Below are positions 1 to 64,000 of a DNA stretch of 64,000 nucleotides, one piece after another. Location: contig CAIUWR010000024.1 of NCBI GenBank assembly GCA_903902915.1, forward strand, positions 1 to 64,000, written 5' to 3'. Numbering within the stretch: position 1 is the first letter of the stretch; every line of letters starts with the position of its first letter. Made by a program: the position numbers and the translations under genes. The notes under the pieces were generated by a model. The model saw only the letters and a list, made by a program, of their open reading frames with translations. It did no database searches and was not told the origin of the DNA. The DNA comes from an uncultured Hyphomicrobiales bacterium (lineage in GTDB: Bacteria > Pseudomonadota > Alphaproteobacteria > Rhizobiales > Beijerinckiaceae).

Positions 1-212
1 GGTTTGCAGCGCAAGCGATCTGAAGTGAGGCGCGACGCCAGCAACTTCTCTCCCCCTTGTGGGGAGAGATTAGAGAGTGGGGGTCTACGCATATCGGGAG
101 TTGGCGTCTTTCGAACGGCGCCAACGACCAGCATTCGCAGACCCCCACCCCGTCCGCTGGCGCGGCCGACCCTCCCCACAGGGGGGAGGGTTTGCAGCGC
201 TGAGGATCTGAA
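1..212. repeat. Structured intergenic repeat, copy 1
   Basis: A ~210 bp non-coding element that recurs nearly identically at 18408-18637. It has nested inverted repeats: an outer stem at 77-86 pairs perfectly with 139-148 (10 bp), and an inner stem at 100-106 pairs with 119-125. A separate G/C-rich hairpin (ctcccccttgtggggag) lies near 50-66. A short unit, ggtttgcagcgc followed by gatctga, occurs at both ends (near 1-22 and 190-212). The window begins inside or at the edge of the element, so its left limit is unknown. Such dispersed elements are common in alphaproteobacterial genomes. No ORF here looks real. Confidence 0.8.
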
Positions 213-263
213 TTGTAGTTGTTTGAAAACACGCCGCGCTGCGGACGATCTGGAGAGACGTGA

Positions 264-1121
264 ATGAAAATCTGCCGCTTCGATGACAACCGCCTCGGCC
301 TCGTGCAGGGCGAGTCCGTGCTTGACGTCACCGCCGCGCTCGACGCGCTGCCCGCTTATCGCTATCCGCTGCCGCGCACCGATCAGCTCATCGAAAACCT
401 CGACATGCTGAAGCCGCATATTCTGGAAGCCGCCAAGGGCGCGAAGGCCATTCCCCTGGCGCAGGTGAAGCTGCTCTCGCCCGTCGCCAACCCCGGCAAG
501 ATCGTCGCTGCGCCGGTGAACTACAAGGCGCATCTGGAAGAGTCGCGCAACGACGTCGAGATCAACTTCAACCGCAAGGTGATCGAGATCCAGACCATCG
601 GCCTGTTCCTGAAGGCCACGTCCTCCATCGTCGGCGCCTCCGAGGGCGTGGCGGTGAGCATGCCCGAGCGCCGCAACGATCACGAGATCGAGCTGGTCGC
701 CATCATCGGCAAGCCCGCGCGCAACGTGTCGAAGGAAGATGCGCTGGATTATGTCGCCGCCTATTGCATCGGCCTCGACATGACCATTCGCGGGCAGGAG
801 GAGCGCAGCATGCGCAAGTCCCTCGACACGTTCACCGTGCTCGGTCCCTGGATGGTGACGCCCGACGAGGTGGGCGAGCCCAACAGCCAGCAGATGGTGC
901 TGACCGTCAATGACGAGCCCCGGCAGAACGCCAATACCGGCGATCTCATCATGACCGTGCGCGACCTCATTTCCTGGGCCTCGAGCTTCTACACCTTGCA
1001 GCCCGGCGACATCCTGATGACCGGCACGCCCGATGGCGTGAACCGCGTCACGCCCGGCGACACGATCAGCGCGACCATCGACAAGATCGGCGCGATGAAG
1101 GTGCAAGTGCGCGCTGGCTGA
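264..1121 (+). CDS. Fumarylacetoacetate hydrolase family protein
   Basis: A 285-residue protein of the FAH superfamily, which hydrolyses C-C bonds of acylpyruvates with a divalent metal. The FAH core runs from about residue 75 to the end. Metal-ligand candidates are Glu141, Glu143 (in HEIELV) and Asp172; the family's TGTPDGV loop is at 254-260. It is first in a plus-strand run and is followed after 30 bp by a 3-hydroxybenzoate 6-hydroxylase-like monooxygenase. A gentisate dioxygenase-like cupin lies 5 kb downstream, so fumarylpyruvate or maleylpyruvate hydrolysis in a gentisate pathway is the best guess. The family also includes 2-hydroxyhepta-2,4-dienedioate isomerases and oxaloacetate decarboxylases, so the substrate is inferred. 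A promoter would have to lie in or near the upstream repeat. Confidence 0.85.
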   Translation: MKICRFDDNRLGLVQGESVLDVTAALDALPAYRYPLPRTDQLIENLDMLKPHILEAAKGAKAIPLAQVKLLSPVANPGKIVAAPVNYKAHLEESRNDVEINFNRKVIEIQTIGLFLKATSSIVGASEGVAVSMPERRNDHEIELVAIIGKPARNVSKEDALDYVAAYCIGLDMTIRGQEERSMRKSLDTFTVLGPWMVTPDEVGEPNSQQMVLTVNDEPRQNANTGDLIMTVRDLISWASSFYTLQPGDILMTGTPDGVNRVTPGDTISATIDKIGAMKVQVRAG

Positions 1122-1151
1122 AGACGGCAACGGAAAGCACGGAGCGGGATC

Positions 1152-2342
1152 ATGGCGAAACAGGATCTTCCCTATATCATCATCGGCGGCGGCATCGGCG
1201 GGCTCGCCTGCGCGCTGGCGCTGGCCCGCAAGGGCTTCCGCTCCGTGCTGCTGGAACAGGCGGCTGAATTTGGCGAGATCGGCGCGGGCATCCAGCTCGG
1301 GCCGAACGTGTTCCGCATGTTCGACAAGCTCGGCGTCACCGACAAGGTGCGCAAGCTCGCGGTCTTCCCCGAATATCTGATGATGCGCGACGCCATCACC
1401 GCCGACATCGTGACGCGGATTGATCTCGATGGCGCCTTTCTGGAGCGCTTCGGCAATCCCTACGCCGTGATCCATCGCGCCGATCTGCATCGCGCCATGC
1501 AGGAAGCCTGCGAGGAATATCCCGCGTTCATCACCATGAAGACCTCGCAAAAGGTCGTCGACATCGACGACACGGGCGAGCGCGTGGCGGTGCGCACGGA
1601 AGCGGGCGAGGCCTATGAAGGCGCGGCCATCATCGGCGCGGACGGGCTGTGGTCCGTCGTGCGCCAGAAGATCGTGGGCGACGGCAAGCCGGTCGTCTCG
1701 GGCCATGTGACCTATCGCGCGGTTCTGCCGACCAGCGAAGTTCCCGAGGAGCTGCGCGCCTGGGCCATGATCATCTGGGCGGGCGAGAAGACCCATCTGG
1801 TGCAATATCCCATGCGCGGCGGCGAGCTTTATAATCTCGTGGCCGTGTTCCATTCGGACAAGTTCGCAGAAGGCTGGGACAGCTATGGCGATCCCGAAGA
1901 GCTGCATCAGCGGTTCGCCAAGACCTGCGAGCCCGTGCGCACCTTGCTCGGCAAGATCGAGAGCTGGCGCATGTGGGTGCTCTGCGACCGTCCGCCCATC
2001 CGCGACTGGAGCCGTGGGAACATCACCCTGCTCGGCGACGCCGCCCATCCCATGCTGCAATATCTCGCGCAGGGCGCGAATATGGCGATTGAAGACGCGG
2101 TGTGTCTGGCGCGCAAGATCGAGCTCGCCAAGGGCGACAACCCCGCCGCCTTCCTCGCCTATCAGCAGGAGCGTTATCTGCGCACAGCGCGCGTGCAATT
2201 GACCGCGAAGCTCTATGGCGAGGCCTACCACGCCTCCAACGCCGCGCGCGATCTGCGCAATGCGGTGCTGGGCGCGCGCAGCCAGAAAGAGGCGATGGAC
2301 TCCATGGCCTGGCTCTACGATCCCCCGCCCATCGGCGAGTGA
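1152..2342 (+). CDS. FAD-dependent aromatic monooxygenase (3-hydroxybenzoate 6-hydroxylase-like)
   Basis: A 396-residue class A flavoprotein monooxygenase. Seen: the N-terminal FAD/NAD(P) GxGxxG motif (IIGGGIGGLA, residues 10-19), a GADGLWS segment matching the DG motif in the middle, and the GDAAHP FAD-ribityl motif near residue 295 followed by YLAQGANMAIEDA. The last pattern is typical of the salicylate hydroxylase/3-hydroxybenzoate 6-hydroxylase subfamily, which uses NAD(P)H and O2 to add a hydroxyl to a hydroxybenzoate. With FAH upstream and a gentisate dioxygenase-like cupin in the same run, conversion of 3-hydroxybenzoate to gentisate is plausible. The next gene starts 11 bp after the stop, so they are very likely co-transcribed. 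Exact regiochemistry cannot be read from sequence. Confidence 0.85.
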   Translation: MAKQDLPYIIIGGGIGGLACALALARKGFRSVLLEQAAEFGEIGAGIQLGPNVFRMFDKLGVTDKVRKLAVFPEYLMMRDAITADIVTRIDLDGAFLERFGNPYAVIHRADLHRAMQEACEEYPAFITMKTSQKVVDIDDTGERVAVRTEAGEAYEGAAIIGADGLWSVVRQKIVGDGKPVVSGHVTYRAVLPTSEVPEELRAWAMIIWAGEKTHLVQYPMRGGELYNLVAVFHSDKFAEGWDSYGDPEELHQRFAKTCEPVRTLLGKIESWRMWVLCDRPPIRDWSRGNITLLGDAAHPMLQYLAQGANMAIEDAVCLARKIELAKGDNPAAFLAYQQERYLRTARVQLTAKLYGEAYHASNAARDLRNAVLGARSQKEAMDSMAWLYDPPPIGE

Positions 2343-2353
2343 AGGAAACCACG

Positions 2354-3088
2354 ATGACTGTTCATGCGTCCAACTCCGACGCGCTCCTGCGCGCGCAGAC
2401 AGCGGCGACCACGCGCCTGATGGTGATGGAAGGCCTGCTCGATTATTCGGGCCATGTGGCTGTGCGCGCGCCCGGGCGCGACGCTTTCTTCATTCAGTCC
2501 GCCATCGAGCCGCGTTCGGACGTATCGCCCGACAGCATGCTGCTCGTCGGCTTCGACGGCGCGGTGATCGAGGGCGAAGGCCGCCCGCCTTTCGAGATTC
2601 CGATCCATATCGAGATCTTCAAGGCGCGGCCTGACGTGGAGGCGATCGTCCACTGCCACATGGAGCTGGCCATCTGGTTCACCATGATGGAGGGCGTGCA
2701 GCTCGTGCCCATGCGCGCCCGCGCCATCCGCTGGCGCAGCGGCATCCCGATGGACATGGACCCCAGCCACATCAAGACCACGCAGCAGGGCCAGACACTG
2801 GCGCGCACGCTTGGCCCCCACCACGCGGCGCTCATGCGCGCCCATGGCATGGTGCTGACGGCGGAATCGCTGCCAGCCCTGCTGGTGGACGCCGTGCATT
2901 TCGACGAGAACGCACGCGCGCAGATGCAGGTGATGCAGGCGGGCAAGACGCCGCTGCCCCTCACCGACGCGGAGCTGGAGCAGATCGACCGTCACGAAAT
3001 GCGCCCGTTCCACGTGGACAAGCTCTGGTCCTATTACGTCTGCAAGGGCGTCAAGCAAAACGCGATTCCCGGCGACTGGGACATCTGA
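2354..3088 (+). CDS. Class II aldolase/adducin family protein
   Basis: A 244-residue class II aldolase fold. Zinc-ligand candidates are His100 and His102 (HCH motif) and His164 (RAHG), with a Glu/His-containing segment around 81-85. The start at ATG 2354 follows an aaggaa-type ribosome site and leaves 11 bp after the monooxygenase; the reading frame stays open further upstream, but that part overlaps the previous gene. Members catalyse retro-aldol cleavage of sugar phosphates, and some aromatic-pathway members decarboxylate dihydroxyphthalates. Its place between an aromatic hydroxylase and a binding protein argues for the aromatic role, such as removal of a carboxyl group or cleavage of a side chain, but this is inference. 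Confidence 0.78.
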   Translation: MTVHASNSDALLRAQTAATTRLMVMEGLLDYSGHVAVRAPGRDAFFIQSAIEPRSDVSPDSMLLVGFDGAVIEGEGRPPFEIPIHIEIFKARPDVEAIVHCHMELAIWFTMMEGVQLVPMRARAIRWRSGIPMDMDPSHIKTTQQGQTLARTLGPHHAALMRAHGMVLTAESLPALLVDAVHFDENARAQMQVMQAGKTPLPLTDAELEQIDRHEMRPFHVDKLWSYYVCKGVKQNAIPGDWDI

Positions 3089-3112
3089 AACAGCGCCCCG
3101 AGAGGACAGACC

Positions 3113-4069
3113 ATGCGGACCTTTACAAAACTCGCCTTCACGGCCGCCTTCGCGGCGCTCACCACCCTGCCTGCGCTGGCGCAGGACAAGCTCAAGGTCG
3201 CCGTCGGTCAGCGCGGCGTTTGGGAAAACTCGATTTCGGAACTCGGCCAGGACGCGGGCATCTTCAAGAAGCACGGGCTGCAGCTCGAAGTGCTCTACAC
3301 CCAGGGCGGCGGCGAGACGCAGCAGGCGGTGATTTCCGGTAGCGTGGACATTGGCATTGGCGTCGGCACTTATGGCGTCATGGGCGCCTTCGCCAAGGGC
3401 GCGCCGGTGCGCATTCTGGGCGCCTCCATGCGCGGCTATTATGAATTCTGGTATGTGCCTGCCGCCTCGCCCCTCAAGACCATGAAGGACGCTGAAGGCA
3501 AGACCATCGCCTATTCGACCACCGGCTCCTCCACGCAGGTGATGGCGCTGGCCCTGTCGAAAATGGCGGGCGTCGCCACCAAGCCCACCGCCACCGGCAG
3601 CCCGCCCGCCACTTTCACGCAGGTCATGAGCGGACAGGTGGACATCGGCTGGACCGCGCCGCCGCTCGTGCTCGACGCGCTGGAGAGCGGGCGCATCCGC
3701 GTGCTCGCCAAGGGCGACGACGTTCCCGAATTCCGCAACCAGCCCGTCCGCGTGATCCTCGCCAATGCCGGATCGCTTGAGAAAAACGCAGACGCAATGG
3801 CCCGCTACATGGCCGCCTATCGCGAGACCATCGAATGGCTCTGGTCAAACCCGGACGCCCTCAAGGCCTATGCCAAATGGGCGGAAGTGTCGGACGCAAT
3901 CGCCCTGCGCACCCGCGACGAATTCGTGCAGAAAGACCGCGCCAATCCCGACAAGATGGACGGGATCGCCGATATGAACGAGGACGCCGTGAAGCTGAAA
4001 TTCATTCCCGCGCCCCTCACGAAGGAGCAGCTGTCCACGCTCGTTCAGTTGCAACCAGCCGTAAAATAA
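3113..4069 (+). CDS. ABC transporter substrate-binding protein (NMT1/SsuA-like)
   Basis: A 318-residue exported binding protein with a clear Sec signal peptide (MRTFTKLAF...ALAQ, cleavage near residue 24). The mature part is an NMT1/THI5/SsuA-type periplasmic binding fold, with GIFKKHGL near 48 and an SGSVDIGIG segment in the ligand region. It is strongly similar along its length to the binding protein at 9897 (shared QRG, AGIF, KHGL, AVISGSVDIG, AFAKGAPVR and VMSGQ stretches), so the two are paralogues. No permease adjoins it; the nearest ABC core is at 7198-8815. It sits in the 264-4598 run and probably captures a substrate of that pathway, likely an aromatic acid. Confidence 0.85.
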   Translation: MRTFTKLAFTAAFAALTTLPALAQDKLKVAVGQRGVWENSISELGQDAGIFKKHGLQLEVLYTQGGGETQQAVISGSVDIGIGVGTYGVMGAFAKGAPVRILGASMRGYYEFWYVPAASPLKTMKDAEGKTIAYSTTGSSTQVMALALSKMAGVATKPTATGSPPATFTQVMSGQVDIGWTAPPLVLDALESGRIRVLAKGDDVPEFRNQPVRVILANAGSLEKNADAMARYMAAYRETIEWLWSNPDALKAYAKWAEVSDAIALRTRDEFVQKDRANPDKMDGIADMNEDAVKLKFIPAPLTKEQLSTLVQLQPAVK

Positions 4070-4130
4070 GACAAAATTCCGCCTGAAGCCGGGCCGCGAA
4101 ACAAGCCGCCTGGCTAAGGGTGGAGAAAAC

Positions 4131-4598
4131 ATGAAAACGCAACCGGGCCAGGAGCCCGCTCTCTTCTTTCCAGGCCTGCGCCGATTTTACGACCACGCGA
4201 TCCCGCTTTCGTGGGTGGTGGTGCGCATCGGCGTCGGCTGGAATCTCGCCTATCATGGCTACGGCAAAGCGCTGCGTGGCATGGAGGCGCAGACCAAGGC
4301 GCTCGACCTCTCCATGCCTTGGGCGACGGACTACAATTACCTCCTCTCCCATCTGCTGCTCGTGGTGGAAGGCGTCGGCGGGCTCTGCATCATGCTCGGC
4401 CTGTTCACCCGGTTTTTCGCGGCGGCCAACGCCATCGAAATGGGCTTCCTGACCTTCGTCATCTATTGGGGCACGGGCTTCAGCTGGCTCAACAGGGGCT
4501 ACGAATACACGCTGCTGTGGGGCTTGATGTGCTTCGCCATCGCGCTGCGCGGGGGCGGGCCGTGGTCGCTGGACCGGCTGCTGGGCAAGGAACTGTGA
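4131..4598 (+). CDS. DoxX family membrane protein
   Basis: A 155-residue integral membrane protein with about four hydrophobic segments, typical of DoxX/DoxD. Segments such as HLLLVVEGVGGLCIMLGLFTRF and AIEMGFLTFVIYWGTGF show the usual small-residue helices. Family members are linked to quinone or thiol redox chemistry in the inner membrane, with no well-defined general role. The gene lies 61 bp after the binding protein in the same orientation and has a stop at 4598. It may be a passenger of the catabolic operon, and a transport or redox role is not excluded. Confidence 0.75.
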   Translation: MKTQPGQEPALFFPGLRRFYDHAIPLSWVVVRIGVGWNLAYHGYGKALRGMEAQTKALDLSMPWATDYNYLLSHLLLVVEGVGGLCIMLGLFTRFFAAANAIEMGFLTFVIYWGTGFSWLNRGYEYTLLWGLMCFAIALRGGGPWSLDRLLGKEL

Positions 4599-4733
4599 AA
4601 AAGCGCGGTCGGCGCGCGAAGGCGTTGCCGGCCGCGCAGCTTCGCACTAATGTGTAGAGAACTAAGAACAGCGAGTCACCGTCGGCTGGTCGGGCTGCGG
4701 CGGGCTTTTCAATCTACGACAGGAGTTTTCCGC

Positions 4734-5990
4734 ATGAGCGCAGTGGCGACGGCCCTCGAAACAGATGTGAAGCGCTCGTTCAACGAAGTCTGGCTCATCA
4801 CCATCGGCCACGCCCTGACCCACTGGTATCCGGCGACTTTCTATGTGCTCGCCCCCGTCATCGGCCTCGAACTCGGACTTTCCTATACGCAGATCGCCTC
4901 GATCACCGCCGCACAGGCTTTCGCGGGCGCGCTGTCGAACATTCCCGGCGGCATGGTGGTCGATTCCATCGGCCGCAAGGGCCTGCTCATGGCGCTTTCG
5001 CTGGCCTGGATCGGCTTTCCCTACATGATCATGGCGGTCACCCACGCCTATTGGATGCTGCTGGCCTGTGCGGTGCTGATCGGCGTCGGCAACACCATCT
5101 GGCATCCCACCGCCATCCCCACGCTCGCCAACCGTTTCCCGGACCGCAAAGGCCTCGTGGTGTCGATCCACGGCATGGGCGGCAATATCGGCGATGCGGT
5201 GGCGCCCTTTCTGGCGGGCGTGCTGCTCAGCGGCTTCGTGCTGGGCGGGGTCGCCTTCAATTTCAACTTCACCTGGCGGCAGGTGATGATCTTCAACGTC
5301 GTGCCCGGCATCGTCATGTCGGCGGCGATCTTCTGGATGCTGGGCAAGCTCCAGATGGACGGCAAGGCGAAGGGGCCGGACAAGGGCATCGGCTTCAAAG
5401 GCGTGTTGAAGGGCTTTGGCGGCCTGTTGAAGAACCGCACCATGATGCTGCTGGCGATCAGCTCGTCCTTCCGGTCGATGACGCAAGGCTCGCTGATGGT
5501 CTTCGTGCCGCTCTATCTCGCCAACGCCATGGGCTATTCGTCCTGGGCCATCGGCGCAGCCATGATGGGGCTGCAGCTGGCGGGCTTCATCGCGGCGCCC
5601 GTCGCGGGCGCCATGTCGGATCGGGTCGGCCCGCGCAGCATCATGATGTCGAGCATGGCTATGACGGCGGTGGTGATCGCGATGATGATCTTCACCGGCG
5701 GCACGCCGTTCTTCGTCTTCTTCGTCGCTGTGCTGGGCTTCTTCCTCTTCGCCATCCGCGCGGTCCTGCAAGCCTGGACGCTGGACGCGACCCCAAGGGG
5801 CATGGGCGGCTCGGCCATCGGCCTGCTGTTCGGCTTTCAGGCGGTCGGCAATTCCATCGGGTTGATGATCTGCGGCAAGCTGGCCGACAATTTCGGCCTG
5901 CTCTCGACCTTCTATTTCATGGCCGGGACCATCGTGCTCGCCAACATGTTCGTCTTCGTCATCGGCAAGCCGGACGATCAGAGCGCCTGA
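4734..5990 (+). CDS. MFS transporter
   Basis: A 418-residue major facilitator superfamily carrier with about 12 transmembrane helices. A motif A-like loop (VDSIGRKG) follows helix 2, and the repeat appears in the second half as SDRVGPRS. The start at ATG 4734 was chosen because it has an aggag ribosome site just upstream; the 84 bp of open frame before it has non-coding character. It lies in the same direction as the upstream catabolic genes but after a 135 bp gap, and a strong 11 bp hairpin follows the stop. It may be an uptake or efflux carrier for the pathway's acid, but the ligand is unknown. Confidence 0.85.
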   Translation: MSAVATALETDVKRSFNEVWLITIGHALTHWYPATFYVLAPVIGLELGLSYTQIASITAAQAFAGALSNIPGGMVVDSIGRKGLLMALSLAWIGFPYMIMAVTHAYWMLLACAVLIGVGNTIWHPTAIPTLANRFPDRKGLVVSIHGMGGNIGDAVAPFLAGVLLSGFVLGGVAFNFNFTWRQVMIFNVVPGIVMSAAIFWMLGKLQMDGKAKGPDKGIGFKGVLKGFGGLLKNRTMMLLAISSSFRSMTQGSLMVFVPLYLANAMGYSSWAIGAAMMGLQLAGFIAAPVAGAMSDRVGPRSIMMSSMAMTAVVIAMMIFTGGTPFFVFFVAVLGFFLFAIRAVLQAWTLDATPRGMGGSAIGLLFGFQAVGNSIGLMICGKLADNFGLLSTFYFMAGTIVLANMFVFVIGKPDDQSA

Positions 5991-6018
5991 CGCTTGATCT
6001 TCCGCAATGACGCGATCC

Positions 6019-6051
6019 GGCAGCCTCCCCAAAAGGGAGGCTGCCTGCTTT
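6019..6051 (+). terminator. Rho-independent-like terminator after MFS gene
   Basis: An 11 bp perfect stem (6019-6029 with 6035-6045, loop caaaa) followed by a short T-containing stretch (tgcttt). It lies 28 bp after the MFS stop and would separate the MFS gene from the cupin gene. Confidence 0.7.
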
Positions 6052-6113
6052 GCGAGCCTGCTGGCGCAATGCTAAACTACGCCGGAAATTGATGACAAGG
6101 GATGGAGCTCCCC

Positions 6114-7160
6114 ATGGAAAACGCCGCCGCTGAAGCCGTGTCCGCGACCCGCCAGACCTATTACGACACGCTGACGCCCCAGTCGCTGGCGCCCCTGTGG
6201 GAAGTGTTGAAGGGTCTGGTGCCGACCGAGCCCAAGAGCAAGTTCGCCCCCCATGTCTGGCAATTCGCCAAGGCGCGGCCCCTGCTGATGGCGGCGGGCG
6301 ATCTGCTCACCGCCGAAGAGGCCGAGCGCCGGGTGCTGGTGCTGGAAAATCCCGCCATGCCCGGCGGCTCGCGCATCACCGCCACCATGTATGCAGGCCT
6401 CCAGCTGATCATGCCCGGCGAGATCGCCCCCGCCCATCGCCACACCGCTTCTGCGCTGCGCATGGTGCTCGAAGGCAACGGCGGCTTCACCGCAGTGGCG
6501 GGCGAGAAGACCGAGATGAAGCGCGGCGATTTCATCATCACGCCCAGCATGGGCTGGCACGATCACGGGCAGGAGAATCATGCGCCGGTGATCTGGGTCG
6601 ATGGGCTTGACCTGCATATGGTCAATTTCTTCGAGGCGGCGTTCATGGACCACATGAACGACAAGAGCCAGATCCTGACCAAGGCCGAGGGCCAGTCGGT
6701 CAGCGAATATGGTTCGGGCCTCGGCCCCATGGTCCCCCATTCGCCCTTCGGCCTGACGACGCCGATCTTCAACTATTCCTACGCCCGCAGCCGCCCGGCC
6801 CTGATGCAGGTGGCCGCCAACACCCAGCCCGACGCTCATCTGGGCTATGCGCTGCGCTATCTCAATCCGCTGACCGGCGACTGGGCCATGCCCACCATCG
6901 CCGCCTGGCTATCCCACCTGCCCAAGGGGCTGGAGACCAAGCCGATCCGCGCCACCGATGGCCAGACCATCGTGGTGCTGGAAGGCGAACTGACGCTCGA
7001 ACTCGACGGCAAGACCTTCACCGCTGGCGAAAGCGACGTGGTGGGCGTGCCCGCGTGGATCTGGAAAAAGATCCGCGCCTCCAAGGATGCGGTCTATTTC
7101 ACCTTCTCCGACCGCAGCGCGCAGGAAAAGCTCGGGATCTATCGCGAAGAGCGGCAGTAA
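6114..7160 (+). CDS. Cupin, gentisate 1,2-dioxygenase-like
   Basis: A bicupin of 348 residues, the usual length for gentisate 1,2-dioxygenase, which opens gentisate to maleylpyruvate with Fe(II) and O2. Iron-ligand candidates are His108 and His110 in HRHTASALR and His149 in WHDHG; the HRHTASALR segment is a hallmark of the family. A second, catalytically poorer cupin lies after about residue 260. The start at ATG 6114 is preferred because GGAG lies 6 bp upstream; an in-frame ATG at 6102 would add MELP. With the hydroxylase at 1152 and FAH at 264 it completes a 3-hydroxybenzoate-gentisate route, although no maleylpyruvate isomerase is seen nearby. 1-Hydroxy-2-naphthoate dioxygenase is a close alternative. 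Confidence 0.85.
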   Translation: MENAAAEAVSATRQTYYDTLTPQSLAPLWEVLKGLVPTEPKSKFAPHVWQFAKARPLLMAAGDLLTAEEAERRVLVLENPAMPGGSRITATMYAGLQLIMPGEIAPAHRHTASALRMVLEGNGGFTAVAGEKTEMKRGDFIITPSMGWHDHGQENHAPVIWVDGLDLHMVNFFEAAFMDHMNDKSQILTKAEGQSVSEYGSGLGPMVPHSPFGLTTPIFNYSYARSRPALMQVAANTQPDAHLGYALRYLNPLTGDWAMPTIAAWLSHLPKGLETKPIRATDGQTIVVLEGELTLELDGKTFTAGESDVVGVPAWIWKKIRASKDAVYFTFSDRSAQEKLGIYREERQ

Positions 7161-7168
7161 GAGCGGCG

Positions 7169-7189
7169 GCGCCAGCGATCAGCTGGCGC
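7169..7189. terminator. Hairpin between convergent genes
   Basis: An 8 bp perfect inverted repeat (GCGCCAGC/GCTGGCGC, loop gatca) between the ends of the plus-strand cupin and the minus-strand permease. It could serve as a bidirectional terminator, though there is no clear T tract. Confidence 0.45.
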
Positions 7190-7197
7190 GCCTGAAC

Positions 7198-8022
7198 CTA
7201 TTCGTTGCGCCCGGCGATCTCCGCCTGCCACGGCGCGACGCGGCGCTCGAAGTAGCCGATCAGCCAGTTGAGGCCAATCGCCAGCAACACGATCACGATC
7301 ACCGGCACGAACATTGTGGCGGTGTCGAAATTGTTGGCGGAGTTGATGATGATGCCGCCAAGGCCGCCGATGGAGGTGAAGAACTCCGCGACGATCATGG
7401 CCACCACCGCGCGGCCCACCGCCAGCCGCAGTCCCGCCATGATATAGGGCAAGGTCGCTGGCAGCACGATGCGGCGCAGGATGGTTGCGGGCGAGGCGAC
7501 GAAGGACAGGCCAACTTCGATCAGGGTTTTGGGCACCGCCCGCACGCCCAGCCAGGCGTTGATGGTGATGGGGAACACCGCCATCAGAAAGATGATCGCC
7601 ACCTTCACCATGAAGCCGAGGCCCAGCCACAGGATCAGCAGCGGCACCAGCGCCACCAGCGGCATGGCGAAGCCCGCCGTCACATAGACGCCCAGCGCCG
7701 CTTCCAGAAAGGCGAAACGGCCGATGACGAGGCCCAGCGGCACGCCGAAGATGACCGCGAGCCCATAGCCAACCAGAAAGGGTTTGAGGCTGTCGATCAA
7801 TCCATTCAAGAGCTTGCCGGATTTGATGAGCACGACGAAGGCGTCAAAGATCGCGCTTGGATAGGAGCCGAAGACGGGATTCACATCCCGCCCGAACCAT
7901 TCCCACAAAGCGAAAAAGGCGAAGACGGAGGCTGCGGTGATCGTCCAGGCGGGCGGGCGAAAGCCCACGCGGTCAGGCGCGGGGCCAAGGTCTTGCGGAG
8001 TGGTGTCGGCGCTGACGGTCAT
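7198..8022 (-). CDS. ABC transporter permease (SsuC/TauC-like)
   Basis: A 274-residue inner-membrane permease of the BPD_transp_1 type, with about six transmembrane helices. A cytoplasmic EAA-type loop precedes GLRLAVGRAVVAMIVAEFF, a pattern shared with nitrate, sulfonate and taurine permeases. It follows its ATPase by 10 bp on the minus strand, so the two form one unit. It would import the ligand delivered by the paralogous binding proteins at 3113 and 9897, which lie on either side and share its family; that pairing is inferred. Confidence 0.88.
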   Translation of the reverse strand: MTVSADTTPQDLGPAPDRVGFRPPAWTITAASVFAFFALWEWFGRDVNPVFGSYPSAIFDAFVVLIKSGKLLNGLIDSLKPFLVGYGLAVIFGVPLGLVIGRFAFLEAALGVYVTAGFAMPLVALVPLLILWLGLGFMVKVAIIFLMAVFPITINAWLGVRAVPKTLIEVGLSFVASPATILRRIVLPATLPYIMAGLRLAVGRAVVAMIVAEFFTSIGGLGGIIINSANNFDTATMFVPVIVIVLLAIGLNWLIGYFERRVAPWQAEIAGRNE

Positions 8023-8032
8023 GGTCTGATCC

Positions 8033-8815
8033 TCAAGCCGCGACGGCTGCGCGGCTGTGCAGCGCCTGCCACAGGCGATGGCGCGATTCGGCGAACTGGG
8101 GAAGGCTGCGCATGGCCTCCATATCGAGGCGCGGCCGTGGCAGATGGGTGCTCATGATCTGGGAAATTCGCCCCTTTTGCATGATCACGACCCGGTCGGC
8201 GAGCAGCACCGCCTCGTCCAGATCATGGGTCACGAAGAGCACGGTCTTGCGGGTGCGGGCCTGAATTTCGATCAGCTCGGCCTGCATGGTCTCGCGGGTC
8301 TGGGCGTCCAGCGCGCCAAAGGGCTCGTCCATGAGCAGCACGGAAGGGTCGATGGCCAGCGCGCGGGCGATGCCCACCCGCTGCTGCATGCCGCCCGAGA
8401 GCTGATAGGGCCGACGGCTGGCGGATTCGGCGAGGCCCACGAGTTCCAGATAGCGCATCGCCGTGTCGCGCAATTCGCCGCCACGCACGCCCTTTTGCTC
8501 AAGACCGAAGGCGACGTTTTCATAGGCGGTGAGCCAGGGCAGAAGCTCGGCGTGCTGGAAGACGATGCCGCGATTGTGGCCGCAGCCGTTGACGACCTCG
8601 CCATCGACGAGAATGCGCCCCGCGCTGGCGCGCTCCAGCCCCATCACGATGCGCAACGCCGTGGTCTTGCCGCAGCCCGAGGGGCCGATCAGGGCCACCA
8701 TCTCGCCATCGGCCACATCGAAGCTCAAGTCCTGCAACGCATGGACCGTCTGCGGAACGCCCGCGACGCGAATGGTGAAACGTTTCGACACCCCCGCCAG
8801 ACTCACGATGCCCAT
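8033..8815 (-). CDS. ABC transporter ATP-binding protein (SsuB/TauB-like)
   Basis: A 260-residue ABC ATPase. Seen: Walker [11 protein letters not shown] loop, signature LSGGMQQR, Walker [12 protein letters not shown] and switch VTHDLDEA. The start at ATG 8815 ([13 protein letters not shown]) fits the usual N-terminus of the family; the open frame upstream to 8878 is probably not translated. It is the first gene of a two-gene minus-strand operon with the permease. It powers import of a small organic acid or sulfonate-type ligand. Confidence 0.88.
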
Positions 8816-8945
8816 GCGCCCACCTCTATCCGCCAGAACCCTCTGGAATGACGGCCATCCTTGGCGCGATGGGCGCACAAGTCAACAAAGCTTGGTGGGC
8901 GCTTTGCTCAGGAAAGAGGCAGGGGCGGATAAGCGGGAATGGGGG

Positions 8946-9752
8946 CTAGCGACTTTGCTTCCCGCGCATGCGGCTCAGAAAAGCCTCGACGTCGAAGGCG
9001 GCGGGCGGGCCGGACTCTTCGCCCGCGATCAGCGCAACTCCCACTTCAATCCGCCGCGCGCCCTCCATCGTCGCCGCCGCGATGCGGGCCACCAGCGCCT
9101 CGTCGGCCAATTCCAGCGGCAGCACGAGGCTGAGGCTGGCGAGCAGGCCGGGCGCCTTGCTGAGGATGGGGGCCGCCACGCCCACCACATCGGCGTCGAT
9201 CTCGCCGCTGCTGACGCACAGCCCCGCCCGGCGCACCGCCAGAAGCTCCGTGCGGAAGGCGGCCGAGCGCGCTTCGGGCCATTGCTCGACCACCCGGTTG
9301 AAGCGGCGCGCGGGCAGATGGGCGAGGATGACTTTCGAGGTGGCGCCCAGGGTCAGCGGCATGGGCCGCCCGCGCTCGTAACTGGAATGGAACGTGGCGC
9401 CGGGCGCGGTGGCGTCCGCGATGCACATGACCGTATCGTTGTAGAGCCTGCACAGCAGACCAACGCAAGGCGCGCCCGCTTGCGCCACGACCTCCTGCAA
9501 GACCTGCGAGCCCGCCGTCAGCAGGGGATCGGTGAGGCGCAGCAGGCGGTCGAATTCGATGAAGACCGAGCCCAGCCGGTAGCGCGCCTCGCTCGCCATT
9601 TCGAGAAAGTTCTCGCCCACCAGATCGCGCACGGTGCGATAGACCGTGCTCTGGGGCACGCCCAGGCGCTCGGCCATCTCGGGCACGGTCCACTCGCTCT
9701 GGCTTTGCGAGAACAGGCGCAGGACGGCGGTGTAGCGTTCAAGCCCGGCCAT
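8946..9752 (-). CDS. IclR family transcriptional regulator
   Basis: A 268-residue regulator with an N-terminal winged HTH (residues 1-70; WTVPEMAERLGVPQSTVYR is the recognition region) and a C-terminal IclR effector domain. The start at 9752 is chosen because GGAG lies 5 bp upstream; an ATG at 9782 would add ten residues. The gene is divergent from the binding protein at 9897 across a 144 bp spacer, and its 3' end faces the ABC operon start. It probably controls the adjacent uptake genes and perhaps the 264-7160 run in response to an aromatic ligand. Confidence 0.85.
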   Translation of the reverse strand: MAGLERYTAVLRLFSQSQSEWTVPEMAERLGVPQSTVYRTVRDLVGENFLEMASEARYRLGSVFIEFDRLLRLTDPLLTAGSQVLQEVVAQAGAPCVGLLCRLYNDTVMCIADATAPGATFHSSYERGRPMPLTLGATSKVILAHLPARRFNRVVEQWPEARSAAFRTELLAVRRAGLCVSSGEIDADVVGVAAPILSKAPGLLASLSLVLPLELADEALVARIAAATMEGARRIEVGVALIAGEESGPPAAFDVEAFLSRMRGKQSR

Positions 9753-9896
9753 GCCGACTCCATTGAGGAAGGTTCTGCGCAAACTCTATCCCATTCCCGG
9801 CTGATGAGCGCAAAGCAATGGAGCCAAACGGCGAAATCAATGCTAGCTTTCCTCCTTGAATGGGCCCGCCAATGTGGCCTGTCAGGGAGGAAGATC

Positions 9897-10850
9897 ATGA
9901 GATTCAAGGGTTGGTCCATCATCGCCGCTTGCGTGGCGGGACTGGTGTCGCAGGCCGCCATGGCGGAGGACTTGCTGAAGCTGGCGGTCCCGCAGCGCGG
10001 CAACTGGGACACGGGCGTGCCGGATGTCGGCCAGAAGGCGGGCATTTTCGCCAAGCATGGGCTGAAGCTTGAAATTCTCTACACTGCGGGCGCAGGCGAG
10101 ACGACGCAGGCGGTCATTTCGGGCAGCGTGGACATCGGCCTCGCCACCGGCACCAGCGGCATTCTGGCCGCCTTCGCCAAGGGCGCCCCGGTGCGGCCCT
10201 TCTCCAATTCGATGACCGGCGCCGACGACATCTTCTGGTATGTGCCGGCGGCCTCGCCCATCAAGAGCCTGAAGGACGCGGCGGGCAAGACCATGGCCTA
10301 TTCGTCCAATGGTTCGTCCTCGAATCTGGGCGCGCTGGCGCTGATCCGCCAGTCGGGCGTCGAGATCAAGCCCATCGCCACTGGCGCCGCGCCCTCCACC
10401 TACACGCAGGTCATGTCCGGCCAGATCGACATCGGCTGGTCGGCGCCGCCCTATGTGGTGGACGAGGCGCGCACGGGGAAAGTCCGCGTCATCGCCCGCG
10501 AGAGCGATCTGGAAGCCTTCCGCAACCAGACCGTGCGCATGAATTTCGCCAATATGACGACGATCACCGACAAGGCCGATCAGCTGAAACGCTTCATCGA
10601 CGCCTATGAGGAAACCTTGAACTTCATGTACGCCGATCCCGCCGGGCTGAAGATCTATGCGGAATTTGCGGGGATCACGGAGGATCAGGCGAAATACATC
10701 CGCGACACTTATTTCCCGAAGAACAACCTGATCCCCCGCCGCATCTCCGGCCTCGACAACGCCATGGCCGACGCTGTGGCGATGAAGTTCATCTCCGCCC
10801 CGCTCGACAAGGAGCAGCTGGCGGAGTTCCTGAAGCATTACGTGAAGTGA
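9897..10850 (+). CDS. ABC transporter substrate-binding protein (paralogue of 3113 gene)
   Basis: A 317-residue exported binding protein with a Sec signal peptide (MRFKGWSII...AMAE, cleavage near 23). It has the NMT1/SsuA-type fold and aligns end to end with the protein at 3113, including GIFAKHGL, AVISGSVDIG, AFAKGAPVR and VMSGQIDIGW. The start is ATG 9897, preceded by a strong gggagg ribosome site; the open frame continues far upstream only because the opposite strand codes. It is divergent from the IclR gene. Probably a second receptor for the ABC core at 7198-8815, with a related but distinct ligand. Confidence 0.87.
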   Translation: MRFKGWSIIAACVAGLVSQAAMAEDLLKLAVPQRGNWDTGVPDVGQKAGIFAKHGLKLEILYTAGAGETTQAVISGSVDIGLATGTSGILAAFAKGAPVRPFSNSMTGADDIFWYVPAASPIKSLKDAAGKTMAYSSNGSSSNLGALALIRQSGVEIKPIATGAAPSTYTQVMSGQIDIGWSAPPYVVDEARTGKVRVIARESDLEAFRNQTVRMNFANMTTITDKADQLKRFIDAYEETLNFMYADPAGLKIYAEFAGITEDQAKYIRDTYFPKNNLIPRRISGLDNAMADAVAMKFISAPLDKEQLAEFLKHYVK

Positions 10851-10888
10851 AGCGAGAGGCGCGCCCGATCAGCGCCGCGTGACGCGCA

Positions 10889-10915
10889 GTCGGCCGCTGA
10901 ATGCGGCCGACCCTT
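10889..10915 (+). terminator. Hairpin after binding-protein gene
   Basis: A 9 bp perfect stem (GTCGGCCGC/GCGGCCGAC, loop tgaat) followed by ccctttccc. It lies 38 bp after the binding-protein stop and before the convergent GST gene. Confidence 0.55.
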
Positions 10916-10966
10916 TCCCGCAGGGCGCGGGGGATGTTCGCTGGCGATTGGGGAGACGCTTCGCCG

Positions 10967-11665
10967 TCACGCAGGCTTTACTGATGCGTTGGTCTGCCCG
11001 AAGAGAGTCTTGCGGGCTTCCTCCGTCATGCCTTCGTTGCGGATCTTGTCGGCCCATTCATAGGCGCGGATCACCGCAGGGCGCGCCTGCATGGCCTCGA
11101 ACCAGCGTTTCACATTGGGGAAGTCTTCCAGCTTCTGGCCCTGCCGCTCATGGGGCACGATCCAGGGGTAGCAGGCCATGTCGGCGATGGAATAGTCGCC
11201 CGCAATGAAGGCGTGATGCGCCAGCTGCCGGTCGAGCACCCCATAGAGCCGGTTCGTCTCATTGACGTAGCGGTCGATTGCATAGGGGATTTTTTCGGGC
11301 GCATATTGCGAAAAGTGATGGTTCTGGCCCAGCATGGGGCCAAGGCCGCCCATCTGCCAGTTCAGCCATTCCAGCGTCCGGACCCGCCCGCGCAGTTCAT
11401 GCGGCAGGAATTTGCCCGTTTTCTCGGCCAGATAGGTCAGGATCGCGCCAGATTCGAAGACCGATAACGGTGCGCCGCCGTCGGCGGGGTTGAAGTCCAC
11501 GATGGCGGGCATCCGGTTATTGGGCGCGATTGTCAGGAAATCCGGCTGGAACTGCTCCCCCTTGCCGATATTCACCGGCTTGATCTTGTAGGGGAGGCCG
11601 ACTTCCTCAAGGAAAATCGTGATCTTGTGGCCATTGGGCGTCGGCCAGTAGTGAAGCTCGATCAT
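10967..11665 (-). CDS. Glutathione S-transferase family protein (YfcG-like)
   Basis: A 232-residue protein with a thioredoxin-like N-terminal domain (1-80) and an all-helical C-terminal domain. The opening PTPNGHKI, the APNNRMPAIVD loop with SVFESGAI (glutathione site), and GPMLGQNHHF are characteristic of the YfcG/Ure2p-like Nu-class GSTs, which act as disulfide-bond reductases. Start at 11665 (MIELHYW); the frame stays open further upstream, but the conserved beginning is here. It is unlikely to be the missing maleylpyruvate isomerase, which belongs to the zeta-like group. The gene stands alone in the minus direction, after the PLP-fold-like gene. Confidence 0.82.
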   Translation of the reverse strand: MIELHYWPTPNGHKITIFLEEVGLPYKIKPVNIGKGEQFQPDFLTIAPNNRMPAIVDFNPADGGAPLSVFESGAILTYLAEKTGKFLPHELRGRVRTLEWLNWQMGGLGPMLGQNHHFSQYAPEKIPYAIDRYVNETNRLYGVLDRQLAHHAFIAGDYSIADMACYPWIVPHERQGQKLEDFPNVKRWFEAMQARPAVIRAYEWADKIRNEGMTEEARKTLFGQTNASVKPA

Positions 11666-11724
11666 GTCTGCGGTCCTTGGGTCGATGTTAGTCGTTATCG
11701 CAATATCGAAGTTGCGACCCGAAA

Positions 11725-13125
11725 TTAAAAGCCCTGGATCGCTTCCGTCTGGCCCCACACCCGCTCAAGCTTCTCGAACAGCGTGTCGATGTCGCGCTGG
11801 ATGGGCGCGAAGGCGCGGTCGAAGGTGACGCCCCGGGCGATCCGGCCCGCCACATCGCTGACCATGGGCGCGGAGGCGGATAGCGGCAGGGCGACCAGTC
11901 CCTTGCTCAGCTCCATGGGCGCGCCCACATGGCAGACCGCATCCCCGGCGCAATCGGTGGGCGTTGCGAGGGCTTCGCGCAGGCATTGGGCGTCGGCGAA
12001 GGAGGCGTCGTTCAGGATCAGCGGCGTGACGCCGCTCCGGCCCTGTTCGATGCGCCCGACGAGGCCGCAGCGCGACAGTCTGGCGCGGACCTTGCGCGAG
12101 AACAGATCGAGGATCGCTTCACGCAGGGGCAGGGGCGTTTGCAGATAGCGGTCGAGTTCGGCCAAAGCCGCGCTCCAGCGCAAGCCAAGGCCGATGTTGA
12201 GGCGCGCGGCGCCTTTCGCGCAGAACATGTCTCGCCATTCGGGGGGCATGTCCTGGGCGGCCGCGTCAGCGATGAGATGGGCGGGCGCGGCATGGGTCAG
12301 GCGCGCGCTCAGGCATGCGGGCACCAGAACGGCGGCGGAGGAGGCATGTCCGCTGAGAAAGGTGGAGCCGCTGATCAGCACGAGCCGTCCCACCTCGAGA
12401 TCCCAGCGCAGGCAATCGGGCGCGGTGCGCATCTCGCTGGCGTCGATCAGGGTGATGGCGGCGCGCTCTTGCGCGATGAGGTCCGCGCCTGCCCGGGTGA
12501 GGCTCGGCAATCCGCTGCGGCTCTGATCGAGCACATGTAAAAGCAGGGGCGAACTCAAGCTGCGTGCGGCCAGCAAGGCGTCAAAGTTGATTTCGCATGT
12601 CTCGCGCGGGCGTCCGTCGGGCTCGCGCAGGGGGATGTCCGTCGTCTCGCCCATATTGTGGGTTTCGGCGCCGCCCGCCGAAATTTCCCGCGCTGGTCCC
12701 CCGTGAACGCTCCATGCGATGGCGCGGGCCAGATCACGGGCGCTGGCGATGGACGGCGCGAGGATCACCTGGGTTCCGGGCGGACCAAAGGCGCCAGCGA
12801 TGCGTCCGCGCAGGCTGTCGAACCAATGAAAGAGAGTGAGATTGGACGCCTCGTCCTGATCCAGCAGTTGCGTCAGGGTGGCGAGGCCCGCCCGATGGGC
12901 GTGCTGGCTCGGCGCGGTCGCGTCGGTGCTCGCAAACCAGATTTCATGCGGAGCGGGGCGTAGGGCCGACCCCGATGCGGTGCGGCCGCTCGCAGGATCG
13001 GGCCAGATGGCCTCGCCCCCGCCAGAGGCGATCAACAGGTCGAATTGCGCATGCAGATCATCCGGAGCGACCGGCGCCCCTTCAACCACTAGACCGGCGG
13101 AACGCGCCAGCAACAGCTCACTCAT
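11725..13125 (-). CDS. PLP-fold-like protein lacking the catalytic lysine
   Basis: A 466-residue protein without an obvious name. Its layout resembles fold-type I PLP enzymes of the aminotransferase V/decarboxylase kind: TQVILAPSIASARDLA near 118-133, LHVLDQSRSGLPS near 196-208, TLIDASEM near 225, and ISGSTFLSGHASSAAVLVP at 251-269. In active relatives the last motif should read SGSK-F-x-x-GP and supply the PLP lysine; here position 255 is Thr, and the Lys of the DxSK motif is Arg. It is therefore probably a pseudoenzyme or a very diverged homologue. It has its own ribosome site, faces away from the copper ATPase gene end, and precedes the GST gene. Function unknown. Confidence 0.6.
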   Translation of the reverse strand: MSELLLARSAGLVVEGAPVAPDDLHAQFDLLIASGGGEAIWPDPASGRTASGSALRPAPHEIWFASTDATAPSQHAHRAGLATLTQLLDQDEASNLTLFHWFDSLRGRIAGAFGPPGTQVILAPSIASARDLARAIAWSVHGGPAREISAGGAETHNMGETTDIPLREPDGRPRETCEINFDALLAARSLSSPLLLHVLDQSRSGLPSLTRAGADLIAQERAAITLIDASEMRTAPDCLRWDLEVGRLVLISGSTFLSGHASSAAVLVPACLSARLTHAAPAHLIADAAAQDMPPEWRDMFCAKGAARLNIGLGLRWSAALAELDRYLQTPLPLREAILDLFSRKVRARLSRCGLVGRIEQGRSGVTPLILNDASFADAQCLREALATPTDCAGDAVCHVGAPMELSKGLVALPLSASAPMVSDVAGRIARGVTFDRAFAPIQRDIDTLFEKLERVWGQTEAIQGF

Positions 13126-13184
13126 TGACCACCCTCACGCAACGCTTACGAAGGGAAGTCTGTCGCGTGATGGTAAAGATTGAA

Positions 13185-15626
13185 TTAGCCGGGGTGGTGG
13201 CCCCCCTGTCCCGCAGCAGGACGCCACCTTCGCAACAACAAGGCATTGGCCACCACGCTGACCGAAGACAGCGCCATGGCCGCGCCCGCGAAGACGGGGC
13301 TCAGAAGGCCCATGGCCGCCAGCGGAACGCCCACCACATTATAGGCGAAGGCCCAGAACAGGCCGCGCCGGATCGTGGCGTAGGTGGCGCGGCTGATGGA
13401 GATGGCGTCGGCGATGAGCAGCGGGTCGCCGCGCATGAGCGTAATGGCCGCCGTGTTCAGGGCGACATCCGCCCCCGTGCCCATGGCCATGCCGACATCG
13501 GCGGCGGCCAGCGCGGGCGCGTCGTTGACGCCATCCCCGACCATGGCCACCTGCCGCCCCTGCGCGCGCAGCGCCTCGATCTCGGCGGCCTTGCCCGCAG
13601 GCGTCACGCCCGCCATGACGCGGGTGACGCCCACCTCGCGCGCCACCACGGCGGCGGTGCGCTCATTGTCTCCGGTGAGCAGAATGGTCTGAATGCCCAT
13701 AGCCGCCAGATCGGCCACCGCTTCGCGGGCGCCGGCTTTCAGCTGATCGCGCACGGCGATGATCCCCAGCAGGCGCGGCGGGGCGGCGTCGGCCACCCAC
13801 ATGACCGTGCGGCCCTCCGTTTCAAGCGCTTCCGCCCGCGTGGCGAGTTCAGCGAAAGCCACGCCCGCTTCGTCCATCAGCGCGCGATTGCCGATGACGA
13901 TCCTGCGACCCGCCAGCACGGCTTCCAGCCCCCTGCCGGCGCGGTTGCGGAACTGGTCGAGCTTGTCGGTCACAAGGCCTTGCGCGCGCGTCAGAATCGC
14001 ATGGGCGAGGGGATGTTCGCTGCCCTGTTGCGCCCCTGCGGCGACGCGCAGCAGCTCCTCTTCGCTGACGCCGCTGGCGGGGAGCATTTCGGTCACGCGG
14101 GGCCGACCTTCCGTGATCGTGCCGGTCTTGTCGAGCACCACCGTGTCCAGCGCATGGGCGCGCTCCAGCGCCTCCTGATCGCGGATGAGGATGCCCGCGC
14201 GAGCGGCGGCGCCCGTGCCCACCATGAAGGCGGTGGGGGTGGCGAGGCCCAAAGCGCAGGGGCAGGCGATGACCATGACCGAGACGGCGGCCAGCAGGCC
14301 CCCGGCGGGGTCGCCCGCAAAGAGCCACCAGCCCAGAAAAGTCAGCGCCGCGATGGCCACGACCACGGGCACGAAGATCGCCGCCACCTTGTCCACCAGC
14401 TTTTGAACCGGCGCCTTGTTGGCCTGCGCATGTTCGACGAGGGCGATGATGCGCGCGAGCGTCGATTGCTCGCCCACGGCGGTCGTCTCGACCCGCAGCA
14501 GTCCCTCGCCATTGATGGCGCCGCCGGTGACATGGTGGCCGGGGGCTTTTTCCACGGGCAGGCTCTCGCCGGTCAGCAGGCTTTCATCCATCGCGCTGGC
14601 GCCGCTGAGGATGCGGCCATCGACGGGCAGGCGCTCGCCGGGGCGCACCACCACGACATCGCCAAGCGCGACAGCCGAAACAGGAACCTCCACCTCGCCC
14701 CCGCCGCGCTCCACCCGCGCGGTCTGGGGCCGTAGCGCCATGAGCGAGCGGATCGCGGCCGTGGTGGAGCGTTTGGCGCGGCTCTCCAGCCATTTGCCCA
14801 GCAGAACGAGGGCGATGACGATGGAGGCGGCCTCGAAATAAAGATGATGCGCATGGGGCTGGACCATCAGCCACAGGCTGTAGCCATAGGCGACGGACGT
14901 GCCCAACGCGACCAGCAGGTCCATGTTGCCAGCTCCCGCGCGCAGGGCCTTGTAGCCCGCCACATAAAAGCGCCAGCCGAAGACGAACTGCACCGGCGTC
15001 GCCAGCGCGAATTGCAGCCAGAAGGGCGGCATGACGCCGAACATGGGCAAGGTGAGGGGCAGGGCGAGCGCCAGCGCCGCGATCACCCGCCAGCGTTCAT
15101 GAACCATGCGCGCCGCATCGGCGGCTGCGATCTGCGCGTCGCGGGCGCTGTCGCCGGTGAGGATTTCCGCCTCATAGCCCGCGTCCTCGACAGCGGCCAC
15201 GAGATCGGCTGGCCGCAGCACGCCCCGCTGCGCCTCGACTGTGGCCTTTTCGGTGGCGAGATTGACGATGGCCGAGACGACGCCCGGCGCAGCCGCCAGC
15301 GCCTTCTCGACGCGGCCCACGCAACTGGCGCAGGTCATGCCGCCGATCTTGAGGTCGAGGGTCTCATGGGGCACGCCATAGCCCGCGTCCTCGATGGCGC
15401 TGGCGAGGGCCAGCGGCGTGGCGAGGGCGGGATCATAGGTGATCTGCGCCCGCTCGGCGGCGAGGTTCACCTGCGCGCGGACGCCGGGCAGGGCGCACAA
15501 CGCCGCCTCGATCCGCCCCGCGCAGGTGGCGCAGGTCATGCCTTCGACGGGGATGGACAGATCCCGAAATGTCGAAGCGCCCGCAGGGGCTTCGCTCAGG
15601 GGCTGGTCGGGCGGGGTGACGCTCAT
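13185..15626 (-). CDS. Copper-translocating P-type ATPase (CopA-like)
   Basis: An 813-residue P1B-type ATPase. There are two N-terminal heavy-metal domains with CxxC sites at Cys32/Cys35 and Cys98/Cys101. The transmembrane CPC metal motif is at 454-456, the phosphorylated Asp498 lies in DKTGT, SEHPLA holds the nucleotide-site HP (537-538), and the hinge GDGVNDAP is at 696-703. This pattern exports Cu(I) from the cytoplasm. Start at ATG 15626 (MSVTPPDQ); the extra upstream frame lacks homology-like sequence. It stands alone on the minus strand and is probably a core resistance gene rather than part of the catabolic system. No CueR-type regulator is adjacent. Confidence 0.93.
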
Positions 15627-15710
15627 GGCGGGCTCCTGATCCCATGTAGGCCCTATTCGCCCGCATCGCCAGAGCGGTGGCCGATCATGTCGCGACAAGC
15701 CGCGAAACCG

Positions 15711-15732
15711 GGCGAGGCTTCGTCGCCTCGCC
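15711..15732 (-). terminator. Hairpin after alpha/beta hydrolase gene
   Basis: An 8 bp perfect stem (GGCGAGGC/GCCTCGCC, loop ttcgtc) just beyond the hydrolase stop on the minus strand and before the copper ATPase gene. There is no T tract, so termination is only probable. Confidence 0.45.
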
Positions 15733-15747
15733 GCAGTCCCCGTGGCT

Positions 15748-16566
15748 TCAGCCCCGCACGGCCTTCACGACGCCCATGATCTCGTCGGTCACCTCGTCGG
15801 GCGCTTCCAGCGGGGTCAGGTGACGGGCCTTGGCGAGCACGCGCAGGGTCGAGCCTGCGATTCCATCGTGCATCGCCTGCGCCATGGCCGGAGGCGTGGC
15901 GTAGTCTTCATCGCCCACGAAGATGCGGGTGGGAACCTTGATTTCGCCAAGGCGTCCGCGCAGGTCGAAATTGCCCAGCATGCGGCAGGTGGCGGCGTAG
16001 GCGGCGACGTCGTTCTTCAGGAAGGTCTCCACGCAGGCTTGCGGGATCGCCGGGTTCTGGGTGCGGAAATCATCGCCGAACCAGCGGGTGAGCTGGAAGT
16101 CGATCAGCGAGGAAAGGCCCTTCTCCATGGCCGCATTGGCGCGCTGGTCCCAGGCCTTGGGGGCGTCGTCGCCATAGCAGCTTGTGGTGTCGATGAGGGC
16201 GAGGCCCGCCGTGCGGGCCGGATGGTTCAGGCCGAAGGCCAAAGCGACGCTGCCGCCCATGGAGGAACCGGCGATCACCGCCTTGTCCCAGCCCAGATGA
16301 TCGAACAGGTCAGCGAGATCATCGGCGAAAAGCTCCAGCTTATAGGGGCCCGCCGGTTTGTCGGAGGCGCCGTGCCCGCGACAATCCACGGCCAGCGCGC
16401 AGACGCCCTGCGCCACGAGCCGCTGCGCCACCAGACGCCAGTAATCCCCGCTCATGGCGAGCGAATGGATCATGGCCACGCGCGCCGTGGCGGAGGGGTC
16501 GCCGTGCAGGGCGTAGGCGATGCGGGTTCCGTCGCGGGTCATAAAGGACGAGGTCTGGGCGGTCAT
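15748..16566 (-). CDS. Alpha/beta hydrolase (enol-lactonase-like)
   Basis: A 272-residue alpha/beta hydrolase. The nucleophile is Ser102 in GSSMGG, the acid is probably the Asp in VGDEDYATP near 216, and the base is the His in KARHLTPLE near 250. The lid and size resemble 3-oxoadipate enol-lactonase and related aromatic-pathway hydrolases. Start at 16566 (MTAQTSSF) is preferred because a GGAA element lies upstream; an ATG at 16590 lacks one. It is divergent from the UbiD-like gene, which suggests a shared regulatory region and pathway. Substrate unknown. Confidence 0.8.
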
Positions 16567-16752
16567 GGCGTTTCCGTTCTGGCGCTGCATTGGTCAAGCA
16601 TATGATGAGGAATTGATAATCGTCCGGCGACCGTTTGTCACCCGCACAGCCCAAGACCTGTGTTGCCAGCGGGTCTTACATCCCCTAGTCAAGGCGTAAC
16701 CTCCGAACCATCGCCGCAGCTCAGGCTTGCCGGCCCCATGCAGGGATCGCAG

Positions 16753-18378
16753 ATGACCGACCGCGTCCAGAACGCCCCCGCTGATTTCCACGAACAGCTG
16801 CGCCGCCTCGAAGAGCGTGGCCTGCTGGTGAAGATTGACCGTCCGATCTGCAAGGACACCGAGCTGCATCCGCTGGTGCGCTGGCAGTTTCAGGGCGGGC
16901 TGCACGAATCCGAGCGCCGCGCCTTCATGTTCACCAATGTGCATGGAGTCGACGGGCGCAAATTCGACATGCCCGTGGTCGTGGGCGCGCTGGCCGCCAA
17001 TCCCGAAATCTACGCCACCGGCATGGGCGTCACCGTCGAGGAGATCGGCGATGTATGGACGCGCGGCATGGACAAGCCGATTCCGCCCGTCCACATCGAG
17101 AATCCGCCCTGCCAGGAAGTGGTGATGATGGGCGAGGATCTGACCACGCCCGGCGGCGGGCTCGCGTCCTTGCCCGTGCCGATCTCGACCCCCGGCTTCG
17201 ACGCCGCCCCCTATTTCACAGCCACCCTCTGCGTCACAAAAGATCCCGAGACCGGCGTGCGCAACATGGGCACCTATCGCGCGGGGCTGAAGGCGCTCGA
17301 CCGTCTCGGCGTGCGCATGGCCAGCCGCCTGTCGGGCGCGGGCGGCTACCAGCATTGGCTGAAATACAAGGAGCTGGGCCAGCCCATGCCCTGCGCCATC
17401 ATCATCGGCACATCGCCAGTCGTGATGTTCACCGGCCCGCAGAAGCTGCGGATTGACGAGGACGAAATGGCTGTGGCGGGCGGGCTCGCGGGCTATCCCA
17501 TCCGCACCTGCAAGGCGCTGACGGTGGATCTGGAGATTCCCGCCGACGCCGAAATCGTGGTGGAAGGCCTGATCGACACCGAGCTTCTGGAGCCCGAAGG
17601 CCCGTTCGGCGAAAGCCATGGCCATGTGGCGCTGGAAGGGTTCAATCTGTCCATGAAGGTCACGGCGATCACCCGGCGTCGCGACGCGGTGCTGGTGTCC
17701 ATCGTGTCCCAGGTCACGCCCAGCGAATCCAGCGTGATGAAGAAAGTGGCCTATGAGCCGCTGTTCCTGAACCATCTGAAGAAAGACCTGAACGTGAAGG
17801 GCATCACCCGCGTGGTGATGCATGAGCCGTTGTCGAATCTGCGGCCGGTGATCTTCCTGCAATTCAAGCAGGGCGCGCTGAAGACCGAGGTCTGGCGCGG
17901 CTTGCAGGGCGCGGCCAGCTTGCAGGCGCAATGCGGCAAGATCTGCGTGGCGGTGTCCGACGATGTGGACCCGCACAATACGGATGCGGTGTTCTGGTCC
18001 ATGGCCTATCGCTCGAACCCGGTGGACGACGTCTTCGTCGTGCCCAACCGCGCGGGCGGACATGGGCCGAAGGGCGGCGCGAATTCGACCCTGCTGATCG
18101 ACGCCACCGCGAAGAATCCGATGCCGCCGCTGGCCCTGCCCACCAAGCCCTATATGCTGAAGGCCAAGGCCATCTGGGAAGAGTTGGGCCTGCCCCGCCT
18201 CGCCCCTCAGCCGCCGTGGCATGGCTATGAGCTGGGCGACTGGGCGAAGCTGTGGGACGAATTCGCGCAGAACGCGGTCGAGGGCAAATGGATCGAGAAC
18301 GGCGAGAACACCTGGAACCGCCGCAAGCCCGACCTCGTGCCGGAGACCCCCGCGCGCAAAGTCGAGACGATCAAGTAA
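16753..18378 (+). CDS. UbiD family decarboxylase
   Basis: A 541-residue UbiD-type (de)carboxylase, which uses prenylated FMN to decarboxylate aromatic or unsaturated acids. Seen: YRAGLKALDRLGVRMASRLSGAGG in the cofactor region, and the catalytic acidic cluster in EPEGPFGE (Glu280, Glu282, Glu287) followed by SHGHVA. The start at ATG 16753 has AGGGA 6 bp upstream. The prenyltransferase UbiX needed to make the cofactor is not in the window, so it must be supplied from elsewhere. The neighbouring divergent hydrolase and the next genes suggest catabolic decarboxylation (vanillate, gallate or hydroxybenzoate type) rather than ubiquinone synthesis. The repeat copy 2 follows directly. Confidence 0.88.
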   Translation: MTDRVQNAPADFHEQLRRLEERGLLVKIDRPICKDTELHPLVRWQFQGGLHESERRAFMFTNVHGVDGRKFDMPVVVGALAANPEIYATGMGVTVEEIGDVWTRGMDKPIPPVHIENPPCQEVVMMGEDLTTPGGGLASLPVPISTPGFDAAPYFTATLCVTKDPETGVRNMGTYRAGLKALDRLGVRMASRLSGAGGYQHWLKYKELGQPMPCAIIIGTSPVVMFTGPQKLRIDEDEMAVAGGLAGYPIRTCKALTVDLEIPADAEIVVEGLIDTELLEPEGPFGESHGHVALEGFNLSMKVTAITRRRDAVLVSIVSQVTPSESSVMKKVAYEPLFLNHLKKDLNVKGITRVVMHEPLSNLRPVIFLQFKQGALKTEVWRGLQGAASLQAQCGKICVAVSDDVDPHNTDAVFWSMAYRSNPVDDVFVVPNRAGGHGPKGGANSTLLIDATAKNPMPPLALPTKPYMLKAKAIWEELGLPRLAPQPPWHGYELGDWAKLWDEFAQNAVEGKWIENGENTWNRRKPDLVPETPARKVETIK

Positions 18379-18407
18379 ACGACGGGGGGCGAGAAACGCC
18401 GGCCATT

Positions 18408-18637
18408 TCCCCTCTCCACAGGGGAGGGTTTGCAGCGCTGAGGATCTGGAGTGAGGCGCAACGCCAGCAGCTTCTCTCCCCCTTGTGGGGAGAGATTAGA
18501 GAGTGGGGGTCTACGCATATCTGGAGTTGGCGCTTCGCAACCGCGCCAACGACCAGCATCACGCGACCCCCACCCCGTCCGCTGGCGCGGCCGACCCTCC
18601 CCACAGGGGGGAGGGTTTGCAGCGCAAGCGATCTGAA
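18408..18637. repeat. Structured intergenic repeat, copy 2
   Basis: The second copy of the element at 1-212. From 18449 onward it matches copy 1 almost base for base, apart from a short variable stretch in the hairpin loop. The outer stem is 18503-18511 with 18565-18573 (GTGGGGGTC/GACCCCCAC) and the inner stem 18526-18532 with 18544-18550 (GTTGGCG/CGCCAAC). The stems are kept while the loop differs. The ggagggtttgcagcgc unit occurs at both ends. The element fills nearly all of the 324 bp gap between the UbiD and molybdenum hydroxylase genes. Confidence 0.82.
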
Positions 18638-18702
18638 TTATCGAAGCAAACGCTCGCCGCTTTCCCTCCCCCTTGGGGGAACCTCAGCCAAGAGACGCAC
18701 AT

Positions 18703-21063
18703 ATGAGACCCATCGCAGAGGTATTGCTCAAGGCCATCGGCAAGCCCGTCCGTCGCAAGGAGGACGTGCGTCTGATCACCGGCAAGGGCCGGTTCACCGA
18801 TGATTTCGCCTTCGATGGGCAGACTTACGCCGCCATGGCGCGCTCGCCCCATCCCCATGCGCGCATCGTGGCGATCCACAAGGATAGCGTCCTGGACATG
18901 CCGGGCGTGCTGGGCGTGTTCACCGGGCAGGATCTGCTCGACGATGGCCTCAAGCCCATCCCGCACGATCCCCTCCCCAAGACCAAATTCGACATGAAGC
19001 TCACGGCGCCCGGCGGCGGTCGCGACGTGTTCATCGGCCCGCATATGCTGCTGCCTGCCGACCGCGCGCGCCATGTGGGCGAGGCGGTGGCCATGGTTGT
19101 GGCGCAAACGCAGGCGCAGGCGCAGGACGCGGCAGAGGCCTTGCAAATCGACTACGAGGTGCTGCCCTTCGTGACCGACAGCCGCGAGGCGTCAAGCCCC
19201 GGCGCCGTGTCGGTCTGGGACGAGCTGCCCGACAATATCTGCGTCGAGACCTTCTTCGGCGACGAAGAAGCGACCGCCAAGGCCTTCGCAGCGGCCAAGC
19301 ATATCGTGGAATATGATTTCCACATCGGCCGCGTCACCGGCGTGCCGCTGGAGCCGCGCGCGGCTGTGGCCAATTTCGACAAGGAAACCGGCCGCTACAC
19401 GCTTTATGCAGGCAGCGGCGGCGCCGTGCGCCAGAAGGCCGAGCTGTCCCATGTGCTGGGGGTCAAGCCCGCCGATCTGCGCGTGCTCTCCTTTGATGTC
19501 GGCGGCAATTTCGGCACCCGCAACCGCGTCTTCGTGGAATTTGGCCTCGTGCTCTGGGCGACCGGCAAACTGGGCCGCCCGGTGCGCTACACCGCCACCC
19601 GCTCGGAGGCGTTCCTGAGCGATTATCAGGGCCGCGATCTGCGTTCGAAAGTGGCGCTGGCCATGGACGAGAATGGAAAGTTTCTCGGCTTCCGCGCCGA
19701 CAACCTGAGCAATGTGGGCGCGCGGGCGGTGTCCTTTTCGCCGCTGGGAAAAGGCTCAGGCCTCGTCACCGGCTCCTACGACATTCCCGCCGCCACCTTG
19801 CGGGCGCGGGCGGTGTTTTCCAACACCATGCCGACGCAGGCCTATCGCAGCTCCGGTCGCCCGGAAGTGAACTACGCCATGGAGCGGCTGATCGAAATCG
19901 CCGCCAGGCGCCTTGGCATGGACAAGATCGAACTGCGCCGCAAGAACCTCGTGACGCCGGACGCCATGCCCTATCGCAACGGCGTCGGCGCCGTCTACGA
20001 CAGCGGAACCTACGAGACCAACATGGACCGCGCGATGGTCATCGCGGGCTGGGCCGACAAGGAGGCGCGACGCGCCGACGCCAAGGCGCGCGGCAAGCTG
20101 CTGGGCGTGGGCCTCGCCAACTATGTGGAATCCTCCATCGGCTCGCCGAAAGAGCGCGCCGAAATCGTGGTGAAGACGGATGGGGCCATGGAGGTCGTGA
20201 TCGGCACCCAGCCCAGCGGGCAGGGCCATGAGACCAGCTTCGCCCAGGTCGCCGCCGATATGGTGGGCGTGCCGGTGGAGCAGGTGACGATCATCGTGGG
20301 CGACACCGACATCGTGTCGGTGGGCGGCGGCTCCCATTCGGGCCGCTCCATGCGCCATGCGGGAACGGTCATCGCCATGGCGGCGGAAGACCTGATCAAC
20401 AAGGGCCGCGCCATCGCCGCGCTGCATTTCAAGGTCGCTGAGGACAAGGTGGCCTTCGAGGATGGGCAGTTCATCGTCAAGGACACCAATTTCAGCATGG
20501 GCGTCTTCGAACTCGCCAAGGTCGCCGCGCAGATGGATCTGCCGGATGCGCTCAAGGGCGGCATGTCGGTGGCGCGCGACAACGAGATGCACGATCCCGT
20601 CTTCCCCAATGGAACCGCGATCTGCGAGCTGGAGATTGATCCAGAAACCTGCGAGATGACCATCACCCGCTACACGACCATCGACGACGTGGGCCGCTGC
20701 ATCAATCCGATGATCGTGCATGGCCAGACCCATGGCGGCATCGTGCAGGGGCTCGGTCAGGCCATCTTCGAGCAATGCTATCTGGAGCCCGGCACCGGCC
20801 AGCCCCTGTGCGGCTCCTTCATGGACTATGGCATGCCGCGCGCTGGCGACATGCCCTCCTTCGATGCGGAGATCGCCGAAGTGCTGTCGCCCACCAATCC
20901 GCTGGGCATCAAGGCGGGCGGCGAAGGCGGCACCACGCCTGCGCTGGCGACCCTCGTGAACGCCGTGGTCGACGCCCTCTCGCCCTATGGCGTGGAACAT
21001 ATCGACATGCCCGTGACGCCGCTCGCCATTTGGCGCGCCATTCATTCCAAGACCGGAGCCTGA
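18703..21063 (+). CDS. Xanthine dehydrogenase family molybdopterin-binding (large) subunit
   Basis: A 786-residue molybdenum hydroxylase large subunit (CoxL/XdhB superfamily). The N-terminal a/b hammerhead domain (about 20-130) is followed by the Moco-binding domains. GEGGTT near 741-746 carries the catalytic Glu, and QAYRSSGRPE near 383 occupies the active-site loop position. It lacks the AYRCSFR loop of true CO dehydrogenase, so it hydroxylates some other heterocycle or aldehyde. The usual 2Fe-2S and FAD subunits are not adjacent, so partners must come from elsewhere. A binding-protein-like gene follows after 3 bp, so they are surely co-expressed. Start ATG 18703 after an aagaga-type site. 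Confidence 0.88.
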   Translation: MRPIAEVLLKAIGKPVRRKEDVRLITGKGRFTDDFAFDGQTYAAMARSPHPHARIVAIHKDSVLDMPGVLGVFTGQDLLDDGLKPIPHDPLPKTKFDMKLTAPGGGRDVFIGPHMLLPADRARHVGEAVAMVVAQTQAQAQDAAEALQIDYEVLPFVTDSREASSPGAVSVWDELPDNICVETFFGDEEATAKAFAAAKHIVEYDFHIGRVTGVPLEPRAAVANFDKETGRYTLYAGSGGAVRQKAELSHVLGVKPADLRVLSFDVGGNFGTRNRVFVEFGLVLWATGKLGRPVRYTATRSEAFLSDYQGRDLRSKVALAMDENGKFLGFRADNLSNVGARAVSFSPLGKGSGLVTGSYDIPAATLRARAVFSNTMPTQAYRSSGRPEVNYAMERLIEIAARRLGMDKIELRRKNLVTPDAMPYRNGVGAVYDSGTYETNMDRAMVIAGWADKEARRADAKARGKLLGVGLANYVESSIGSPKERAEIVVKTDGAMEVVIGTQPSGQGHETSFAQVAADMVGVPVEQVTIIVGDTDIVSVGGGSHSGRSMRHAGTVIAMAAEDLINKGRAIAALHFKVAEDKVAFEDGQFIVKDTNFSMGVFELAKVAAQMDLPDALKGGMSVARDNEMHDPVFPNGTAICELEIDPETCEMTITRYTTIDDVGRCINPMIVHGQTHGGIVQGLGQAIFEQCYLEPGTGQPLCGSFMDYGMPRAGDMPSFDAEIAEVLSPTNPLGIKAGGEGGTTPALATLVNAVVDALSPYGVEHIDMPVTPLAIWRAIHSKTGA

Positions 21064-21066
21064 TCC

Positions 21067-21993
21067 ATGACGCAGACCGTCAAACTCATCGCCTTCCCCG
21101 GCGCGCCCAACCTGCCGATTTTCGTGGCGCAGGAAAAGGGCTGGTTCGCCAAACATGACGTGGAACTCGCCATAACCATGACGCCCTCGTCAGCCTATCA
21201 GGCCGAGGCTTTGGCCAAGGGCGAGTTCGACGTCGCGGGCACCGCCTTCGACAATGTGGTGGCCTATACGGAAGGGCAGGGCGCAGTTGCGTTGGCGGAA
21301 ACGCCCGACTTCTTCGCCTTCATCGGCGCCACCCAGATCGAACTGGCGATCATCGCCCAGCCCGACAATGAAGCGGTGGCTGACCTCGCGGGCAAGTCGC
21401 TCGCTCTGGACGCGCCGGGCACCGGCTTCGCCTTCGTGTTCTACCATATGCTGGAAAAGGGCGGCGTCGCGCCGGGCTCTTATGAGCGCGTGGCCGTGGG
21501 CGCGACCCCGCAGCGTTGGGAAGCGGTGAAGGCCGGACAGCACGCCGCCACCATGACCATCGAGCCCTTCACCTCCATCGCCGCTGCGCAGGGCTTCAAG
21601 GTGCTGGCCAAGAGCACGCAGACCATCAGCGACTATCAAGGCGGCGTCTTCGCCGCGCGCCGCTCGTGGGCCGCGCAGAATCCGCAGGCGGTGAAGGGTT
21701 TCATCAAGGCCTATCTCGACGGCCTCGCCTGGACGCTCGACCCCGCCAACCGCGAGGAAGCCTCGCAGATCCTGTTGCGCAACATGCCCGACATCAAGCC
21801 GGGCGTGGTCGGCTCGGTGATGAACAGCCTGCTGTCGCCCCGCTCAGGGCTGACTCCATTGGCCGAAGTCACCATCGAGGGCGTCCGCACCGTGCTGGAC
21901 CTGCGCACCCGCTACGGCAAGCCCGGCGCCGCGCTGACCGACCCGCACAAATATATCGACCTGAGCTATTACAACGACGCCCTGAAGGGCTGA
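21067..21993 (+). CDS. NMT1/THI5-like binding protein without signal peptide
   Basis: A 308-residue protein of the NMT1/SsuA periplasmic-binding fold (KLIAFPGAPNLPIFVAQEKG at 6-25, GEFDVAGTAFDNV in the ligand region). It starts straight with the first beta strand at Met1, and no hydrophobic leader is present in frame upstream. It is therefore probably cytoplasmic, or it depends on another route out. The gene begins 3 bp after the molybdenum hydroxylase stop. It could be a ligand-binding or enzymatic adaptation of the fold, as in THI5-type or dihydroxyphthalate decarboxylase-type proteins. Ligand unknown. Confidence 0.75.
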   Translation: MTQTVKLIAFPGAPNLPIFVAQEKGWFAKHDVELAITMTPSSAYQAEALAKGEFDVAGTAFDNVVAYTEGQGAVALAETPDFFAFIGATQIELAIIAQPDNEAVADLAGKSLALDAPGTGFAFVFYHMLEKGGVAPGSYERVAVGATPQRWEAVKAGQHAATMTIEPFTSIAAAQGFKVLAKSTQTISDYQGGVFAARRSWAAQNPQAVKGFIKAYLDGLAWTLDPANREEASQILLRNMPDIKPGVVGSVMNSLLSPRSGLTPLAEVTIEGVRTVLDLRTRYGKPGAALTDPHKYIDLSYYNDALKG

Positions 21994-22004
21994 GGGTTGA
22001 GCGG

Positions 22005-22021
22005 AGAGGGAGGCTCCCTCT
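22005..22021. terminator. Hairpin between convergent genes
   Basis: A 7 bp perfect inverted repeat (AGAGGGA/TCCCTCT, loop ggc), 12 bp after the binding-protein stop and before the end of the convergent small exported protein gene. It may terminate from either side. Confidence 0.4.
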
Positions 22022-22036
22022 TCGCCTCGTTGCAGG

Positions 22037-22459
22037 TCAGCGCATGCCGCCCTCGTGATCGCGTTCGCCGCCGCGCATGCCGCCTTCGCCGCCGCGCATC
22101 TCGTGATGGTCCTCATCGCGCCGTCGATCCATATCGTGATGGTCGCGCGGCTCCTCGCGATATTCGCGCCGGTCGTCCTCATGGTATCGGCGACCTTCGT
22201 CGCGGAACCGGCGACCCCATTCCCTGCCGCCGCCCCAACCGTAGCCGCGACGCCATTCGTAGCCGCAGATATACCAGCCCGGCCCACGCCAGCCGTCATC
22301 ATAGAAGCAGAATTCATTGCCGTTCCAGAAGAACTGGGTTTGCTCGATCAGGGATGGCGGTGCGGTTGACGTGCCGCGCGCAGGCGCTGCGGAGGCGCCT
22401 AAAGCGCCGGTCGCCGCCAGAACGAATGTGAGTGAGGTGATCTTCAACGCATGCCGCAT
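22037..22459 (-). CDS. Small exported protein with charged His/Arg/Asp-rich tail
   Basis: A 140-residue protein with a Sec signal peptide (MRHALKITS...GASA, about 23 residues). A central Trp/Tyr/Gly-rich part carries two cysteines (FCFYDDGW, WYICGYEW). The last 60 residues are almost wholly Arg, Glu, Asp, His and Gly, including DHHDMDRRR and HHEMRGGEGG. The gene has an upstream ggag site; an ATG at 22471 would add four residues. I do not recognise the family. The tail suggests metal or polyanion binding in the periplasm. Codon use matches its neighbours. Confidence 0.6.
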   Translation of the reverse strand: MRHALKITSLTFVLAATGALGASAAPARGTSTAPPSLIEQTQFFWNGNEFCFYDDGWRGPGWYICGYEWRRGYGWGGGREWGRRFRDEGRRYHEDDRREYREEPRDHHDMDRRRDEDHHEMRGGEGGMRGGERDHEGGMR

Positions 22460-22545
22460 GGGATCCTCCAAGGCTCAACCAACCCCGGGGATCAATTCGG
22501 GGCTGGCTGATTGGTTTCCCTTACGTAAACGTGTGCGCAAGAGGC

Positions 22546-23409
22546 TCAGACCGGAACCTTGTCGCATTCCACCGTGGTGCGCAACATCAGGCGGCGCTCG
22601 GTTGCGGGGAAATCGGTGCGGGCGTGGGAGGAGCAGCGGTTGTCCCACAACAGCAGATCGCCCACCCGCCACTTGTGGGCGTAGACAAATTCCGGCTTCT
22701 CCATATGATCGAAGATCGCCGCCAGAATAGGCGCAGCCTCTTCGTCCGCCATGCCCTCGATGCCCACCGTCATCAGCCGGTTCACATAGAGCGCCTTGCG
22801 GCCGCTCTGGTCATGGGTGCGCACGATGGGATGCCGCGCCTCGCCGAAAGCCTCGGTGCCCTTGCCGTCGCCCTTCTGCACGGAGCCATAGTTGTAGAAA
22901 TGCCGGGCGCGCTTACCGTCCACCTTGGCGCGCAGGGCCGGGTCCAGCGTGTCCCAGGCCGCATAGCCGCTCGCAAAGAGCGTATCGCCCCCATGGGAGG
23001 GGATCTCGACCGAATAAAGCATGGTCGCCGCATCGGGATTGGCGGAATGGATCATGTCGTGATGGAACATCATCTCGCCATCGGGCAGCGCGCCGATGGG
23101 CTCGCCATTCTCGCGGATGTTCGAGATCAGCATGATGTTCGGCAGGATCTTGTCGAAACCCGGCGGGAAATATTTTGGCGGACGGCGCATGTGGCCGATG
23201 GGGCCGAAATAGCTGGTGACGCGCAGCAGATCTTCCTGCGAAAGCTTCTGTCCGCGAAACACGATCACCGAATGCTGGAGGAAGGCCGCATTGATGGCCA
23301 CGATGTCTTCGTCGCCCAGCGGCTGCGTCATGTCGAGCCCCCGCATTTCGGCGCCGATATGGGCGGTCAGTGGCGCGACTTCGAGGCGGCTGGCGGTTGC
23401 GGCGGTCAT
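22546..23409 (-). CDS. TauD/TfdA family Fe(II)/2-oxoglutarate dioxygenase
   Basis: A 287-residue dioxygenase. The iron triad is His116-x-Asp118 (in FHHDMIHS) and the distal His262 (in NRCSSHAR), with the 2-oxoglutarate-binding Arg near 273-277 (ERRLMLRT). The family hydroxylates taurine, sulfonates or aryloxyalkanoates next to the heteroatom, releasing sulfite or a phenol. A TauE/SafE sulfite exporter-family gene is 60 bp downstream in the same operon, which fits a sulfonate substrate. The TfdA-type reaction cannot be excluded. Start ATG 23409 follows ggagg. Confidence 0.88.
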   Translation of the reverse strand: MTAATASRLEVAPLTAHIGAEMRGLDMTQPLGDEDIVAINAAFLQHSVIVFRGQKLSQEDLLRVTSYFGPIGHMRRPPKYFPPGFDKILPNIMLISNIRENGEPIGALPDGEMMFHHDMIHSANPDAATMLYSVEIPSHGGDTLFASGYAAWDTLDPALRAKVDGKRARHFYNYGSVQKGDGKGTEAFGEARHPIVRTHDQSGRKALYVNRLMTVGIEGMADEEAAPILAAIFDHMEKPEFVYAHKWRVGDLLLWDNRCSSHARTDFPATERRLMLRTTVECDKVPV

Positions 23410-23469
23410 GGGCTTTCCTCCAATTATTGTTGAGATTTTAGCGAATGCGCAGGCGCGCGCAAGGCGCTG

Positions 23470-24231
23470 TCAAAACACCCCGCCCTCGCGAAGGGCGCCC
23501 CAAACAAGGTGCGCCGCCAGCGCCGTCACGAACAATTTCAGGAACAGGCGAAAGCGCTTCTCGCTGGTCCGCGCCAGAGCCTCCTCGCCGAGCCAGTTGC
23601 CGACGGCGCCGGTCGCAACCATCGCGACCATGAGGGCCAGATAGGAGCTGATGGCGAAGCCCAGGAAGCCGAAGGCGACCAGTTTGAAGATATGCACGAA
23701 GACCATCAACGCGCCCTGCGTGGCCGCATGGTTGCGCCGATCGGGCGCGGCGCTGGCGACGAAAGGGGTGATCAGGGTGCCCGTGGCGCTGACGAACATG
23801 CCCAGAAAGGTCGCGGCGAAGCCGAGCACGGCGAAACGGCCGCGCTCCGCGCCCATGCGCCCGAGCTTGGGCATCCAGGTCACGATCAGGATGAAGGCGC
23901 CAATGATTCCCAGCAGCCAGTTGGTCGGCAGGGCGACGAAAGACTTGGCGCCCACCGCCGCGCCGACCATGGCGCCGACAATGAAGGGCGGGACCGTCGT
24001 GTGCATCACATGGCGCCACATGATGATCGTGCGGGTGACGCCTGAGCCCAGTTGCACCACCGTGTGCACCGGCACCAGAACCGCAGGGGGCATCACCGAG
24101 GCCATGAGCGCCAGCAGGATCACCCCGCCCGCCGTGCCGGTGAACACGCCGATGAAGGCGGTGGCGAAGGAGGCGAGGGTGAGCCCGAAAAACATCAACG
24201 GACCCATGTCCGGCGTGCCCAGAAAATCCAT
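23470..24231 (-). CDS. Sulfite exporter TauE/SafE family membrane protein
   Basis: A 253-residue membrane protein with about seven to eight transmembrane segments and the duplicated TauE/SafE pattern (FTGTAGGVILLALMAS near 30-45, FVSATGTLITPFVAS near 150-165). Family members export sulfite or sulfoacetate or other small anions. It lies directly upstream of the TauD-type dioxygenase on the minus strand and downstream of an MFS gene, which suggests one transcript. Removal of sulfite produced by the dioxygenase is a sensible inference. Confidence 0.85.
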   Translation of the reverse strand: MDFLGTPDMGPLMFFGLTLASFATAFIGVFTGTAGGVILLALMASVMPPAVLVPVHTVVQLGSGVTRTIIMWRHVMHTTVPPFIVGAMVGAAVGAKSFVALPTNWLLGIIGAFILIVTWMPKLGRMGAERGRFAVLGFAATFLGMFVSATGTLITPFVASAAPDRRNHAATQGALMVFVHIFKLVAFGFLGFAISSYLALMVAMVATGAVGNWLGEEALARTSEKRFRLFLKLFVTALAAHLVWGALREGGVF

Positions 24232-24251
24232 TTGGTCGTCTCCCCCGTTTT

Positions 24252-25448
24252 TTATTTTCTATCGCGTTCGCGCATGAGCCATGGAATGGCGCCGAAGACC
24301 ATCATCAGCGTCGATGAGGCGCCGCAGGTGATGATGAGCGGCCAGACCGTGCCGTCCGCCAGCAATCCATAGGCTTGCGTCGAAAATGCGCCGAACAGGT
24401 TTTGCAGACAGACGCCAACGCCGGACGCCGTGCCCGCAAGGCGCGGCTCGATGGCCATGGCGCCCGCCTGCCCATAGGGCAGCGCGATGCCTTGCGAAAA
24501 GGTGATGAAGAAGCCCGGCCCGAAGACGGACAACGGCGTCACGACGCCCGCGCCCAGCAGGACGCAAAGCAGGACAGCCGATGTGAGCGACAGGATCGAG
24601 CCCGCGAGCACCATTGTCTCCACGCGCGCCCGCGAACCCATGCGGCTGGAGACGAAATTGCCGGCGAAATAGCCCGCCGGAAAGGCGAAGAACCAAAGGC
24701 CGTATTCGGTGGCGGGACGATGCAGCATCTCCGTCATGATGAAGGAGGCCGCCGTCGCAGTCACCATGAAGGCGCCGGTGCTGAAGCCGGTCTGGCAGAC
24801 ATAGGCTGTGAAGCGCAGGTGCGAGAACAGATTGCCATAGCCGCGCAGGAGCCCGATTTGCGGCAGGCCGGAGTTGGAGGCGGGCGGGCGCGTCTCGTAG
24901 ATCGTGAACCATGCGCCGGTCGCGATGATCGCGCCGCAGACGAGGGAGAAAGCGAAGACCCCGCGCCAGCCGAAGTGATCGACCAGCACGCCGGACGCGA
25001 TGGGCGCGATCATCGGGCCGAGGGTGTAGAACATGGTGAGATAGGCGAGCACCTTGACCAGCTTGTCCGGCCCATAGGCGTCGCGCGCGATGGCGCGCAC
25101 CAGGGTCATCCCGCAGCCCGCGCCAATGGCCTGCAACAGACGACCAATCACCAGCGTGACGGCGGAATCTGCGAAGAGGGAGGCCAGGCTGCCCAGGAGG
25201 AAGAAGGCGAGGCCGGACAGCAGCACGGGCCTGCGCCCCAGGCGGTCAGCCAGCGAGCCATAGACCAGCGTGGCGCCCGCCATGCCGAACAGCGAGATGC
25301 TGAAGGTGAGCTGCGCAAGAGAATCGGAAATATGCAGCCCCGCCTTCACCGCCGGGATCACGGGCATGAAAGCATGCACCGCCAAAGGCCCGATCAGGGC
25401 GATGGAGGCGAGCGAAAGTGCGAATGACCGGGTCGGCGCTTGCGACAT
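24252..25448 (-). CDS. MFS transporter (Bcr/CflA-like)
   Basis: A 398-residue major facilitator with 12 predicted helices. It has a motif A loop GSLADRLGRRP after helix 2, and RAIARDAYG in the central region, as in the Bcr/CflA drug-resistance subfamily. It begins the minus-strand set that continues with the TauE and TauD genes (20 bp to the next start). Probably an efflux carrier; a role in moving the dioxygenase substrate is possible. It is divergent from a Bug-type binding protein across about 160 bp. Confidence 0.85.
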   Translation of the reverse strand: MSQAPTRSFALSLASIALIGPLAVHAFMPVIPAVKAGLHISDSLAQLTFSISLFGMAGATLVYGSLADRLGRRPVLLSGLAFFLLGSLASLFADSAVTLVIGRLLQAIGAGCGMTLVRAIARDAYGPDKLVKVLAYLTMFYTLGPMIAPIASGVLVDHFGWRGVFAFSLVCGAIIATGAWFTIYETRPPASNSGLPQIGLLRGYGNLFSHLRFTAYVCQTGFSTGAFMVTATAASFIMTEMLHRPATEYGLWFFAFPAGYFAGNFVSSRMGSRARVETMVLAGSILSLTSAVLLCVLLGAGVVTPLSVFGPGFFITFSQGIALPYGQAGAMAIEPRLAGTASGVGVCLQNLFGAFSTQAYGLLADGTVWPLIITCGASSTLMMVFGAIPWLMRERDRK

Positions 25449-25612
25449 GCTTCGTCTTGTTCTTGCCCGACCCGGCTGTAAGCCCCGCGCCGATTCCTGA
25501 GATATCTAACGTTAAGTAGACCAATGCGGGCGCGCGCGCCACAGGCATGGACGTGACTCTTGCCATCCGCTTGCGTAATAAGGCGGACAGAAGAAACCGT
25601 GAGGAGACTCGG

Positions 25613-26638
25613 ATGCCCGTTCGCCGCCTGACCCTGAAGGCCGTCCTGCTGCTCGGCTTGGCCCTGCCAACCGCATCAGCCTTTGCGCAAAGCGCGGACA
25701 ACCTCTTCGCCAGGAAGACGGTGACGATCTATATCGGCAACACGTCCGGCGGCAGCTATGACCTTTATGGCCGTATGGTGGCGCGGTTCCTTGGCAAGCA
25801 CCTCCCCGGTCAGCCCAATGTGGTGGCGACCAACATGCCGGGCGCCGGCACTCTGAAGGCGGCGAACTTCATCTATGACGTCGCCCCCAAGGATGGCACC
25901 GCCATCGGCATCGTCACCGAGACTCTGGCTCTGGAGCAGGCGGTGGCCAATCCCGCCGTGCAGTTCGACGCCACGAAATTCCTCTGGATGGGCCGCGTCG
26001 CCTCCTCGAACAATATCCATTTCCAGTGGCACACCGCCAAGGTGCAGTCGCTTGATGAGGCCATGCGGACGGAAACGCCGGTGGCCGCCGCTGGCGCGGG
26101 CAATATTTCCGAAGTGGTGCCGAACCTGCTGAACAAGGTGCTCGGCACCAAATTCAAGGTGATTTCGGGCTATCCCGCTTCCGCCGAATCCATGCTCGCC
26201 ATGGAGCGCGGCGAGGTCGAAGGCGCCGCCTCATCCTGGGCCGCCGTGAAGACCGGCAAGAAGGCCTGGCTGGCGGAACATAAAATCACGATCATCTTGC
26301 AGGACGTGCCCAACCGCAGCGCCGATCTGCCGGACGTGCCGGCCCTTGGCGAGCTGGGCGTCAGCGCCGACGACAAGGCCCTGCTGGGCCTCTACGCCAG
26401 CGGCGGCGCCATCGGCCGCGCCTTCATCCTGCCGCCGGGCACAAATCCGGTCGCCGTGAAGGCCTTGCAGACCGGCTTCATGGACATGGTGAAGGATCCC
26501 GAGTTCCTCTCCGAAATGGAGAAGGCCTCCATCGACGTCGATCCCTTGGGTCCGGACGAACTGGCGGCGAACATCCGCAAGACGCTGGCCGCCTCGCCGG
26601 ACGTGATCGCGCGGGCGAAGGCGCTGTTCGGGCGGTGA
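25613..26638 (+). CDS. Bug/TctC-like tripartite tricarboxylate transporter substrate-binding protein
   Basis: A 341-residue exported binding protein with a signal peptide (MPVRRLTLK...AFAQ, about 25 residues). The mature sequence has the TctC/Bug layout: VTIYIGNTSGGSYDLYGRM near 35-53, NMPGAGTLKAANFIYDVAPKDG, and a later GEVEGAASSW. The start at ATG 25613 has gaggag 7 bp upstream. No TctA or TctB membrane genes are in the window, so it is an orphan receptor. Its ligand may be a carboxylate of the neighbouring pathways. Confidence 0.85.
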   Translation: MPVRRLTLKAVLLLGLALPTASAFAQSADNLFARKTVTIYIGNTSGGSYDLYGRMVARFLGKHLPGQPNVVATNMPGAGTLKAANFIYDVAPKDGTAIGIVTETLALEQAVANPAVQFDATKFLWMGRVASSNNIHFQWHTAKVQSLDEAMRTETPVAAAGAGNISEVVPNLLNKVLGTKFKVISGYPASAESMLAMERGEVEGAASSWAAVKTGKKAWLAEHKITIILQDVPNRSADLPDVPALGELGVSADDKALLGLYASGGAIGRAFILPPGTNPVAVKALQTGFMDMVKDPEFLSEMEKASIDVDPLGPDELAANIRKTLAASPDVIARAKALFGR

Positions 26639-26713
26639 CGCTGACAACCGCCGCGCGTCGGCCGTCCCAACCAGGGTGAGGCCCGGCGCGCGTTTTGCGG
26701 GTCGTTGGTGTGA

Positions 26714-27190
26714 TCAGAGCGGCAGGGCCAGCAGTGTGTCGATGCGCGAGCTGTCGCAGACGACGATGCGCGAGGTCAGCGCCACGCCATCTACCGTCCG
26801 TCGCCATGTGTCGAGATAGCGGCCCGTGGCGAAGAGATCGGTCTTTCCATCGCGCATGATGCGCAGGACGATGAAGGAGACTTCGCTTTTCACGGCGTCC
26901 GCCTCGACCAAAAGAATCGAGGGCTGCCCCAGCACATGGCGATAGGCCTGCCGCTCGTAGATATTGGCGGTGCGCAGGGCCGAGACGCGGTCGCGCACCA
27001 TGCCCTTGGAATTGAGGAAGATCAGCGAGGCCTCATAACCTTCGCGCATATTCTCGGCGCTGGTGACCCGATAGAGGCAATCATCCGTGAAAAAGTCCGG
27101 CCATTCCTCCAGCCGGTCGTCGTCGAGGCAGCGCGCATGGGCGGTCTGCGCCTGAGCGATGGCGAACCAGAGGTCTAGCAAGTCGCTCAT
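26714..27190 (-). CDS. Aromatic ring-hydroxylating dioxygenase beta subunit
   Basis: A 158-residue SnoaL/NTF2-like small subunit. It shows the usual ARCLDDDRLEEWPDFFTDDCLYRV opening, an AENMREGYEASLIFLNSKGMVRDR middle and an RTVDGVALTSRIVVCDSS end. It has no catalytic metal site and stabilises the hexamer of the alpha subunit. It begins one base after the alpha-subunit stop, so translation is coupled. Most like the small subunits of salicylate 5-hydroxylase and anthranilate dioxygenase, by analogy with its partner. Confidence 0.88.
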   Translation of the reverse strand: MSDLLDLWFAIAQAQTAHARCLDDDRLEEWPDFFTDDCLYRVTSAENMREGYEASLIFLNSKGMVRDRVSALRTANIYERQAYRHVLGQPSILLVEADAVKSEVSFIVLRIMRDGKTDLFATGRYLDTWRRTVDGVALTSRIVVCDSSRIDTLLALPL

Positions 27191-27191
27191 G

Positions 27192-28442
27192 TCAGATCCC
27201 CATCTGCGCGCGCCAGGCTTTCCAGAAGCCGCGAATGGAGGCTTCCGTCACGCGGCTTTCGCTGCCTTCGGCCGTCTTGCCGCCCATTTCGATCACCGAG
27301 CGCTCATCGGGCGCGCCTGCGGCCCCGCGCTGCACGAAGCCGCCCACGCAGCCATCCTCCATGGAAATATAGCCTGCAGGCCCCACAAGATTCGCCTGCT
27401 TGAGCCGCATCATGCGCTCCTCCGGCGTGTCCTCCTCGAAGCCCAGATAAATCCAGTTGAGATCGGTCTGCTCGGGGCCGCGCGGAATCACTTGCCGGAT
27501 GGCGATGGCGTTCTGAATTTGTTGCACCACCATGGCCGGGAAGACCGAGAGGATCTGCAAGGTGACGCCATCGGGATATTCATCGAAGCCTAGCAGCAGC
27601 GAGGGATCGGCGAGTTTGTAATCGCTATCGGAGCGGATCTTCTGCGCGGAATAATCGGCGTTGCCGGTGGGTCCGCGATCAATCGCCGAATAGCTCACAT
27701 GATGGCCGCCACTTTCATCGACGATGATCGCGCCCTTCTGCGAGAGGCGGTTCAGCTCGAAGGTGGTGAAGAACAGATGCAGGATGCTGGCGTGGTAGGA
27801 GTCCTTCACATTCTCGATATAGAGCTTCCAGTTGTTCGGGAGCGCCTGCGTGAAGCGGCCGAGCACCACGGGTTTGCGGTCGCGGAACACGCGGGCGATG
27901 CGCGTGGCGATCTCCTCGCCCAGATAATCGGGCAGCGACGGGGCCTCCGCCGCGAACGTGCCGTAGACGAGGCCGCTGATGGTCTCCACCCGCAGCTTGC
28001 GCGGGCCGTGCTCGCTGATCTTGAAATCGGGCGACATGCCGCCCTTGCCCTTGACGCCCTTGGCGAAGGCCACGCCCGTGAGGTCGCCCTCCAGATTGTA
28101 GGACCATGCGTGGTAGACGCAGGAGAAGCCCTTGGCCGCCTTGCCCTTGTCGTCGAGACAGATCAGCGAGCCGCGATGGGCGCAGCGATTCTCGAAAGCG
28201 TGGATCTCGCCGGAAGCGTTGCGCGTGACGACCACGGGCGCGTCGCCCACGAAGGTGGAGCGCCAGTCGCCGGGGTTCGCCACATCGCTTTCAAGACACA
28301 GGAAGCTCCAGGACGGGCCCTGAAAAATCCGCGTCTGCTCCTGCGCATAAACATCCTCGCGCTGGAACGCCCAATAGGGCACGCGCGTCAGGCCTTCGGG
28401 CCACTGCGATGGCGGCGCTTGCGTTGGACCATTCGAGCCCAT
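27192..28442 (-). CDS. Rieske ring-hydroxylating oxygenase alpha subunit (salicylate 5-hydroxylase-like)
   Basis: A 416-residue oxygenase alpha subunit. The Rieske cluster ligands are Cys87-x-His89 (NRCAHRG) and Cys108-x2-His111 (CVYHAW). The mononuclear iron site is Asp214/His217/His222 in [13 protein letters not shown]. The opening ([33 protein letters not shown]) resembles NagG salicylate 5-hydroxylase and AndAc anthranilate dioxygenase. Start at ATG 28442 with gagaggga upstream; a much longer open frame upstream is only the antisense of the next operon. Salicylate-to-gentisate would suit the divergent gentisate dioxygenase-like gene. No ferredoxin or reductase is encoded here. Confidence 0.88.
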
Positions 28443-28583
28443 GACGTCCCTCTCCAGCTTGTCGCCAGCGGCGCCCGTTGACTGGCTCCACCCGTTGGTC
28501 CAACTATCGCGAAGCAACGCCAAGCGCGAGCGAATTTTACGCCTGCGCGGACCAATCGAACCGCTTTGAGGAAACCCCGCCCC

Positions 28584-29555
28584 ATGCAGTCCATCGTCAT
28601 CCTCGACGACTACCAGAATGTCGCCCTCGGTTTTGGCGATTGGGACAAGCTCGCCGGGCGGGCCTCCATCAAGGTGCTCAACCGCCACATCGCCAATCAG
28701 GCCGAATTGACCGCCGAGCTGGCCGACGCCGACATCATCGTGGCGAACCGCGAGCGCACCGTGATCAGCGACGCCTTGCTGGCGACGCTGCCCAGGCTCA
28801 AGCTGATCGTGACGTCGGGCATGCGCAACGCCTCCATCGACGTGGCCGCCGCCAATGCGCGCGGCGTCATGGTCTGCGGCACCTCGACGCTGGGCTATCC
28901 CACGGCGGAGCTGACCTGGACGCTGATCCTCGCCTATATGCGCCGTCTGCCGCAGGAGGTCGCCTCGCTGGCCGCTGGCGGCTGGCAGACCTCGGTTGGA
29001 ACCGGCGTGCGCGGCAAGACGCTGGGCGTGATCGGCCTTGGGCGCATCGGCACGGATGTGGCGAAGGTGGGCCTCGCGCTCGGCATGAAGGTCATCGCCT
29101 GGTCGCGCAGCCTGACGCCGGAGAAGGCGGCGGCGCAGGGCGTGGACTGCGTGTCGTTGGACGATCTGCTGGCACGCGCCGATGTGGCGACGATCCATCT
29201 TCTCTTGAACAAGGACACCCGGGGCTTCATCGGCGCCGACAAGCTCGCCAAGATGAAATCCACCGCGCTGCTGGTCAACACCTCGCGCGCGCAGCTCATC
29301 GACACGCCCGCCCTGATCTCGGCCCTGAAGGCCGGGACGCTCGGCGGCGCGGCGCTCGATGTCTATGACCACGAGCCGCTGGCCGCTGACGACCCAATCC
29401 GCAGCGCTCCCAACACGCTGTTGACGCCGCATCTGGGCTTCGTGATGGCCGAGAATTATCAGATCACCTTCAGCCAGGGCGTCGAGAACATCCTCGCATG
29501 GCTCGACGGCGCGCCCATCCGCGTCATCGAGCCCAACGCGCCTGCGGGACACTGA
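28584..29555 (+). CDS. D-2-hydroxyacid dehydrogenase family protein
   Basis: A 323-residue NAD(P)-dependent D-2-hydroxyacid dehydrogenase. The Rossmann motif [10 protein letters not shown] is near 157, followed by catalytic Arg (NTSRAQL near 240), Glu (DHEPL near 269) and His (TPHLGF near 290). The start at ATG 28584 ([10 protein letters not shown]) matches the family's beginning; an upstream in-frame codon adds six residues. It lies 3 bp before a gentisate dioxygenase-like cupin and is divergent from the Rieske oxygenase. It may reduce or oxidise a 2-oxo/2-hydroxy acid side product, but the substrate is not evident. Confidence 0.87.
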
Positions 29556-29558
29556 CCC

Positions 29559-30767
29559 ATGACTGACGCCGCCAAGACTGCGCATCCGCCCCTCAACGCC
29601 GACGCGCGCGCGCGCATGGAGGCCTTGAACGCGGAGGCGGGCGGGCTTTCGATCTGGCTGCGCACGCAGGCCAACGCCCCCGCCCAGCGCCCGTGGTTCC
29701 GCGAGGCGGATGTGGGCGCGGCGGGCGAGATGGCGCAGGGCCGCGTTGGCGCAGGCCAGATGAAGGCGGTGCCCCACCATTGGAAATGGCGGGAGATTTC
29801 GCCCTATCTCGACAAGATCGCGCGTATCGCCAGCGAGGCCGACGTGCCGCCGGTGGAATTCGCCGACCGGCAGCAATTCCTGCTCACCAATCCGGGTCTG
29901 GGCGGGCGACTGCAAGTGGCCTCGACCATTCGCTGCGCTGTGTCGATCTATAATCCTGGCGATGTGGCGCGCGCCCATCTGCACAGCCCCAACGCCAGCC
30001 GCACCATTCTGTCGCATAATGGCGGCTACACCAATGTGGAGGGCGAGCGTTGCGAAGCCACGCGCGGCGACCTCGTCCTCACGCCCAACGGCACATGGCA
30101 TGACCATGGCAATGACGGCGGCGATCCCATCGTCTGGATCGACACGCTCGATTGGCCGCTGCTCGAACATCTCGACATCATCTGGCTCGACGAAGAGCTG
30201 CCCAACGATCTGGGCCGCGACAATATCCGCGCGCAGAAGACCGTCTTCGAGACCGGCCATTCGCGTCGCCTTTATGGCGCGGGCGGCATCGTGCCGCGCT
30301 TCGCCTCGCACCAGCGCGGCATCGGCCACGGGCTCTCGCCCTTCATCCATTATCGCGGTGCGGACATCCGCGCGGCGCTCGCCGACATGCGCGGCGAGGC
30401 CGGTTGCCCCTATGAGGGGATCGACCTTGCGCTGGTGAACCCGGTGACCGGCGGCTCCCTGTTCCCCACGCTCGGCTATGGCGCCCAGATGATCCGGGCT
30501 GGCGAAGAGACCCGCGCCAAGCGCGAGACCTCCAGCACGGTCTATGTGGTGATGGAAGGACGCGGCCAGACCGAAGTTGCGGGCCGCACCTTCGATTGGG
30601 AGGAGAACGACATCTTCGTCGTGCCGAACTTCCTCTGGCGCCGCCACAGGGCGACGACCGACGCCGTCCTCTACACGATGAGCGACGCGCCCCTGCTGGA
30701 GAAGATCGGCCAGTACCGCGCGCAGGGCTTGGACGCCAAGGGCAAGGTCACGCAGCTGGTGGCGTGA
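29559..30767 (+). CDS. Cupin, gentisate 1,2-dioxygenase-like (second copy)
   Basis: A 402-residue bicupin. The iron site is likely His140 and His142 ([11 protein letters not shown]) and His181 (WHDHG), and VPHHWKWRE near 71-79 matches the N-terminal part of the family. It differs from the copy at 6114 in having a longer N-terminus and HLHSPNASR in place of HRHTASALR, so it may prefer a substituted gentisate, salicylate or hydroxynaphthoate. It is co-transcribed with the dehydrogenase (3 bp gap). Divergent placement from a salicylate 5-hydroxylase-like enzyme supports ring opening of its product. Confidence 0.83.
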
Positions 30768-30789
30768 GGGCGCCGACGATCAACGTGAA

Positions 30790-31824
30790 TCACTCCGCCT
30801 TCTTGTACGGCCCCAATTCCTTGATCACCGCGTTGAGAAACGACAGGTCGATCGCCTTGTCGACATTCACCTCGCCCTCGATCAGCTTCTCGCCCTTCAG
30901 CACCTCAAGATCCGTCTTGAGGCTGGCGACATTCATCGTTCCGTCGGGGTTGCAGGCGGCGAGCGGGAAGTTTCGATAGAATTGCGGGTCTTTGATGGGC
31001 GTATATTCGTTGAGGATCTTGATGATGGCTTCGCCCTTTTCGCCCACGAAGCGGCCGTTGGCGTCCAGCGCGTCATTATGATCGCGCACGCCGCGAATGA
31101 AGGCCCTCATGAATTTGCGCGCGGTTTCGGGTTTTTGCGTGGCGAAGGCGCCCGAATAGAAGATCACGGCGATCTGGTGATTGGGATAGGCCTCGTCATC
31201 GGTCAGCACCCGCGTCGCGAGGCCGCGATTGATGGCCTCCGTCGTCGCGGGCTCGGCGGGGAGGGCGGCGTCCACCGCGCGATTGGTCAGGGCGACCACA
31301 TGCTGGGGGAAGGCGAGGAAGGTCTGGTCGATGTCGGTGATTTTCAGCCCGGCCTTTTCGAGCATTTTATAAAGCGTGACGCTGGCGGCGGTGCCGGGCG
31401 CGCTATTGGCGATCTTCATGCCCTTGAGGTCGGCGAGCGTCTTGTAACGGCCTGATTCGATGAGATCCTTGCGCACGATGAGCGTCTGGCTTGTGCGTCC
31501 GGGCGGCGTCGAGACCTTGTCGGCCACGATGCGGATGTCCACGCCTCGCGCCAACGCATTGTAGAGCGCCGCCGAGGCCGCGCCCGCGATGACCTGCAAG
31601 TCCCCGCCCGCCATGGAGGTGACCATGCGCGCTGCGGAATCGAAGGCGACGAACTGGACGTCCAGCCCCTCCTCGCGGAAATAGCCTTTCTTGTCGGCCA
31701 CATAGAGGCCGATGTCCGTGGCGGTTTGCGTATTGCCGACGACGACCTTCTCCTGCGCGCGGGCGGGAGCAAGGGTGAGCGCGCCAAGCAGGGCGACGGC
31801 GATCAAGCCTTTGAAGGGCGACAT
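30790..31824 (-). CDS. ABC transporter substrate-binding protein (NMT1-like)
   Basis: A 344-residue exported binding protein with a Sec signal peptide (MSPFKGLIAV...ARAQ, 24 residues). The mature start VVVGNTQTATDIGLYVADKKGYFREEGL and the later GVDIRIVADK are typical of NMT1/SsuA-type receptors. No transporter subunits adjoin it. It lies 86 bp downstream of the QuiC-type gene on the same strand, so it may be co-expressed and may bind quinate, shikimate or a related hydroaromatic acid; this is inferred. Confidence 0.83.
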   Translation of the reverse strand: MSPFKGLIAVALLGALTLAPARAQEKVVVGNTQTATDIGLYVADKKGYFREEGLDVQFVAFDSAARMVTSMAGGDLQVIAGAASAALYNALARGVDIRIVADKVSTPPGRTSQTLIVRKDLIESGRYKTLADLKGMKIANSAPGTAASVTLYKMLEKAGLKITDIDQTFLAFPQHVVALTNRAVDAALPAEPATTEAINRGLATRVLTDDEAYPNHQIAVIFYSGAFATQKPETARKFMRAFIRGVRDHNDALDANGRFVGEKGEAIIKILNEYTPIKDPQFYRNFPLAACNPDGTMNVASLKTDLEVLKGEKLIEGEVNVDKAIDLSFLNAVIKELGPYKKAE

Positions 31825-31910
31825 GTTTCCTCCGATATCTCGCGCGTTGGGCGCGTTCGATATCAGGCTAGCATGTCTTGACGCTGCGGGTCATCAGCTT
31901 CTCGTCAGCC

Positions 31911-33812
31911 CTAATCCAGCATCGCCCGTTCGCGCATGGCCTCGTCCTGCTCGGCCGCCTGCGCCGCCAGCCGCACGGGCGTGTTGGCGGCGCCGAAGAG
32001 ATCGTAGTTGCGGCGCTGCACCACTTCGAAGAAGAAGCGCTGGTCGAACATGCGGGTATAGATGTGGAAGAATTCGCCGCCCTTGTGGCGGTCGTAGAGA
32101 ATGTCGAGGTCGCGCATGCGCTCGATCAGCTCCGGCTCCAGATCATAGCGCGCCGACAGGTCCGCATAATAATTGTCGGGAATGTCGAGGAATTGCACGC
32201 CATTGGCGCGGGCCTGCTCGACGAAGGCGAAGAGATCGTCCGTCGACAGCGCGATCTGCTGCACCCCGCCGCCGCCGAAATTCTCCAGAAAGCGCGACAC
32301 TGCGGTCGAGCCGCCGTCGGCGATGTTCAGGGGAATGCGCACCGAACCGTCGGTGGAGCGCACCACGCGGCTGAAGAAGGCGCCATAGGGATCGGCCAGC
32401 TCCACCTGCGGCTCCTCCGTAAAGCCCAGCACCGCCTTGTAGAAGGTGACCCAGGACAGAAGTTCCGAGCGGCGGACCATGTTGTTGAGATGGTCCACCC
32501 GGTTCAGCGGACCGGCATGGTCGGGGGCGTCAAGGAAGAGGAAGTCCTTGTCCCATGAGCTGCGCTCGGAATCCTTCATGAAATAGAGCATGGAGTTCTC
32601 CACCCCCGCCACGGCGGGGATCGAGGCTTCGCCCGGGCCGATGCGGCCCAGATAGGTCGGGGCGCCCAAAGCATTGGCGCGCTCGATGGCGCGGGCGGGA
32701 TCATTCAGCCGCAGGGCCAGCGCGCAAACGCTGGTGCCATGCACCAGATAGAACGAATGGGCGAACCCATCCTGCTCGCGGTTGACGACGATGTTGATGT
32801 CGTTCTGCCGGAACAGGTCCACATCCTTCGAGCGATGGCGCGCCACCCGGCGGAAGCCGAGACCCTCCAGCTCCGCGACGAGGCGCGGCGACTGGGATGC
32901 GCCGGTGGCGAATTCGATGAACTCCACGCCGGTGACCTTTGTGGGGGCGGGCAGGGGGCGGCTGATGGCCAGGGCCGGAGCCTTGGCCGCAGCGCGGCGT
33001 TGGTTCAGCTCCTCGCCGCAGACCTCAAGAGCGCGCATGCCGTCGCGCGCGATGGCGGGGGCGGGGGCGCCGCGAAACTGGTCGTTGAAAATTTCGAGCG
33101 AAATCGGGCCGTTGTAGCCCGTGCCGATGGCCAATTCGAGAAAATCCACCACAGGCCAGTCGCCCTGGCCGGGGAAGCAGCGGTGATGGCGCGACAGGGA
33201 AATCACATCCATCAGGATGCCTGGCGCATCGGCCACCTGCACCAGCGCGATCTTGTCGCCGGGAATCTCGGCCATGGGGGCGATGGGGTTCTTGCGGGCG
33301 AAGGTGTGGAAGCTGTCCAGCACCACGCCGAGGTTCGGTCGGTCGGCGCGGCGCACGATGTCCCAGGCCTGCATCCAGTCATGCACATGCCGCCCCCAGG
33401 CCAGAGCCTCGAAGCCGATGCGGAAGCCCCGCTGCGCCGCTTGATCCGCCAATTCGGCGAGATCGGCGATGGAGCGCTCGGGATCGCCCAGGGATTCTTC
33501 GGAAACGTTGGAGCAGATGCACAGGAGCTTGGTGCCAAGCTCCTCCATCAGGTCGAATTTGCGCTGGGCGCGGTCGAAATTGCGGGCGCGCATGGGCTCG
33601 GGCATGCCCTCGAAATCGCGCATGGGTTGCAGCGCGATGATTTCGAGGCCCAGATCCTGCGCCATTTCGCGCACCTCGCGCGGCTTGCCGCTGAAGAAGG
33701 TGAGATCGTTCTCGAAAATCTCGATGGTGCGGAAGCCCGCGCGGGCGGCGGCCGCCAGCTTCACCTCAAGCGTGCCACCCATGCAGACCGTGGCGATGGA
33801 CCATCTCAGCAT
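31911..33812 (-). CDS. Bifunctional sugar phosphate isomerase-like/VOC dioxygenase-like protein (3-dehydroshikimate dehydratase, QuiC-like)
   Basis: A 633-residue fusion. Residues 1 to about 280 form a xylose isomerase-like TIM barrel (GFRTIEIFENDLTFF near 27-41; metal-ligand acids in FEALAWGRHVHDW and LEIFNDQF). The rest is a pair of VOC modules like 4-hydroxyphenylpyruvate dioxygenase (GVQQIALSTDDLF; FFHIYTRMFDQRFFFEVVQR with the terminal metal Glu). This architecture matches QuiC1-type 3-dehydroshikimate dehydratases, which make protocatechuate from quinate or shikimate. Start at 33812 with aaagga upstream. LigAB, which would cleave protocatechuate, lies 19 kb away at 52543-53798. Confidence 0.85.
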   Translation of the reverse strand: MLRWSIATVCMGGTLEVKLAAAARAGFRTIEIFENDLTFFSGKPREVREMAQDLGLEIIALQPMRDFEGMPEPMRARNFDRAQRKFDLMEELGTKLLCICSNVSEESLGDPERSIADLAELADQAAQRGFRIGFEALAWGRHVHDWMQAWDIVRRADRPNLGVVLDSFHTFARKNPIAPMAEIPGDKIALVQVADAPGILMDVISLSRHHRCFPGQGDWPVVDFLELAIGTGYNGPISLEIFNDQFRGAPAPAIARDGMRALEVCGEELNQRRAAAKAPALAISRPLPAPTKVTGVEFIEFATGASQSPRLVAELEGLGFRRVARHRSKDVDLFRQNDINIVVNREQDGFAHSFYLVHGTSVCALALRLNDPARAIERANALGAPTYLGRIGPGEASIPAVAGVENSMLYFMKDSERSSWDKDFLFLDAPDHAGPLNRVDHLNNMVRRSELLSWVTFYKAVLGFTEEPQVELADPYGAFFSRVVRSTDGSVRIPLNIADGGSTAVSRFLENFGGGGVQQIALSTDDLFAFVEQARANGVQFLDIPDNYYADLSARYDLEPELIERMRDLDILYDRHKGGEFFHIYTRMFDQRFFFEVVQRRNYDLFGAANTPVRLAAQAAEQDEAMRERAMLD

Positions 33813-33973
33813 TGGGGGCGTCCTTTCGAGTGCATGCGCCACAAATAACCCGCGTCGCAAGGTCCAGCAAGGCGCGCCTGCGGGCCAATCCATATTTGGT
33901 GTGGGTCCGCCCCTTGCCGATGCGGCTTTGCGGGCAATGTTTCCAAAGGGTTCGGTAGCAATGGAGCAATCCA

Positions 33974-34363
33974 ATGAGCGTTTTTGGTTCAATCATGGGC
34001 AAGATCTTCGGCGGCAGCGCCCATACGCCGCCGGTGGGAACACCTGCCGGGGTCGCCGGGCAGACCACGACCGCCTCCACAGGCGCACAGCCGGGCGCCA
34101 CGCCCACCGTGGATGTGGAGGCCGTCTTGATCGGCCTCGCCAGCAAGGGAGGCGAATCGCTGAACTGGCGCGGCTCCATCGTCGATCTCATGAAGCTGCT
34201 CAACCTCGACAGCAGTCTGGCCGCCCGCAAGGAGCTGGCGAAAGAGCTGAAATATCCCGGCGACATGAATGACAGCGCGGCCATGAACATGTGGTTGCAC
34301 AAGCAAGTCATGCAACAGCTCGCGGCCAACGGCGGAAAGGTGCCCCAAGACCTCAAAAGCTGA
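33974..34363 (+). CDS. DUF3597 domain-containing protein
   Basis: A 129-residue soluble protein. It has a Gly/Thr/Pro/Ala-rich N-terminal third (MSVFGSIMGKIFGG then low complexity) and a helical DUF3597 domain (about 48-129), with SLNWRGSIVDLMKLL, SLAARKELAKELKY and MWLHKQVM as conserved stretches. The fold resembles LysM-adjacent stress proteins of alphaproteobacteria, but function is unknown. The gene has its own promoter region and is divergent from the QuiC-type gene. A 10 bp hairpin follows its stop. Confidence 0.85.
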   Translation: MSVFGSIMGKIFGGSAHTPPVGTPAGVAGQTTTASTGAQPGATPTVDVEAVLIGLASKGGESLNWRGSIVDLMKLLNLDSSLAARKELAKELKYPGDMNDSAAMNMWLHKQVMQQLAANGGKVPQDLKS

Positions 34364-34374
34364 GTCGGTGGCGC

Positions 34375-34406
34375 GCTGGCGCGGGGTGGTTTATAGCCGC
34401 GCCAGC
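34375..34406 (+). terminator. Hairpin between DUF3597 and aroE
   Basis: A 10 bp perfect stem (GCTGGCGCGG/CCGCGCCAGC) with a 12-base loop, starting 12 bp after the DUF3597 stop and ending 21 bp before aroE. It could end the DUF3597 transcript, though no T tract follows. Confidence 0.45.
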
Positions 34407-34427
34407 ACGTCATAGCCGGAGATCGCC

Positions 34428-35270
34428 ATGAGCCACCCCGACCGCTTCCTCCTCGCCGGGGTCATGGGCTGGCCGATCATGCATTCGCGCTCGCCCAGGC
34501 TGCACAACTACTGGCTCTCCCATTACGGCCTCACCGGCGCCTATCTGCCGCTTGCGATCCAGGCGCAGGGGCTTGAAGCGGCCCTGCGGGCGCTGCCTGC
34601 GCTGGGCTTCTCGGGCTGCAACCTCACCATCCCCCATAAGGAGGCGGCGCTGCGCATCGTCGACGAGGCCAGCCCGCTGGCGCGGCGCATCGGCGCGGTG
34701 AATTGCGTGGTGGTGCGCCCGGACGGATCGCTGGAAGGCCGCAACTACGACGCCTTCGGCTTCACCGCGAGCCTGCGCGAGCGCGCGCCCGAGCTGCGCT
34801 TTGACGCCGGACCTGCGGTGGTGATGGGGGCTGGCGGCGCCTCGCGGGCCATCCTCGCCGGGCTCATGGACGAGGGCGCCCCGGAAATCTTGCTGATCAA
34901 CCGCAGCCGGGGCCGCGCGGAGGCCTTGGCGGCGGAGTTCGGGGGGCCGATCCGCACCGTACCATGGGAGGCGCGGGCGCAGGCGCTGGAGGGCGCGGCG
35001 ATCCTCGTCAACACCACCAGCCAGGGCATGGTGGGGGAGGCGCCGCTCGATCTGCCGCTGGACGCGCTGCCGGTGCGCGCGCTGGTGATGGACATCGTTT
35101 ATGCGCCTCTGGAGACGCCGCTGCTGGCTGGCGCGCGCGCGCGGGGCAACCGCGCGGTCGATGGGCTCGGCATGCTGCTGCATCAGGCGCGCCCGGCCTT
35201 CGAAGCGTGGTTCGGCATTGATCCGGTGGTGACGCCGGAGCTGCGCGCTTTGATCGAGGCGACGCTTTAG
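34428..35270 (+). CDS. aroE: Shikimate dehydrogenase
   Basis: A 280-residue shikimate dehydrogenase, reducing 3-dehydroshikimate to shikimate with NADPH. Seen: substrate loop MGWPIMHSRSPRLHN near 13-27, catalytic Lys in NLTIPHKEA near 69, and nucleotide motif GAGGASRA near 129 followed by NRSRGRAEAL, where the basic residues indicate NADP. The C-terminal GLGMLLHQA is present. It may be the housekeeping AroE or a catabolic form, since the QuiC-type dehydratase is two genes away; normal length and motifs favour a fully active enzyme. Confidence 0.9.
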   Translation: MSHPDRFLLAGVMGWPIMHSRSPRLHNYWLSHYGLTGAYLPLAIQAQGLEAALRALPALGFSGCNLTIPHKEAALRIVDEASPLARRIGAVNCVVVRPDGSLEGRNYDAFGFTASLRERAPELRFDAGPAVVMGAGGASRAILAGLMDEGAPEILLINRSRGRAEALAAEFGGPIRTVPWEARAQALEGAAILVNTTSQGMVGEAPLDLPLDALPVRALVMDIVYAPLETPLLAGARARGNRAVDGLGMLLHQARPAFEAWFGIDPVVTPELRALIEATL

Positions 35271-35313
35271 GGGGCCGGAGGGGCGACGTCCTGTCGTGAG
35301 TGGTTCCTGAGTT

Positions 35314-35340
35314 GGGGGCGACGAGGACGTCGTCCCTTCC
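35314..35340. repeat. Short palindromic repeat GACGAGGACGTCGTC, copy A
   Basis: A G-rich palindromic unit (ggcgacgaggacgtcgtcc; CGACG/CGTCG arms) in the gap between aroE and the SpoVR gene. Close copies are at 54207-54235 and 54241-54263. It could act as a hairpin terminator between the convergent genes. Confidence 0.5.
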
Positions 35341-35341
35341 G

Positions 35342-36880
35342 TCAAGCCGCGTAAGTCGCGGGCGATGGCCGCGCATGGTGATCGGCGAGCATCTTGCCGC
35401 TCATCGCGTCCAGCTCCTTCAGCTCGACTTCATAGCCCCACAGGTCCGCGACATATTGCAGAACCTTGCGCGATTCCCCCGTCGCCAGAAGCCTGCCGTC
35501 GACCACGCGATGTTCAAGGATGAGGCGACGGTCGCCCAGCAGATCCACCGCCGCCACCTCGATGATCGCGTCGGTGTAAGAAATATCATAGCGCTTCGCT
35601 AGCGCGCGCCTGATCTCGCGATAGCCGCGCTCGTCATGAATCGACTTCACCAATAGATCGCTGCGTTTGGGATTATCCTCGATGGCGAACATGCGCATGT
35701 CGCGCATCAGGCGCGGCGACAGATATTGCGCGATGAAACTGTCGTCGCGATAATTCGCCCATATGTCGCGCAGCGCGCCCATGGCGTCGCCGCAGCCTGC
35801 GATGTCGGGCGCCCAGATGCGGTCCTCCGCAGTCGGCTTCAGGCAGATGCGCTCGATATCTTGCATCATGGAAAAGCCCAGCGCATAGGGGTTGAAACCC
35901 TGATAGGCCGGATGATCGAAGCCCGGCTGCGCCACCACATTGGTGTGCGATGTCAGGAATTCGAAAAAGGCGCCGTCGTCGATCAGGCCCTTTTCGTGCA
36001 GGCGATGCAGGATTTTATAATGCACATAGGTCGCCGTGCCTTCGTTCATCACTTTCGTCATGCGCTGGGGATAAAGATATTGGCCCACCAGCCGCACGAT
36101 GCGGATCACCTCGCGCTGCCATGACGCGAGCCTTGGCGCATTGCGCTCCAGAAAGAACAGCACGTTTTCTTCCGGCAAGCCGAGGCGCTGGTTAAGCGCG
36201 TTGCGTTGCAGATCGGTCAGCGTCGCCTTGCCGGGCGTGGTCGGCAGCGTGCTCCACAGCTCGTTATACATCTGCGCTTCATAGTCGCGCCGCTCCTTCT
36301 GGCGCGCCTCTTCATCGCGCAAATCCGTGCTGCGCCTCTTGCCCGAGCGATGCACGCCGTGCGGCTGCAGGGCGTGGGCGGCGTCCACCAGCCGCTCCAC
36401 CGCGCTCTCGCCATAGCGCTCCTCGCATTGCGCGATGAAGCTTTTTGCAAATTTCAGATAATCGAGGATCGAGGCCGCGTCGGTGAAATCGCGGAAGGTC
36501 TGGTTGTTCTTGAAGAAATGATTATGGCCAAAGGCGGCGTGCGCGATGACGAGCGTCTGCATCGTCGCCGAATTGCCTTCCATGATATAGGAAATGCAGG
36601 GGCTCGAATTGATGACGATCTCGTAAGCAAGCCCCATGAGGCCCTTGCGATACATCATCTCGTGTTGCGTATAATGTTTGCCGAAGGACCAGTGGTGATA
36701 AAAGATCGGCATGCCCGTCGCCGCATAGGCGTCGAGCATCTGTTCGGCGGTGATCACCTCGATCTGGTTGGGGTAGACGTCAAGCCCCAGCTCGCCAAGT
36801 GCGATGTCCGACACCGCGTCATGGATGCGCTGGACCGTGTCATAGGACCATTCGGCCCCGCGATAGAGCAATGCGCTCAA
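35342..36880 (-). CDS. SpoVR family protein
   Basis: A 512-residue SpoVR family protein, the usual length. Conserved stretches include MPIFYHHWSFGKH near 54-66, the central YPQRMTKVMNEGTATYVHY and a C-terminal regulatory part with NPKRSDLLVKSIHDE. It is the last gene of the prkA-DUF444-spoVR operon, overlapping the previous gene by 4 bp (ATGA), so translation is coupled. The biochemical role is unclear; in Bacillus it affects the spore cortex and in proteobacteria the operon is tied to starvation and stress. A core-genome operon, probably unrelated to the catabolic genes. Confidence 0.92.
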   Translation of the reverse strand: MSALLYRGAEWSYDTVQRIHDAVSDIALGELGLDVYPNQIEVITAEQMLDAYAATGMPIFYHHWSFGKHYTQHEMMYRKGLMGLAYEIVINSSPCISYIMEGNSATMQTLVIAHAAFGHNHFFKNNQTFRDFTDAASILDYLKFAKSFIAQCEERYGESAVERLVDAAHALQPHGVHRSGKRRSTDLRDEEARQKERRDYEAQMYNELWSTLPTTPGKATLTDLQRNALNQRLGLPEENVLFFLERNAPRLASWQREVIRIVRLVGQYLYPQRMTKVMNEGTATYVHYKILHRLHEKGLIDDGAFFEFLTSHTNVVAQPGFDHPAYQGFNPYALGFSMMQDIERICLKPTAEDRIWAPDIAGCGDAMGALRDIWANYRDDSFIAQYLSPRLMRDMRMFAIEDNPKRSDLLVKSIHDERGYREIRRALAKRYDISYTDAIIEVAAVDLLGDRRLILEHRVVDGRLLATGESRKVLQYVADLWGYEVELKELDAMSGKMLADHHARPSPATYAA

Positions 36881-38154
36881 ACCGTCCTCCTGCGCACATC
36901 TTCGTTGCGGCTGAACAATTCGCGGAAGATGGGATAGATGTCTTCGCGATGGGTGACGGAGCGTTGCGACAGATTGGGTTCGTCGATGCCCTCATAGGCG
37001 CGCCACAGGCTGGAGGGCGTCGAACCATGGCCCGGCTCGTTGACTTCGAGATAGGCGTAATACTGGCACTTCTCCAGCACGACGCCTGAGAGCAGGCCCG
37101 TCACTTCCAGATTGTCGCGCGGATCATTGTCGCCGTCGGAGGCTTGCGCGGCATAGATGTTCCACTGGTCGGCGGGATAGCGCTCGCCGACCACGCGCAA
37201 CATCTCGTGCAACACGCTTGAGACCTTCGTGCCGCCGCTCTCGGTGCCGTGGAAGAAAGTCTGTTCGTCCACCTCCCTGGCTTCGTCCGTATGGCGGATG
37301 AAGACGAGTTCGACCTTCTTGTAGCGCTTCTTCAGGAAGACGTAGAGCAACATGTAAAAACGCTTCGCCAGATCTTTCATATGTTCCGTCATGGAGGCGG
37401 AGACATCCATGAGGCAGAACATCACCGCTTGCGCCATGGGCTTTGGCTGCGGTTCGAAGCGGCGATAGCGGATGTCGATGGGGTCGATCCAGGCGATGGC
37501 TTTCGAGCGGCGCTGCAATTGATCGCGCAGCTGACGCAGCTCCGCCATTTCGTCGTCATCGGCGCCTGCGGCCTGCGCCTCCGTGATCGCCTGTTCCGCC
37601 TCCGCCACATCGGCGGGGCGGGGGCGTCGCAGCGCGATGCGGCGCGAAAGCGAATTGCGCATGGTGCGGCCAAGCGCGAGATTGGAGGGTGAGCCTGTGG
37701 AGGCATAGCCCGCGCGCCGCAGCCCCTCGCTCTCCACGCTCGTCACCCGGCGCCGTTCAAGGTCGGGCAGTTCGAGATCTTCAAGGAAGAACTCCAGAAA
37801 CTCCTCGGCGGAAAGCGCGATCTGATAGCTGTCTTCGCTCTTGCCTTGTCCGGCTTGCGAGCCGCCGCCGCCTGCGCCCCCTTGTGGACGTGGAAGACGG
37901 TCGCCTTCCACGAACTCCTTGTTGCCGGGAAACACCGGATTGTGCAGACCCTCTTGCCCCAAATGAAACGAGGGCTCGTCAATGCCATTGCCGGGGATCA
38001 CCACGACGCCCGCCTCGTCGATGTCGCGGATGCTGCGCGAGGCGCTGGCCTGCCGCACGGCTTCGCGCACGATCCTGCGCGCCCTGCGCAAGAAGCGCTG
38101 CCGGTTTGGCAGGTTCTTCCCGCCTGGGTTCAGCCGCCGGTCGATGATGTGCAT
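36877..38154 (-). CDS. DUF444 (YeaH/YhbH) family protein
   Basis: A 425-residue protein of the YeaH family. The first 200 residues are highly charged with Gly-rich linkers (GGAGGGGSQAGQG near 110). The C-terminal part is a von Willebrand A-like domain with the metal site DVSASM near 249 and a FIRHTDEAREVDEQTFFHG stretch. It sits between the PrkA and SpoVR genes, 15 bp after the first and overlapping the second by 4 bp. The partner kinase is thought to signal through it in nutrient stress. Molecular function not established. Confidence 0.92.
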   Translation of the reverse strand: MHIIDRRLNPGGKNLPNRQRFLRRARRIVREAVRQASASRSIRDIDEAGVVVIPGNGIDEPSFHLGQEGLHNPVFPGNKEFVEGDRLPRPQGGAGGGGSQAGQGKSEDSYQIALSAEEFLEFFLEDLELPDLERRRVTSVESEGLRRAGYASTGSPSNLALGRTMRNSLSRRIALRRPRPADVAEAEQAITEAQAAGADDDEMAELRQLRDQLQRRSKAIAWIDPIDIRYRRFEPQPKPMAQAVMFCLMDVSASMTEHMKDLAKRFYMLLYVFLKKRYKKVELVFIRHTDEAREVDEQTFFHGTESGGTKVSSVLHEMLRVVGERYPADQWNIYAAQASDGDNDPRDNLEVTGLLSGVVLEKCQYYAYLEVNEPGHGSTPSSLWRAYEGIDEPNLSQRSVTHREDIYPIFRELFSRNEDVRRRTV

Positions 38155-38169
38155 TCAATGGCTCCAGTC

Positions 38170-40116
38170 TCAGGCGGACTGCTTCACGCGCATATACCAT
38201 TCAACGAGGCGTCGAACCTGCCGTTCCGTATAACCGCGCGCCATCATGCGCTCGACGAAATCCGCGTGTTTCTTCTCGGTCTCGCTGTCGCGCTTGGAAC
38301 CGAAGCTGATGACGGGCAACAGATCCTCCACTTGCGAGAACATGCGCTTCTCGATCACCTCGCGGATTTTCTCATAGCTTGTCCATGAGGGATTCTTGCC
38401 ATTGTTGTTGGCGCGCGCCCGCAGGCAGAACTTGACCACCTCATTGCGGAAGTCCTTTGGATTGGCGATGCCCGCCGCCTTCTCCACCTTGGTCAGTTCC
38501 TGATTGAGCAGGTCGCGGTCCAGCAACTGGCCGGTGTCCTGATCCTTGAAATCGAAATCCTCGATCCAGGCGTCCGCATAGTTCACATAGCGGTCGAACA
38601 GATTCTGCCCATAGTCGTGGTAGGATTCCAGATAGGCTTTTTGAATCTCATGGCCGATGAATTCCGCATAGCGCGGCGCAAGCTCGGCCTTGATGAACTC
38701 GATATAACGCTTCTCAAGCTCAGGCCCCACCTGATCGCGCCGGATCGCCTGTTCCAGAATATACATGAGATGCACGGGATCGGCGGCCAGCTCCGTGGGG
38801 TCGAAGTTGAATGTGGAGGCCAGCACCTTGAAGGCGAAGCGCGTGGACGTGCCGTCCATGCCTTCGTCTTGTCCGGCGGCGTCTTTATATTCTTGCAGGC
38901 TCTTGGCCTTCGGGTCGGTCTCGCGCAGGCTCTCGCCGTCATAGACGCGCATCTTGGAATAGATGCTGGAATTCTCGTGCTCGCGCAGGCGCGTCATCAC
39001 CGAGAACCGCGCCAGCATTTCGAGCGTGGCGGGGGCGCAGGGGGCGCTGGCGAGTTCGGAGCCGTGGATTAGTTTTTCATAGATCTTCTGCTCCTCCGAC
39101 ACGCGCAGGCAATAGGGCACCTTGATGAGATAGATGCGGTCGATGAAAGCCTCGTTGTTTTTATTCGTCTTGAAGCTGTTCCACTCCGCCTCGTTGGAAT
39201 GGGCGAGGATGACGCCGGTGAAGGGAATGGCGCCTATGTTTTCCGTGCCGATATAATTGCCCTCCTGCGTCGCGGTCAGCAGGGGATGCAGCATCTTGAT
39301 CGGCGCCTTGAACATTTCGACGAATTCGAGAATGCCCTGATTGGCGCGGTTGAGCCCGCCCGAATAGCTGTAGGCGTCGGGATCATGCTGGGCGAGGTTT
39401 TCCAGCTTGCGGATGTCCACCTTGCCGACGAGCGAGGAAATGTCCTGATTGTTTTCATCGCCCGGCTCCGTCTTGGCGATGGCGATCTGGCGCAGGCGCG
39501 AGGGCATCAGCTTCACCACGCTGAATTTCGACAGGTCGCCGCCAGCTTCATCGAGGCGCTTCAGGCACCAGGGGCTCATCAGGCCCGTCAGTTTGCGCAA
39601 GGGAATGTTGAAGCGCGTCTCCAGTTCTTCGCCCATGGTCACGGGATCGAAGAGGCAGAGCGGACTTTCGAAGACCGGGCTTATGTGGCCACCCGCCTTC
39701 AAGGCGTAGATCGGCTGTTGCTCCATCAGCTGCTTCAACCGCTCAGCCAGCGATGATTTGCCGCCGCCCACGGGGCCGAGCAGATAAAGGATCTGCTTGC
39801 GTTCTTCGAGCCCCTGCGCGGCATGGCGGAAATAGGAGACGATGCGCTCCACCGTATCTTCCATCCCGTAGAATTCCTTGAAGGCGGGATAGATGCGGAT
39901 GGTGCGGTTCATGAAGATGCGGCCAAGGCGGGAGTCCTGAGCGGTGTTGATCCGCACCGGTTCGCCAATGGCGTGCAGCAGGCGCTCGGCGGCGCTTGCA
40001 TAAAAGTTCGGGTCTGTCTTGCAGCCCTCAAGAAAATCCGCGATCGACATTTCCGCGTCGCGGCGCGTCTCGTAAGTGCTCGAGTAGCGGGACAGAAGAT
40101 CGGTAGCGAGCGCCAT
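38170..40116 (-). CDS. prkA: PrkA family serine protein kinase
   Basis: A 648-residue PrkA-type protein. An AAA-like ATPase module with Walker A GPVGGGKSS near 106 occupies the first two thirds, and a kinase-like PrkA C-terminal domain the rest. The start at ATG 40116 has caggag upstream; the long upstream open frame does not look coding. It heads the three-gene stress operon with DUF444 and SpoVR. In Bacillus and E. coli relatives, PrkA acts in sporulation or nitrogen/stationary-phase responses, with kinase or protease activity reported. Confidence 0.92.
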   Translation of the reverse strand: MALATDLLSRYSSTYETRRDAEMSIADFLEGCKTDPNFYASAAERLLHAIGEPVRINTAQDSRLGRIFMNRTIRIYPAFKEFYGMEDTVERIVSYFRHAAQGLEERKQILYLLGPVGGGKSSLAERLKQLMEQQPIYALKAGGHISPVFESPLCLFDPVTMGEELETRFNIPLRKLTGLMSPWCLKRLDEAGGDLSKFSVVKLMPSRLRQIAIAKTEPGDENNQDISSLVGKVDIRKLENLAQHDPDAYSYSGGLNRANQGILEFVEMFKAPIKMLHPLLTATQEGNYIGTENIGAIPFTGVILAHSNEAEWNSFKTNKNNEAFIDRIYLIKVPYCLRVSEEQKIYEKLIHGSELASAPCAPATLEMLARFSVMTRLREHENSSIYSKMRVYDGESLRETDPKAKSLQEYKDAAGQDEGMDGTSTRFAFKVLASTFNFDPTELAADPVHLMYILEQAIRRDQVGPELEKRYIEFIKAELAPRYAEFIGHEIQKAYLESYHDYGQNLFDRYVNYADAWIEDFDFKDQDTGQLLDRDLLNQELTKVEKAAGIANPKDFRNEVVKFCLRARANNNGKNPSWTSYEKIREVIEKRMFSQVEDLLPVISFGSKRDSETEKKHADFVERMMARGYTERQVRRLVEWYMRVKQSA

Positions 40117-40477
40117 GTCTGCTCCTGGTGCATCGAATGAGCGAGTTTCCTCGCTCTGTTTCATCGACCGTAGGCATCCGGCGCCTGGGGTTGCGACAGC
40201 TGCGGTACGGCTCCGCTTGGACAACGCCCTCAATGTCTCAAGGTTGCGCGATTCCATCGTTTCGACCAGCCCCAAAAGCCACGGGGCGCGTCGCGCGCAA
40301 CGATGTGCGGCCACCAAATGGCCTTTCGCCATGGTTCTGGCACTCACGATCGCAGAGTGCTGTCGGATCAGGCAAGCTCAAGCTTCGGCGGGGTGCGGAC
40401 GACCGACGATTTTTCAATTTTCAGTGATCAGATGGCGCGCGCGGGGCGCTTTATCAACATGGGAATCGTTTGTTTTG
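40117..40477. other. 361 bp non-coding gap
   Basis: Lies between the start of prkA and the end of the aspartate dehydrogenase gene, both on the minus strand. It must contain the prkA operon promoter. I see no tRNA, repeat, convincing ORF or clear terminator in it. Confidence 0.5.
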
Positions 40478-41308
40478 TTAGATTCGGCTGCGCAGATTCG
40501 CCCATTGCAGCACCTGCGTTGCGACGCTGTAGGCTGTCGTCAGCGAGGTCTTTGGATTATCGTGCGCAGCGCAGCCTTCGATTTTCAGCGCGATGTCCGC
40601 GCAGGCCGAGGTCACGCGAATTTCATGCACATTGCCGGTCGCTGCAGGGTCCGCCACCAGCTTGACCATGGTCGCCTCAAACCCGGCCCCCGCCAGCGCA
40701 AGGGTTGCGGCCACATTGGCGTTCTGCGGATAGTCGATGGCGGCGCCGCGAGCGGTGCCTTGATAAAACACCGTCGCTTGCGTCAAGGCGTCGAGATCCA
40801 GCAGCGCTTCGGCTTTTGTTCCGCGCCAGGCGCGCGGCGGCTTGCGCGACGTATAAGTCACGGCGTCAAGGCCAGACAGTTTCGCCGCCGCCAGAATATC
40901 CAGACCGCCGATGGCGCCATTGGAGAGGAGCAGCTCCCCGCCGTTGGCGGAAGCGGCCAGAAGAGCGGCGTACAAGGCCTCATCCGCAAGCGCGCCGACG
41001 GAGGTGACAAGGAGGTCAGCGCCAGCGCGCAAAATTTTTGCCCCGCAGTCGCGCAGGGCCTCGTGGCCAGCCGCTTCGATGACGAGCAGGGGACGCGCGT
41101 CAAGCAGGGCTTCAACGCTGCTTACGACCTCGCGCGCTCTGGCCAGCTGCGGCCCGGCGCGCTCCAGCATGGCGGCCGCGCGCGTCAGGCCGTTTTCCCG
41201 CGCAAGACAGATGATGGCGTCCAGCGGCCCGCCCAATTCGCGCGCGACGCTTTCAAGGGCGACGGAGGCGATGGCGCCATAGCCGATGACGCCGACCTTC
41301 AGCGTCAC
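40478..41308 (-). CDS. Aspartate dehydrogenase (NadX-like)
   Basis: A 276-residue NAD(P)-dependent L-aspartate dehydrogenase family protein. Seen: Rossmann GVIGYGAIA at 6-14, the central YPQNANVAATLALAGAGF near 180-198, KLVADPAATGNVHEI near 204-218 and DNPKTS near 243. All are well-kept landmarks of the family, which converts aspartate to iminoaspartate/oxaloacetate. Its start overlaps the TPP-enzyme stop by 4 bp, so they are co-translated. In this catabolic setting it may act on another amino acid or imine rather than serve NAD synthesis. Confidence 0.88.
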   Translation of the reverse strand: MTLKVGVIGYGAIASVALESVARELGGPLDAIICLARENGLTRAAAMLERAGPQLARAREVVSSVEALLDARPLLVIEAAGHEALRDCGAKILRAGADLLVTSVGALADEALYAALLAASANGGELLLSNGAIGGLDILAAAKLSGLDAVTYTSRKPPRAWRGTKAEALLDLDALTQATVFYQGTARGAAIDYPQNANVAATLALAGAGFEATMVKLVADPAATGNVHEIRVTSACADIALKIEGCAAHDNPKTSLTTAYSVATQVLQWANLRSRI

Positions 41309-42972
41309 TTCGCGCCTCCCGCTGCGCCTGCGGGCGGACCGCCGAAGGCTGTCGCATAGGGGCCGATGGCGGTCATGTCGACTTCAATGAGATGCGGACC
41401 GGGCGCGGCCATGGCGGCGTCGAAGGCGGTTGCGAAAGTGTTGATGTCGGCGACGCGGGTATGCGGAAGGCCCATGCTCTGCGCCAGCAGGCCGAAGTCG
41501 GGCGTATGCAGTTTGCAGTAGGCGCGACGGCCTTGATATTGCGCATCCTGAATATTCGCGATCACGCCATAGGCGCGGTCATTCATCAACACATAGACGA
41601 TCTCGCAGGCGTTCTCGACGACGGTCGCCAGTTCGCCGATGTTCATGATGGCGCCGCCATCGCCCAGCAGCGACACCGTCTTTGCGCGCGATGCGAAGGA
41701 GGCGCCGATCGCCATGCTGATCCCCATGCCGATGCCGCCGCCGAGCGCATGCACGCCCAGATGGGGCGCCGCCAGCTTCACGTAGCGATTGCCGAAGGTG
41801 GAGTTGCCAATCGTCACATCGCGCACCCAGGGATGCGCCCCGTCATGCACCACGCGGCTCAGATGGTCGGCGAGGACGTCATAGGGGCCAAGGCCCTTCC
41901 CCAGCGCTTGCTCGCCCCGCAGCCGCGCTGCGCCCCAGTCGGCGGCGAATTGCTCGTCCACTGCGAGCTTCTCGGGCAGAAGGCGCAGCAAGGCGTCGAG
42001 GGCCAGTTGCGCGTCGGCATGGATGAATTCATTCACCGCGATGTTGCGGCCGCCCTGACTGGCGTCGGCGTCAATCTGAATCGTCGTGGCGGGCAGACGC
42101 ATCTCATTGTTGCGCGTCTCGTTGCCGCGCAGGCGCGAGCCCACAATGATCATCAGATCCGCGCGGTCATAAAGAGCTTGCGTGTCGGGCGTCATGTTGT
42201 ACGCGCCCAGGGTGCGGGGATGGTCTTCGGGCACGGTGGCGCGGCCATTGGTGCTCGTCACCGCGCAAAAGCCCCGTTCGACAAGTTGCGTCGCTTCGGA
42301 GGCGGCGAGCCGCGCGCCGCCGCCCAGCAGAATGACAGGGCGCTTCGCCGCCCGCACCGCCGCCGCCAGCGCCGCGATCTGCTCCGGCTGCGGCGCCATC
42401 ACGGCGAGGGCGGGGCGCGGATAATGGCTCTGGATGGCGACCGGGCCGCGCTGCACATCCACTGGAATTTCGAGGCTGACCGGCCCGGAGGGCGCCGACA
42501 GCGCGGCGGAGACGGCGGCTTGCAGGGTGGGTATGGTGGCGCGCGGCTCCCAGATGCGGAAATAGGCTTTGGAGACGGCTTTCAGCATCTCGGGCTGTTT
42601 GGGCACGTCATGGATCGCCGCGCGGTCGCGGTCCATGAAGACCGTGTCGATTTGCGTCGTGATATGGAGCACAGGCGAGCCGGCCGTCAGCGCCTCCACC
42701 TGCGCGCCGGCTGCGTTGCCCGCCGCCGTGCCGGTGCTCGTCACGACCACCCCCAATCCCTTCGTTACGCGGGCGAAGGCGTCGGCCATGTTCATGGCGC
42801 CAGCCTCGCCGCGCGCGGGCACGAAGATGATGCGGCCCTGGCGAAGGATCGCGTCCAGAATCGGCATGTTGTGAATGGAGATGACGCCAAAGACATGGGT
42901 GACGCCAATCTCGGCGAGATAGCGCGCGATGGCGTCGCCGACGGGTTCCTGAGCTTTTGCAACGAGGGTCAT
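41305..42972 (-). CDS. Thiamine pyrophosphate-dependent enzyme (acetolactate synthase/decarboxylase-like)
   Basis: A 555-residue TPP enzyme with the three usual domains. The cofactor-activating Glu56 is in ARGEAGAMNMADAFAR. The TPP/Mg motif begins at GDGGAIMNIGEL near 428 and ends at LMNDRAYGVI near 452. The family covers acetolactate synthase, benzoylformate, sulfopyruvate and oxalyl-CoA decarboxylases; nothing here fixes the reaction, and no regulatory small subunit adjoins it. It follows the SDR gene by 9 bp and overlaps the aspartate dehydrogenase gene by 4 bp. Probably decarboxylates a 2-oxo acid arising in this cluster. Confidence 0.87.
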   Translation of the reverse strand: MTLVAKAQEPVGDAIARYLAEIGVTHVFGVISIHNMPILDAILRQGRIIFVPARGEAGAMNMADAFARVTKGLGVVVTSTGTAAGNAAGAQVEALTAGSPVLHITTQIDTVFMDRDRAAIHDVPKQPEMLKAVSKAYFRIWEPRATIPTLQAAVSAALSAPSGPVSLEIPVDVQRGPVAIQSHYPRPALAVMAPQPEQIAALAAAVRAAKRPVILLGGGARLAASEATQLVERGFCAVTSTNGRATVPEDHPRTLGAYNMTPDTQALYDRADLMIIVGSRLRGNETRNNEMRLPATTIQIDADASQGGRNIAVNEFIHADAQLALDALLRLLPEKLAVDEQFAADWGAARLRGEQALGKGLGPYDVLADHLSRVVHDGAHPWVRDVTIGNSTFGNRYVKLAAPHLGVHALGGGIGMGISMAIGASFASRAKTVSLLGDGGAIMNIGELATVVENACEIVYVLMNDRAYGVIANIQDAQYQGRRAYCKLHTPDFGLLAQSMGLPHTRVADINTFATAFDAAMAAPGPHLIEVDMTAIGPYATAFGGPPAGAAGGAK

Positions 42973-42981
42973 GCTGAGCCT

Positions 42982-43773
42982 TCAGATAAAGCGCGAGACG
43001 CCGCCGGAGATTTCGAGCGAAGCGCCGGTGATGTAGGCGGCGGCGGGGGAGGCCAGGAAGACGATGGCGCGCGCCACTTCATCCGGCCTGCCGAGGCGTC
43101 CGGCTGGAATATGTTTGGATTGGGCGAGAGCGGCGAGCCAGGCCTCGCGGCTTTGCGATTTGTCCTCGCGCGCTTCGAAGCGCCGCTCCCATTGCCCTGA
43201 TTCAATCAGGCCCAGCACGACGGAATTCACGCGAATGGCCGGGGCGAATTCGCCCGCCAGCGATTTGAGCAGGCTCTGCACGCCCGCGCGCGCGGCCGAG
43301 GTGCAGACCATGTGCGGCTCCGGCTGATAGGCGAGCAGGGAGTTCACAGCCGTGATGGAGGCCGCGTCGCTCGCGCCCAGCAGGGGCTTGAACGCGCGGA
43401 TGGGCAGAACCTGGCTGAAGAACTTGAGATCAAGCTCCGCGCGCCATTGCTCGTCCGTCGTGGTCTCGAAGGTGGAGACGCGGCCTTGCCCCGCATTGTT
43501 GACCAGCATGTCCGCGCGGCTGCGCCATGCGGCGACCGCCTGCGCGAAGGCCTGCACCTCCTCCGGTTTCGTCACGTCGCAACGCTTGGCGAGAATGCGG
43601 CCCGCGCCCGCCTGTTCGGCGAAGGCGGCGCGCGCCTGTTCAAGCCGCGCTTCGTCGCGCCCGCAGAAGGCGACATCGGCGCCTTCGTCCAGAAAGCTGC
43701 GCACGCAGGCCAGCCCTATGCCTGATGTTCCGCCGGTGACGATGGCGACGCGCCCGGCCAATGCGAGATCCAT
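42982..43773 (-). CDS. SDR family oxidoreductase with altered active site
   Basis: A 263-residue short-chain dehydrogenase. NAD(P) motif TGGTSGIG at 13-20, NNAG at 92-95, Ser145 in the catalytic-Ser position. The expected YxxxK is replaced by Thr158-Ser-Ala-Ala-Arg162, so the usual Tyr and Lys are missing. The C-terminal GRLGRPDEVARAIVFLAS and a GGVSRFI tail are kept. A subgroup of SDRs is known with TSAARAG at this site, so it is probably a true subfamily rather than a mutation. Start at ATG 43773 with gggagg upstream. It lies between the cupin and TPP-enzyme genes. Confidence 0.85.
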   Translation of the reverse strand: MDLALAGRVAIVTGGTSGIGLACVRSFLDEGADVAFCGRDEARLEQARAAFAEQAGAGRILAKRCDVTKPEEVQAFAQAVAAWRSRADMLVNNAGQGRVSTFETTTDEQWRAELDLKFFSQVLPIRAFKPLLGASDAASITAVNSLLAYQPEPHMVCTSAARAGVQSLLKSLAGEFAPAIRVNSVVLGLIESGQWERRFEAREDKSQSREAWLAALAQSKHIPAGRLGRPDEVARAIVFLASPAAAYITGASLEISGGVSRFI

Positions 43774-43815
43774 GGTGCCTCCCAAGGCGCGCTGAGCGGC
43801 GCCCAATAGCTCAAG

Positions 43816-43834
43816 GCGGGGCTGCGCGCCCCGC
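43816..43834 (-). terminator. Intercistronic hairpin after cupin gene
   Basis: A 7 bp perfect stem (GCGGGGC/GCCCCGC, loop tgcgc) between the cupin stop and the SDR start on the minus strand. It may attenuate or stabilise the transcript, since transcription probably continues into the SDR gene. Confidence 0.4.
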
Positions 43835-43842
43835 TGCGCCGC

Positions 43843-44394
43843 TCAGGCCTTGTTGCGCTTGATCTTCGAAAGCGGATGGTCGGGCGGATAGCTGGGCGTC
43901 TCGGGCTTGGTGCTGCCGATCATCACGCACATCAGCGCCTCTTCGCGGCCCTCGTTCACAAGCCCGCGATAGACGCCGGGGGGCACGGAGATGACGTCGC
44001 GCTCCTTGAGGATGATGTCCACATGCTCGCCCAGATGCTCGATCATGATGCGGATGCGCTCGCCGCGCATGATGAAGAACACCTCTTCCGCGTCGGTGTG
44101 CAGATGCAGCGGTCCCTCGCAACCGGCGGGCAGGACCATGGTGGAGAAGGTGAAATGTTCCGCCGGAATGGAGTTGTTGTCGCTGGCCACGCCCGTGCCG
44201 CCGGTGCCGATGTAGCGCATCTGGGCGCGGCGGTATTTGGGGTCATAGTCCGCCTGAAACTTGAGGGCGTTCCAGTCCAGTTCGCGCGTTTCGTGACGCG
44301 CCACGCGGGTTTCAAGCCATTGGGAGAGATTCTTGCCCTGCGGGATCTTGACGTCCTGCGGCATGATTTCAGGCATGTTCGCGTGGTCGCTCAT
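43843..44394 (-). CDS. Cupin domain-containing protein
   Basis: A 183-residue single-cupin protein. The metal-site region is PLHLHTDAEEVFFIMRG near 96-112, and the second cupin motif is at VISVPPGVYRGLVNEG near 134-149. The first motif has HLH plus Glu, suited to a divalent metal. It resembles small dioxygenase- or sugar isomerase-like cupins, with no specific assignment possible. First gene of the minus arm, divergent from the small-protein operon, so the palindrome at 44483-44503 probably controls it too. Confidence 0.8.
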   Translation of the reverse strand: MSDHANMPEIMPQDVKIPQGKNLSQWLETRVARHETRELDWNALKFQADYDPKYRRAQMRYIGTGGTGVASDNNSIPAEHFTFSTMVLPAGCEGPLHLHTDAEEVFFIMRGERIRIMIEHLGEHVDIILKERDVISVPPGVYRGLVNEGREEALMCVMIGSTKPETPSYPPDHPLSKIKRNKA

Positions 44395-44482
44395 CGGGTT
44401 CTCTCCATCCGTGTTCGTCAGGCATGACGCCGCCGTCGAAATCGACTTTACAAACCTTAATCCAGCCCGTAGCCTGTTGCAA

Positions 44483-44503
44483 ATACGAAATGCTGTTTCG
44501 TAT
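44483..44503. promoter_or_regulatory. Perfect 21 bp palindrome, likely operator
   Basis: An inverted repeat ATACGAAA/TTTCGTAT with a 5-base centre (TGCTG). It lies 20 bp upstream of the GTG start of the plus-strand operon, in the divergent region between the cupin and small-protein genes. The length and symmetry fit an IclR-type operator, and an IclR gene ends the plus operon at 49985. It is AT-richer than its surroundings. Confidence 0.65.
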
Positions 44504-44522
44504 CTGAAACATGGGAGAAGTC

Positions 44523-44855
44523 GTGACTCAGGACGTGATTCAGGATTCCATTCTTCTGACCGTGCTTCTCAAACACGATCAGTCGAACAATCTTGACGCC
44601 GTGCAGACGAAGCTCAAGGACGCTGACTGGTGGGAGCGGTTTCCGCCCGAAGGCGTTGAAGTGGTCAGCTGGTATGTGGCCATGGGCCTCGGTCAGATCG
44701 TCACATTGCGCGTGCCGCCGGCAAGGCTCGCGGCCGTGAATGTTGAGTTGGAGCGCTCCGCCTGGGGCGTCTTCCGCACCGAATGCTATCCAGCCTATGA
44801 TTTCGCTCCTGTGCGCGACATGATCCGCGAACGTGTGCGGCAAGGAGGCAAGTGA
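44523..44855 (+). CDS. Small alpha/beta protein of unknown function
   Basis: A 110-residue protein I do not recognise by name. Strand-helix alternation (SILLTVLLKHDQ, LDAVQTKLKDADWW, VEVVSWYVAMGLGQIVTLRVPP, LAAVNVELERSAWGVFRTECYPAYD) suggests a ferredoxin-like or dimeric alpha-beta barrel, such as stress-responsive A/B barrel or muconolactone isomerase-type proteins. The GTG start at 44523 is preferred, with GGGAG about 5 bp upstream; an ATG at 44511 has no such site. It begins the plus arm and its stop overlaps the next start. Position just before a Rieske oxygenase suggests a helper or a small isomerase. Confidence 0.6.
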   Translation: MTQDVIQDSILLTVLLKHDQSNNLDAVQTKLKDADWWERFPPEGVEVVSWYVAMGLGQIVTLRVPPARLAAVNVELERSAWGVFRTECYPAYDFAPVRDMIRERVRQGGK

Positions 44856-45079
44856 TGAAGCCGAGCCCCCAGTATCTTGAAGCGCACCAGACGCGCCAGC
44901 GCGCGCCGACAGACTATGAAAACCTGCTCGCCGACGCCCTCGAACAGGCCTTCGCGCAAGGGATCGACGAGATCGAGCCGCTGGTGGCGCGGCTCAACCG
45001 CGATTGCGTTCCATCGCCGGGCGGCAAGCCCTGGACGGAGGAATTGTTCGCGGCTGAAATGCAGCGCCTGGGCGCCTGA
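44855..45079 (+). CDS. Small recombinase-like helix-turn-helix protein
   Basis: A 74-residue protein, largely helical. YENLLADALEQAFAQGIDEIEPLVARLNRD is followed by VPSPGGKPWTEELFAAEMQRLG, which resembles the C-terminal DNA-recognition piece of serine recombinases (gxxtxxGkxWt). There is no catalytic recombinase domain, so DNA integration is unlikely. The ATG overlaps the previous stop (TGATG) with aggagg upstream. It may be a protein-interaction or regulatory module of the oxygenase operon. Function unknown. Confidence 0.6.
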   Translation: MKPSPQYLEAHQTRQRAPTDYENLLADALEQAFAQGIDEIEPLVARLNRDCVPSPGGKPWTEELFAAEMQRLGA

Positions 45080-45093
45080 CGAGGGAACGTGTC

Positions 45094-46110
45094 ATGACCG
45101 CCATTTCTGAGACAGCCATCGAAGACCTGCTCGAACAGGGCGTCCGCAATATCTGGTACGCGCTGTGTCCGTCGCATTTTGTCGGCGACACGCCGATTTC
45201 GCTGCGCCGTTGCGGCTACAAGATGGCGCTTTGGCGCGGGTTGGACGGCGCGGTTCATGCGCTGGAAGATCATTGCCCGCATCGCGGCGCGCCGCTCTCC
45301 ATGGGCATTCCCATGGATGACCGCATCGCCTGCGGATATCATGGCGTGCAGGTGGACAAGAATGGCGTGGCGGTGTCCGTGCCTGGCGCCCCCGGTTGCG
45401 CGCTGGAAGGCCGCAAGGCCACCCGCACCTTCCCCATCGAGGAAGCTGCGGGCATGATCTTCGCCTATATCGGCGACAAGCTGCATCCCGAACCGCCGCC
45501 GCTCGTGCTGCCCGAGCAGCTCACCTCGCCTGAATACAGTTCCTTTCTGTGCTACGCCGAATGGGGCGGCGATTATCGCTATGTGATCGACAATGTGATG
45601 GACCCGATGCACGGGACGTTCCTTCACAAGCAATCCCATTCCATGTCCTTCGGCGACACCCGCGCGGAATTCGACATCCGCGAGACCGACACCGGCTTCA
45701 TCTTCGAAAAGCAGGGCCAGCGGAACGTCAATTTCGATTGGTCGGAGTGGGCGGACACCGGGCTGCATTGGCTGCGGCTGGAAATTCCCTATCCCAAGAC
45801 CGGCGGTCCGGGCGGCAATTTCCACATCATCGGCACCTATACGCCCATCGGCAAGACGATGTCGGCGGTGGTGCATTGGCGTTGCCGCAAGGTCAGCGGC
45901 TGGCGGCGCGACACATGGCGCTTCCTTTACAAGAACAGGCTGGAAGCGCGCCACTGGCGCGTGCTGGAGCAGGACCGCGTGATGCTGGAGCAATTCGAGC
46001 CCGGCGCCAATCGCCGCGAAATGCTCTATCAGCATGACAAGGGCCTCGTGCGCGCCCGCAAATATCTGCGCAACAAGGCGCAGGCGCAGTTAGAGGCGCT
46101 CAATGGCTGA
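45094..46110 (+). CDS. Rieske 2Fe-2S aromatic oxygenase (VanA-like, alpha only)
   Basis: A 338-residue oxygenase. The Rieske ligands are Cys61-x-His63 (HCPHRG) and Cys80-x2-His83 (CGYHG). The mononuclear iron site is Asp170/His173/His178 in DNVMDPMHGTFLH. The short single-subunit form resembles vanillate O-demethylase, phenoxybenzoate and carbazole-type oxygenases that use a separate reductase. No reductase is present in this operon. It lies 14 bp after the 74-residue HTH-like gene and overlaps RidA by 8 bp. Substrate likely contains nitrogen, judging from the RidA neighbour. Confidence 0.87.
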   Translation: MTAISETAIEDLLEQGVRNIWYALCPSHFVGDTPISLRRCGYKMALWRGLDGAVHALEDHCPHRGAPLSMGIPMDDRIACGYHGVQVDKNGVAVSVPGAPGCALEGRKATRTFPIEEAAGMIFAYIGDKLHPEPPPLVLPEQLTSPEYSSFLCYAEWGGDYRYVIDNVMDPMHGTFLHKQSHSMSFGDTRAEFDIRETDTGFIFEKQGQRNVNFDWSEWADTGLHWLRLEIPYPKTGGPGGNFHIIGTYTPIGKTMSAVVHWRCRKVSGWRRDTWRFLYKNRLEARHWRVLEQDRVMLEQFEPGANRREMLYQHDKGLVRARKYLRNKAQAQLEALNG

Positions 46111-46528
46111 TCTTGTCGCGCGCCGGATCCACGCGCCATCCCTGCCTGAAGCGCCCGGCGCCACATGGTCCAACGCGCTTGTCATCGGCGACGAAATATC
46201 AATGTCTGGCGTCACCGCGCGCGGCGCCGATGGGCGCGCCATCGGCGGCGACAGCCTGCGGGACCAGACGCTGGCGATCTTCCAGCGCATCGAGACGCTG
46301 GTGCGCGCCGCTGGCGGCGTCCGTGGCTCCATCTACAAGCTTGTGATCTATGTCACCGACATCGCCCGCAAGGACGAGGTGAACGCCGCGCGGCGGGCGT
46401 TCTTCGCGTCCGCTTTTCCCTGTTCCACGCTGGTTGAGGTGAAGGGGCTGGTTTTTCCCGATCTTCTCGTGGAGGTTGACGCCTTCGCCAATCTGCGCGT
46501 GAATCTCAACGCGCTTGCGGAGGCCTGA
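46103..46528 (+). CDS. RidA/YjgF family protein
   Basis: A 141-residue RidA-family protein. Beginning with WSNALVIGDEISMSG, it has DQTLAIFQRIETLVRAAGG near 53-71 and the C-terminal KGLVFPDLLVEVDAFA. The family hydrolyses reactive enamines and imines, with a conserved Arg in YVxDxxxrk-type contexts; the end of this one resembles the catabolic-cluster subgroup more than housekeeping RidA. It overlaps the oxygenase gene by 8 bp and is followed by an ABC ATPase, so it surely belongs to this pathway. Confidence 0.87.
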   Translation: MADLVARRIHAPSLPEAPGATWSNALVIGDEISMSGVTARGADGRAIGGDSLRDQTLAIFQRIETLVRAAGGVRGSIYKLVIYVTDIARKDEVNAARRAFFASAFPCSTLVEVKGLVFPDLLVEVDAFANLRVNLNALAEA

Positions 46529-46529
46529 C

Positions 46530-47312
46530 ATGTCCGCCATCCGCCTCTCATTCCAGAAGGTCACCAAGCGCTTCGCCTCCCGCAAGGGCGTGGAGCCGGT
46601 GACGGCTGTTCAGGATCTTACGTTCGATGTGGCTGATGGCGAGATCGTCTCCATCATCGGACCATCGGGCTGTGGCAAAAGCACTTTGCTCAACATGGGG
46701 TCGGGCCTCGATCCGGCCACGCTTGGCGAAGTCTATGTCGACGGCGAATTGGTGACTCGGCCCAACCGCCATGTCGCCTTCATGCTGCAAAAGGATCTCT
46801 TGCTGCCGTGGCGCACCATTCGCGAGAATGTGGAGTTCGGGCTCGAAATTCAGGGCGCGCCTGCGCGTGAGCGGCGCGACCGCGCGGTGGAGCTTTTGAA
46901 GAAATGCCGACTGCCGGATTTCATCAATCACTATCCCCATCAATTGTCAGGCGGCATGCGCCAGCGCGCGGCGCTTGCGCGCACGCTGGCGGTCGATCCG
47001 GCCGTGCTTTTGATGGACGAGCCTTTCTCCGCGCTCGACGCGCAGACCAAGATGGTGCTGCAACAAGACCTCGGCCGCACCCTCGCCGAGGCGAAGAAGA
47101 CGGCGCTGTTCGTCACCCATGATCTTGTGGAGGCGATTGCGCTGTCGCACCGTGTGCTCGTGATGAGCGACCGTCCCGGACGGATCATCCGCGAGATCGT
47201 GATCGACATCCCCGACCACGGCAACCCGATGGCGCGCCGCAAACATCCCCATGTGGGCGGCTATATCAATGAACTGATGGATCTTCTGCATATTGAAGAC
47301 GCCGTGGCCTGA
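46530..47312 (+). CDS. ABC transporter ATP-binding protein
   Basis: A 260-residue ABC ATPase with Walker A GPSGCGKST near 45, signature LSGGMRQRAALART near 139, Walker B LLMDEPFSALD and switch VTHDLVEAI. The start at ATG 46530, one base after the RidA stop, has ggagg upstream. It belongs to the nitrate/sulfonate/taurine importer group and forms a full system with the binding protein at 47338 and permease at 48381. Confidence 0.88.
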   Translation: MSAIRLSFQKVTKRFASRKGVEPVTAVQDLTFDVADGEIVSIIGPSGCGKSTLLNMGSGLDPATLGEVYVDGELVTRPNRHVAFMLQKDLLLPWRTIRENVEFGLEIQGAPARERRDRAVELLKKCRLPDFINHYPHQLSGGMRQRAALARTLAVDPAVLLMDEPFSALDAQTKMVLQQDLGRTLAEAKKTALFVTHDLVEAIALSHRVLVMSDRPGRIIREIVIDIPDHGNPMARRKHPHVGGYINELMDLLHIEDAVA

Positions 47313-47337
47313 CGGCGTCGTGAACTGGAGGCTCGTA

Positions 47338-48312
47338 ATGAAGTTGTTTCGCAAAACCTTCGCATCGGCCATCGTCGGCCTCTCGCTCGCAGCCGCGCCC
47401 GCGCTTGCGGAAGACGTCACCTATCTGCTGCCCGCGCCCGCCTCGCTGCCCGCCTTTGGGCCCTGGATGGTCGCGCAGCAGCGCGGCTATTTCAAAGACG
47501 AGAATCTCAACGTGACCTTCCAGGTCGCGCGCGGCGGCGTCGACGTGGCCAAGCAGGTTGGCGCGGGCAATGCGGTCGTGGGCGGCGCCATCGGCGACAC
47601 GCCCATTCTGGTGCGCGCCAACGGGGTGCCGGTGAAAGCGGTTGCGGTGCTGGGCGGTCGCTCGTTGATGCAGCTTGTCGTCAACAAGGACATGGGCGTC
47701 CATTCGGTGAAGGATCTGAAAGGCAAGGTGGTCACGACCATCTCCTATCAGGACACGACTTTCTTCGCGCTGCTGGGCATGCTCGCCACCCAGGGCATGA
47801 CGAAGGATGATGTGAACGCGCAGGCCGTTGGCCCCGTGAACATCTGGAAGCTTTTCGCCGCAGGCGAGGCCGCCGCCATGGCCTCCGTGCCGGACTGGAC
47901 CTATTACGCCCGCGCCGCGAATCCCAAGCTCAACATCGAGATCATCCCCTCCGACACGCTCTTCAAGAGCATGGCGCAGGCGATCGTCGTCTCGGATGAA
48001 ACCATTCAGAAGAATCCGGAGCTGGTGAAGCGCATCGTGCGCGCCACGTTGAAGGGCCTGAAGGCGATCATGGACGACCCCAAGGCCGCCGCAGCGGACT
48101 ATGTGAAGATCGTGCCGGAAAACGCGGGCAAGGAGGCGGAGGTCGCGGAGATCTTCAAGGGCTTCTCCGAATATGTCTACGCGGGCCAGAAGACGCTGGG
48201 CGAGATGGATGAGCAGCGTCTTTCCGAATTGCAGGATTTTTACCTGAAGCAGGGGATCATCCAGCAGAAGTCGCCGGTGAAGGATCTCTACACCAACCAG
48301 TTCGTTCAGTGA
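47338..48312 (+). CDS. ABC transporter substrate-binding protein (NMT1-like)
   Basis: A 324-residue exported receptor with a Sec signal peptide (MKLFRKTFAS...ALAE, about 23 residues). VTYLLPAPASLPAFGPWMVAQQRGYFKDENL opens the mature domain, and GNAVVGGAIGDT contributes to the ligand site. Start at ATG 47338 with tggagg upstream. It follows the ATPase by 25 bp, and a strong hairpin lies between it and the permease, so it may be made in excess of the membrane subunits, as is usual for binding proteins. Confidence 0.87.
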   Translation: MKLFRKTFASAIVGLSLAAAPALAEDVTYLLPAPASLPAFGPWMVAQQRGYFKDENLNVTFQVARGGVDVAKQVGAGNAVVGGAIGDTPILVRANGVPVKAVAVLGGRSLMQLVVNKDMGVHSVKDLKGKVVTTISYQDTTFFALLGMLATQGMTKDDVNAQAVGPVNIWKLFAAGEAAAMASVPDWTYYARAANPKLNIEIIPSDTLFKSMAQAIVVSDETIQKNPELVKRIVRATLKGLKAIMDDPKAAAADYVKIVPENAGKEAEVAEIFKGFSEYVYAGQKTLGEMDEQRLSELQDFYLKQGIIQQKSPVKDLYTNQFVQ

Positions 48313-48319
48313 GCTGCGA

Positions 48320-48357
48320 GGCGCGCCGCTGCGTGGAAGCGGCGCGCCTTTGATTTT
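48320..48357 (+). terminator. Rho-independent-like hairpin within the ABC operon
   Basis: An 11 bp perfect stem (48320-48330 with 48338-48348, GGCGCGCCGCT/AGCGGCGCGCC) followed by TTTGATTTT. It lies directly after the binding-protein stop and before the permease. Partial termination would raise the ratio of binding protein to permease. Confidence 0.7.
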
Positions 48358-48380
48358 CCTCTTCAGAGGCCGCGCCCATC

Positions 48381-49175
48381 ATGTCAGCCGATTTCAGCGA
48401 TCCCACCACACGCAACATGACCCTGCTCAGCGCGGGGCTTTTCGTCGCGTTTCTGGCGGCGTGGGAATGGTTGCCGGGGGCCATGCACATTCCCGCTTTC
48501 ATCATTCCGCCGCTCTCGAAAGTGTGGAGCGAGTTCCTGCGCATGCTGGGGCATGAGCGGCTGATGTTTCACACCGGGGTTACGGCCTTGCAGGTGTTGA
48601 TCGGCTTTGTGCTGGGCATGTTTCTGGGGATGCTGGTGGGTTTTCTGCTCGGCATGTCGCCCACAGCCGAATTCGTGCTGTCGCCCTATATTCTGGCCTT
48701 GCAGATCGCGCCCAAAGTCGCATTCGCGCCGCTGTTCGTGATCTGGTTTGGCTATACGGTCTATCCGAAGATTCTGGTGGCGGTGCTGATCGTGTTCTTC
48801 CCGATCATGGTGAATGTGCTGGGCGCCGTGCGCTCCATTGATCCTGACATTGTGCGGCTGGCGCGCTCCTTCACCGCGAACCGCTTTCAGGTGTTCCGGA
48901 TGGTGGAGTTTCCCGCCTCCCTTGCGCCGCTCTTTGCGGGTCTGCGTATCGCCGCGACGCTGGCGGTGATCGGCGTCGTGGTGGGTGAGCTGGTGGGCGG
49001 CAACACGGGGCTCGGCTACCTTCTGACCTTCGGCGAAGGCGCGGGCAATACGGCCATGGTCTTTGTCGCCATCATCATGCTGACCTTGATCGGCATCGCG
49101 CTTTATGGCGCCATCGTGCTGGTGGAAAACCGGGTGCTGCATTTCCTGCCTGCGCGTGATCGGCGCGCTGCGTGA
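48381..49175 (+). CDS. ABC transporter permease
   Basis: A 264-residue inner-membrane permease of the BPD_transp_1 family, with about six helices. The EAA-type loop is near ARSFTANRFQVFRMVEFPASL (154-174), followed by GLRIAATLAVIGVVVGELVGG. It forms the importer with the ATPase at 46530 and the receptor at 47338. A short gap of 7 bp separates it from the hydrolase gene. Confidence 0.88.
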   Translation: MSADFSDPTTRNMTLLSAGLFVAFLAAWEWLPGAMHIPAFIIPPLSKVWSEFLRMLGHERLMFHTGVTALQVLIGFVLGMFLGMLVGFLLGMSPTAEFVLSPYILALQIAPKVAFAPLFVIWFGYTVYPKILVAVLIVFFPIMVNVLGAVRSIDPDIVRLARSFTANRFQVFRMVEFPASLAPLFAGLRIAATLAVIGVVVGELVGGNTGLGYLLTFGEGAGNTAMVFVAIIMLTLIGIALYGAIVLVENRVLHFLPARDRRAA

Positions 49176-49182
49176 GGGCGAC

Positions 49183-49998
49183 ATGCTGACGACGCGCACC
49201 ATCGCGACCTCGCAAGGGGCGGTGACTTATCTGGAAGCGGGGCAGGGCGCGCCGCTCGTGCTGCTGCATGGCATAGGCTCCGCCGCGCGCTCGTTCAGCG
49301 CGCAGATGGCCGCCTTCGCGGACCGCCGCGTCATAGCCTGGAATGCGCCCGGTTACGCAGGCTCTGCGCCGCTCGCGCCTGCTGCGCCCGATGCAGGCGA
49401 CTACGCGTGTGCGCTCGGCGCTTTCCTTGACGCCCTTGGCGTTGCGGACTGCGATCTCTTCGGCCATTCGCTGGGCTGTCTCATGGCGGCGCGCTTCGCC
49501 GCCGATCATCCCCAGCGCGTGGCGAGCCTGACGCTGGCGAGCATCGCGGCCGGTCACGCGCGGCTGGAGCCGCAGGAACGCGCGCGCCTGCTCGACGGGC
49601 GCCTTGGCGACGTTGCGGCCCTTGGTCCGCGCGGCATGGCGGAAAAGCGCGGCCCGCGTTTGCTGGGCCCGGACGCTTCGCCCGACCAAATCCGCGCGGT
49701 GGTGGAGACGATGGCTTGCGTCGATCCCGATGGTTATGGTCAGGCTGCGCGGATGCTCTCCAGCGGCGACATTCTGGCCGATCTGGCGCGATTGCCAGCC
49801 TCGATCCCCGTGCGGATCGTCTTCGGCTCCGCCGACGTCATAACCCCGCCCGAGGTCAACCGGCGCGTGGCGGCGGCCTTCGGGCGCGCGGAAGTGGTGG
49901 AGATTCCGCGCGCTGGCCATGCGCTTTATGTCGACCAGTCCGGCGCTTTCAATGCGGCGCTCGCCGCCAGCTTGCGGAGAAATGATGAACGAGGCTGA
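49183..49998 (+). CDS. Alpha/beta hydrolase
   Basis: A 271-residue alpha/beta hydrolase. The nucleophile is the Ser in GHSLGC near residue 89, the acid the Asp in GSADVITPP near 218, and the base the His in RAGHALYVD near 246. HGIGSAA near 26-32 forms the oxyanion hole. It resembles meta-cleavage product and enol-lactone hydrolases. Start at ATG 49183, seven bases after the permease stop. Its end overlaps the IclR start by 14 bp. Likely hydrolyses a ring-fission or ester intermediate of this pathway. Confidence 0.8.
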   Translation: MLTTRTIATSQGAVTYLEAGQGAPLVLLHGIGSAARSFSAQMAAFADRRVIAWNAPGYAGSAPLAPAAPDAGDYACALGAFLDALGVADCDLFGHSLGCLMAARFAADHPQRVASLTLASIAAGHARLEPQERARLLDGRLGDVAALGPRGMAEKRGPRLLGPDASPDQIRAVVETMACVDPDGYGQAARMLSSGDILADLARLPASIPVRIVFGSADVITPPEVNRRVAAAFGRAEVVEIPRAGHALYVDQSGAFNAALAASLRRNDERG

Positions 49999-50833
49999 AT
50001 CTTTGCCAGAAGGCCGCTATGTCGTGCCCGCGCTGGCGCAGGGGCTGAGCGTCCTGGCGCTTTTCTCACGCGAGACGCCGGTGCTGGCCGCGCCCGAGAT
50101 CGCGCAGCGTCTGTCTTTACCGCGCACGACCGTATTCCGGCTTTTGCACACCCTGCATCTGATGGGTTATCTCAAGCGCTGCGAGGATGAGCGCAGCTTC
50201 TCGCTGGGGCCAGCGATCCTGAACCGTGGCTTCACCTATCTTTCCTCGCTGGACATCGTCGAAATCGCGCAGCCGATCTTGCAAAAGCTGCGTGACGAGA
50301 CGGGCATGTCCGCCCATCTTGCGGTGCGCGATGGACGTGAGATCGTTTATGTGGCGCGGGTGGCGGCCCGCACGACCGTGGCGAGCACCGTGCAGATCGG
50401 CACGCGGTTTCCCGTCCACGCCACCGTCATGGGCCGTATGATCCTGTGCGAATTCACCGATCAGGCCCTGGCCGAATTGTTCCCGGACGATGCGCTGCCC
50501 GCCTTCTCCGAGCAGACGCCAGCGACGCGCGCGGATTTGCAGGTGATGCTGGCGCAGGATCGGGCGCGCGGTTTTGTCATCAGCCAGTCCTTCTTCGAGC
50601 GGGGCGTCAGCTCCATCGCCGCACCCGTGCGGGACGGCGCGGGCGCCATCGTCGCGGCCATCAACGTCACCTCGGTTGACTCCTATGTCCCAGTGGAGGA
50701 GATGCAGGGCGCGTTGAAGGACGCGGTCCTCGCGGCCTCCTTCGAATTGACCCGGTGGCTGTCGGCGGCTCCCGGCGACTCGCAGCGGCGGATCGGCGGA
50801 ACGCGCGTCCGGCGGACGGCTGAGACTGTTTGA
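49985..50833 (+). CDS. IclR family transcriptional regulator
   Basis: A 282-residue regulator. The winged HTH lies in the first 90 residues (APEIAQRLSLPRTTVFRLLHTL as the recognition region) and the IclR effector domain in the rest (FPVHATVMGRMIL, SQSFFERGVSSIAAPV). The start at ATG 49985 has GGAG 5 bp upstream; the neighbouring ATG at 49982 is too close. It closes the plus operon, so it is expressed with the genes it probably controls, most likely through the palindrome at 44483-44503. Confidence 0.87.
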   Translation: MNEAESLPEGRYVVPALAQGLSVLALFSRETPVLAAPEIAQRLSLPRTTVFRLLHTLHLMGYLKRCEDERSFSLGPAILNRGFTYLSSLDIVEIAQPILQKLRDETGMSAHLAVRDGREIVYVARVAARTTVASTVQIGTRFPVHATVMGRMILCEFTDQALAELFPDDALPAFSEQTPATRADLQVMLAQDRARGFVISQSFFERGVSSIAAPVRDGAGAIVAAINVTSVDSYVPVEEMQGALKDAVLAASFELTRWLSAAPGDSQRRIGGTRVRRTAETV

Positions 50834-50859
50834 CGTCGCCAACGCAATCTGGAGGCGCG

Positions 50860-52494
50860 ATGCCGGGCGGACGACCATCGAAATGGGACATCGTCGCGGG
50901 CCTCTCCGTGGCTGGGCTGCTGCTGCCTGAAGCGATCGCTTACGCCTCCATCGCGGGGCTCGCCCCGCAACATGGCGTCTTTGCTGCGATAGCGGGGCTG
51001 TTGGTCTATGCGCTGGCGGGCCGCAGCCGCTTCGCCATCGTGGCGCCCACAGCCTCCTCCGCCGCGATTCTGGCCGCCGCCGCCGCTTCGGCGCAAACGA
51101 TGCAGACGCCGGATCAACGCCTTGCGCTGGCGGCCGGGGCGGTGCTGCTGACCGGCGCGTTCTTTGTCTGCGCGAGCATCGCGAGGATGGGGGCGCTGGC
51201 GCAGTTCATTTCGCGCCCGGTCTTGCGGGGCTTCGCCTTCGGGCTTTCGGCCGTCATCGTGCTGCGGCAGGCGCCGGCGCTGACGGGGTTGAGGTTCGAG
51301 TCCCATGATCCGGGCGGCATCCTGTGGGATCTGGCGTGGCGGCTGTGGGAGGTGAACGGCGCCAGCCTCGTATTGGGCTTTGGCGCGCTTGCGCTGCTGC
51401 TTGCGCTGCGACGCTGGCCCTGGGCGCCGGGCGCCTTCGTGGCGCTCAGCGCTGGCGTGGCGGGCGCGTTGCTTTTCGATCTCGACGGCTATGGAGTCGC
51501 CCGGGTCGGATATCTGGACGTCACGCCCGTGGCGCCCGGCTTGCCCGATCTGTCGCTGGAGGCCTGGGAGACGCTGGCGCGCGCGGCCCTGCCGCTGGTG
51601 CTGATCCTTTTTGCGGAATCCTGGGGCTCCATGCGCAACCTTGGTCTGCGCCATGGCGACCGGCTGGATCCGCAGCGCGAGCTTTTCGCCCTCGGCCTCG
51701 CCAATATCGCCTCCGGTCTTCTGCGGGGTTTGCCGGTCGGGGCTGGCTTTTCCGCCTCCTCCGCCAACGAGGCGGCGGGGGCCATGAGCCGGGTCGCTGG
51801 CGTGGCGGCGGCGCTGTGCATGGTGGCGCTGGTGGCGCTTTTCGCCCCATGGGTCGCGCTGATTCCCCAGCCGGTGCTGGCGGCGGTGGTGATTTCGGCG
51901 GTTCTGCCCGCGTTGGACCCGCGTCCGCTGCTGAAACTATGGCGCATCGGCCGGGATCAATATGTGGCGCTCGCGGCGGCCGTCGGCGTGCCGCTGTTTG
52001 GCGTGGTGGACGGCATGGTGCTGGCGGTCGCCCTGTCGGTTGCCGCAACCCTTGGGCGCCTCGCCAGCCCGCGCATCGAGCGTCTGGGGCGCTTGCCCGA
52101 CAGCCATGCCTTCGTGGACCTCGCAGCCCAGCCAGAGGCGGTGACGGATCCGCGCATCCTCGTGGTGCGGCCCACTGAGCCCTTGTTTTTCGCCAATGCC
52201 GAGACGGTCTTCGCCGGGCTGAGCGAGCCGTCGCTCGCCGTCGGCGTGCTGGTGGTGATCCTCAGCCTCGAAGACAGCAGCGATCTGGACTCCACCGCCC
52301 TCGAGGCGCTGATTGAATGGGACATGCTGCTTGGCGGGCAGGGGCGCATTCTGTTGCTCGCGCGCTGCAAGCAACATGTCCGCGACCCCTTGCTGCGCGC
52401 CGGAGCCGCGCTCGCGAGGCCCGGCCGCAGCTTCTGGAGCGTGGACGAGGCCTTCGAGGCCGCGCTGGGTCTGGTGGCGGCGCCCCGCAAATAA
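50860..52494 (+). CDS. SulP family inorganic anion transporter with STAS domain
   Basis: A 544-residue SulP/SLC26-type transporter. About 10-14 membrane segments occupy residues 15-400 (start of the family's region LLLPEAIAYASIAGL, then FAIVAPTASSAAIL). A cytoplasmic STAS domain follows (ILVVRPTEPLFFANAE, VILSLEDSSDLDSTALEAL). Family members carry sulfate, bicarbonate or dicarboxylates. Start at ATG 50860 with ggagg upstream; a TTG at 50830 overlapping the previous stop is less likely. It may supply sulfate or carboxylate and need not belong to the oxygenase cluster. Confidence 0.85.
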   Translation: MPGGRPSKWDIVAGLSVAGLLLPEAIAYASIAGLAPQHGVFAAIAGLLVYALAGRSRFAIVAPTASSAAILAAAAASAQTMQTPDQRLALAAGAVLLTGAFFVCASIARMGALAQFISRPVLRGFAFGLSAVIVLRQAPALTGLRFESHDPGGILWDLAWRLWEVNGASLVLGFGALALLLALRRWPWAPGAFVALSAGVAGALLFDLDGYGVARVGYLDVTPVAPGLPDLSLEAWETLARAALPLVLILFAESWGSMRNLGLRHGDRLDPQRELFALGLANIASGLLRGLPVGAGFSASSANEAAGAMSRVAGVAAALCMVALVALFAPWVALIPQPVLAAVVISAVLPALDPRPLLKLWRIGRDQYVALAAAVGVPLFGVVDGMVLAVALSVAATLGRLASPRIERLGRLPDSHAFVDLAAQPEAVTDPRILVVRPTEPLFFANAETVFAGLSEPSLAVGVLVVILSLEDSSDLDSTALEALIEWDMLLGGQGRILLLARCKQHVRDPLLRAGAALARPGRSFWSVDEAFEAALGLVAAPRK

Positions 52495-52496
52495 AA

Positions 52497-52520
52497 AGGC
52501 GCGACCCGAAGGCCGCGCCT
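52497..52520 (-). terminator. Terminator shared by SulP and ligB ends
   Basis: A 7 bp stem (AGGCGCG/CGCGCCT) between convergent genes. On the minus strand it is followed by TTTTT, as expected for a factor-independent terminator of the ligAB operon; the A run overlaps the SulP stop codon. Confidence 0.6.
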
Positions 52521-52542
52521 GTGACCTTGAACCAGCCGTCGC

Positions 52543-53798
<1,256 letters not shown>

Positions 53799-54003
53799 CG
53801 CTCAATCCTCTCGACCGTGAGCCTTGCGCCGCCGCCGGGCTGGCGGTCGCAGGGCCTGTGCCGACATTCATACAGCTTTTGAAATCGAGCGTCGATGGTT
53901 CGCAGCCAAATCAGAATGAGAAGAATTCAAATTCAGGCGGCGGCGAGGAAGGCCCGGCGCTGCGGGGCGAGCACAGCCATTGGCCCAAATCGCGGTTCCG
54001 CCA

Positions 54004-54032
54004 TTGACAGCGTCGCCGCCAACCATTAGACA
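54004..54032 (+). promoter_or_regulatory. Candidate sigma-70 promoter of tRNA-Gln
   Basis: TTGACA at 54004-54009 and TAGACA at 54027-54032 with a 17 bp spacer, about 60 bp before the tRNA. The -35 box is perfect; the -10 box is weak. Confidence 0.45.
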
Positions 54033-54090
54033 ACCGCTCCATCCGCTGGCTTGCTGATAGCCGGTGCGGGTCCGTGATTCGGGCTCCGCT

Positions 54091-54164
54091 TGGGGGATAG
54101 TTCAACGGTAGAACTACCGACTCTGACTCGGTCAATCTTGGTTCGAATCCAGGTCCCCCAGCCA
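54091..54164 (+). tRNA. tRNA-Gln (CTG anticodon)
   Basis: A complete cloverleaf: acceptor stem TGGGGGA/TCCCCCA (7 bp), D arm GTTC/GAAC, anticodon stem ACCGA/TCGGT with loop CTCTGAC (anticodon CTG), T stem CTTGG/CCAGG with loop TTCGAAT, discriminator G and encoded CCA at 54162-54164. It reads CAG codons. It stands alone, between ligA and a composition shift downstream. Confidence 0.95.
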
Positions 54165-54206
54165 CGCATTCTCGTAAAATCGACGGACGCCTGCGCCGGA
54201 TTTTGA

Positions 54207-54263
54207 ATGGGGACGACGAGGACATCGTCCCTCCCGGCAGCGAGGGCGACGAGGACGTCGTCC
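54207..54263. repeat. Short palindromic repeats GACGAGGACxTCGTC, copies B and C
   Basis: Two tandem copies of the unit seen at 35314-35340: gggacgacgaggacatcgtccc (54207-54235) and gcgacgaggacgtcgtcc (54241-54263), just after tRNA-Gln. Each can fold as a short hairpin. The rest of the 692 bp gap before the next gene holds the tRNA and nothing else I can support. Confidence 0.5.
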
Positions 54264-54490
54264 ACCTCGTGTTCATCAGTCATGCTGTCGCCAGTTTCAT
54301 GCAAACTGATCGGATGCCGCCAGCTTACGCGCTGGCCTCATCGCAGCGTGAAATGTTCAGCGCTTCCCCGCCGACGTGCGCGCTCAGGGTAGACCCCCGC
54401 CAGTAAAGTATTTATATTTTCCCTGCCCTTGATGATCACCTGTAATGTTTGGGTCTGAGCGGCGTAGAAAAAAGAAACACGGGTGGAAAC

Positions 54491-55474
54491 ATGCGCGCAA
54501 TCTCCTTGTCTCGTCGACGGCTGGCAACCATGGGATTGCTGGCGGCGAGCAGCGCTTTTGTGGCGCGTCCGGCGTGGGCGCAGTATCCGCTGAAACCCAT
54601 CCGCATCTTTCTGCCATTCGCCGCTGGCGGCATAGGCGATATCACCTTTCGCCTGGTGACAGGTAAAATCACCGAACGCACCGGCATGCAGTTCGTCATC
54701 GAAAACCGACCTGGCGCGGGGGGAATCACCTCGGCCATGGCGGGCAAGGGCTCGGCTCCCGACGGTTATGCGCTTTTGCAAATCGGCAATAGCTATGCAG
54801 TCAGCGCCCATCTCTTCGCAACGCTCCCCTATGACCTGCTGAAGGACTTCACATCGGTTTCCACTCTGGCTCAATTCGATCTTCTGCTGGCGACACGGGC
54901 GTCAGGCCAATTCGGGACCTTGTCGCGCCTTGTCGAATTTGATCGCGCAAACCCGCAGAAACTGAATTTCGGCGCCATTTCAGCTGGCAGCACGCAAAAT
55001 ATCGCTGCGGAAATGTTCAAGTCCCTCATCGGCAGCAAGGCGCCTGTCGTGCCGTTCAAAAGCTCGCCAGAGTTGATTGGCGCCTTGCAACGCGGCGATG
55101 TCGACGTCGCGTTCGACTATCTCGCCGCCTTCGCGCCCGCCATGGGGGACAATCAGCTCAAACTGATCGCATCGGCCGGGACAAAGCGCAGCGCTTTGAC
55201 GCCCGACATCCCCACTGTGGTTGAAAGCGGCTGGCCTGGATATGTGGTGACATCCTGGAACGGCGTCGCCGCACCGGCAGGAACGCCGCGTGAGATCATC
55301 GCCCAACTTAATCGCGAAATCACGGTCGTTCTGCAACTTCCCGAGGTGAAGGCGCGCTTTCAGCAGCTGGGCATGGAGCCCGCCGTCAGCACGCCCGAGG
55401 GTATGGACGAGCGGCTCCAGACCGACATCGCCCGCTGGGGCGGAATCATAACAAAATTGGGATTGCAACCTTAG
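54491..55474 (+). CDS. Bug/TctC-like substrate-binding protein with twin-arginine-like signal
   Basis: A 327-residue exported receptor. The N-terminus MRAISLSRRRLATMGLLAASS...AWAQ carries an S-R-R-R-L-A pattern like a Tat signal, cleaved near residue 31. The mature TctC/Bug fold shows IRIFLPFAAGGIGDITFRL and IENRPGAGGITSAMAGKGSAPDG. Start ATG 54491 is chosen after a ggtgg site. It opens a four-gene plus-strand module with an LLM monooxygenase. No tripartite membrane genes are present. Its base composition is less GC-rich than the region before the tRNA. Confidence 0.85.
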   Translation: MRAISLSRRRLATMGLLAASSAFVARPAWAQYPLKPIRIFLPFAAGGIGDITFRLVTGKITERTGMQFVIENRPGAGGITSAMAGKGSAPDGYALLQIGNSYAVSAHLFATLPYDLLKDFTSVSTLAQFDLLLATRASGQFGTLSRLVEFDRANPQKLNFGAISAGSTQNIAAEMFKSLIGSKAPVVPFKSSPELIGALQRGDVDVAFDYLAAFAPAMGDNQLKLIASAGTKRSALTPDIPTVVESGWPGYVVTSWNGVAAPAGTPREIIAQLNREITVVLQLPEVKARFQQLGMEPAVSTPEGMDERLQTDIARWGGIITKLGLQP

Positions 55475-55613
55475 TGGCCGAATTTCAAAAAAAGCCGATG
55501 TGCCTTAGCCGCACAGTCGCCGCTCAAACCCGACGGCGCGACAAGGGTCAGGCGTCCATTGACCAATCTGTCCGTCAACCGGCGTCTTGACGCCGAACAA
55601 GCTGGAACTTGAA

Positions 55614-56972
55614 ATGGAAAAGCGCTCCGATCAAAAAGTCAAACGCCAAATGAAGCTCGCGCTCTTTCTCACGGGCGATGGCAATTACCATATGGCCGGT
55701 TGGCGTCTGCCCGGATCCACCAATGATGGCGGACAGAATATCCAGCGTTGGGTTGAGGCTGCGCAGGCCATTGAACGCGGTAAACTTCATATGTTGTTCA
55801 TCGCGGACGCCGCCAGCCCACCCGGCACGGACGATCTTGATACCCTCAGTTTGACAGCGCGGATCGACCGGATGGACCCCATTCCGATTCTGTCCGCCGT
55901 TTCCATGGTCACGAAACATGTCGGCCTCGCCGCCACCATGTCGACGACCTATCTGGAGCCTTACAATCTCGCGCGCACCGTCGCGTCCCTCGATCATATT
56001 TCTGGTGGCCGGGCGGCCTGGAACATCGTGACCGGAAGCAACAAGGACGATGCGCTGCATTTCAACCGCGAGGTTCACGCGCCCCATTCGGAACGCTACG
56101 AACGCGCCGAAGAGTTCGTGGATGTCGTGCGCGGCATCTGGGACAGTTACGATGACGACGCATTTGCGCGCGACAAGAAATCCGGCGTCTACATGCACCC
56201 CGACAAGGTTCATTTTCTGAATCACAAGGGCAAGCATTTTCAGGTGCGCGGACCTTCGGCCGTGCCACGGTCGCCGCAAGGCCATCCGGTGCTGATTCAG
56301 GCGGGCTCGTCGGAGCCGGGCATGAATTTGTCTGCGCGCGTGGCGGACATCGCCTTCACCTCGCAATCCAGCCTCAAAGGCGCAAAGGCTTTTTACGACA
56401 ATGTGAAGAGCCGCTGCGATCGCTATGGCCGGTCTCCGGACGATATGCTCGTCTTGCCGGGCGCGCTGCTGTTCCTGGGTGAAACCGAGGGTGAGGCGCA
56501 GGAGAAGTTCGACGCACTGAACAAGCTGATCCCGCTGCGGGTCGCGATGCAGCGGCTTTCGGCCAATCTTGGCGGCGTCGATCTGTCGAAATTCGATCTT
56601 GATGCGCCGCTCCCCGACATTCCCGTCAACAACGCAAGGGTGAGCGCCGTCGAAAGCTATATCGCGATTTCACGACGCGACGGACTGACATTGCGCCAGA
56701 TGGCGATGCGTTCGGCCGCCGCCAAGCACCATTTGACATTGGTGGGATCCGTGAAGCAGGTCGCGGACGAGCTTGAGGCCTGGTTCCTCGAGGGCGCTGC
56801 GGACGGGTTCAATATCTTGCCCAGCGACATGCCGGGCGCGGTAAATCTGCTCGTGGACAAACTCGTGCCCGAACTCCAGCGGCGCGGGCTCTTCCATACG
56901 GAGTATGAAGGCAAGACGCTGCGGGAAAATCTGGGGCTCGCGCGACCAGCCGATCTTTCAAGCCGCAACTGA
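55614..56972 (+). CDS. LLM class flavin-dependent monooxygenase (NtaA/SnaA/DszA-like)
   Basis: A 452-residue bacterial luciferase-like monooxygenase of the nitrilotriacetate monooxygenase component A group. MKLALFLTGDGNYHMAGWRLPGS starts the core, ATMSTTYLEPYNLARTVASLDHISGGRAAWNIVTG is the flavin region, and LIQAGSSEPGMNLSARVADIAF is the second landmark. It uses FMNH2 from a reductase, which is not in the window, to oxidise C-N or C-S bonds. ATG 55614 is preferred; TTG 55587 or ATG 55650 are alternatives. It belongs to the module with Bug proteins and a dihydroxyphthalate decarboxylase-like protein. Confidence 0.85.
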   Translation: MEKRSDQKVKRQMKLALFLTGDGNYHMAGWRLPGSTNDGGQNIQRWVEAAQAIERGKLHMLFIADAASPPGTDDLDTLSLTARIDRMDPIPILSAVSMVTKHVGLAATMSTTYLEPYNLARTVASLDHISGGRAAWNIVTGSNKDDALHFNREVHAPHSERYERAEEFVDVVRGIWDSYDDDAFARDKKSGVYMHPDKVHFLNHKGKHFQVRGPSAVPRSPQGHPVLIQAGSSEPGMNLSARVADIAFTSQSSLKGAKAFYDNVKSRCDRYGRSPDDMLVLPGALLFLGETEGEAQEKFDALNKLIPLRVAMQRLSANLGGVDLSKFDLDAPLPDIPVNNARVSAVESYIAISRRDGLTLRQMAMRSAAAKHHLTLVGSVKQVADELEAWFLEGAADGFNILPSDMPGAVNLLVDKLVPELQRRGLFHTEYEGKTLRENLGLARPADLSSRN

Positions 56973-57068
56973 CGCGCCTTTGGTTTTCAGCGCTCCGTCG
57001 CGCGCCATGCGACGGAGCCGTCGGCCACGAAGGTGTGGTCAGTTTGACATCAAGACAGGGGAAGCGCC

Positions 57069-58046
57069 GTGGCTCGGAAACTCCATCTCACGCTCGCGGT
57101 CGCGGATTATCCGCATACTGCGGCCTTGCTCAATGGCTCGATCGAGATTGAAGGCGTTGAGGCAGAATTCGTTCGCGTTCAGCCTCAGATCGCCGCCTTC
57201 CGCCGCATGGTGCGGCAGGTGGAGTTCGATATATGCGAACTTGCGCCCACCACTTACATCATTGCGCGAGCCTATGGCGCGCCCTTTGTGGCGCTGCCCA
57301 TCTTCGTCTTCCGCAAGTTCCATCATGGCGGCTTGCTGGTGCGTCCCGATTCCGGAATCAGGCGCCCGAAGGATCTCGAAGGCAAGAAGGTCGGCGTGCG
57401 CGCTTATTCGGTGACCACGGGCGTGTGGACGCGTGGCGTTCTGATCGACGAGTTCGGCCTTGATGCGAGCAAGGTGACCTGGGTCGTCGATGACGAAGAA
57501 CATGTCTTGCAAATGACCTTGCCTGACAATGTGATCCACGCGCCGCAGGGCGTGTCTCTCGTCGATATGATCACGCGCGGCGAGCTGGCCGCGGGCTTTG
57601 ACGGCAACGCGGGAATTGGGCGGGCGGGGGCTCCCACCGGCGGCTGGTCGCAGGTTGCGTCGCAAGGCTATCCCGACCTCTTCCCCAACGCCGAAGAGTT
57701 GGAGGCCGAGTGGTTCAAGCGCACCGGCGTCTATCCCATGCATGGGACCATCGTGGTCAAGGACTCTGTTCTTGCGGAGCACCCCTGGGTGGCGCGTTCG
57801 CTCTACGACGCTTTCGAAGCCGCCAAGCAGGACTGGCTGAAACGCCTCGCCTCCGGCGCGGCCGACACCGCCCTCGACAGGCGTTATCGCGCGCTGAGCA
57901 GAATCGTCGGCGATGATCCGCTGCCCTATGGCATGGAGGTCAATATGCCCACCATCCGCGCTCTGGAGGATACCGCCTTCAAGCAGCAGTTGACGCCCAA
58001 GCGGATGACCATCGAGGAACTCTTCGTCGATCCGGTCAAGATCTGA
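57069..58046 (+). CDS. 4,5-dihydroxyphthalate decarboxylase-like protein
   Basis: A 325-residue protein with a periplasmic-binding-protein fold but no signal peptide. It begins MARKLHLTLAVADYPHTAALLNGSIEIEGV, followed by EFDICELAPTTYIIARAYG near 55-73 and KDLEGKKVGVRAYSVTTGVW near 101-120. These are marks of the Pht5-type 4,5-dihydroxyphthalate decarboxylases, which turn 4,5-dihydroxyphthalate into protocatechuate. GTG 57069 is the start, with aggggaa 6 bp upstream. The family also contains NMT1-like binding proteins, so catalysis is not certain. Protocatechuate would feed LigAB at 52543. Confidence 0.8.
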   Translation: MARKLHLTLAVADYPHTAALLNGSIEIEGVEAEFVRVQPQIAAFRRMVRQVEFDICELAPTTYIIARAYGAPFVALPIFVFRKFHHGGLLVRPDSGIRRPKDLEGKKVGVRAYSVTTGVWTRGVLIDEFGLDASKVTWVVDDEEHVLQMTLPDNVIHAPQGVSLVDMITRGELAAGFDGNAGIGRAGAPTGGWSQVASQGYPDLFPNAEELEAEWFKRTGVYPMHGTIVVKDSVLAEHPWVARSLYDAFEAAKQDWLKRLASGAADTALDRRYRALSRIVGDDPLPYGMEVNMPTIRALEDTAFKQQLTPKRMTIEELFVDPVKI

Positions 58047-58095
58047 GCCAACCTGCATGCGTTGACGTTTCAACCGCGACGCATTCAAAATCACT

Positions 58096-58101
58096 TATAA
58101 T
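58096..58101 (+). promoter_or_regulatory. TATAAT box, candidate -10
   Basis: A perfect TATAAT 27 bp before the Bug-type gene at 58129, in the 82 bp gap after the decarboxylase-like gene. No good -35 is seen at the right distance, so it may be a weak internal promoter. Confidence 0.3.
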
Positions 58102-58128
58102 AATCCAAAAGCCAAGGGAGCCAGACCA

Positions 58129-59121
58129 ATGAGATTTTCTCGCCGCCTTCTTTTGCATTTTGCAGCATGGGTCGCACTGACAGGCTTTCACGCAGGCGCC
58201 GTGCGCGCCGACGCCTTTCCATCGGGGCCAGTCAAGCTGGTCTGCGATTCTGCGCCCGGCAGCGCCAACGACGTCACGGCTCGCGTGCTCGCGGATCGAC
58301 TTTCCGCCATATGGGGACAGCAGGTGGTCGTCATCAACGCGCCTGGCGCTGGCGGCGCCATCGCCGCACGGATGGCGGCGAACGCTGCGCCCGACGGCTA
58401 CACCCTGTTCATGCCGGTGACGTCGGAGTTCTACGCGCTCGCAGGCGCGCCCGATGTGGCGCCGAACCTTCCGGTCATTCTCGAACGCGACTTCAAGTCG
58501 GTCGGCTTCATCAATAGACAACCGTTGTATTTGGGCGCGTCCCCCAAGGCGCCATTCAAGACGATGGCCGAGATGCTGAAACTTGCGAAGGAGAAACCGG
58601 GCACGATATCTTACGCCACATCAGGTCGTGGCAGGCTCACGCATCTGGCGATGGAACTGCTGCAAAGCACCGCTGACGTGAAACTTCAGATGGTGGCCTA
58701 CAATGGCGGCGCGGCGCAGGCGATGCCGGATCTGGTTTCCGGCCGGGTCGAGCTCGTGCTTGAGGCCTATGCTGGCCTCGCGCCCGCGTTTAAAGGCGAT
58801 CTGATCAAAGGTTTCGGCGCGACGTCGCTCACGCGTTCGGCGGCTATTCCTGACATTCCCGCCATCGCCGAAACGTTGCCCGGCTTCGAAGTGAGCGCCT
58901 GGGGCGTTCTCGTCGCTCCGCTCGGCACGCCGGACGCGTTGATCTCGAAGATCAACGCCGATCTGAACAAGGCCCTCGCCGATCCCGGATTGATTGAGAA
59001 ATTTGCTGCGAATGGCGGCGAGACCATGTTGATGAGCCCGGCGGAAATGACAGCCTTTGTCGCGCGCGAACAGGCGAAATGGCTGCCTGTCCTGGAAAAA
59101 GCATTGAAATCGCAACCGTGA
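58129..59121 (+). CDS. Bug/TctC-like substrate-binding protein
   Basis: A 330-residue exported receptor with a Sec signal peptide (MRFSRRLLLHFAAW...AVRAD, about 26 residues). VKLVCDSAPGSANDVTARVLADR near 33-55 and VINAPGAGGAIAARMAANAAPDG are family landmarks. It begins after a gggag site and ends the module 54491-59121, which holds a second Bug receptor. Ligand probably an aromatic or aminocarboxylic acid handled by the neighbouring monooxygenase. Confidence 0.85.
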   Translation: MRFSRRLLLHFAAWVALTGFHAGAVRADAFPSGPVKLVCDSAPGSANDVTARVLADRLSAIWGQQVVVINAPGAGGAIAARMAANAAPDGYTLFMPVTSEFYALAGAPDVAPNLPVILERDFKSVGFINRQPLYLGASPKAPFKTMAEMLKLAKEKPGTISYATSGRGRLTHLAMELLQSTADVKLQMVAYNGGAAQAMPDLVSGRVELVLEAYAGLAPAFKGDLIKGFGATSLTRSAAIPDIPAIAETLPGFEVSAWGVLVAPLGTPDALISKINADLNKALADPGLIEKFAANGGETMLMSPAEMTAFVAREQAKWLPVLEKALKSQP

Positions 59122-59152
59122 CGCCAAACAGCGCCGCCATGGATAGCCTGTC

Positions 59153-59174
59153 GCTCGGCGTCATCGCGCCGAGC
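59153..59174 (+). terminator. Hairpin after Bug-type gene
   Basis: A 7 bp stem (GCTCGGC/GCCGAGC, 8-base loop) 31 bp after the stop at 59121. There is no T tract. It may close the 54491-59121 transcript. Confidence 0.4.
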
Positions 59175-59327
59175 GTCGATGGGGCCAGATGTGAAAGCGA
59201 CAGGATGTCACACCACGCGTGTGGCGTCCCCATGTAACTTATGCTGACGCAAGTATAGCTATTATAAAAGATTGGTTGCCGATGATGTCACATAGATGAG
59301 GAATTTCCAGAGCGGCTCATTCAATAA

Positions 59328-59403
59328 CGAATTCCATTGCATGAAATACGAACCGTTGCAGACTTAAGCTAAGAAAAACGAAGCGTTCTACAACAAAAGC
59401 GAA
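59328..59403 (+). promoter_or_regulatory. Phased CGAA boxes upstream of AraC gene 1
   Basis: Four CGAA boxes at 59328, 59349, 59379 and 59400, spaced 21, 30 and 21 bp, each in an AAyGAA-like context. Two pairs at 21 bp resemble direct-repeat half-sites of AraC-type proteins. A reversed copy (GGTTCG) is at 59436. The whole 397 bp gap is AT-rich and otherwise non-coding. Confidence 0.5.
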
Positions 59404-59518
59404 CCCTTCGCTCCAGCGGCGGGCGACGTCAAATGGGTTCGTTTGGAGAATTGTTAAGCTTCCCGAACAGAGGTACACTCGCGTCGCAATTAAAAATCTA
59501 AGAATCACGGGCGGAGTG

Positions 59519-60508
59519 ATGGGTAGTTTACTTCCAGGACTTGCGTTCAACGAACGGCTCACGTCTGAAGGTCACAGATTTGAGGAGTTTCGACTGGCGC
59601 GCGAACGAGCCAACGGGGCGACGATGAACATCGAGCCCCTTATTCCACGCGAAGACTTCATAGCCACCCAAGCCGACCTTGTGATCAACGGCCTCAAGAT
59701 CAACGCTTATGCAAATCCCCCTGTGCGTGCGGAACGAATTAGGGATGGCGGCGCCAGTCTTTGGGTTCTCAGGAGTGGCGCCGCTGAAAGTTATACGGCG
59801 ACATCGAAATTTCAATCGGTCCCTAAAATTACTGCATTCTTGTCTGCGAGCGACACCTCTTATTTTACGACTTCCTATCGCAATACCGTTCGCATCAGTC
59901 TGGATGAAGGACGGCTGAACCGGACCTTTTCGGCCATGCTCGGGATGGAGAAAACGGAGGTGGCGCTTTCCAACTCGCGATTGGTGCCGCTCATTCATCA
60001 CGATATCTCATTCTATAACGTGTTTGAAAACATCATCGGTCAGATTGATTCTGTGAATGCGGACGAGAGCGCGCTTGAGGTCCTGCGATTGGACGACGCG
60101 ATCTTGCGTTGGTGTGCGGCCGTTTTAAATCCGGATTTGTTTTTGGCGGCGGATCAAAATAGCGGCAGGTTTCGTCAACGTCGGAGTAAAGTTGCGTTCT
60201 TATGCGAATATTTAATGATGAATTTGACCCAAAAAATCTCGTTAAGCGATATGGAACAAACGAGCGGATTGTCCGCGCGTGTGCTGCAATATTCCTTCCA
60301 ACGCGAATTCGGCCTGCGCCCGAAAGAATGGCTGCGAAAGCAACGATTGCAGGCGGCGCGCGCCATGCTCATTGACGCGAACGAGGCGGTCAAGCTCAGC
60401 TCGATCGCCCATGATTTCTGCTTCGCCTCGGCGTCCGACTTCGCCCGTCAATATCACCAGGAATTCGGCGAGCTCCCGTCTGAAACAGTCAGAAAAAAAA
60501 GACGCTGA
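59519..60508 (+). CDS. AraC family transcriptional regulator (copy 1)
   Basis: A 329-residue regulator. The N-terminal ~210 residues form an AraC-binding-like domain, and the C-terminal 110 are a double HTH (SLSDMEQTSGLSARVLQYSFQ, then LRPKEWLRKQRLQAARAML and SSIAHDFCFASASDFARQYHQEFGELPS). It is clearly paralogous to the protein at 61406, sharing LSAR-LQYSFQ, RPKEW and FGELPS. ATG 59519 is taken as the start although GGAG is only 2 bp away; GTG 59516 is an alternative. It may regulate the module upstream or itself. Confidence 0.85.
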   Translation: MGSLLPGLAFNERLTSEGHRFEEFRLARERANGATMNIEPLIPREDFIATQADLVINGLKINAYANPPVRAERIRDGGASLWVLRSGAAESYTATSKFQSVPKITAFLSASDTSYFTTSYRNTVRISLDEGRLNRTFSAMLGMEKTEVALSNSRLVPLIHHDISFYNVFENIIGQIDSVNADESALEVLRLDDAILRWCAAVLNPDLFLAADQNSGRFRQRRSKVAFLCEYLMMNLTQKISLSDMEQTSGLSARVLQYSFQREFGLRPKEWLRKQRLQAARAMLIDANEAVKLSSIAHDFCFASASDFARQYHQEFGELPSETVRKKRR

Positions 60509-60593
60509 GTGGATGACGTCGATTGCCCGCCTTCAGCGGCGACGCCCATCGCGCGCCTCTTTGCCGATGTTCGTCTGTCCCTGATCAGGACGG

Positions 60594-60779
60594 CTACTTT
60601 CCTTTGATGGCCTGCCTCACCTTGTCCTTGAAGCCGCCGACGGCGTTTTGCGCCTTGCCGCCGGCCTTTTCGGCCGAGCCTTCCGACGTCAGTTTGGCGT
60701 CGCCGACAGCCTTCCCGACCGCTTCCTTGGCGGCGCCCTTTACTTGCTTCGCTGATCCCGCGATCCGATCCTTGTCCAT
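60594..60779 (-). CDS. CsbD family stress protein
   Basis: A 61-residue CsbD-type protein: MDKDRIAGSAKQVKGAAKEAVGKAVGDAK, rich in Lys, Ala and Gly, with a C-terminal GGFKDKVRQAIKGK helix. It is a small cytoplasmic, general stress-type protein of unknown mechanism. Start at ATG 60779 with gggag upstream; a longer frame to 60857 has no support. It lies between the two AraC genes on the minus strand. Confidence 0.85.
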   Translation of the reverse strand: MDKDRIAGSAKQVKGAAKEAVGKAVGDAKLTSEGSAEKAGGKAQNAVGGFKDKVRQAIKGK

Positions 60780-60837
60780 AAGAAGCTCCCGTTTTTGCCG
60801 CGCCCAAGCGTGTGTGACAGCTCGATTGAGTTGCAGT

Positions 60838-61002
60838 TCAAATTCGGCCAAGGACAACGAGAATTAAAAGGATCATCACGATCAATCCAAGTCCGCCGCC
60901 TCCATAATTGCCTGTCCCATAAAAGCGGCCTCCGCCCATTCCGCTGAAGCCGCCCAACATGACGAGCACCAATATGATGAGGATGATGGTCCCGATTGAC
61001 AC
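60838..61002 (-). CDS. DUF3309 family small membrane protein
   Basis: A 54-residue protein read by eye with a GTG start at 61002 and a TGA at 60838-60840. VSIGTIILIILVLVML is one membrane helix, then a Gly-rich loop with aromatic residues (GRFYGTGNYGGGG), then LGLIVMILLILVVLGRI as a second helix ending in the GRI tail typical of DUF3309. An aaggg element lies upstream. This gene is short enough to be missed by standard ORF cut-offs. It sits upstream of the CsbD gene on the same strand and may be stress-related too. Confidence 0.8.
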   Translation of the reverse strand: MSIGTIILIILVLVMLGGFSGMGGGRFYGTGNYGGGGLGLIVMILLILVVLGRI

Positions 61003-61193
61003 GCAGAGAACCCTTCCATCGCCTCAGCAGCAAGAACTGTCCATCTGGCCGCAAACAATTGATCATGAAAATGGTTCCCCAATGATTTTCGAAGTGAGGC
61101 GATGTGGCGTCCCCCGCTGTTCCAGCCTCGCTGCGCCTGCAATTTTCTTAAGGAATGGGGCTGCAAAGCATTCCATTTGTCCTGCATGAATTA

Positions 61194-61266
61194 CGAATCC
61201 TATGTTTGGAAAACGAAATTCATGCTGCTTTAGATGAAAGGCGAATATTGGCATATAAAAAACGAA
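61194..61266 (+). promoter_or_regulatory. Phased CGAA boxes upstream of AraC gene 2
   Basis: CGAA boxes at 61194, 61214, 61242 and 61263, spaced 20, 28 and 21 bp, much like the set before the first AraC gene. The flanks TTCCATT, TGCATGAA and TACGAA are shared with the first set in the same order. The rest of the 403 bp gap between the DUF3309 and AraC genes shows nothing else. Confidence 0.5.
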
Positions 61267-61405
61267 TAACGATTATCTTTTTCTCCTGGTTAAACTGATC
61301 CATCTATTCATTAAGCATGAAAATTTCAACTTTCGGCTTCTTCATGGCAATGACGGGCGTATATTACTTGTATACGAATCAACCACTCTGATCGAGACGG
61401 TCCAC

Positions 61406-62395
61406 ATGATCCCAGCTCTTGCGTTCGGTAACGCCAAAGCTACTCCGACGTCTGATTACATCGCCGCCGGCGAAGCTGCGTCTCTTTCGTTCCCGGATAT
61501 CAACGAGTTTGCGCCATTCAGCAAAGAGAAGCCGTTTTCATCAAAAGCCTGTCGCGTTGATATCAACAATTTGCTTCTGACCGCTGTTTCCCGAACGTCC
61601 ATCATTAATCAAAGATTTGATTCCTTCGGCAATGACGTCTGGATCCCCTTGGTGGGTTCCATGACCTATGAAACGCGCGAAGCGACCTATTCGACCTTCG
61701 GCGGCGGCTCCGCTTTTTTCGCTTCCCATGGCAAACGTGACATGAAAGCGTCCACCGGCAGCGCTGTTTGCATTCGCCTCGATCCTGTGAGGCTTGAGGC
61801 GACGTGTCGGGCTGTTTCCGGATCGCAACGGCTGGCGCTCACCAGCGACCATTCGCGGCTGCTTTCGTTGGACAGCAAAGAGTTTTCGGTCTCAGGCGTG
61901 TTGAACAGTCTGTTCCAACTCATCGACGGCGTGAACTGCGATCCCGTCATACTTGAAAGATTGGGGGTCGATGATTCTTTTTATCGCTTGTGCGTTATGT
62001 TGCTTCACTCAAATATTGTCATTGGAAACGCGCATGAGGTGCGATCAACACATGTTCGACGCGAATTGGTTAGGCTGTGCGAATATCTTCGCGAAAATCT
62101 GACGCGGCCTGTGTCCCTCACGAAAATGGAACAGATGTCTGGCTTGTCGGCGCGGGCGCTTCAATATTCCTTTCAATCCGCGTTTGGGATGCGGCCTAAG
62201 GAATGGATCCGACGAGAAAGGCTTCACGCCGCCCGTCGCTTGCTGATGCGGCCCGAAGAGGGCGGCAACGTCACGACCATCGCTTATGATTTTTGTTTCC
62301 CGTCGCCGACCGACTTTTCACGTCACTACCGCGCTTTGTTTGGCGAGTTGCCATCAATGACGCTCTCACAAAAGCGTCTCGGTCGGTTGATTTAG
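61406..62395 (+). CDS. AraC family transcriptional regulator (copy 2)
   Basis: A 329-residue regulator of the same layout as the protein at 59519. The sensor domain occupies about 1-210 and the double HTH 220-320 (SLTKMEQMSGLSARALQYSFQ, MRPKEWIRRERLHAARRLL, TIAYDFCFPSPTDFSRHYRALFGELPS). The DNA-binding parts are much closer to the paralogue than the sensor parts, so the two may respond to different ligands while sharing an operator type. Its target genes are not evident; the CGAA boxes suggest autoregulation. Confidence 0.85.
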   Translation: MIPALAFGNAKATPTSDYIAAGEAASLSFPDINEFAPFSKEKPFSSKACRVDINNLLLTAVSRTSIINQRFDSFGNDVWIPLVGSMTYETREATYSTFGGGSAFFASHGKRDMKASTGSAVCIRLDPVRLEATCRAVSGSQRLALTSDHSRLLSLDSKEFSVSGVLNSLFQLIDGVNCDPVILERLGVDDSFYRLCVMLLHSNIVIGNAHEVRSTHVRRELVRLCEYLRENLTRPVSLTKMEQMSGLSARALQYSFQSAFGMRPKEWIRRERLHAARRLLMRPEEGGNVTTIAYDFCFPSPTDFSRHYRALFGELPSMTLSQKRLGRLI

Positions 62396-62451
62396 TACGG
62401 CCCTCATTTAATCCGCAAAGGCATGAGGCAGCGCAGCGTCGACAGCTCTCT

Positions 62452-62625
62452 TTACTGGAAGCTGGCGTATCTGAATTTGACGGGTTTCAAAACGATCGGG
62501 CCTGGCGACGCGGACGACGCATCTGATGATCCATTGTGCCCAAGGGAACCTCCGAAGGATGGTAAGTTCAAAAGCCCGATGGTGATAAACGCTATGCCAA
62601 CCATGAAAAACAGACGCTTGTACAT
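62452..62625 (-). CDS. Small exported or membrane-anchored hypothetical protein
   Basis: A 57-residue frame found by eye: MYKRLFFMVGIAFITIGLLNL forms a basic start plus a hydrophobic stretch, followed by a Gly/Ser/Pro-rich segment. A ggaagaga element lies directly upstream. I do not recognise it. Other frames here (plus strand 62423-62665, minus 62408-62680) lack such signals. It could be a small signal-anchored protein, but chance is not excluded. Confidence 0.4.
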   Translation of the reverse strand: MYKRLFFMVGIAFITIGLLNLPSFGGSLGHNGSSDASSASPGPIVLKPVKFRYASFQ

Positions 62626-62860
62626 TCTCTTCCGCTCCGAAACTAGCCGGAAGCCTATTCAGTAAGTCGCGCCGCAGCAATTCCCGGCCCCGTTAAAGCT
62701 GTTAACAACGTTGAGCAAACATTCGAATCGTCGATCTGCGGCGCATGATTGTTTTTCCATTAATAAATGTAACGCAATTGCGCAACTGAGTTTGACGCTT
62801 TGTTTGCTGTCCATCCCGCGCTGGTCGGCGGGCGTTGGCTAGATGGACAAGTGAGAAGCG

Positions 62861-64000
62861 CTACTTCAAGGCGGCACGCAGCAAGGGCGCGAGAGCCGCG
62901 CTTCCCGCCTGGCTCAGGTGGGTGTTGTCCGTGTAAAGCAAGCGCCCCTGTTCATAGAAGGCGCAGGCCCAATTGTCGCAAAGCGCGTCGCGTGGGCGGA
63001 TGCGCAGGAAGGGGCGGGTCTTCTGCACGTCATCGAGCAGGCTCTCCACTGCGGTAAAGCGCTCCTGATAGGGCGCTGCGTTCCATGTCATGCGCCCCGC
63101 GTCCGGGTCGCGAAGCAGCCGCTTGAAGGCGAGGTCCGGCGCGTTGACCGGCAGATCGACGATGGTCTCCACCAGAACGACCTGCTTGCCCGCCGCCTCC
63201 AGCGCGTCGATGGTGTGGCCCAAAGCCACGCCGAACAGGGTCATGGCCTCGCCTGCGGGCAGGCTGGCGGCGGGCGCCCGCGCGATTGTGCCGGGCATGG
63301 CGCCCCGGCCCGCAGCGCGCACATCGCCAAACAGGGAGATTGGCCAGCGCGAGACAAGGATCACCTTCGTCTCCGGCCCGCTCTTGAGATAGGCCAGCAC
63401 GGCGTCGTTATGGGTCTTGCAATGGTCGGTGGGGTCATCCGCCAGAAACACGCCGACGATGGGGCGGCAACCGCCCAGCGCGAAGACGCTGAAGCGCGGG
63501 GCGTCGAGCGGCTTCGCTGCCTCGGTCAATCCGCTCAGGATCGCTCCCACATGGGAATCCCCCCAGATGGCGATCTGCGGGGGCAGGGAGGGGTCTCCGG
63601 TCACGAAGGCGTCCGGCGGCAGGCTTGCGGTCCACCGTCCCCCGGCGCTTTGCATCAGGCCGCGAAAGCCCTTCGTTTCGGCTTCTTGCGTGTTGAGCAG
63701 TTTTTGCAGGGCGAGCGGATAGCGGCTGATGAAGCCATCGCGCCAGAACAGCCCGCCGATGGCGAAGCAGACCAGGGCCGCGAGGGCGGCGCTGGCGAAG
63801 ACCGTATGTTGCGAGGCCTTGAGCTTGCGCGTCGGCCCCTCGACCCAGCGCCATGACGCCCAGGCGCAGGCCAGCGAGGCCGCCACGAGGGCGAATTTAG
63901 CGGCCGTGGTCGGCGCCTCCAGCGCCCAATGGTGGCTGAAGACGATCACCGGCCAGTGCCACAGATAGAGCGAATAGGACATCAGCCCAAGCAGGACGAA
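62861..64000 (-). CDS. Acyltransferase family protein with SGNH domain (partial, OafA-like)
   Basis: The C-terminal part of an acyltransferase-3/SGNH fusion; the 5' end lies beyond the window, as the frame is open to base 64000. It begins inside the membrane domain with LLGLMSYSLYLWHWPVIVFS and continues through two helices to an extracytoplasmic SGNH-like domain of about 270 residues. The Ser of WGDSHVGA is the likely nucleophile, and the terminal TDNTHLSQAG supplies the Asp/His pair. Such proteins O-acetylate surface polysaccharides. Unrelated to the catabolic genes. Confidence 0.85.
   Translation of the reverse strand, partial: FVLLGLMSYSLYLWHWPVIVFSHHWALEAPTTAAKFALVAASLACAWASWRWVEGPTRKLKASQHTVFASAALAALVCFAIGGLFWRDGFISRYPLALQKLLNTQEAETKGFRGLMQSAGGRWTASLPPDAFVTGDPSLPPQIAIWGDSHVGAILSGLTEAAKPLDAPRFSVFALGGCRPIVGVFLADDPTDHCKTHNDAVLAYLKSGPETKVILVSRWPISLFGDVRAAGRGAMPGTIARAPAASLPAGEAMTLFGVALGHTIDALEAAGKQVVLVETIVDLPVNAPDLAFKRLLRDPDAGRMTWNAAPYQERFTAVESLLDDVQKTRPFLRIRPRDALCDNWACAFYEQGRLLYTDNTHLSQAGSAALAPLLRAALK

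Follow-up and report, generated by a model that had tools for sequence, protein, structure and literature searches.

A conserved two-arm gene cluster that may direct bacterial uptake and breakdown of kynurenate or a related N-heteroaromatic acid

Introduction

Which compound is imported and degraded by the divergent gene cluster at positions 40478 to 50833 of a 64,000-nucleotide stretch of DNA from a freshwater bacterium? This whole stretch, analyzed at its full length, is called the window here. The original prediction for the cluster stated that no described pathway with this set of genes was known to its author, and we likewise found no paper assigning the set in the open-access full-text literature. 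The window holds its own version of a widespread bacterial gene set. Its two arms may form one regulon whose products take up and degrade an N-heteroaromatic acid of the quinoline type, with kynurenate (4-hydroxyquinoline-2-carboxylate), or a near relative of it like xanthurenate, as the most likely candidate; we put the probability of this reading at just under one half.

A bacterial pathway for kynurenate, a quinoline, is said to have been described in Pseudomonas fluorescens by Taniuchi and Hayaishi in 1961/1963. The classical route proceeds by dihydroxylation, dihydrodiol dehydrogenation, extradiol cleavage, reduction, decarboxylation, and aldehyde oxidation. To our knowledge it has no known genes, its kynurenate 7,8-dioxygenase, dihydrodiol dehydrogenase, and 7,8-dihydroxykynurenate 8,8a-dioxygenase activities included, and none was found named in the open-access full-text literature. 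The order of these steps matches the gene set of the cluster, but two of the genes, those for the extradiol dioxygenase (VOC) and ALDH, are missing from the window copy.

Results

Two divergent arms share a candidate operator

The cluster and its immediate neighbor contain the following features:

40478-41308, minus strand, AspDH, L-aspartate dehydrogenase family protein, NadX-like (NF009828, PF01958)
41305-42972, minus strand, TPP, thiamine-pyrophosphate 2-oxo-acid decarboxylase-like enzyme, PRK07064 (NF005470)
42982-43806, minus strand, SDR1, PRK07062, proposed side-chain reductase; probable start 43773 (NF005468, start codons)
43843-44394, minus strand, single-domain cupin, 183 aa (PF07883)
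44483-44503, no strand, perfect inverted repeat in the 116-bp divergent gap
44511-44855, plus strand, orf110, small conserved protein (no Pfam match)
44852 or 44855-45079, plus strand, HTH_62 recombinase-like helix-turn-helix protein (PF20552, 108.6 bits)
45094-46110, plus strand, Rieske non-heme iron oxygenase alpha subunit (PF00355, PF19112)
46103-46528, plus strand, predicted RidA-family imine/enamine hydrolase (PF01042)
46515 or 46530-47312, plus strand, ABC importer ATPase (PF00005)
47293-48312, plus strand, NMT1/SsuA-like substrate-binding protein; probable start 47338 (PF09084, 127.7 bits)
48381-49175, plus strand, ABC importer permease (PF00528)
49105-49998, plus strand, alpha/beta hydrolase, enol-lactonase-like; probable start 49183 (PF00561)
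49919-50833, plus strand, IclR regulator, PcaR/PcaU/PobR-like; probable start 49985 (PF01614)
50830-52494, plus strand, SulP-family anion permease ORF (PF00916)

Every gene that the original prediction named in the two arms lies where it had been placed. Its 110-residue alpha/beta protein is orf110, which has that length from the GTG at 44523 and 114 aa from the ATG. The overlaps of 8, 4, 1, and 14 bp that had been taken to show common expression exist, some of them depending on the choice of start: 8 bp between the Rieske and RidA genes, 4 bp between AspDH and TPP, 4 or 1 bp between orf110 and HTH_62, and 14 bp between the alpha/beta hydrolase and IclR genes, given the IclR start at 49985. 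RidA and the ABC ATPase overlap by 14 bp from the TTG at 46515 or are separated by 1 bp from the ATG at 46530. Such overlaps suggest co-transcription but do not prove it. The SulP ORF begins with a TTG 4 bp inside the IclR gene, with an ATG at 50860, and is possibly co-transcribed with the cluster; among the loci compared, it adjoins the IclR gene only in the window and its nearest relative (loci L021/L037). The original prediction mentions neither this ORF nor the inverted repeat between the arms.

The repeat between the arms reads ATACGAAA-N5-TTTCGTAT and is followed by TGAAAC. It occurs once in the window, where 0.01 sites would be expected by chance (up to 3 mismatches), and some relatives, including genus mates and Klebsiella, have it upstream of cluster genes as well. 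Operators of PcaU and PobR consist of a palindrome with one further half-site close to the promoter that is controlled. The repeat and TGAAAC may represent elements of such a PcaR/PobR-type layout, with the IclR protein scoring below the TIGR02431 cut-off (193.9 of 284.75 bits). The repeat is a candidate IclR operator for both arms, through which IclR would control them as one regulon.

The block is conserved across genera

The back-to-back layout of both arms is found in 9 of 16 fetched relatives. Together with a wider locus survey and the single candidate operator common to the arms, this conservation, which the original prediction had proposed as a check, indicates that the two arms belong together. 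Because the block is conserved across genera, it stands above chance. Loci were considered well covered where at least 8 kb flanked the TPP gene on either side, which retained 73 of 107 loci (at least two contigs are counted twice, as L084/L200 and L111/L199) and excluded 34 with short flanks; identity cut-offs were set by us. The full set comprises nine enzymes (Rieske, SDR1, a second SDR called SDR2, VOC, TPP, ALDH, AspDH, hydrolase, and cupin) and recurs in Alpha-, Beta-, and Gammaproteobacteria and on one Streptomyces plasmid. All nine occur together at 32 of the 73 loci, and the enzyme classes plausible for the kynurenate route are likewise all present in loci L205, L206, and L207. Individually, SDR1 and the hydrolase are each present at 71 loci, AspDH, VOC, and ALDH at 64 each, SDR2 at 57, the cupin at 55, and the Rieske gene at 56 (L193 and L194 are scored as Rieske-free in this count, although a Rieske gene lies just outside). 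HTH_62 is found at 57 of the 73, usually adjoining the Rieske gene, and orf110, HTH_62, Rieske, and RidA move as a module. A Rieske match at E 1e-50 was missing from 9 of 50 cluster-positive genomes. RidA occurs at 3 of the 9 loci that lack AspDH versus 6 of the 64 that have it (p 0.08, post hoc), which makes it a weak candidate for an AspDH substitute. Among 398 evenly drawn Pseudomonadota genomes, 15, including the window genome, contain a TPP family member above cut-off. Judging from its occurrence in Acinetobacter, Klebsiella, Caballeronia, and many alphaproteobacteria, the block is not rare.

Enzyme families point to ring cleavage and an aspartate-type product

The Rieske protein retains C61, H63, C80, and H83 (CxH...CxxH ligands) and D170, H173, and H178 (DxxHxxxxH iron site) in at least 97% of 71 members, as expected of an oxygenase alpha subunit. 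Its nearest solved structures are DdmC, SxtDIOX, and CarAa. It shares fold and metal-ligand motifs with the carbazole, vanillate, and dicamba oxygenases, but its similarity to DdmC is low (79 bits over half the length). Those enzymes have a different genetic context from the window cluster. Because many relatives add SDR2, VOC, and ALDH to the block, a single VanA-like demethylation is less likely than a route in which dihydroxylation and extradiol cleavage precede the decarboxylation of a 2-oxo acid. Demethylation of a methoxy-aromatic was set aside as the main reading because SDR2 is present at 54 of 56 Rieske loci and VOC at 64 of 73 loci.

In the VOC proteins of relatives, H141, H196, E247, H182, H228, and Y237 are conserved in at least 97% of 85 sequences and correspond, in an alignment, to positions in the active site of homoprotocatechuate 2,3-dioxygenase (1f1r). 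We take the first three to be the iron triad and the others the second-sphere His/His/Tyr, so that these proteins are probably type I extradiol dioxygenases. The TPP enzyme scores 724 bits against NF005470 (cut-off 495), with E56, presumably in a cofactor role, invariant in 14 of 14 sequences. SDR1 scores 389.8 bits against NF005468 (cut-off 266). The top model for SDR2 is pyridoxal 4-dehydrogenase, below cut-off, and not a dihydrodiol dehydrogenase. AspDH, aligned to the solved structures 1h2h and 1j5p, scores 247.8 bits against the subfamily model NF009828 (cut-off 177), with the other, equivalog AspDH models below their own cut-offs, and keeps N226 and H228 in at least 97% of 89 cluster members. 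On its model score and catalytic residues, the window protein is probably an L-aspartate dehydrogenase.

The cupin keeps H97, H99, and E103 in 76 members, and again in 25 members, with no fourth histidine seen in the same alignments. Its predicted structure (mean pLDDT 73) matches cupins generally, germin and Ni-quercetinase being among the top matches, and its sequence matched no solved structure at E 0.01. RidA exceeds the PF01042 cut-off and falls below that of TIGR00004 (46.9 of 106 bits), and the alpha/beta hydrolase is below cut-off for NF051488 (114 bits). For orf110, aligned in 15 sequences including that of the window, a ferredoxin-like fold is predicted (mean pLDDT 82, model built from 14 sequences); a fold search gave no PDB match under E 0.001.

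A possible route for kynurenate

From the gene content, its conservation, the conserved catalytic residues, and the conserved candidate operator, we infer a substrate, an order of steps, and roles for SDR1, SDR2, the cupin, the hydrolase, RidA, orf110, and HTH_62. Kynurenate would enter through the NMT1-type ABC system and undergo cis-dihydroxylation of its carbocycle by the Rieske oxygenase. SDR2, encoded elsewhere in the window genome, would dehydrogenate the product to a catechol, and extradiol cleavage, by VOC in relatives and at best by a paralogue in the window genome, would leave a pyridine ring that bears a 2-oxo-acid side chain. SDR1 would then act as a reductase and the TPP enzyme as a decarboxylase, ahead of aldehyde oxidation; TPP and ALDH would fit the last two of these steps in the classical route. 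The remaining dihydroxypyridine could be opened by the cupin and the alpha/beta hydrolase, and the released iminosuccinate captured by AspDH as aspartate or by RidA as oxaloacetate and ammonia. The atoms N1-C2(COOH)-C3-C4(O) of kynurenate form an aspartate skeleton. The presence of AspDH in the block would be explained because the pyridine ring contains this skeleton. Tentatively, and with odds somewhat short of even, the block may be the genetic basis of bacterial kynurenate breakdown, with AspDH as the last step recovering the ring nitrogen and an FAD monooxygenase as a second door, for xanthurenate.

The same catabolic logic could instead serve a different N-aromatic acid, fused or substituted: some other quinoline, a pyridine acid, or an acid derived from indole. 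AspDH and RidA would then handle an imino acid product. The enzyme families point to dihydroxylation, extradiol cleavage, decarboxylation of a 2-oxo acid, and a product of the aspartate type without determining which ring is attacked, and Rieske-free copies with the FAD monooxygenase, many with a TRAP importer and some with a sulfatase, suggest more than one entry substrate. However, we know of few aromatics that give both a decarboxylatable 2-oxo acid and a four-carbon imino acid, as kynurenate would, and another ring appears rather unlikely.

An aromatic amino-acid-like substrate could also be degraded side chain first, by AspDH-family oxidation, RidA imine hydrolysis, TPP decarboxylation, and ALDH oxidation to an aryl acetate, before ring cleavage by the Rieske enzyme or FAD monooxygenase and VOC. 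The best models for VOC (homoprotocatechuate and catechol 2,3-dioxygenases) and the nearness of ALDH to the HpaE model, all below cut-off, are consistent with this order, as is the presence of benzoylformate decarboxylase among solved kin of the TPP enzyme. Nevertheless, the dehydrogenase exceeds the AspDH subfamily cut-off and keeps the Asn/His pair, and no meta-pathway isomerase, hydratase, or aldolase is annotated within the relatives' blocks examined, which makes this order very improbable.

Several observations count against the kynurenate reading, among them the 9 genomes without a Rieske match, the 9 loci without AspDH, and the best-scoring model of SDR2. Tryptophan dioxygenase (kynA) is present in 27 of 49 cluster-positive genomes, and in the 24 genomes with both genes placed it is never linked to the Rieske gene (22 on another contig, 2 about 1 Mb away). 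We assume that Pseudomonas aeruginosa carries the block. If it does, kynurenate build-up in this species counts against the kynurenate reading: strain CHA without kynU is reported to accumulate it to 100 µM in rich medium (PMC4938989).

The window genome carries part of the set

The window cluster has no VOC gene, the type I extradiol gene of relatives. In the window genome, the best matches are 43% identical to one VOC type and 33%, over part of the length, to the other, and the best ALDH match is 29%, so that orthologues of neither were found; several genus mates likewise lack both. Therefore, the route drawn above is incomplete in these genomes. An SDR2 orthologue (66% identity) lies elsewhere in the window genome, and the 43% match, an extradiol paralogue at C41, retains all six active-site residues. 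Because paralogues of this type (38-44%) also occur in genus mates that possess the cluster VOC, the C41 gene is not a specific replacement, and its candidacy as the window's own VOC is weakened further by the existence of a second VOC type.

The missing genes could mean that the cluster was reduced and re-purposed in this lineage, with the Rieske enzyme, together with RidA, monooxygenating or dealkylating an N-substituted acid without need of VOC or ALDH. In favor of this, the Rieske family includes the dealkylating enzymes DdmC and NdmA, and orf110, HTH, Rieske, and RidA move together as a module. However, Caballeronia M1242 has the same module, with a Rieske protein 64% identical to the window's, and keeps SDR2, ALDH, and VOC adjoining; the retained SDR2 orthologue and extradiol paralogue also argue against re-purposing, which we consider improbable.

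Possible alternative entry enzymes

A survey of ORF families, rich in antisense ORFs, was used solely to pick out four families: FAD monooxygenase, sulfatase, TRAP, and reductase. The FAD monooxygenase, nearest to tropone 2-monooxygenase and 6-hydroxynicotinate 3-monooxygenase, is present at 34 of 73 loci: all 15 truly Rieske-free loci (13 distinct contigs) versus 19 of 56 Rieske loci. It may be an alternative hydroxylase at the start of the route, with xanthurenate as one conceivable substrate. We treat it as accessory or as another entry step, and not as a core step, because the Klebsiella and Acinetobacter stretches have no annotated copy, and because in the window genome it adjoins a gene read by eye as an intradiol dioxygenase. 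In marine copies a sulfatase and a TRAP importer adjoin the block, for which the kynurenate reading does not account. On Caballeronia pNK84, a molybdenum hydroxylase of three subunits comes after a Rieske-TPP-VOC copy. Found at this one locus, it has quinoline 2-oxidoreductase and nicotinate dehydrogenase among its solved kin, its best solved match being 4-hydroxybenzoyl-CoA reductase. The molybdenum trio and the presence of AspDH at 64 of 73 loci make an N-containing aromatic substrate likely. The original prediction of a catabolic cluster for import and ring oxygenation is thus supported in part, with the revision that the gene set of the window is an incomplete one.

Discussion

Among systems for N-heteroaromatic catabolism, the Lum operon for lumichrome and riboflavin resembles the block in having a TPP decarboxylase, a xanthine-oxidase-type hydroxylase, Rieske and extradiol dioxygenases, and a cupin (PMC12746152). 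In contrast, its description sets it apart by a two-subunit TPP enzyme and Rieske oxygenase and a P450, with no mention of aspartate, and the lumichrome pathway was rejected for its different enzyme set. Homarine was set aside as a substrate because no such gene set appears among the literature matches listed, and nicotinate or aminophenol routes appear less likely because no such genes are annotated in the relatives' blocks examined. L-Aspartate dehydrogenases of Klebsiella, Delftia, Ralstonia, and P. aeruginosa are the subject of one study, according to which an enzyme from Klebsiella and another from Delftia carry out reductive amination (PMC5554190). The AspDH of the window shares 40% identity with the one from the K. 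pneumoniae cluster (L206), and the Klebsiella enzyme of that study may be another copy.

Kynurenic acid, which arises from tryptophan, is described as acting on neurons and on the immune system (PMC11354673, PMC4938989). If the kynurenate reading is true, the AspDH of a catabolic block is explained, three old enzyme activities gain genes, and kynurenate turnover, testable from genomes in gut, lung, insect, and ocean, is tied to widespread opportunists and to soil and marine bacteria. With another substrate, the block would still represent a conserved aromatic pathway without assignment. In A. baumannii, A1S_0956-0958, annotated as AspDH, ALDH, and acetolactate synthase, are reported to rise together on mucin (PMC5757984), and their gene order is that of locus L205.

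Conservation of the block

All 13 genes of the original prediction were found in the window where it had placed them. Their tight overlaps held in part: the 8-bp Rieske/RidA and 4-bp AspDH/TPP overlaps stand, and some of the others shift with the choice of start codon. Close orthologues of the TPP gene (at least 63% identity) occur in 17 of 61 genomes searched, counting the 3.68-Mb own genome and one fragmented copy. Both arms belong together, with conservation of the pair seen in other genomes: among 16 fetched stretches, the minus arm (here AspDH-TPP-SDR, cupin optional) lies directly back to back with orf110/HTH_62-Rieske in nine (L021-L027, L029 and L030), contig ends interrupt the locus in L028, L034 and L036, and the arms are rearranged or without Rieske in L031-L033 and L035. 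At L032 (8297-9403), and also at L055, an FAD monooxygenase gene lies directly 3' of the TPP gene, in the place of AspDH in other genus members; no AspDH was found there.

The named-genome scan confirmed 577 relatives, of which the best 80 were kept; among these, the nearest named ones are Beijerinckiaceae and Rhizobiales MAGs. Annotated plasmid-collection records supplied further loci, as did 398 Pseudomonadota genomes drawn evenly, 15 of which, own genome counted, carry the TPP family over the cut-off. Beyond the genes seen in the window, copies of the block often encode SDR2, a two-domain VOC protein, an aldehyde dehydrogenase (ALDH) and a redox partner, which is a ferredoxin with an FAD reductase, a flavodoxin with an FAD protein, or a VanB-type reductase. 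Genes were counted at those 73 of 107 loci that reach 8 kb in each direction, using identity cut-offs of our choice. The sample is one of convenience: 51 loci came from the 80 relatives with the most similar TPP gene, 9 from the plasmid collection and 13 from the draw, and at least two contigs are counted twice.

Gene presence at 73 loci of the convenience set
SDR1, hydrolase: 71 each
IclR: 69
AspDH, VOC, ALDH: 64 each
SDR2, HTH_62: 57 each
Rieske: 56
Cupin: 55
FAD monooxygenase: 34
orf110: 11
RidA: 9

The nine enzymes (Rieske, SDR1, SDR2, VOC, TPP, ALDH, AspDH, hydrolase and cupin) are all present at 32 of the 73 loci, and self-contained blocks occur in Klebsiella, Acinetobacter and Caballeronia. 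A Streptomyces chartreusis linear plasmid (L207) carries all nine; HTH_62 and a reductase of the VanB type accompany them, and IclR was not seen at this copy. The set on an actinobacterial plasmid suggests transfer between phyla. No paper assigning the block was found in the open-access full-text literature searched. The block is a real, widely conserved aromatic catabolic block, unassigned as far as we searched.

The window's copy

Window features around the cluster
1152-2342, a further FAD monooxygenase (40% identity to that associated with the cluster)
34410-40347, stretch with tandem minus-strand ORFs beyond the PrkA gene
38170-40347, PrkA serine kinase gene, just upstream of the cluster
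44483-44503, inverted repeat, candidate IclR operator
50830-52494, SulP anion permease ORF after IclR, overlapping its stop codon by 4 bp

Of the loci compared, just two have the SulP ORF beside the cluster: the window's and that of its nearest relative. The window cluster is the subtype with orf110-HTH_62-Rieske-RidA. Caballeronia M1242 carries the same module (Rieske 64% identical, orf110 75%, RidA 52%) with a VanB reductase and SDR2-cupin-hydrolase-SDR1-TPP-AspDH-ALDH-VOC. Mapped onto the tree of Rieske proteins, the RidA label changes 7 times, below every one of 500 shuffles (mean 12.2), and the RidA-bearing proteins are far from a single clade.

Outside the cluster, the own genome retains SDR2 (66% identity, contig C49) and an FAD monooxygenase orthologue (60%, contig C78), which adjoins a gene resembling, by eye, an intradiol (catechol or hydroxyquinol 1,2-) dioxygenase (L170 10185-12428). 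The own genome holds no ALDH orthologue (best 29%) and no cluster-type VOC (best 43% to one type, 33% and partial to the other). Extradiol paralogues (38-44%) occur in all six of the VOC-lacking genus mates examined (G003, G015, G016, G027, G028 and G032) and also in mates with the cluster VOC (G001, G006, G021, G023 and G030). The paralogue of the own genome has all six active-site residues, and its resemblance to one cluster VOC type (42%) exceeds that between the two types themselves (24%), so it may replace the cluster VOC.

A perfect inverted repeat (8-5-8) with a third half-site after it lies in the 116-bp divergent gap. Even with three mismatches allowed, there is no other such site in the 64 kb of the window (0.01 sites expected). 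Searching 108 loci by this rule placed a match no more than 350 bp upstream of an annotated cluster gene in 14 of them; 7 further matches lie elsewhere, and one shuffle of the loci produced 5. Beyond these 14, L201 and L202 have an operator-type site ~25 bp upstream of a ferredoxin gene that the scan left unannotated. Judged by these match counts, the candidate operator is clear for the window's genus and Klebsiella-type copies, but not for most others.

Proposed chemistry and substrate

The original prediction named an amino-substituted or N-heterocyclic acid as substrate; some N-heteroaromatic acid is probably the substrate. The likeliest individual candidate is a quinoline acid of the kynurenate type (probability about 0.45-0.5). 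In the VOC protein, the extradiol iron triad and three more residues are conserved and align with homoprotocatechuate 2,3-dioxygenase, and the Rieske protein retains its cluster and iron ligands, as conserved among members. Dihydroxylation, dehydrogenation and extradiol cleavage beside the ring junction would leave a 2-oxo-acid side chain, to be decarboxylated and then oxidized as an aldehyde, steps that reportedly follow ring cleavage in the classical kynurenate route of the 1961 and 1963 papers. The leftover ring would be 4,6-dihydroxypicolinate. Because it contains the aspartate skeleton, N-C(COOH)-C-C(O), its hydrolytic or oxidative opening could yield a five-carbon acid and iminosuccinate, on which aspartate dehydrogenase acts. 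The scheme would place each conserved enzyme and end close to central metabolism, using neither CoA nor an aldolase.

Several results weigh against kynurenate. A tryptophan dioxygenase gene is present in 27 of 49 cluster-positive genomes, and in none of the 24 comparable ones is it linked to the cluster (22 on another contig, 2 ~1 Mb away). AspDH is missing from 9 of the 73 loci. Locus L192 has what we take to be the PA3503-PA3511 gene order of P. aeruginosa, a species whose kynU mutant, according to PMC4938989, accumulates kynurenate in rich medium.

The entry enzyme may vary. Each of the 15 loci (13 distinct contigs) without Rieske in the stretch has an FAD monooxygenase gene, versus 19 of the 56 with Rieske; some genomes behind these 15 encode Rieske elsewhere. 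At E 1e-50, a Rieske match is missing from 9 of 50 cluster-positive genomes, which also counts against the kynurenate reading; most of these retain FAD monooxygenase, some with a TRAP importer and sulfatase.

Plasmid pNK84 of Caballeronia NK8 has a second Rieske-TPP-VOC set, with a molybdenum hydroxylase trio after it; the stretch (L210 13287-22518) also encodes an SRPBCC protein. This second set shares its ferredoxin and HTH protein accessions with the full set upstream (L211). The closest solved relative of the trio is 4-hydroxybenzoyl-CoA reductase, then 6-hydroxypseudooxynicotine dehydrogenase, CO dehydrogenase and quinoline 2-oxidoreductase, with nicotinate dehydrogenase lower. An enzyme of this kind oxidizes quinaldate to kynurenate.

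Sulfatase genes lie near the block at L081, L088, L104 and L105, at Rhodobacteraceae loci (e.g. L072, L084, L111, L112 and L116) and in small SUP05/Thioglobus-type genomes, in several of these loci directly 3' of the TRAP importer gene. On a Vibrio nigripulchritudo plasmid (L117 19241-20325), unannotated FAD monooxygenase homology lies in two pieces in different frames.
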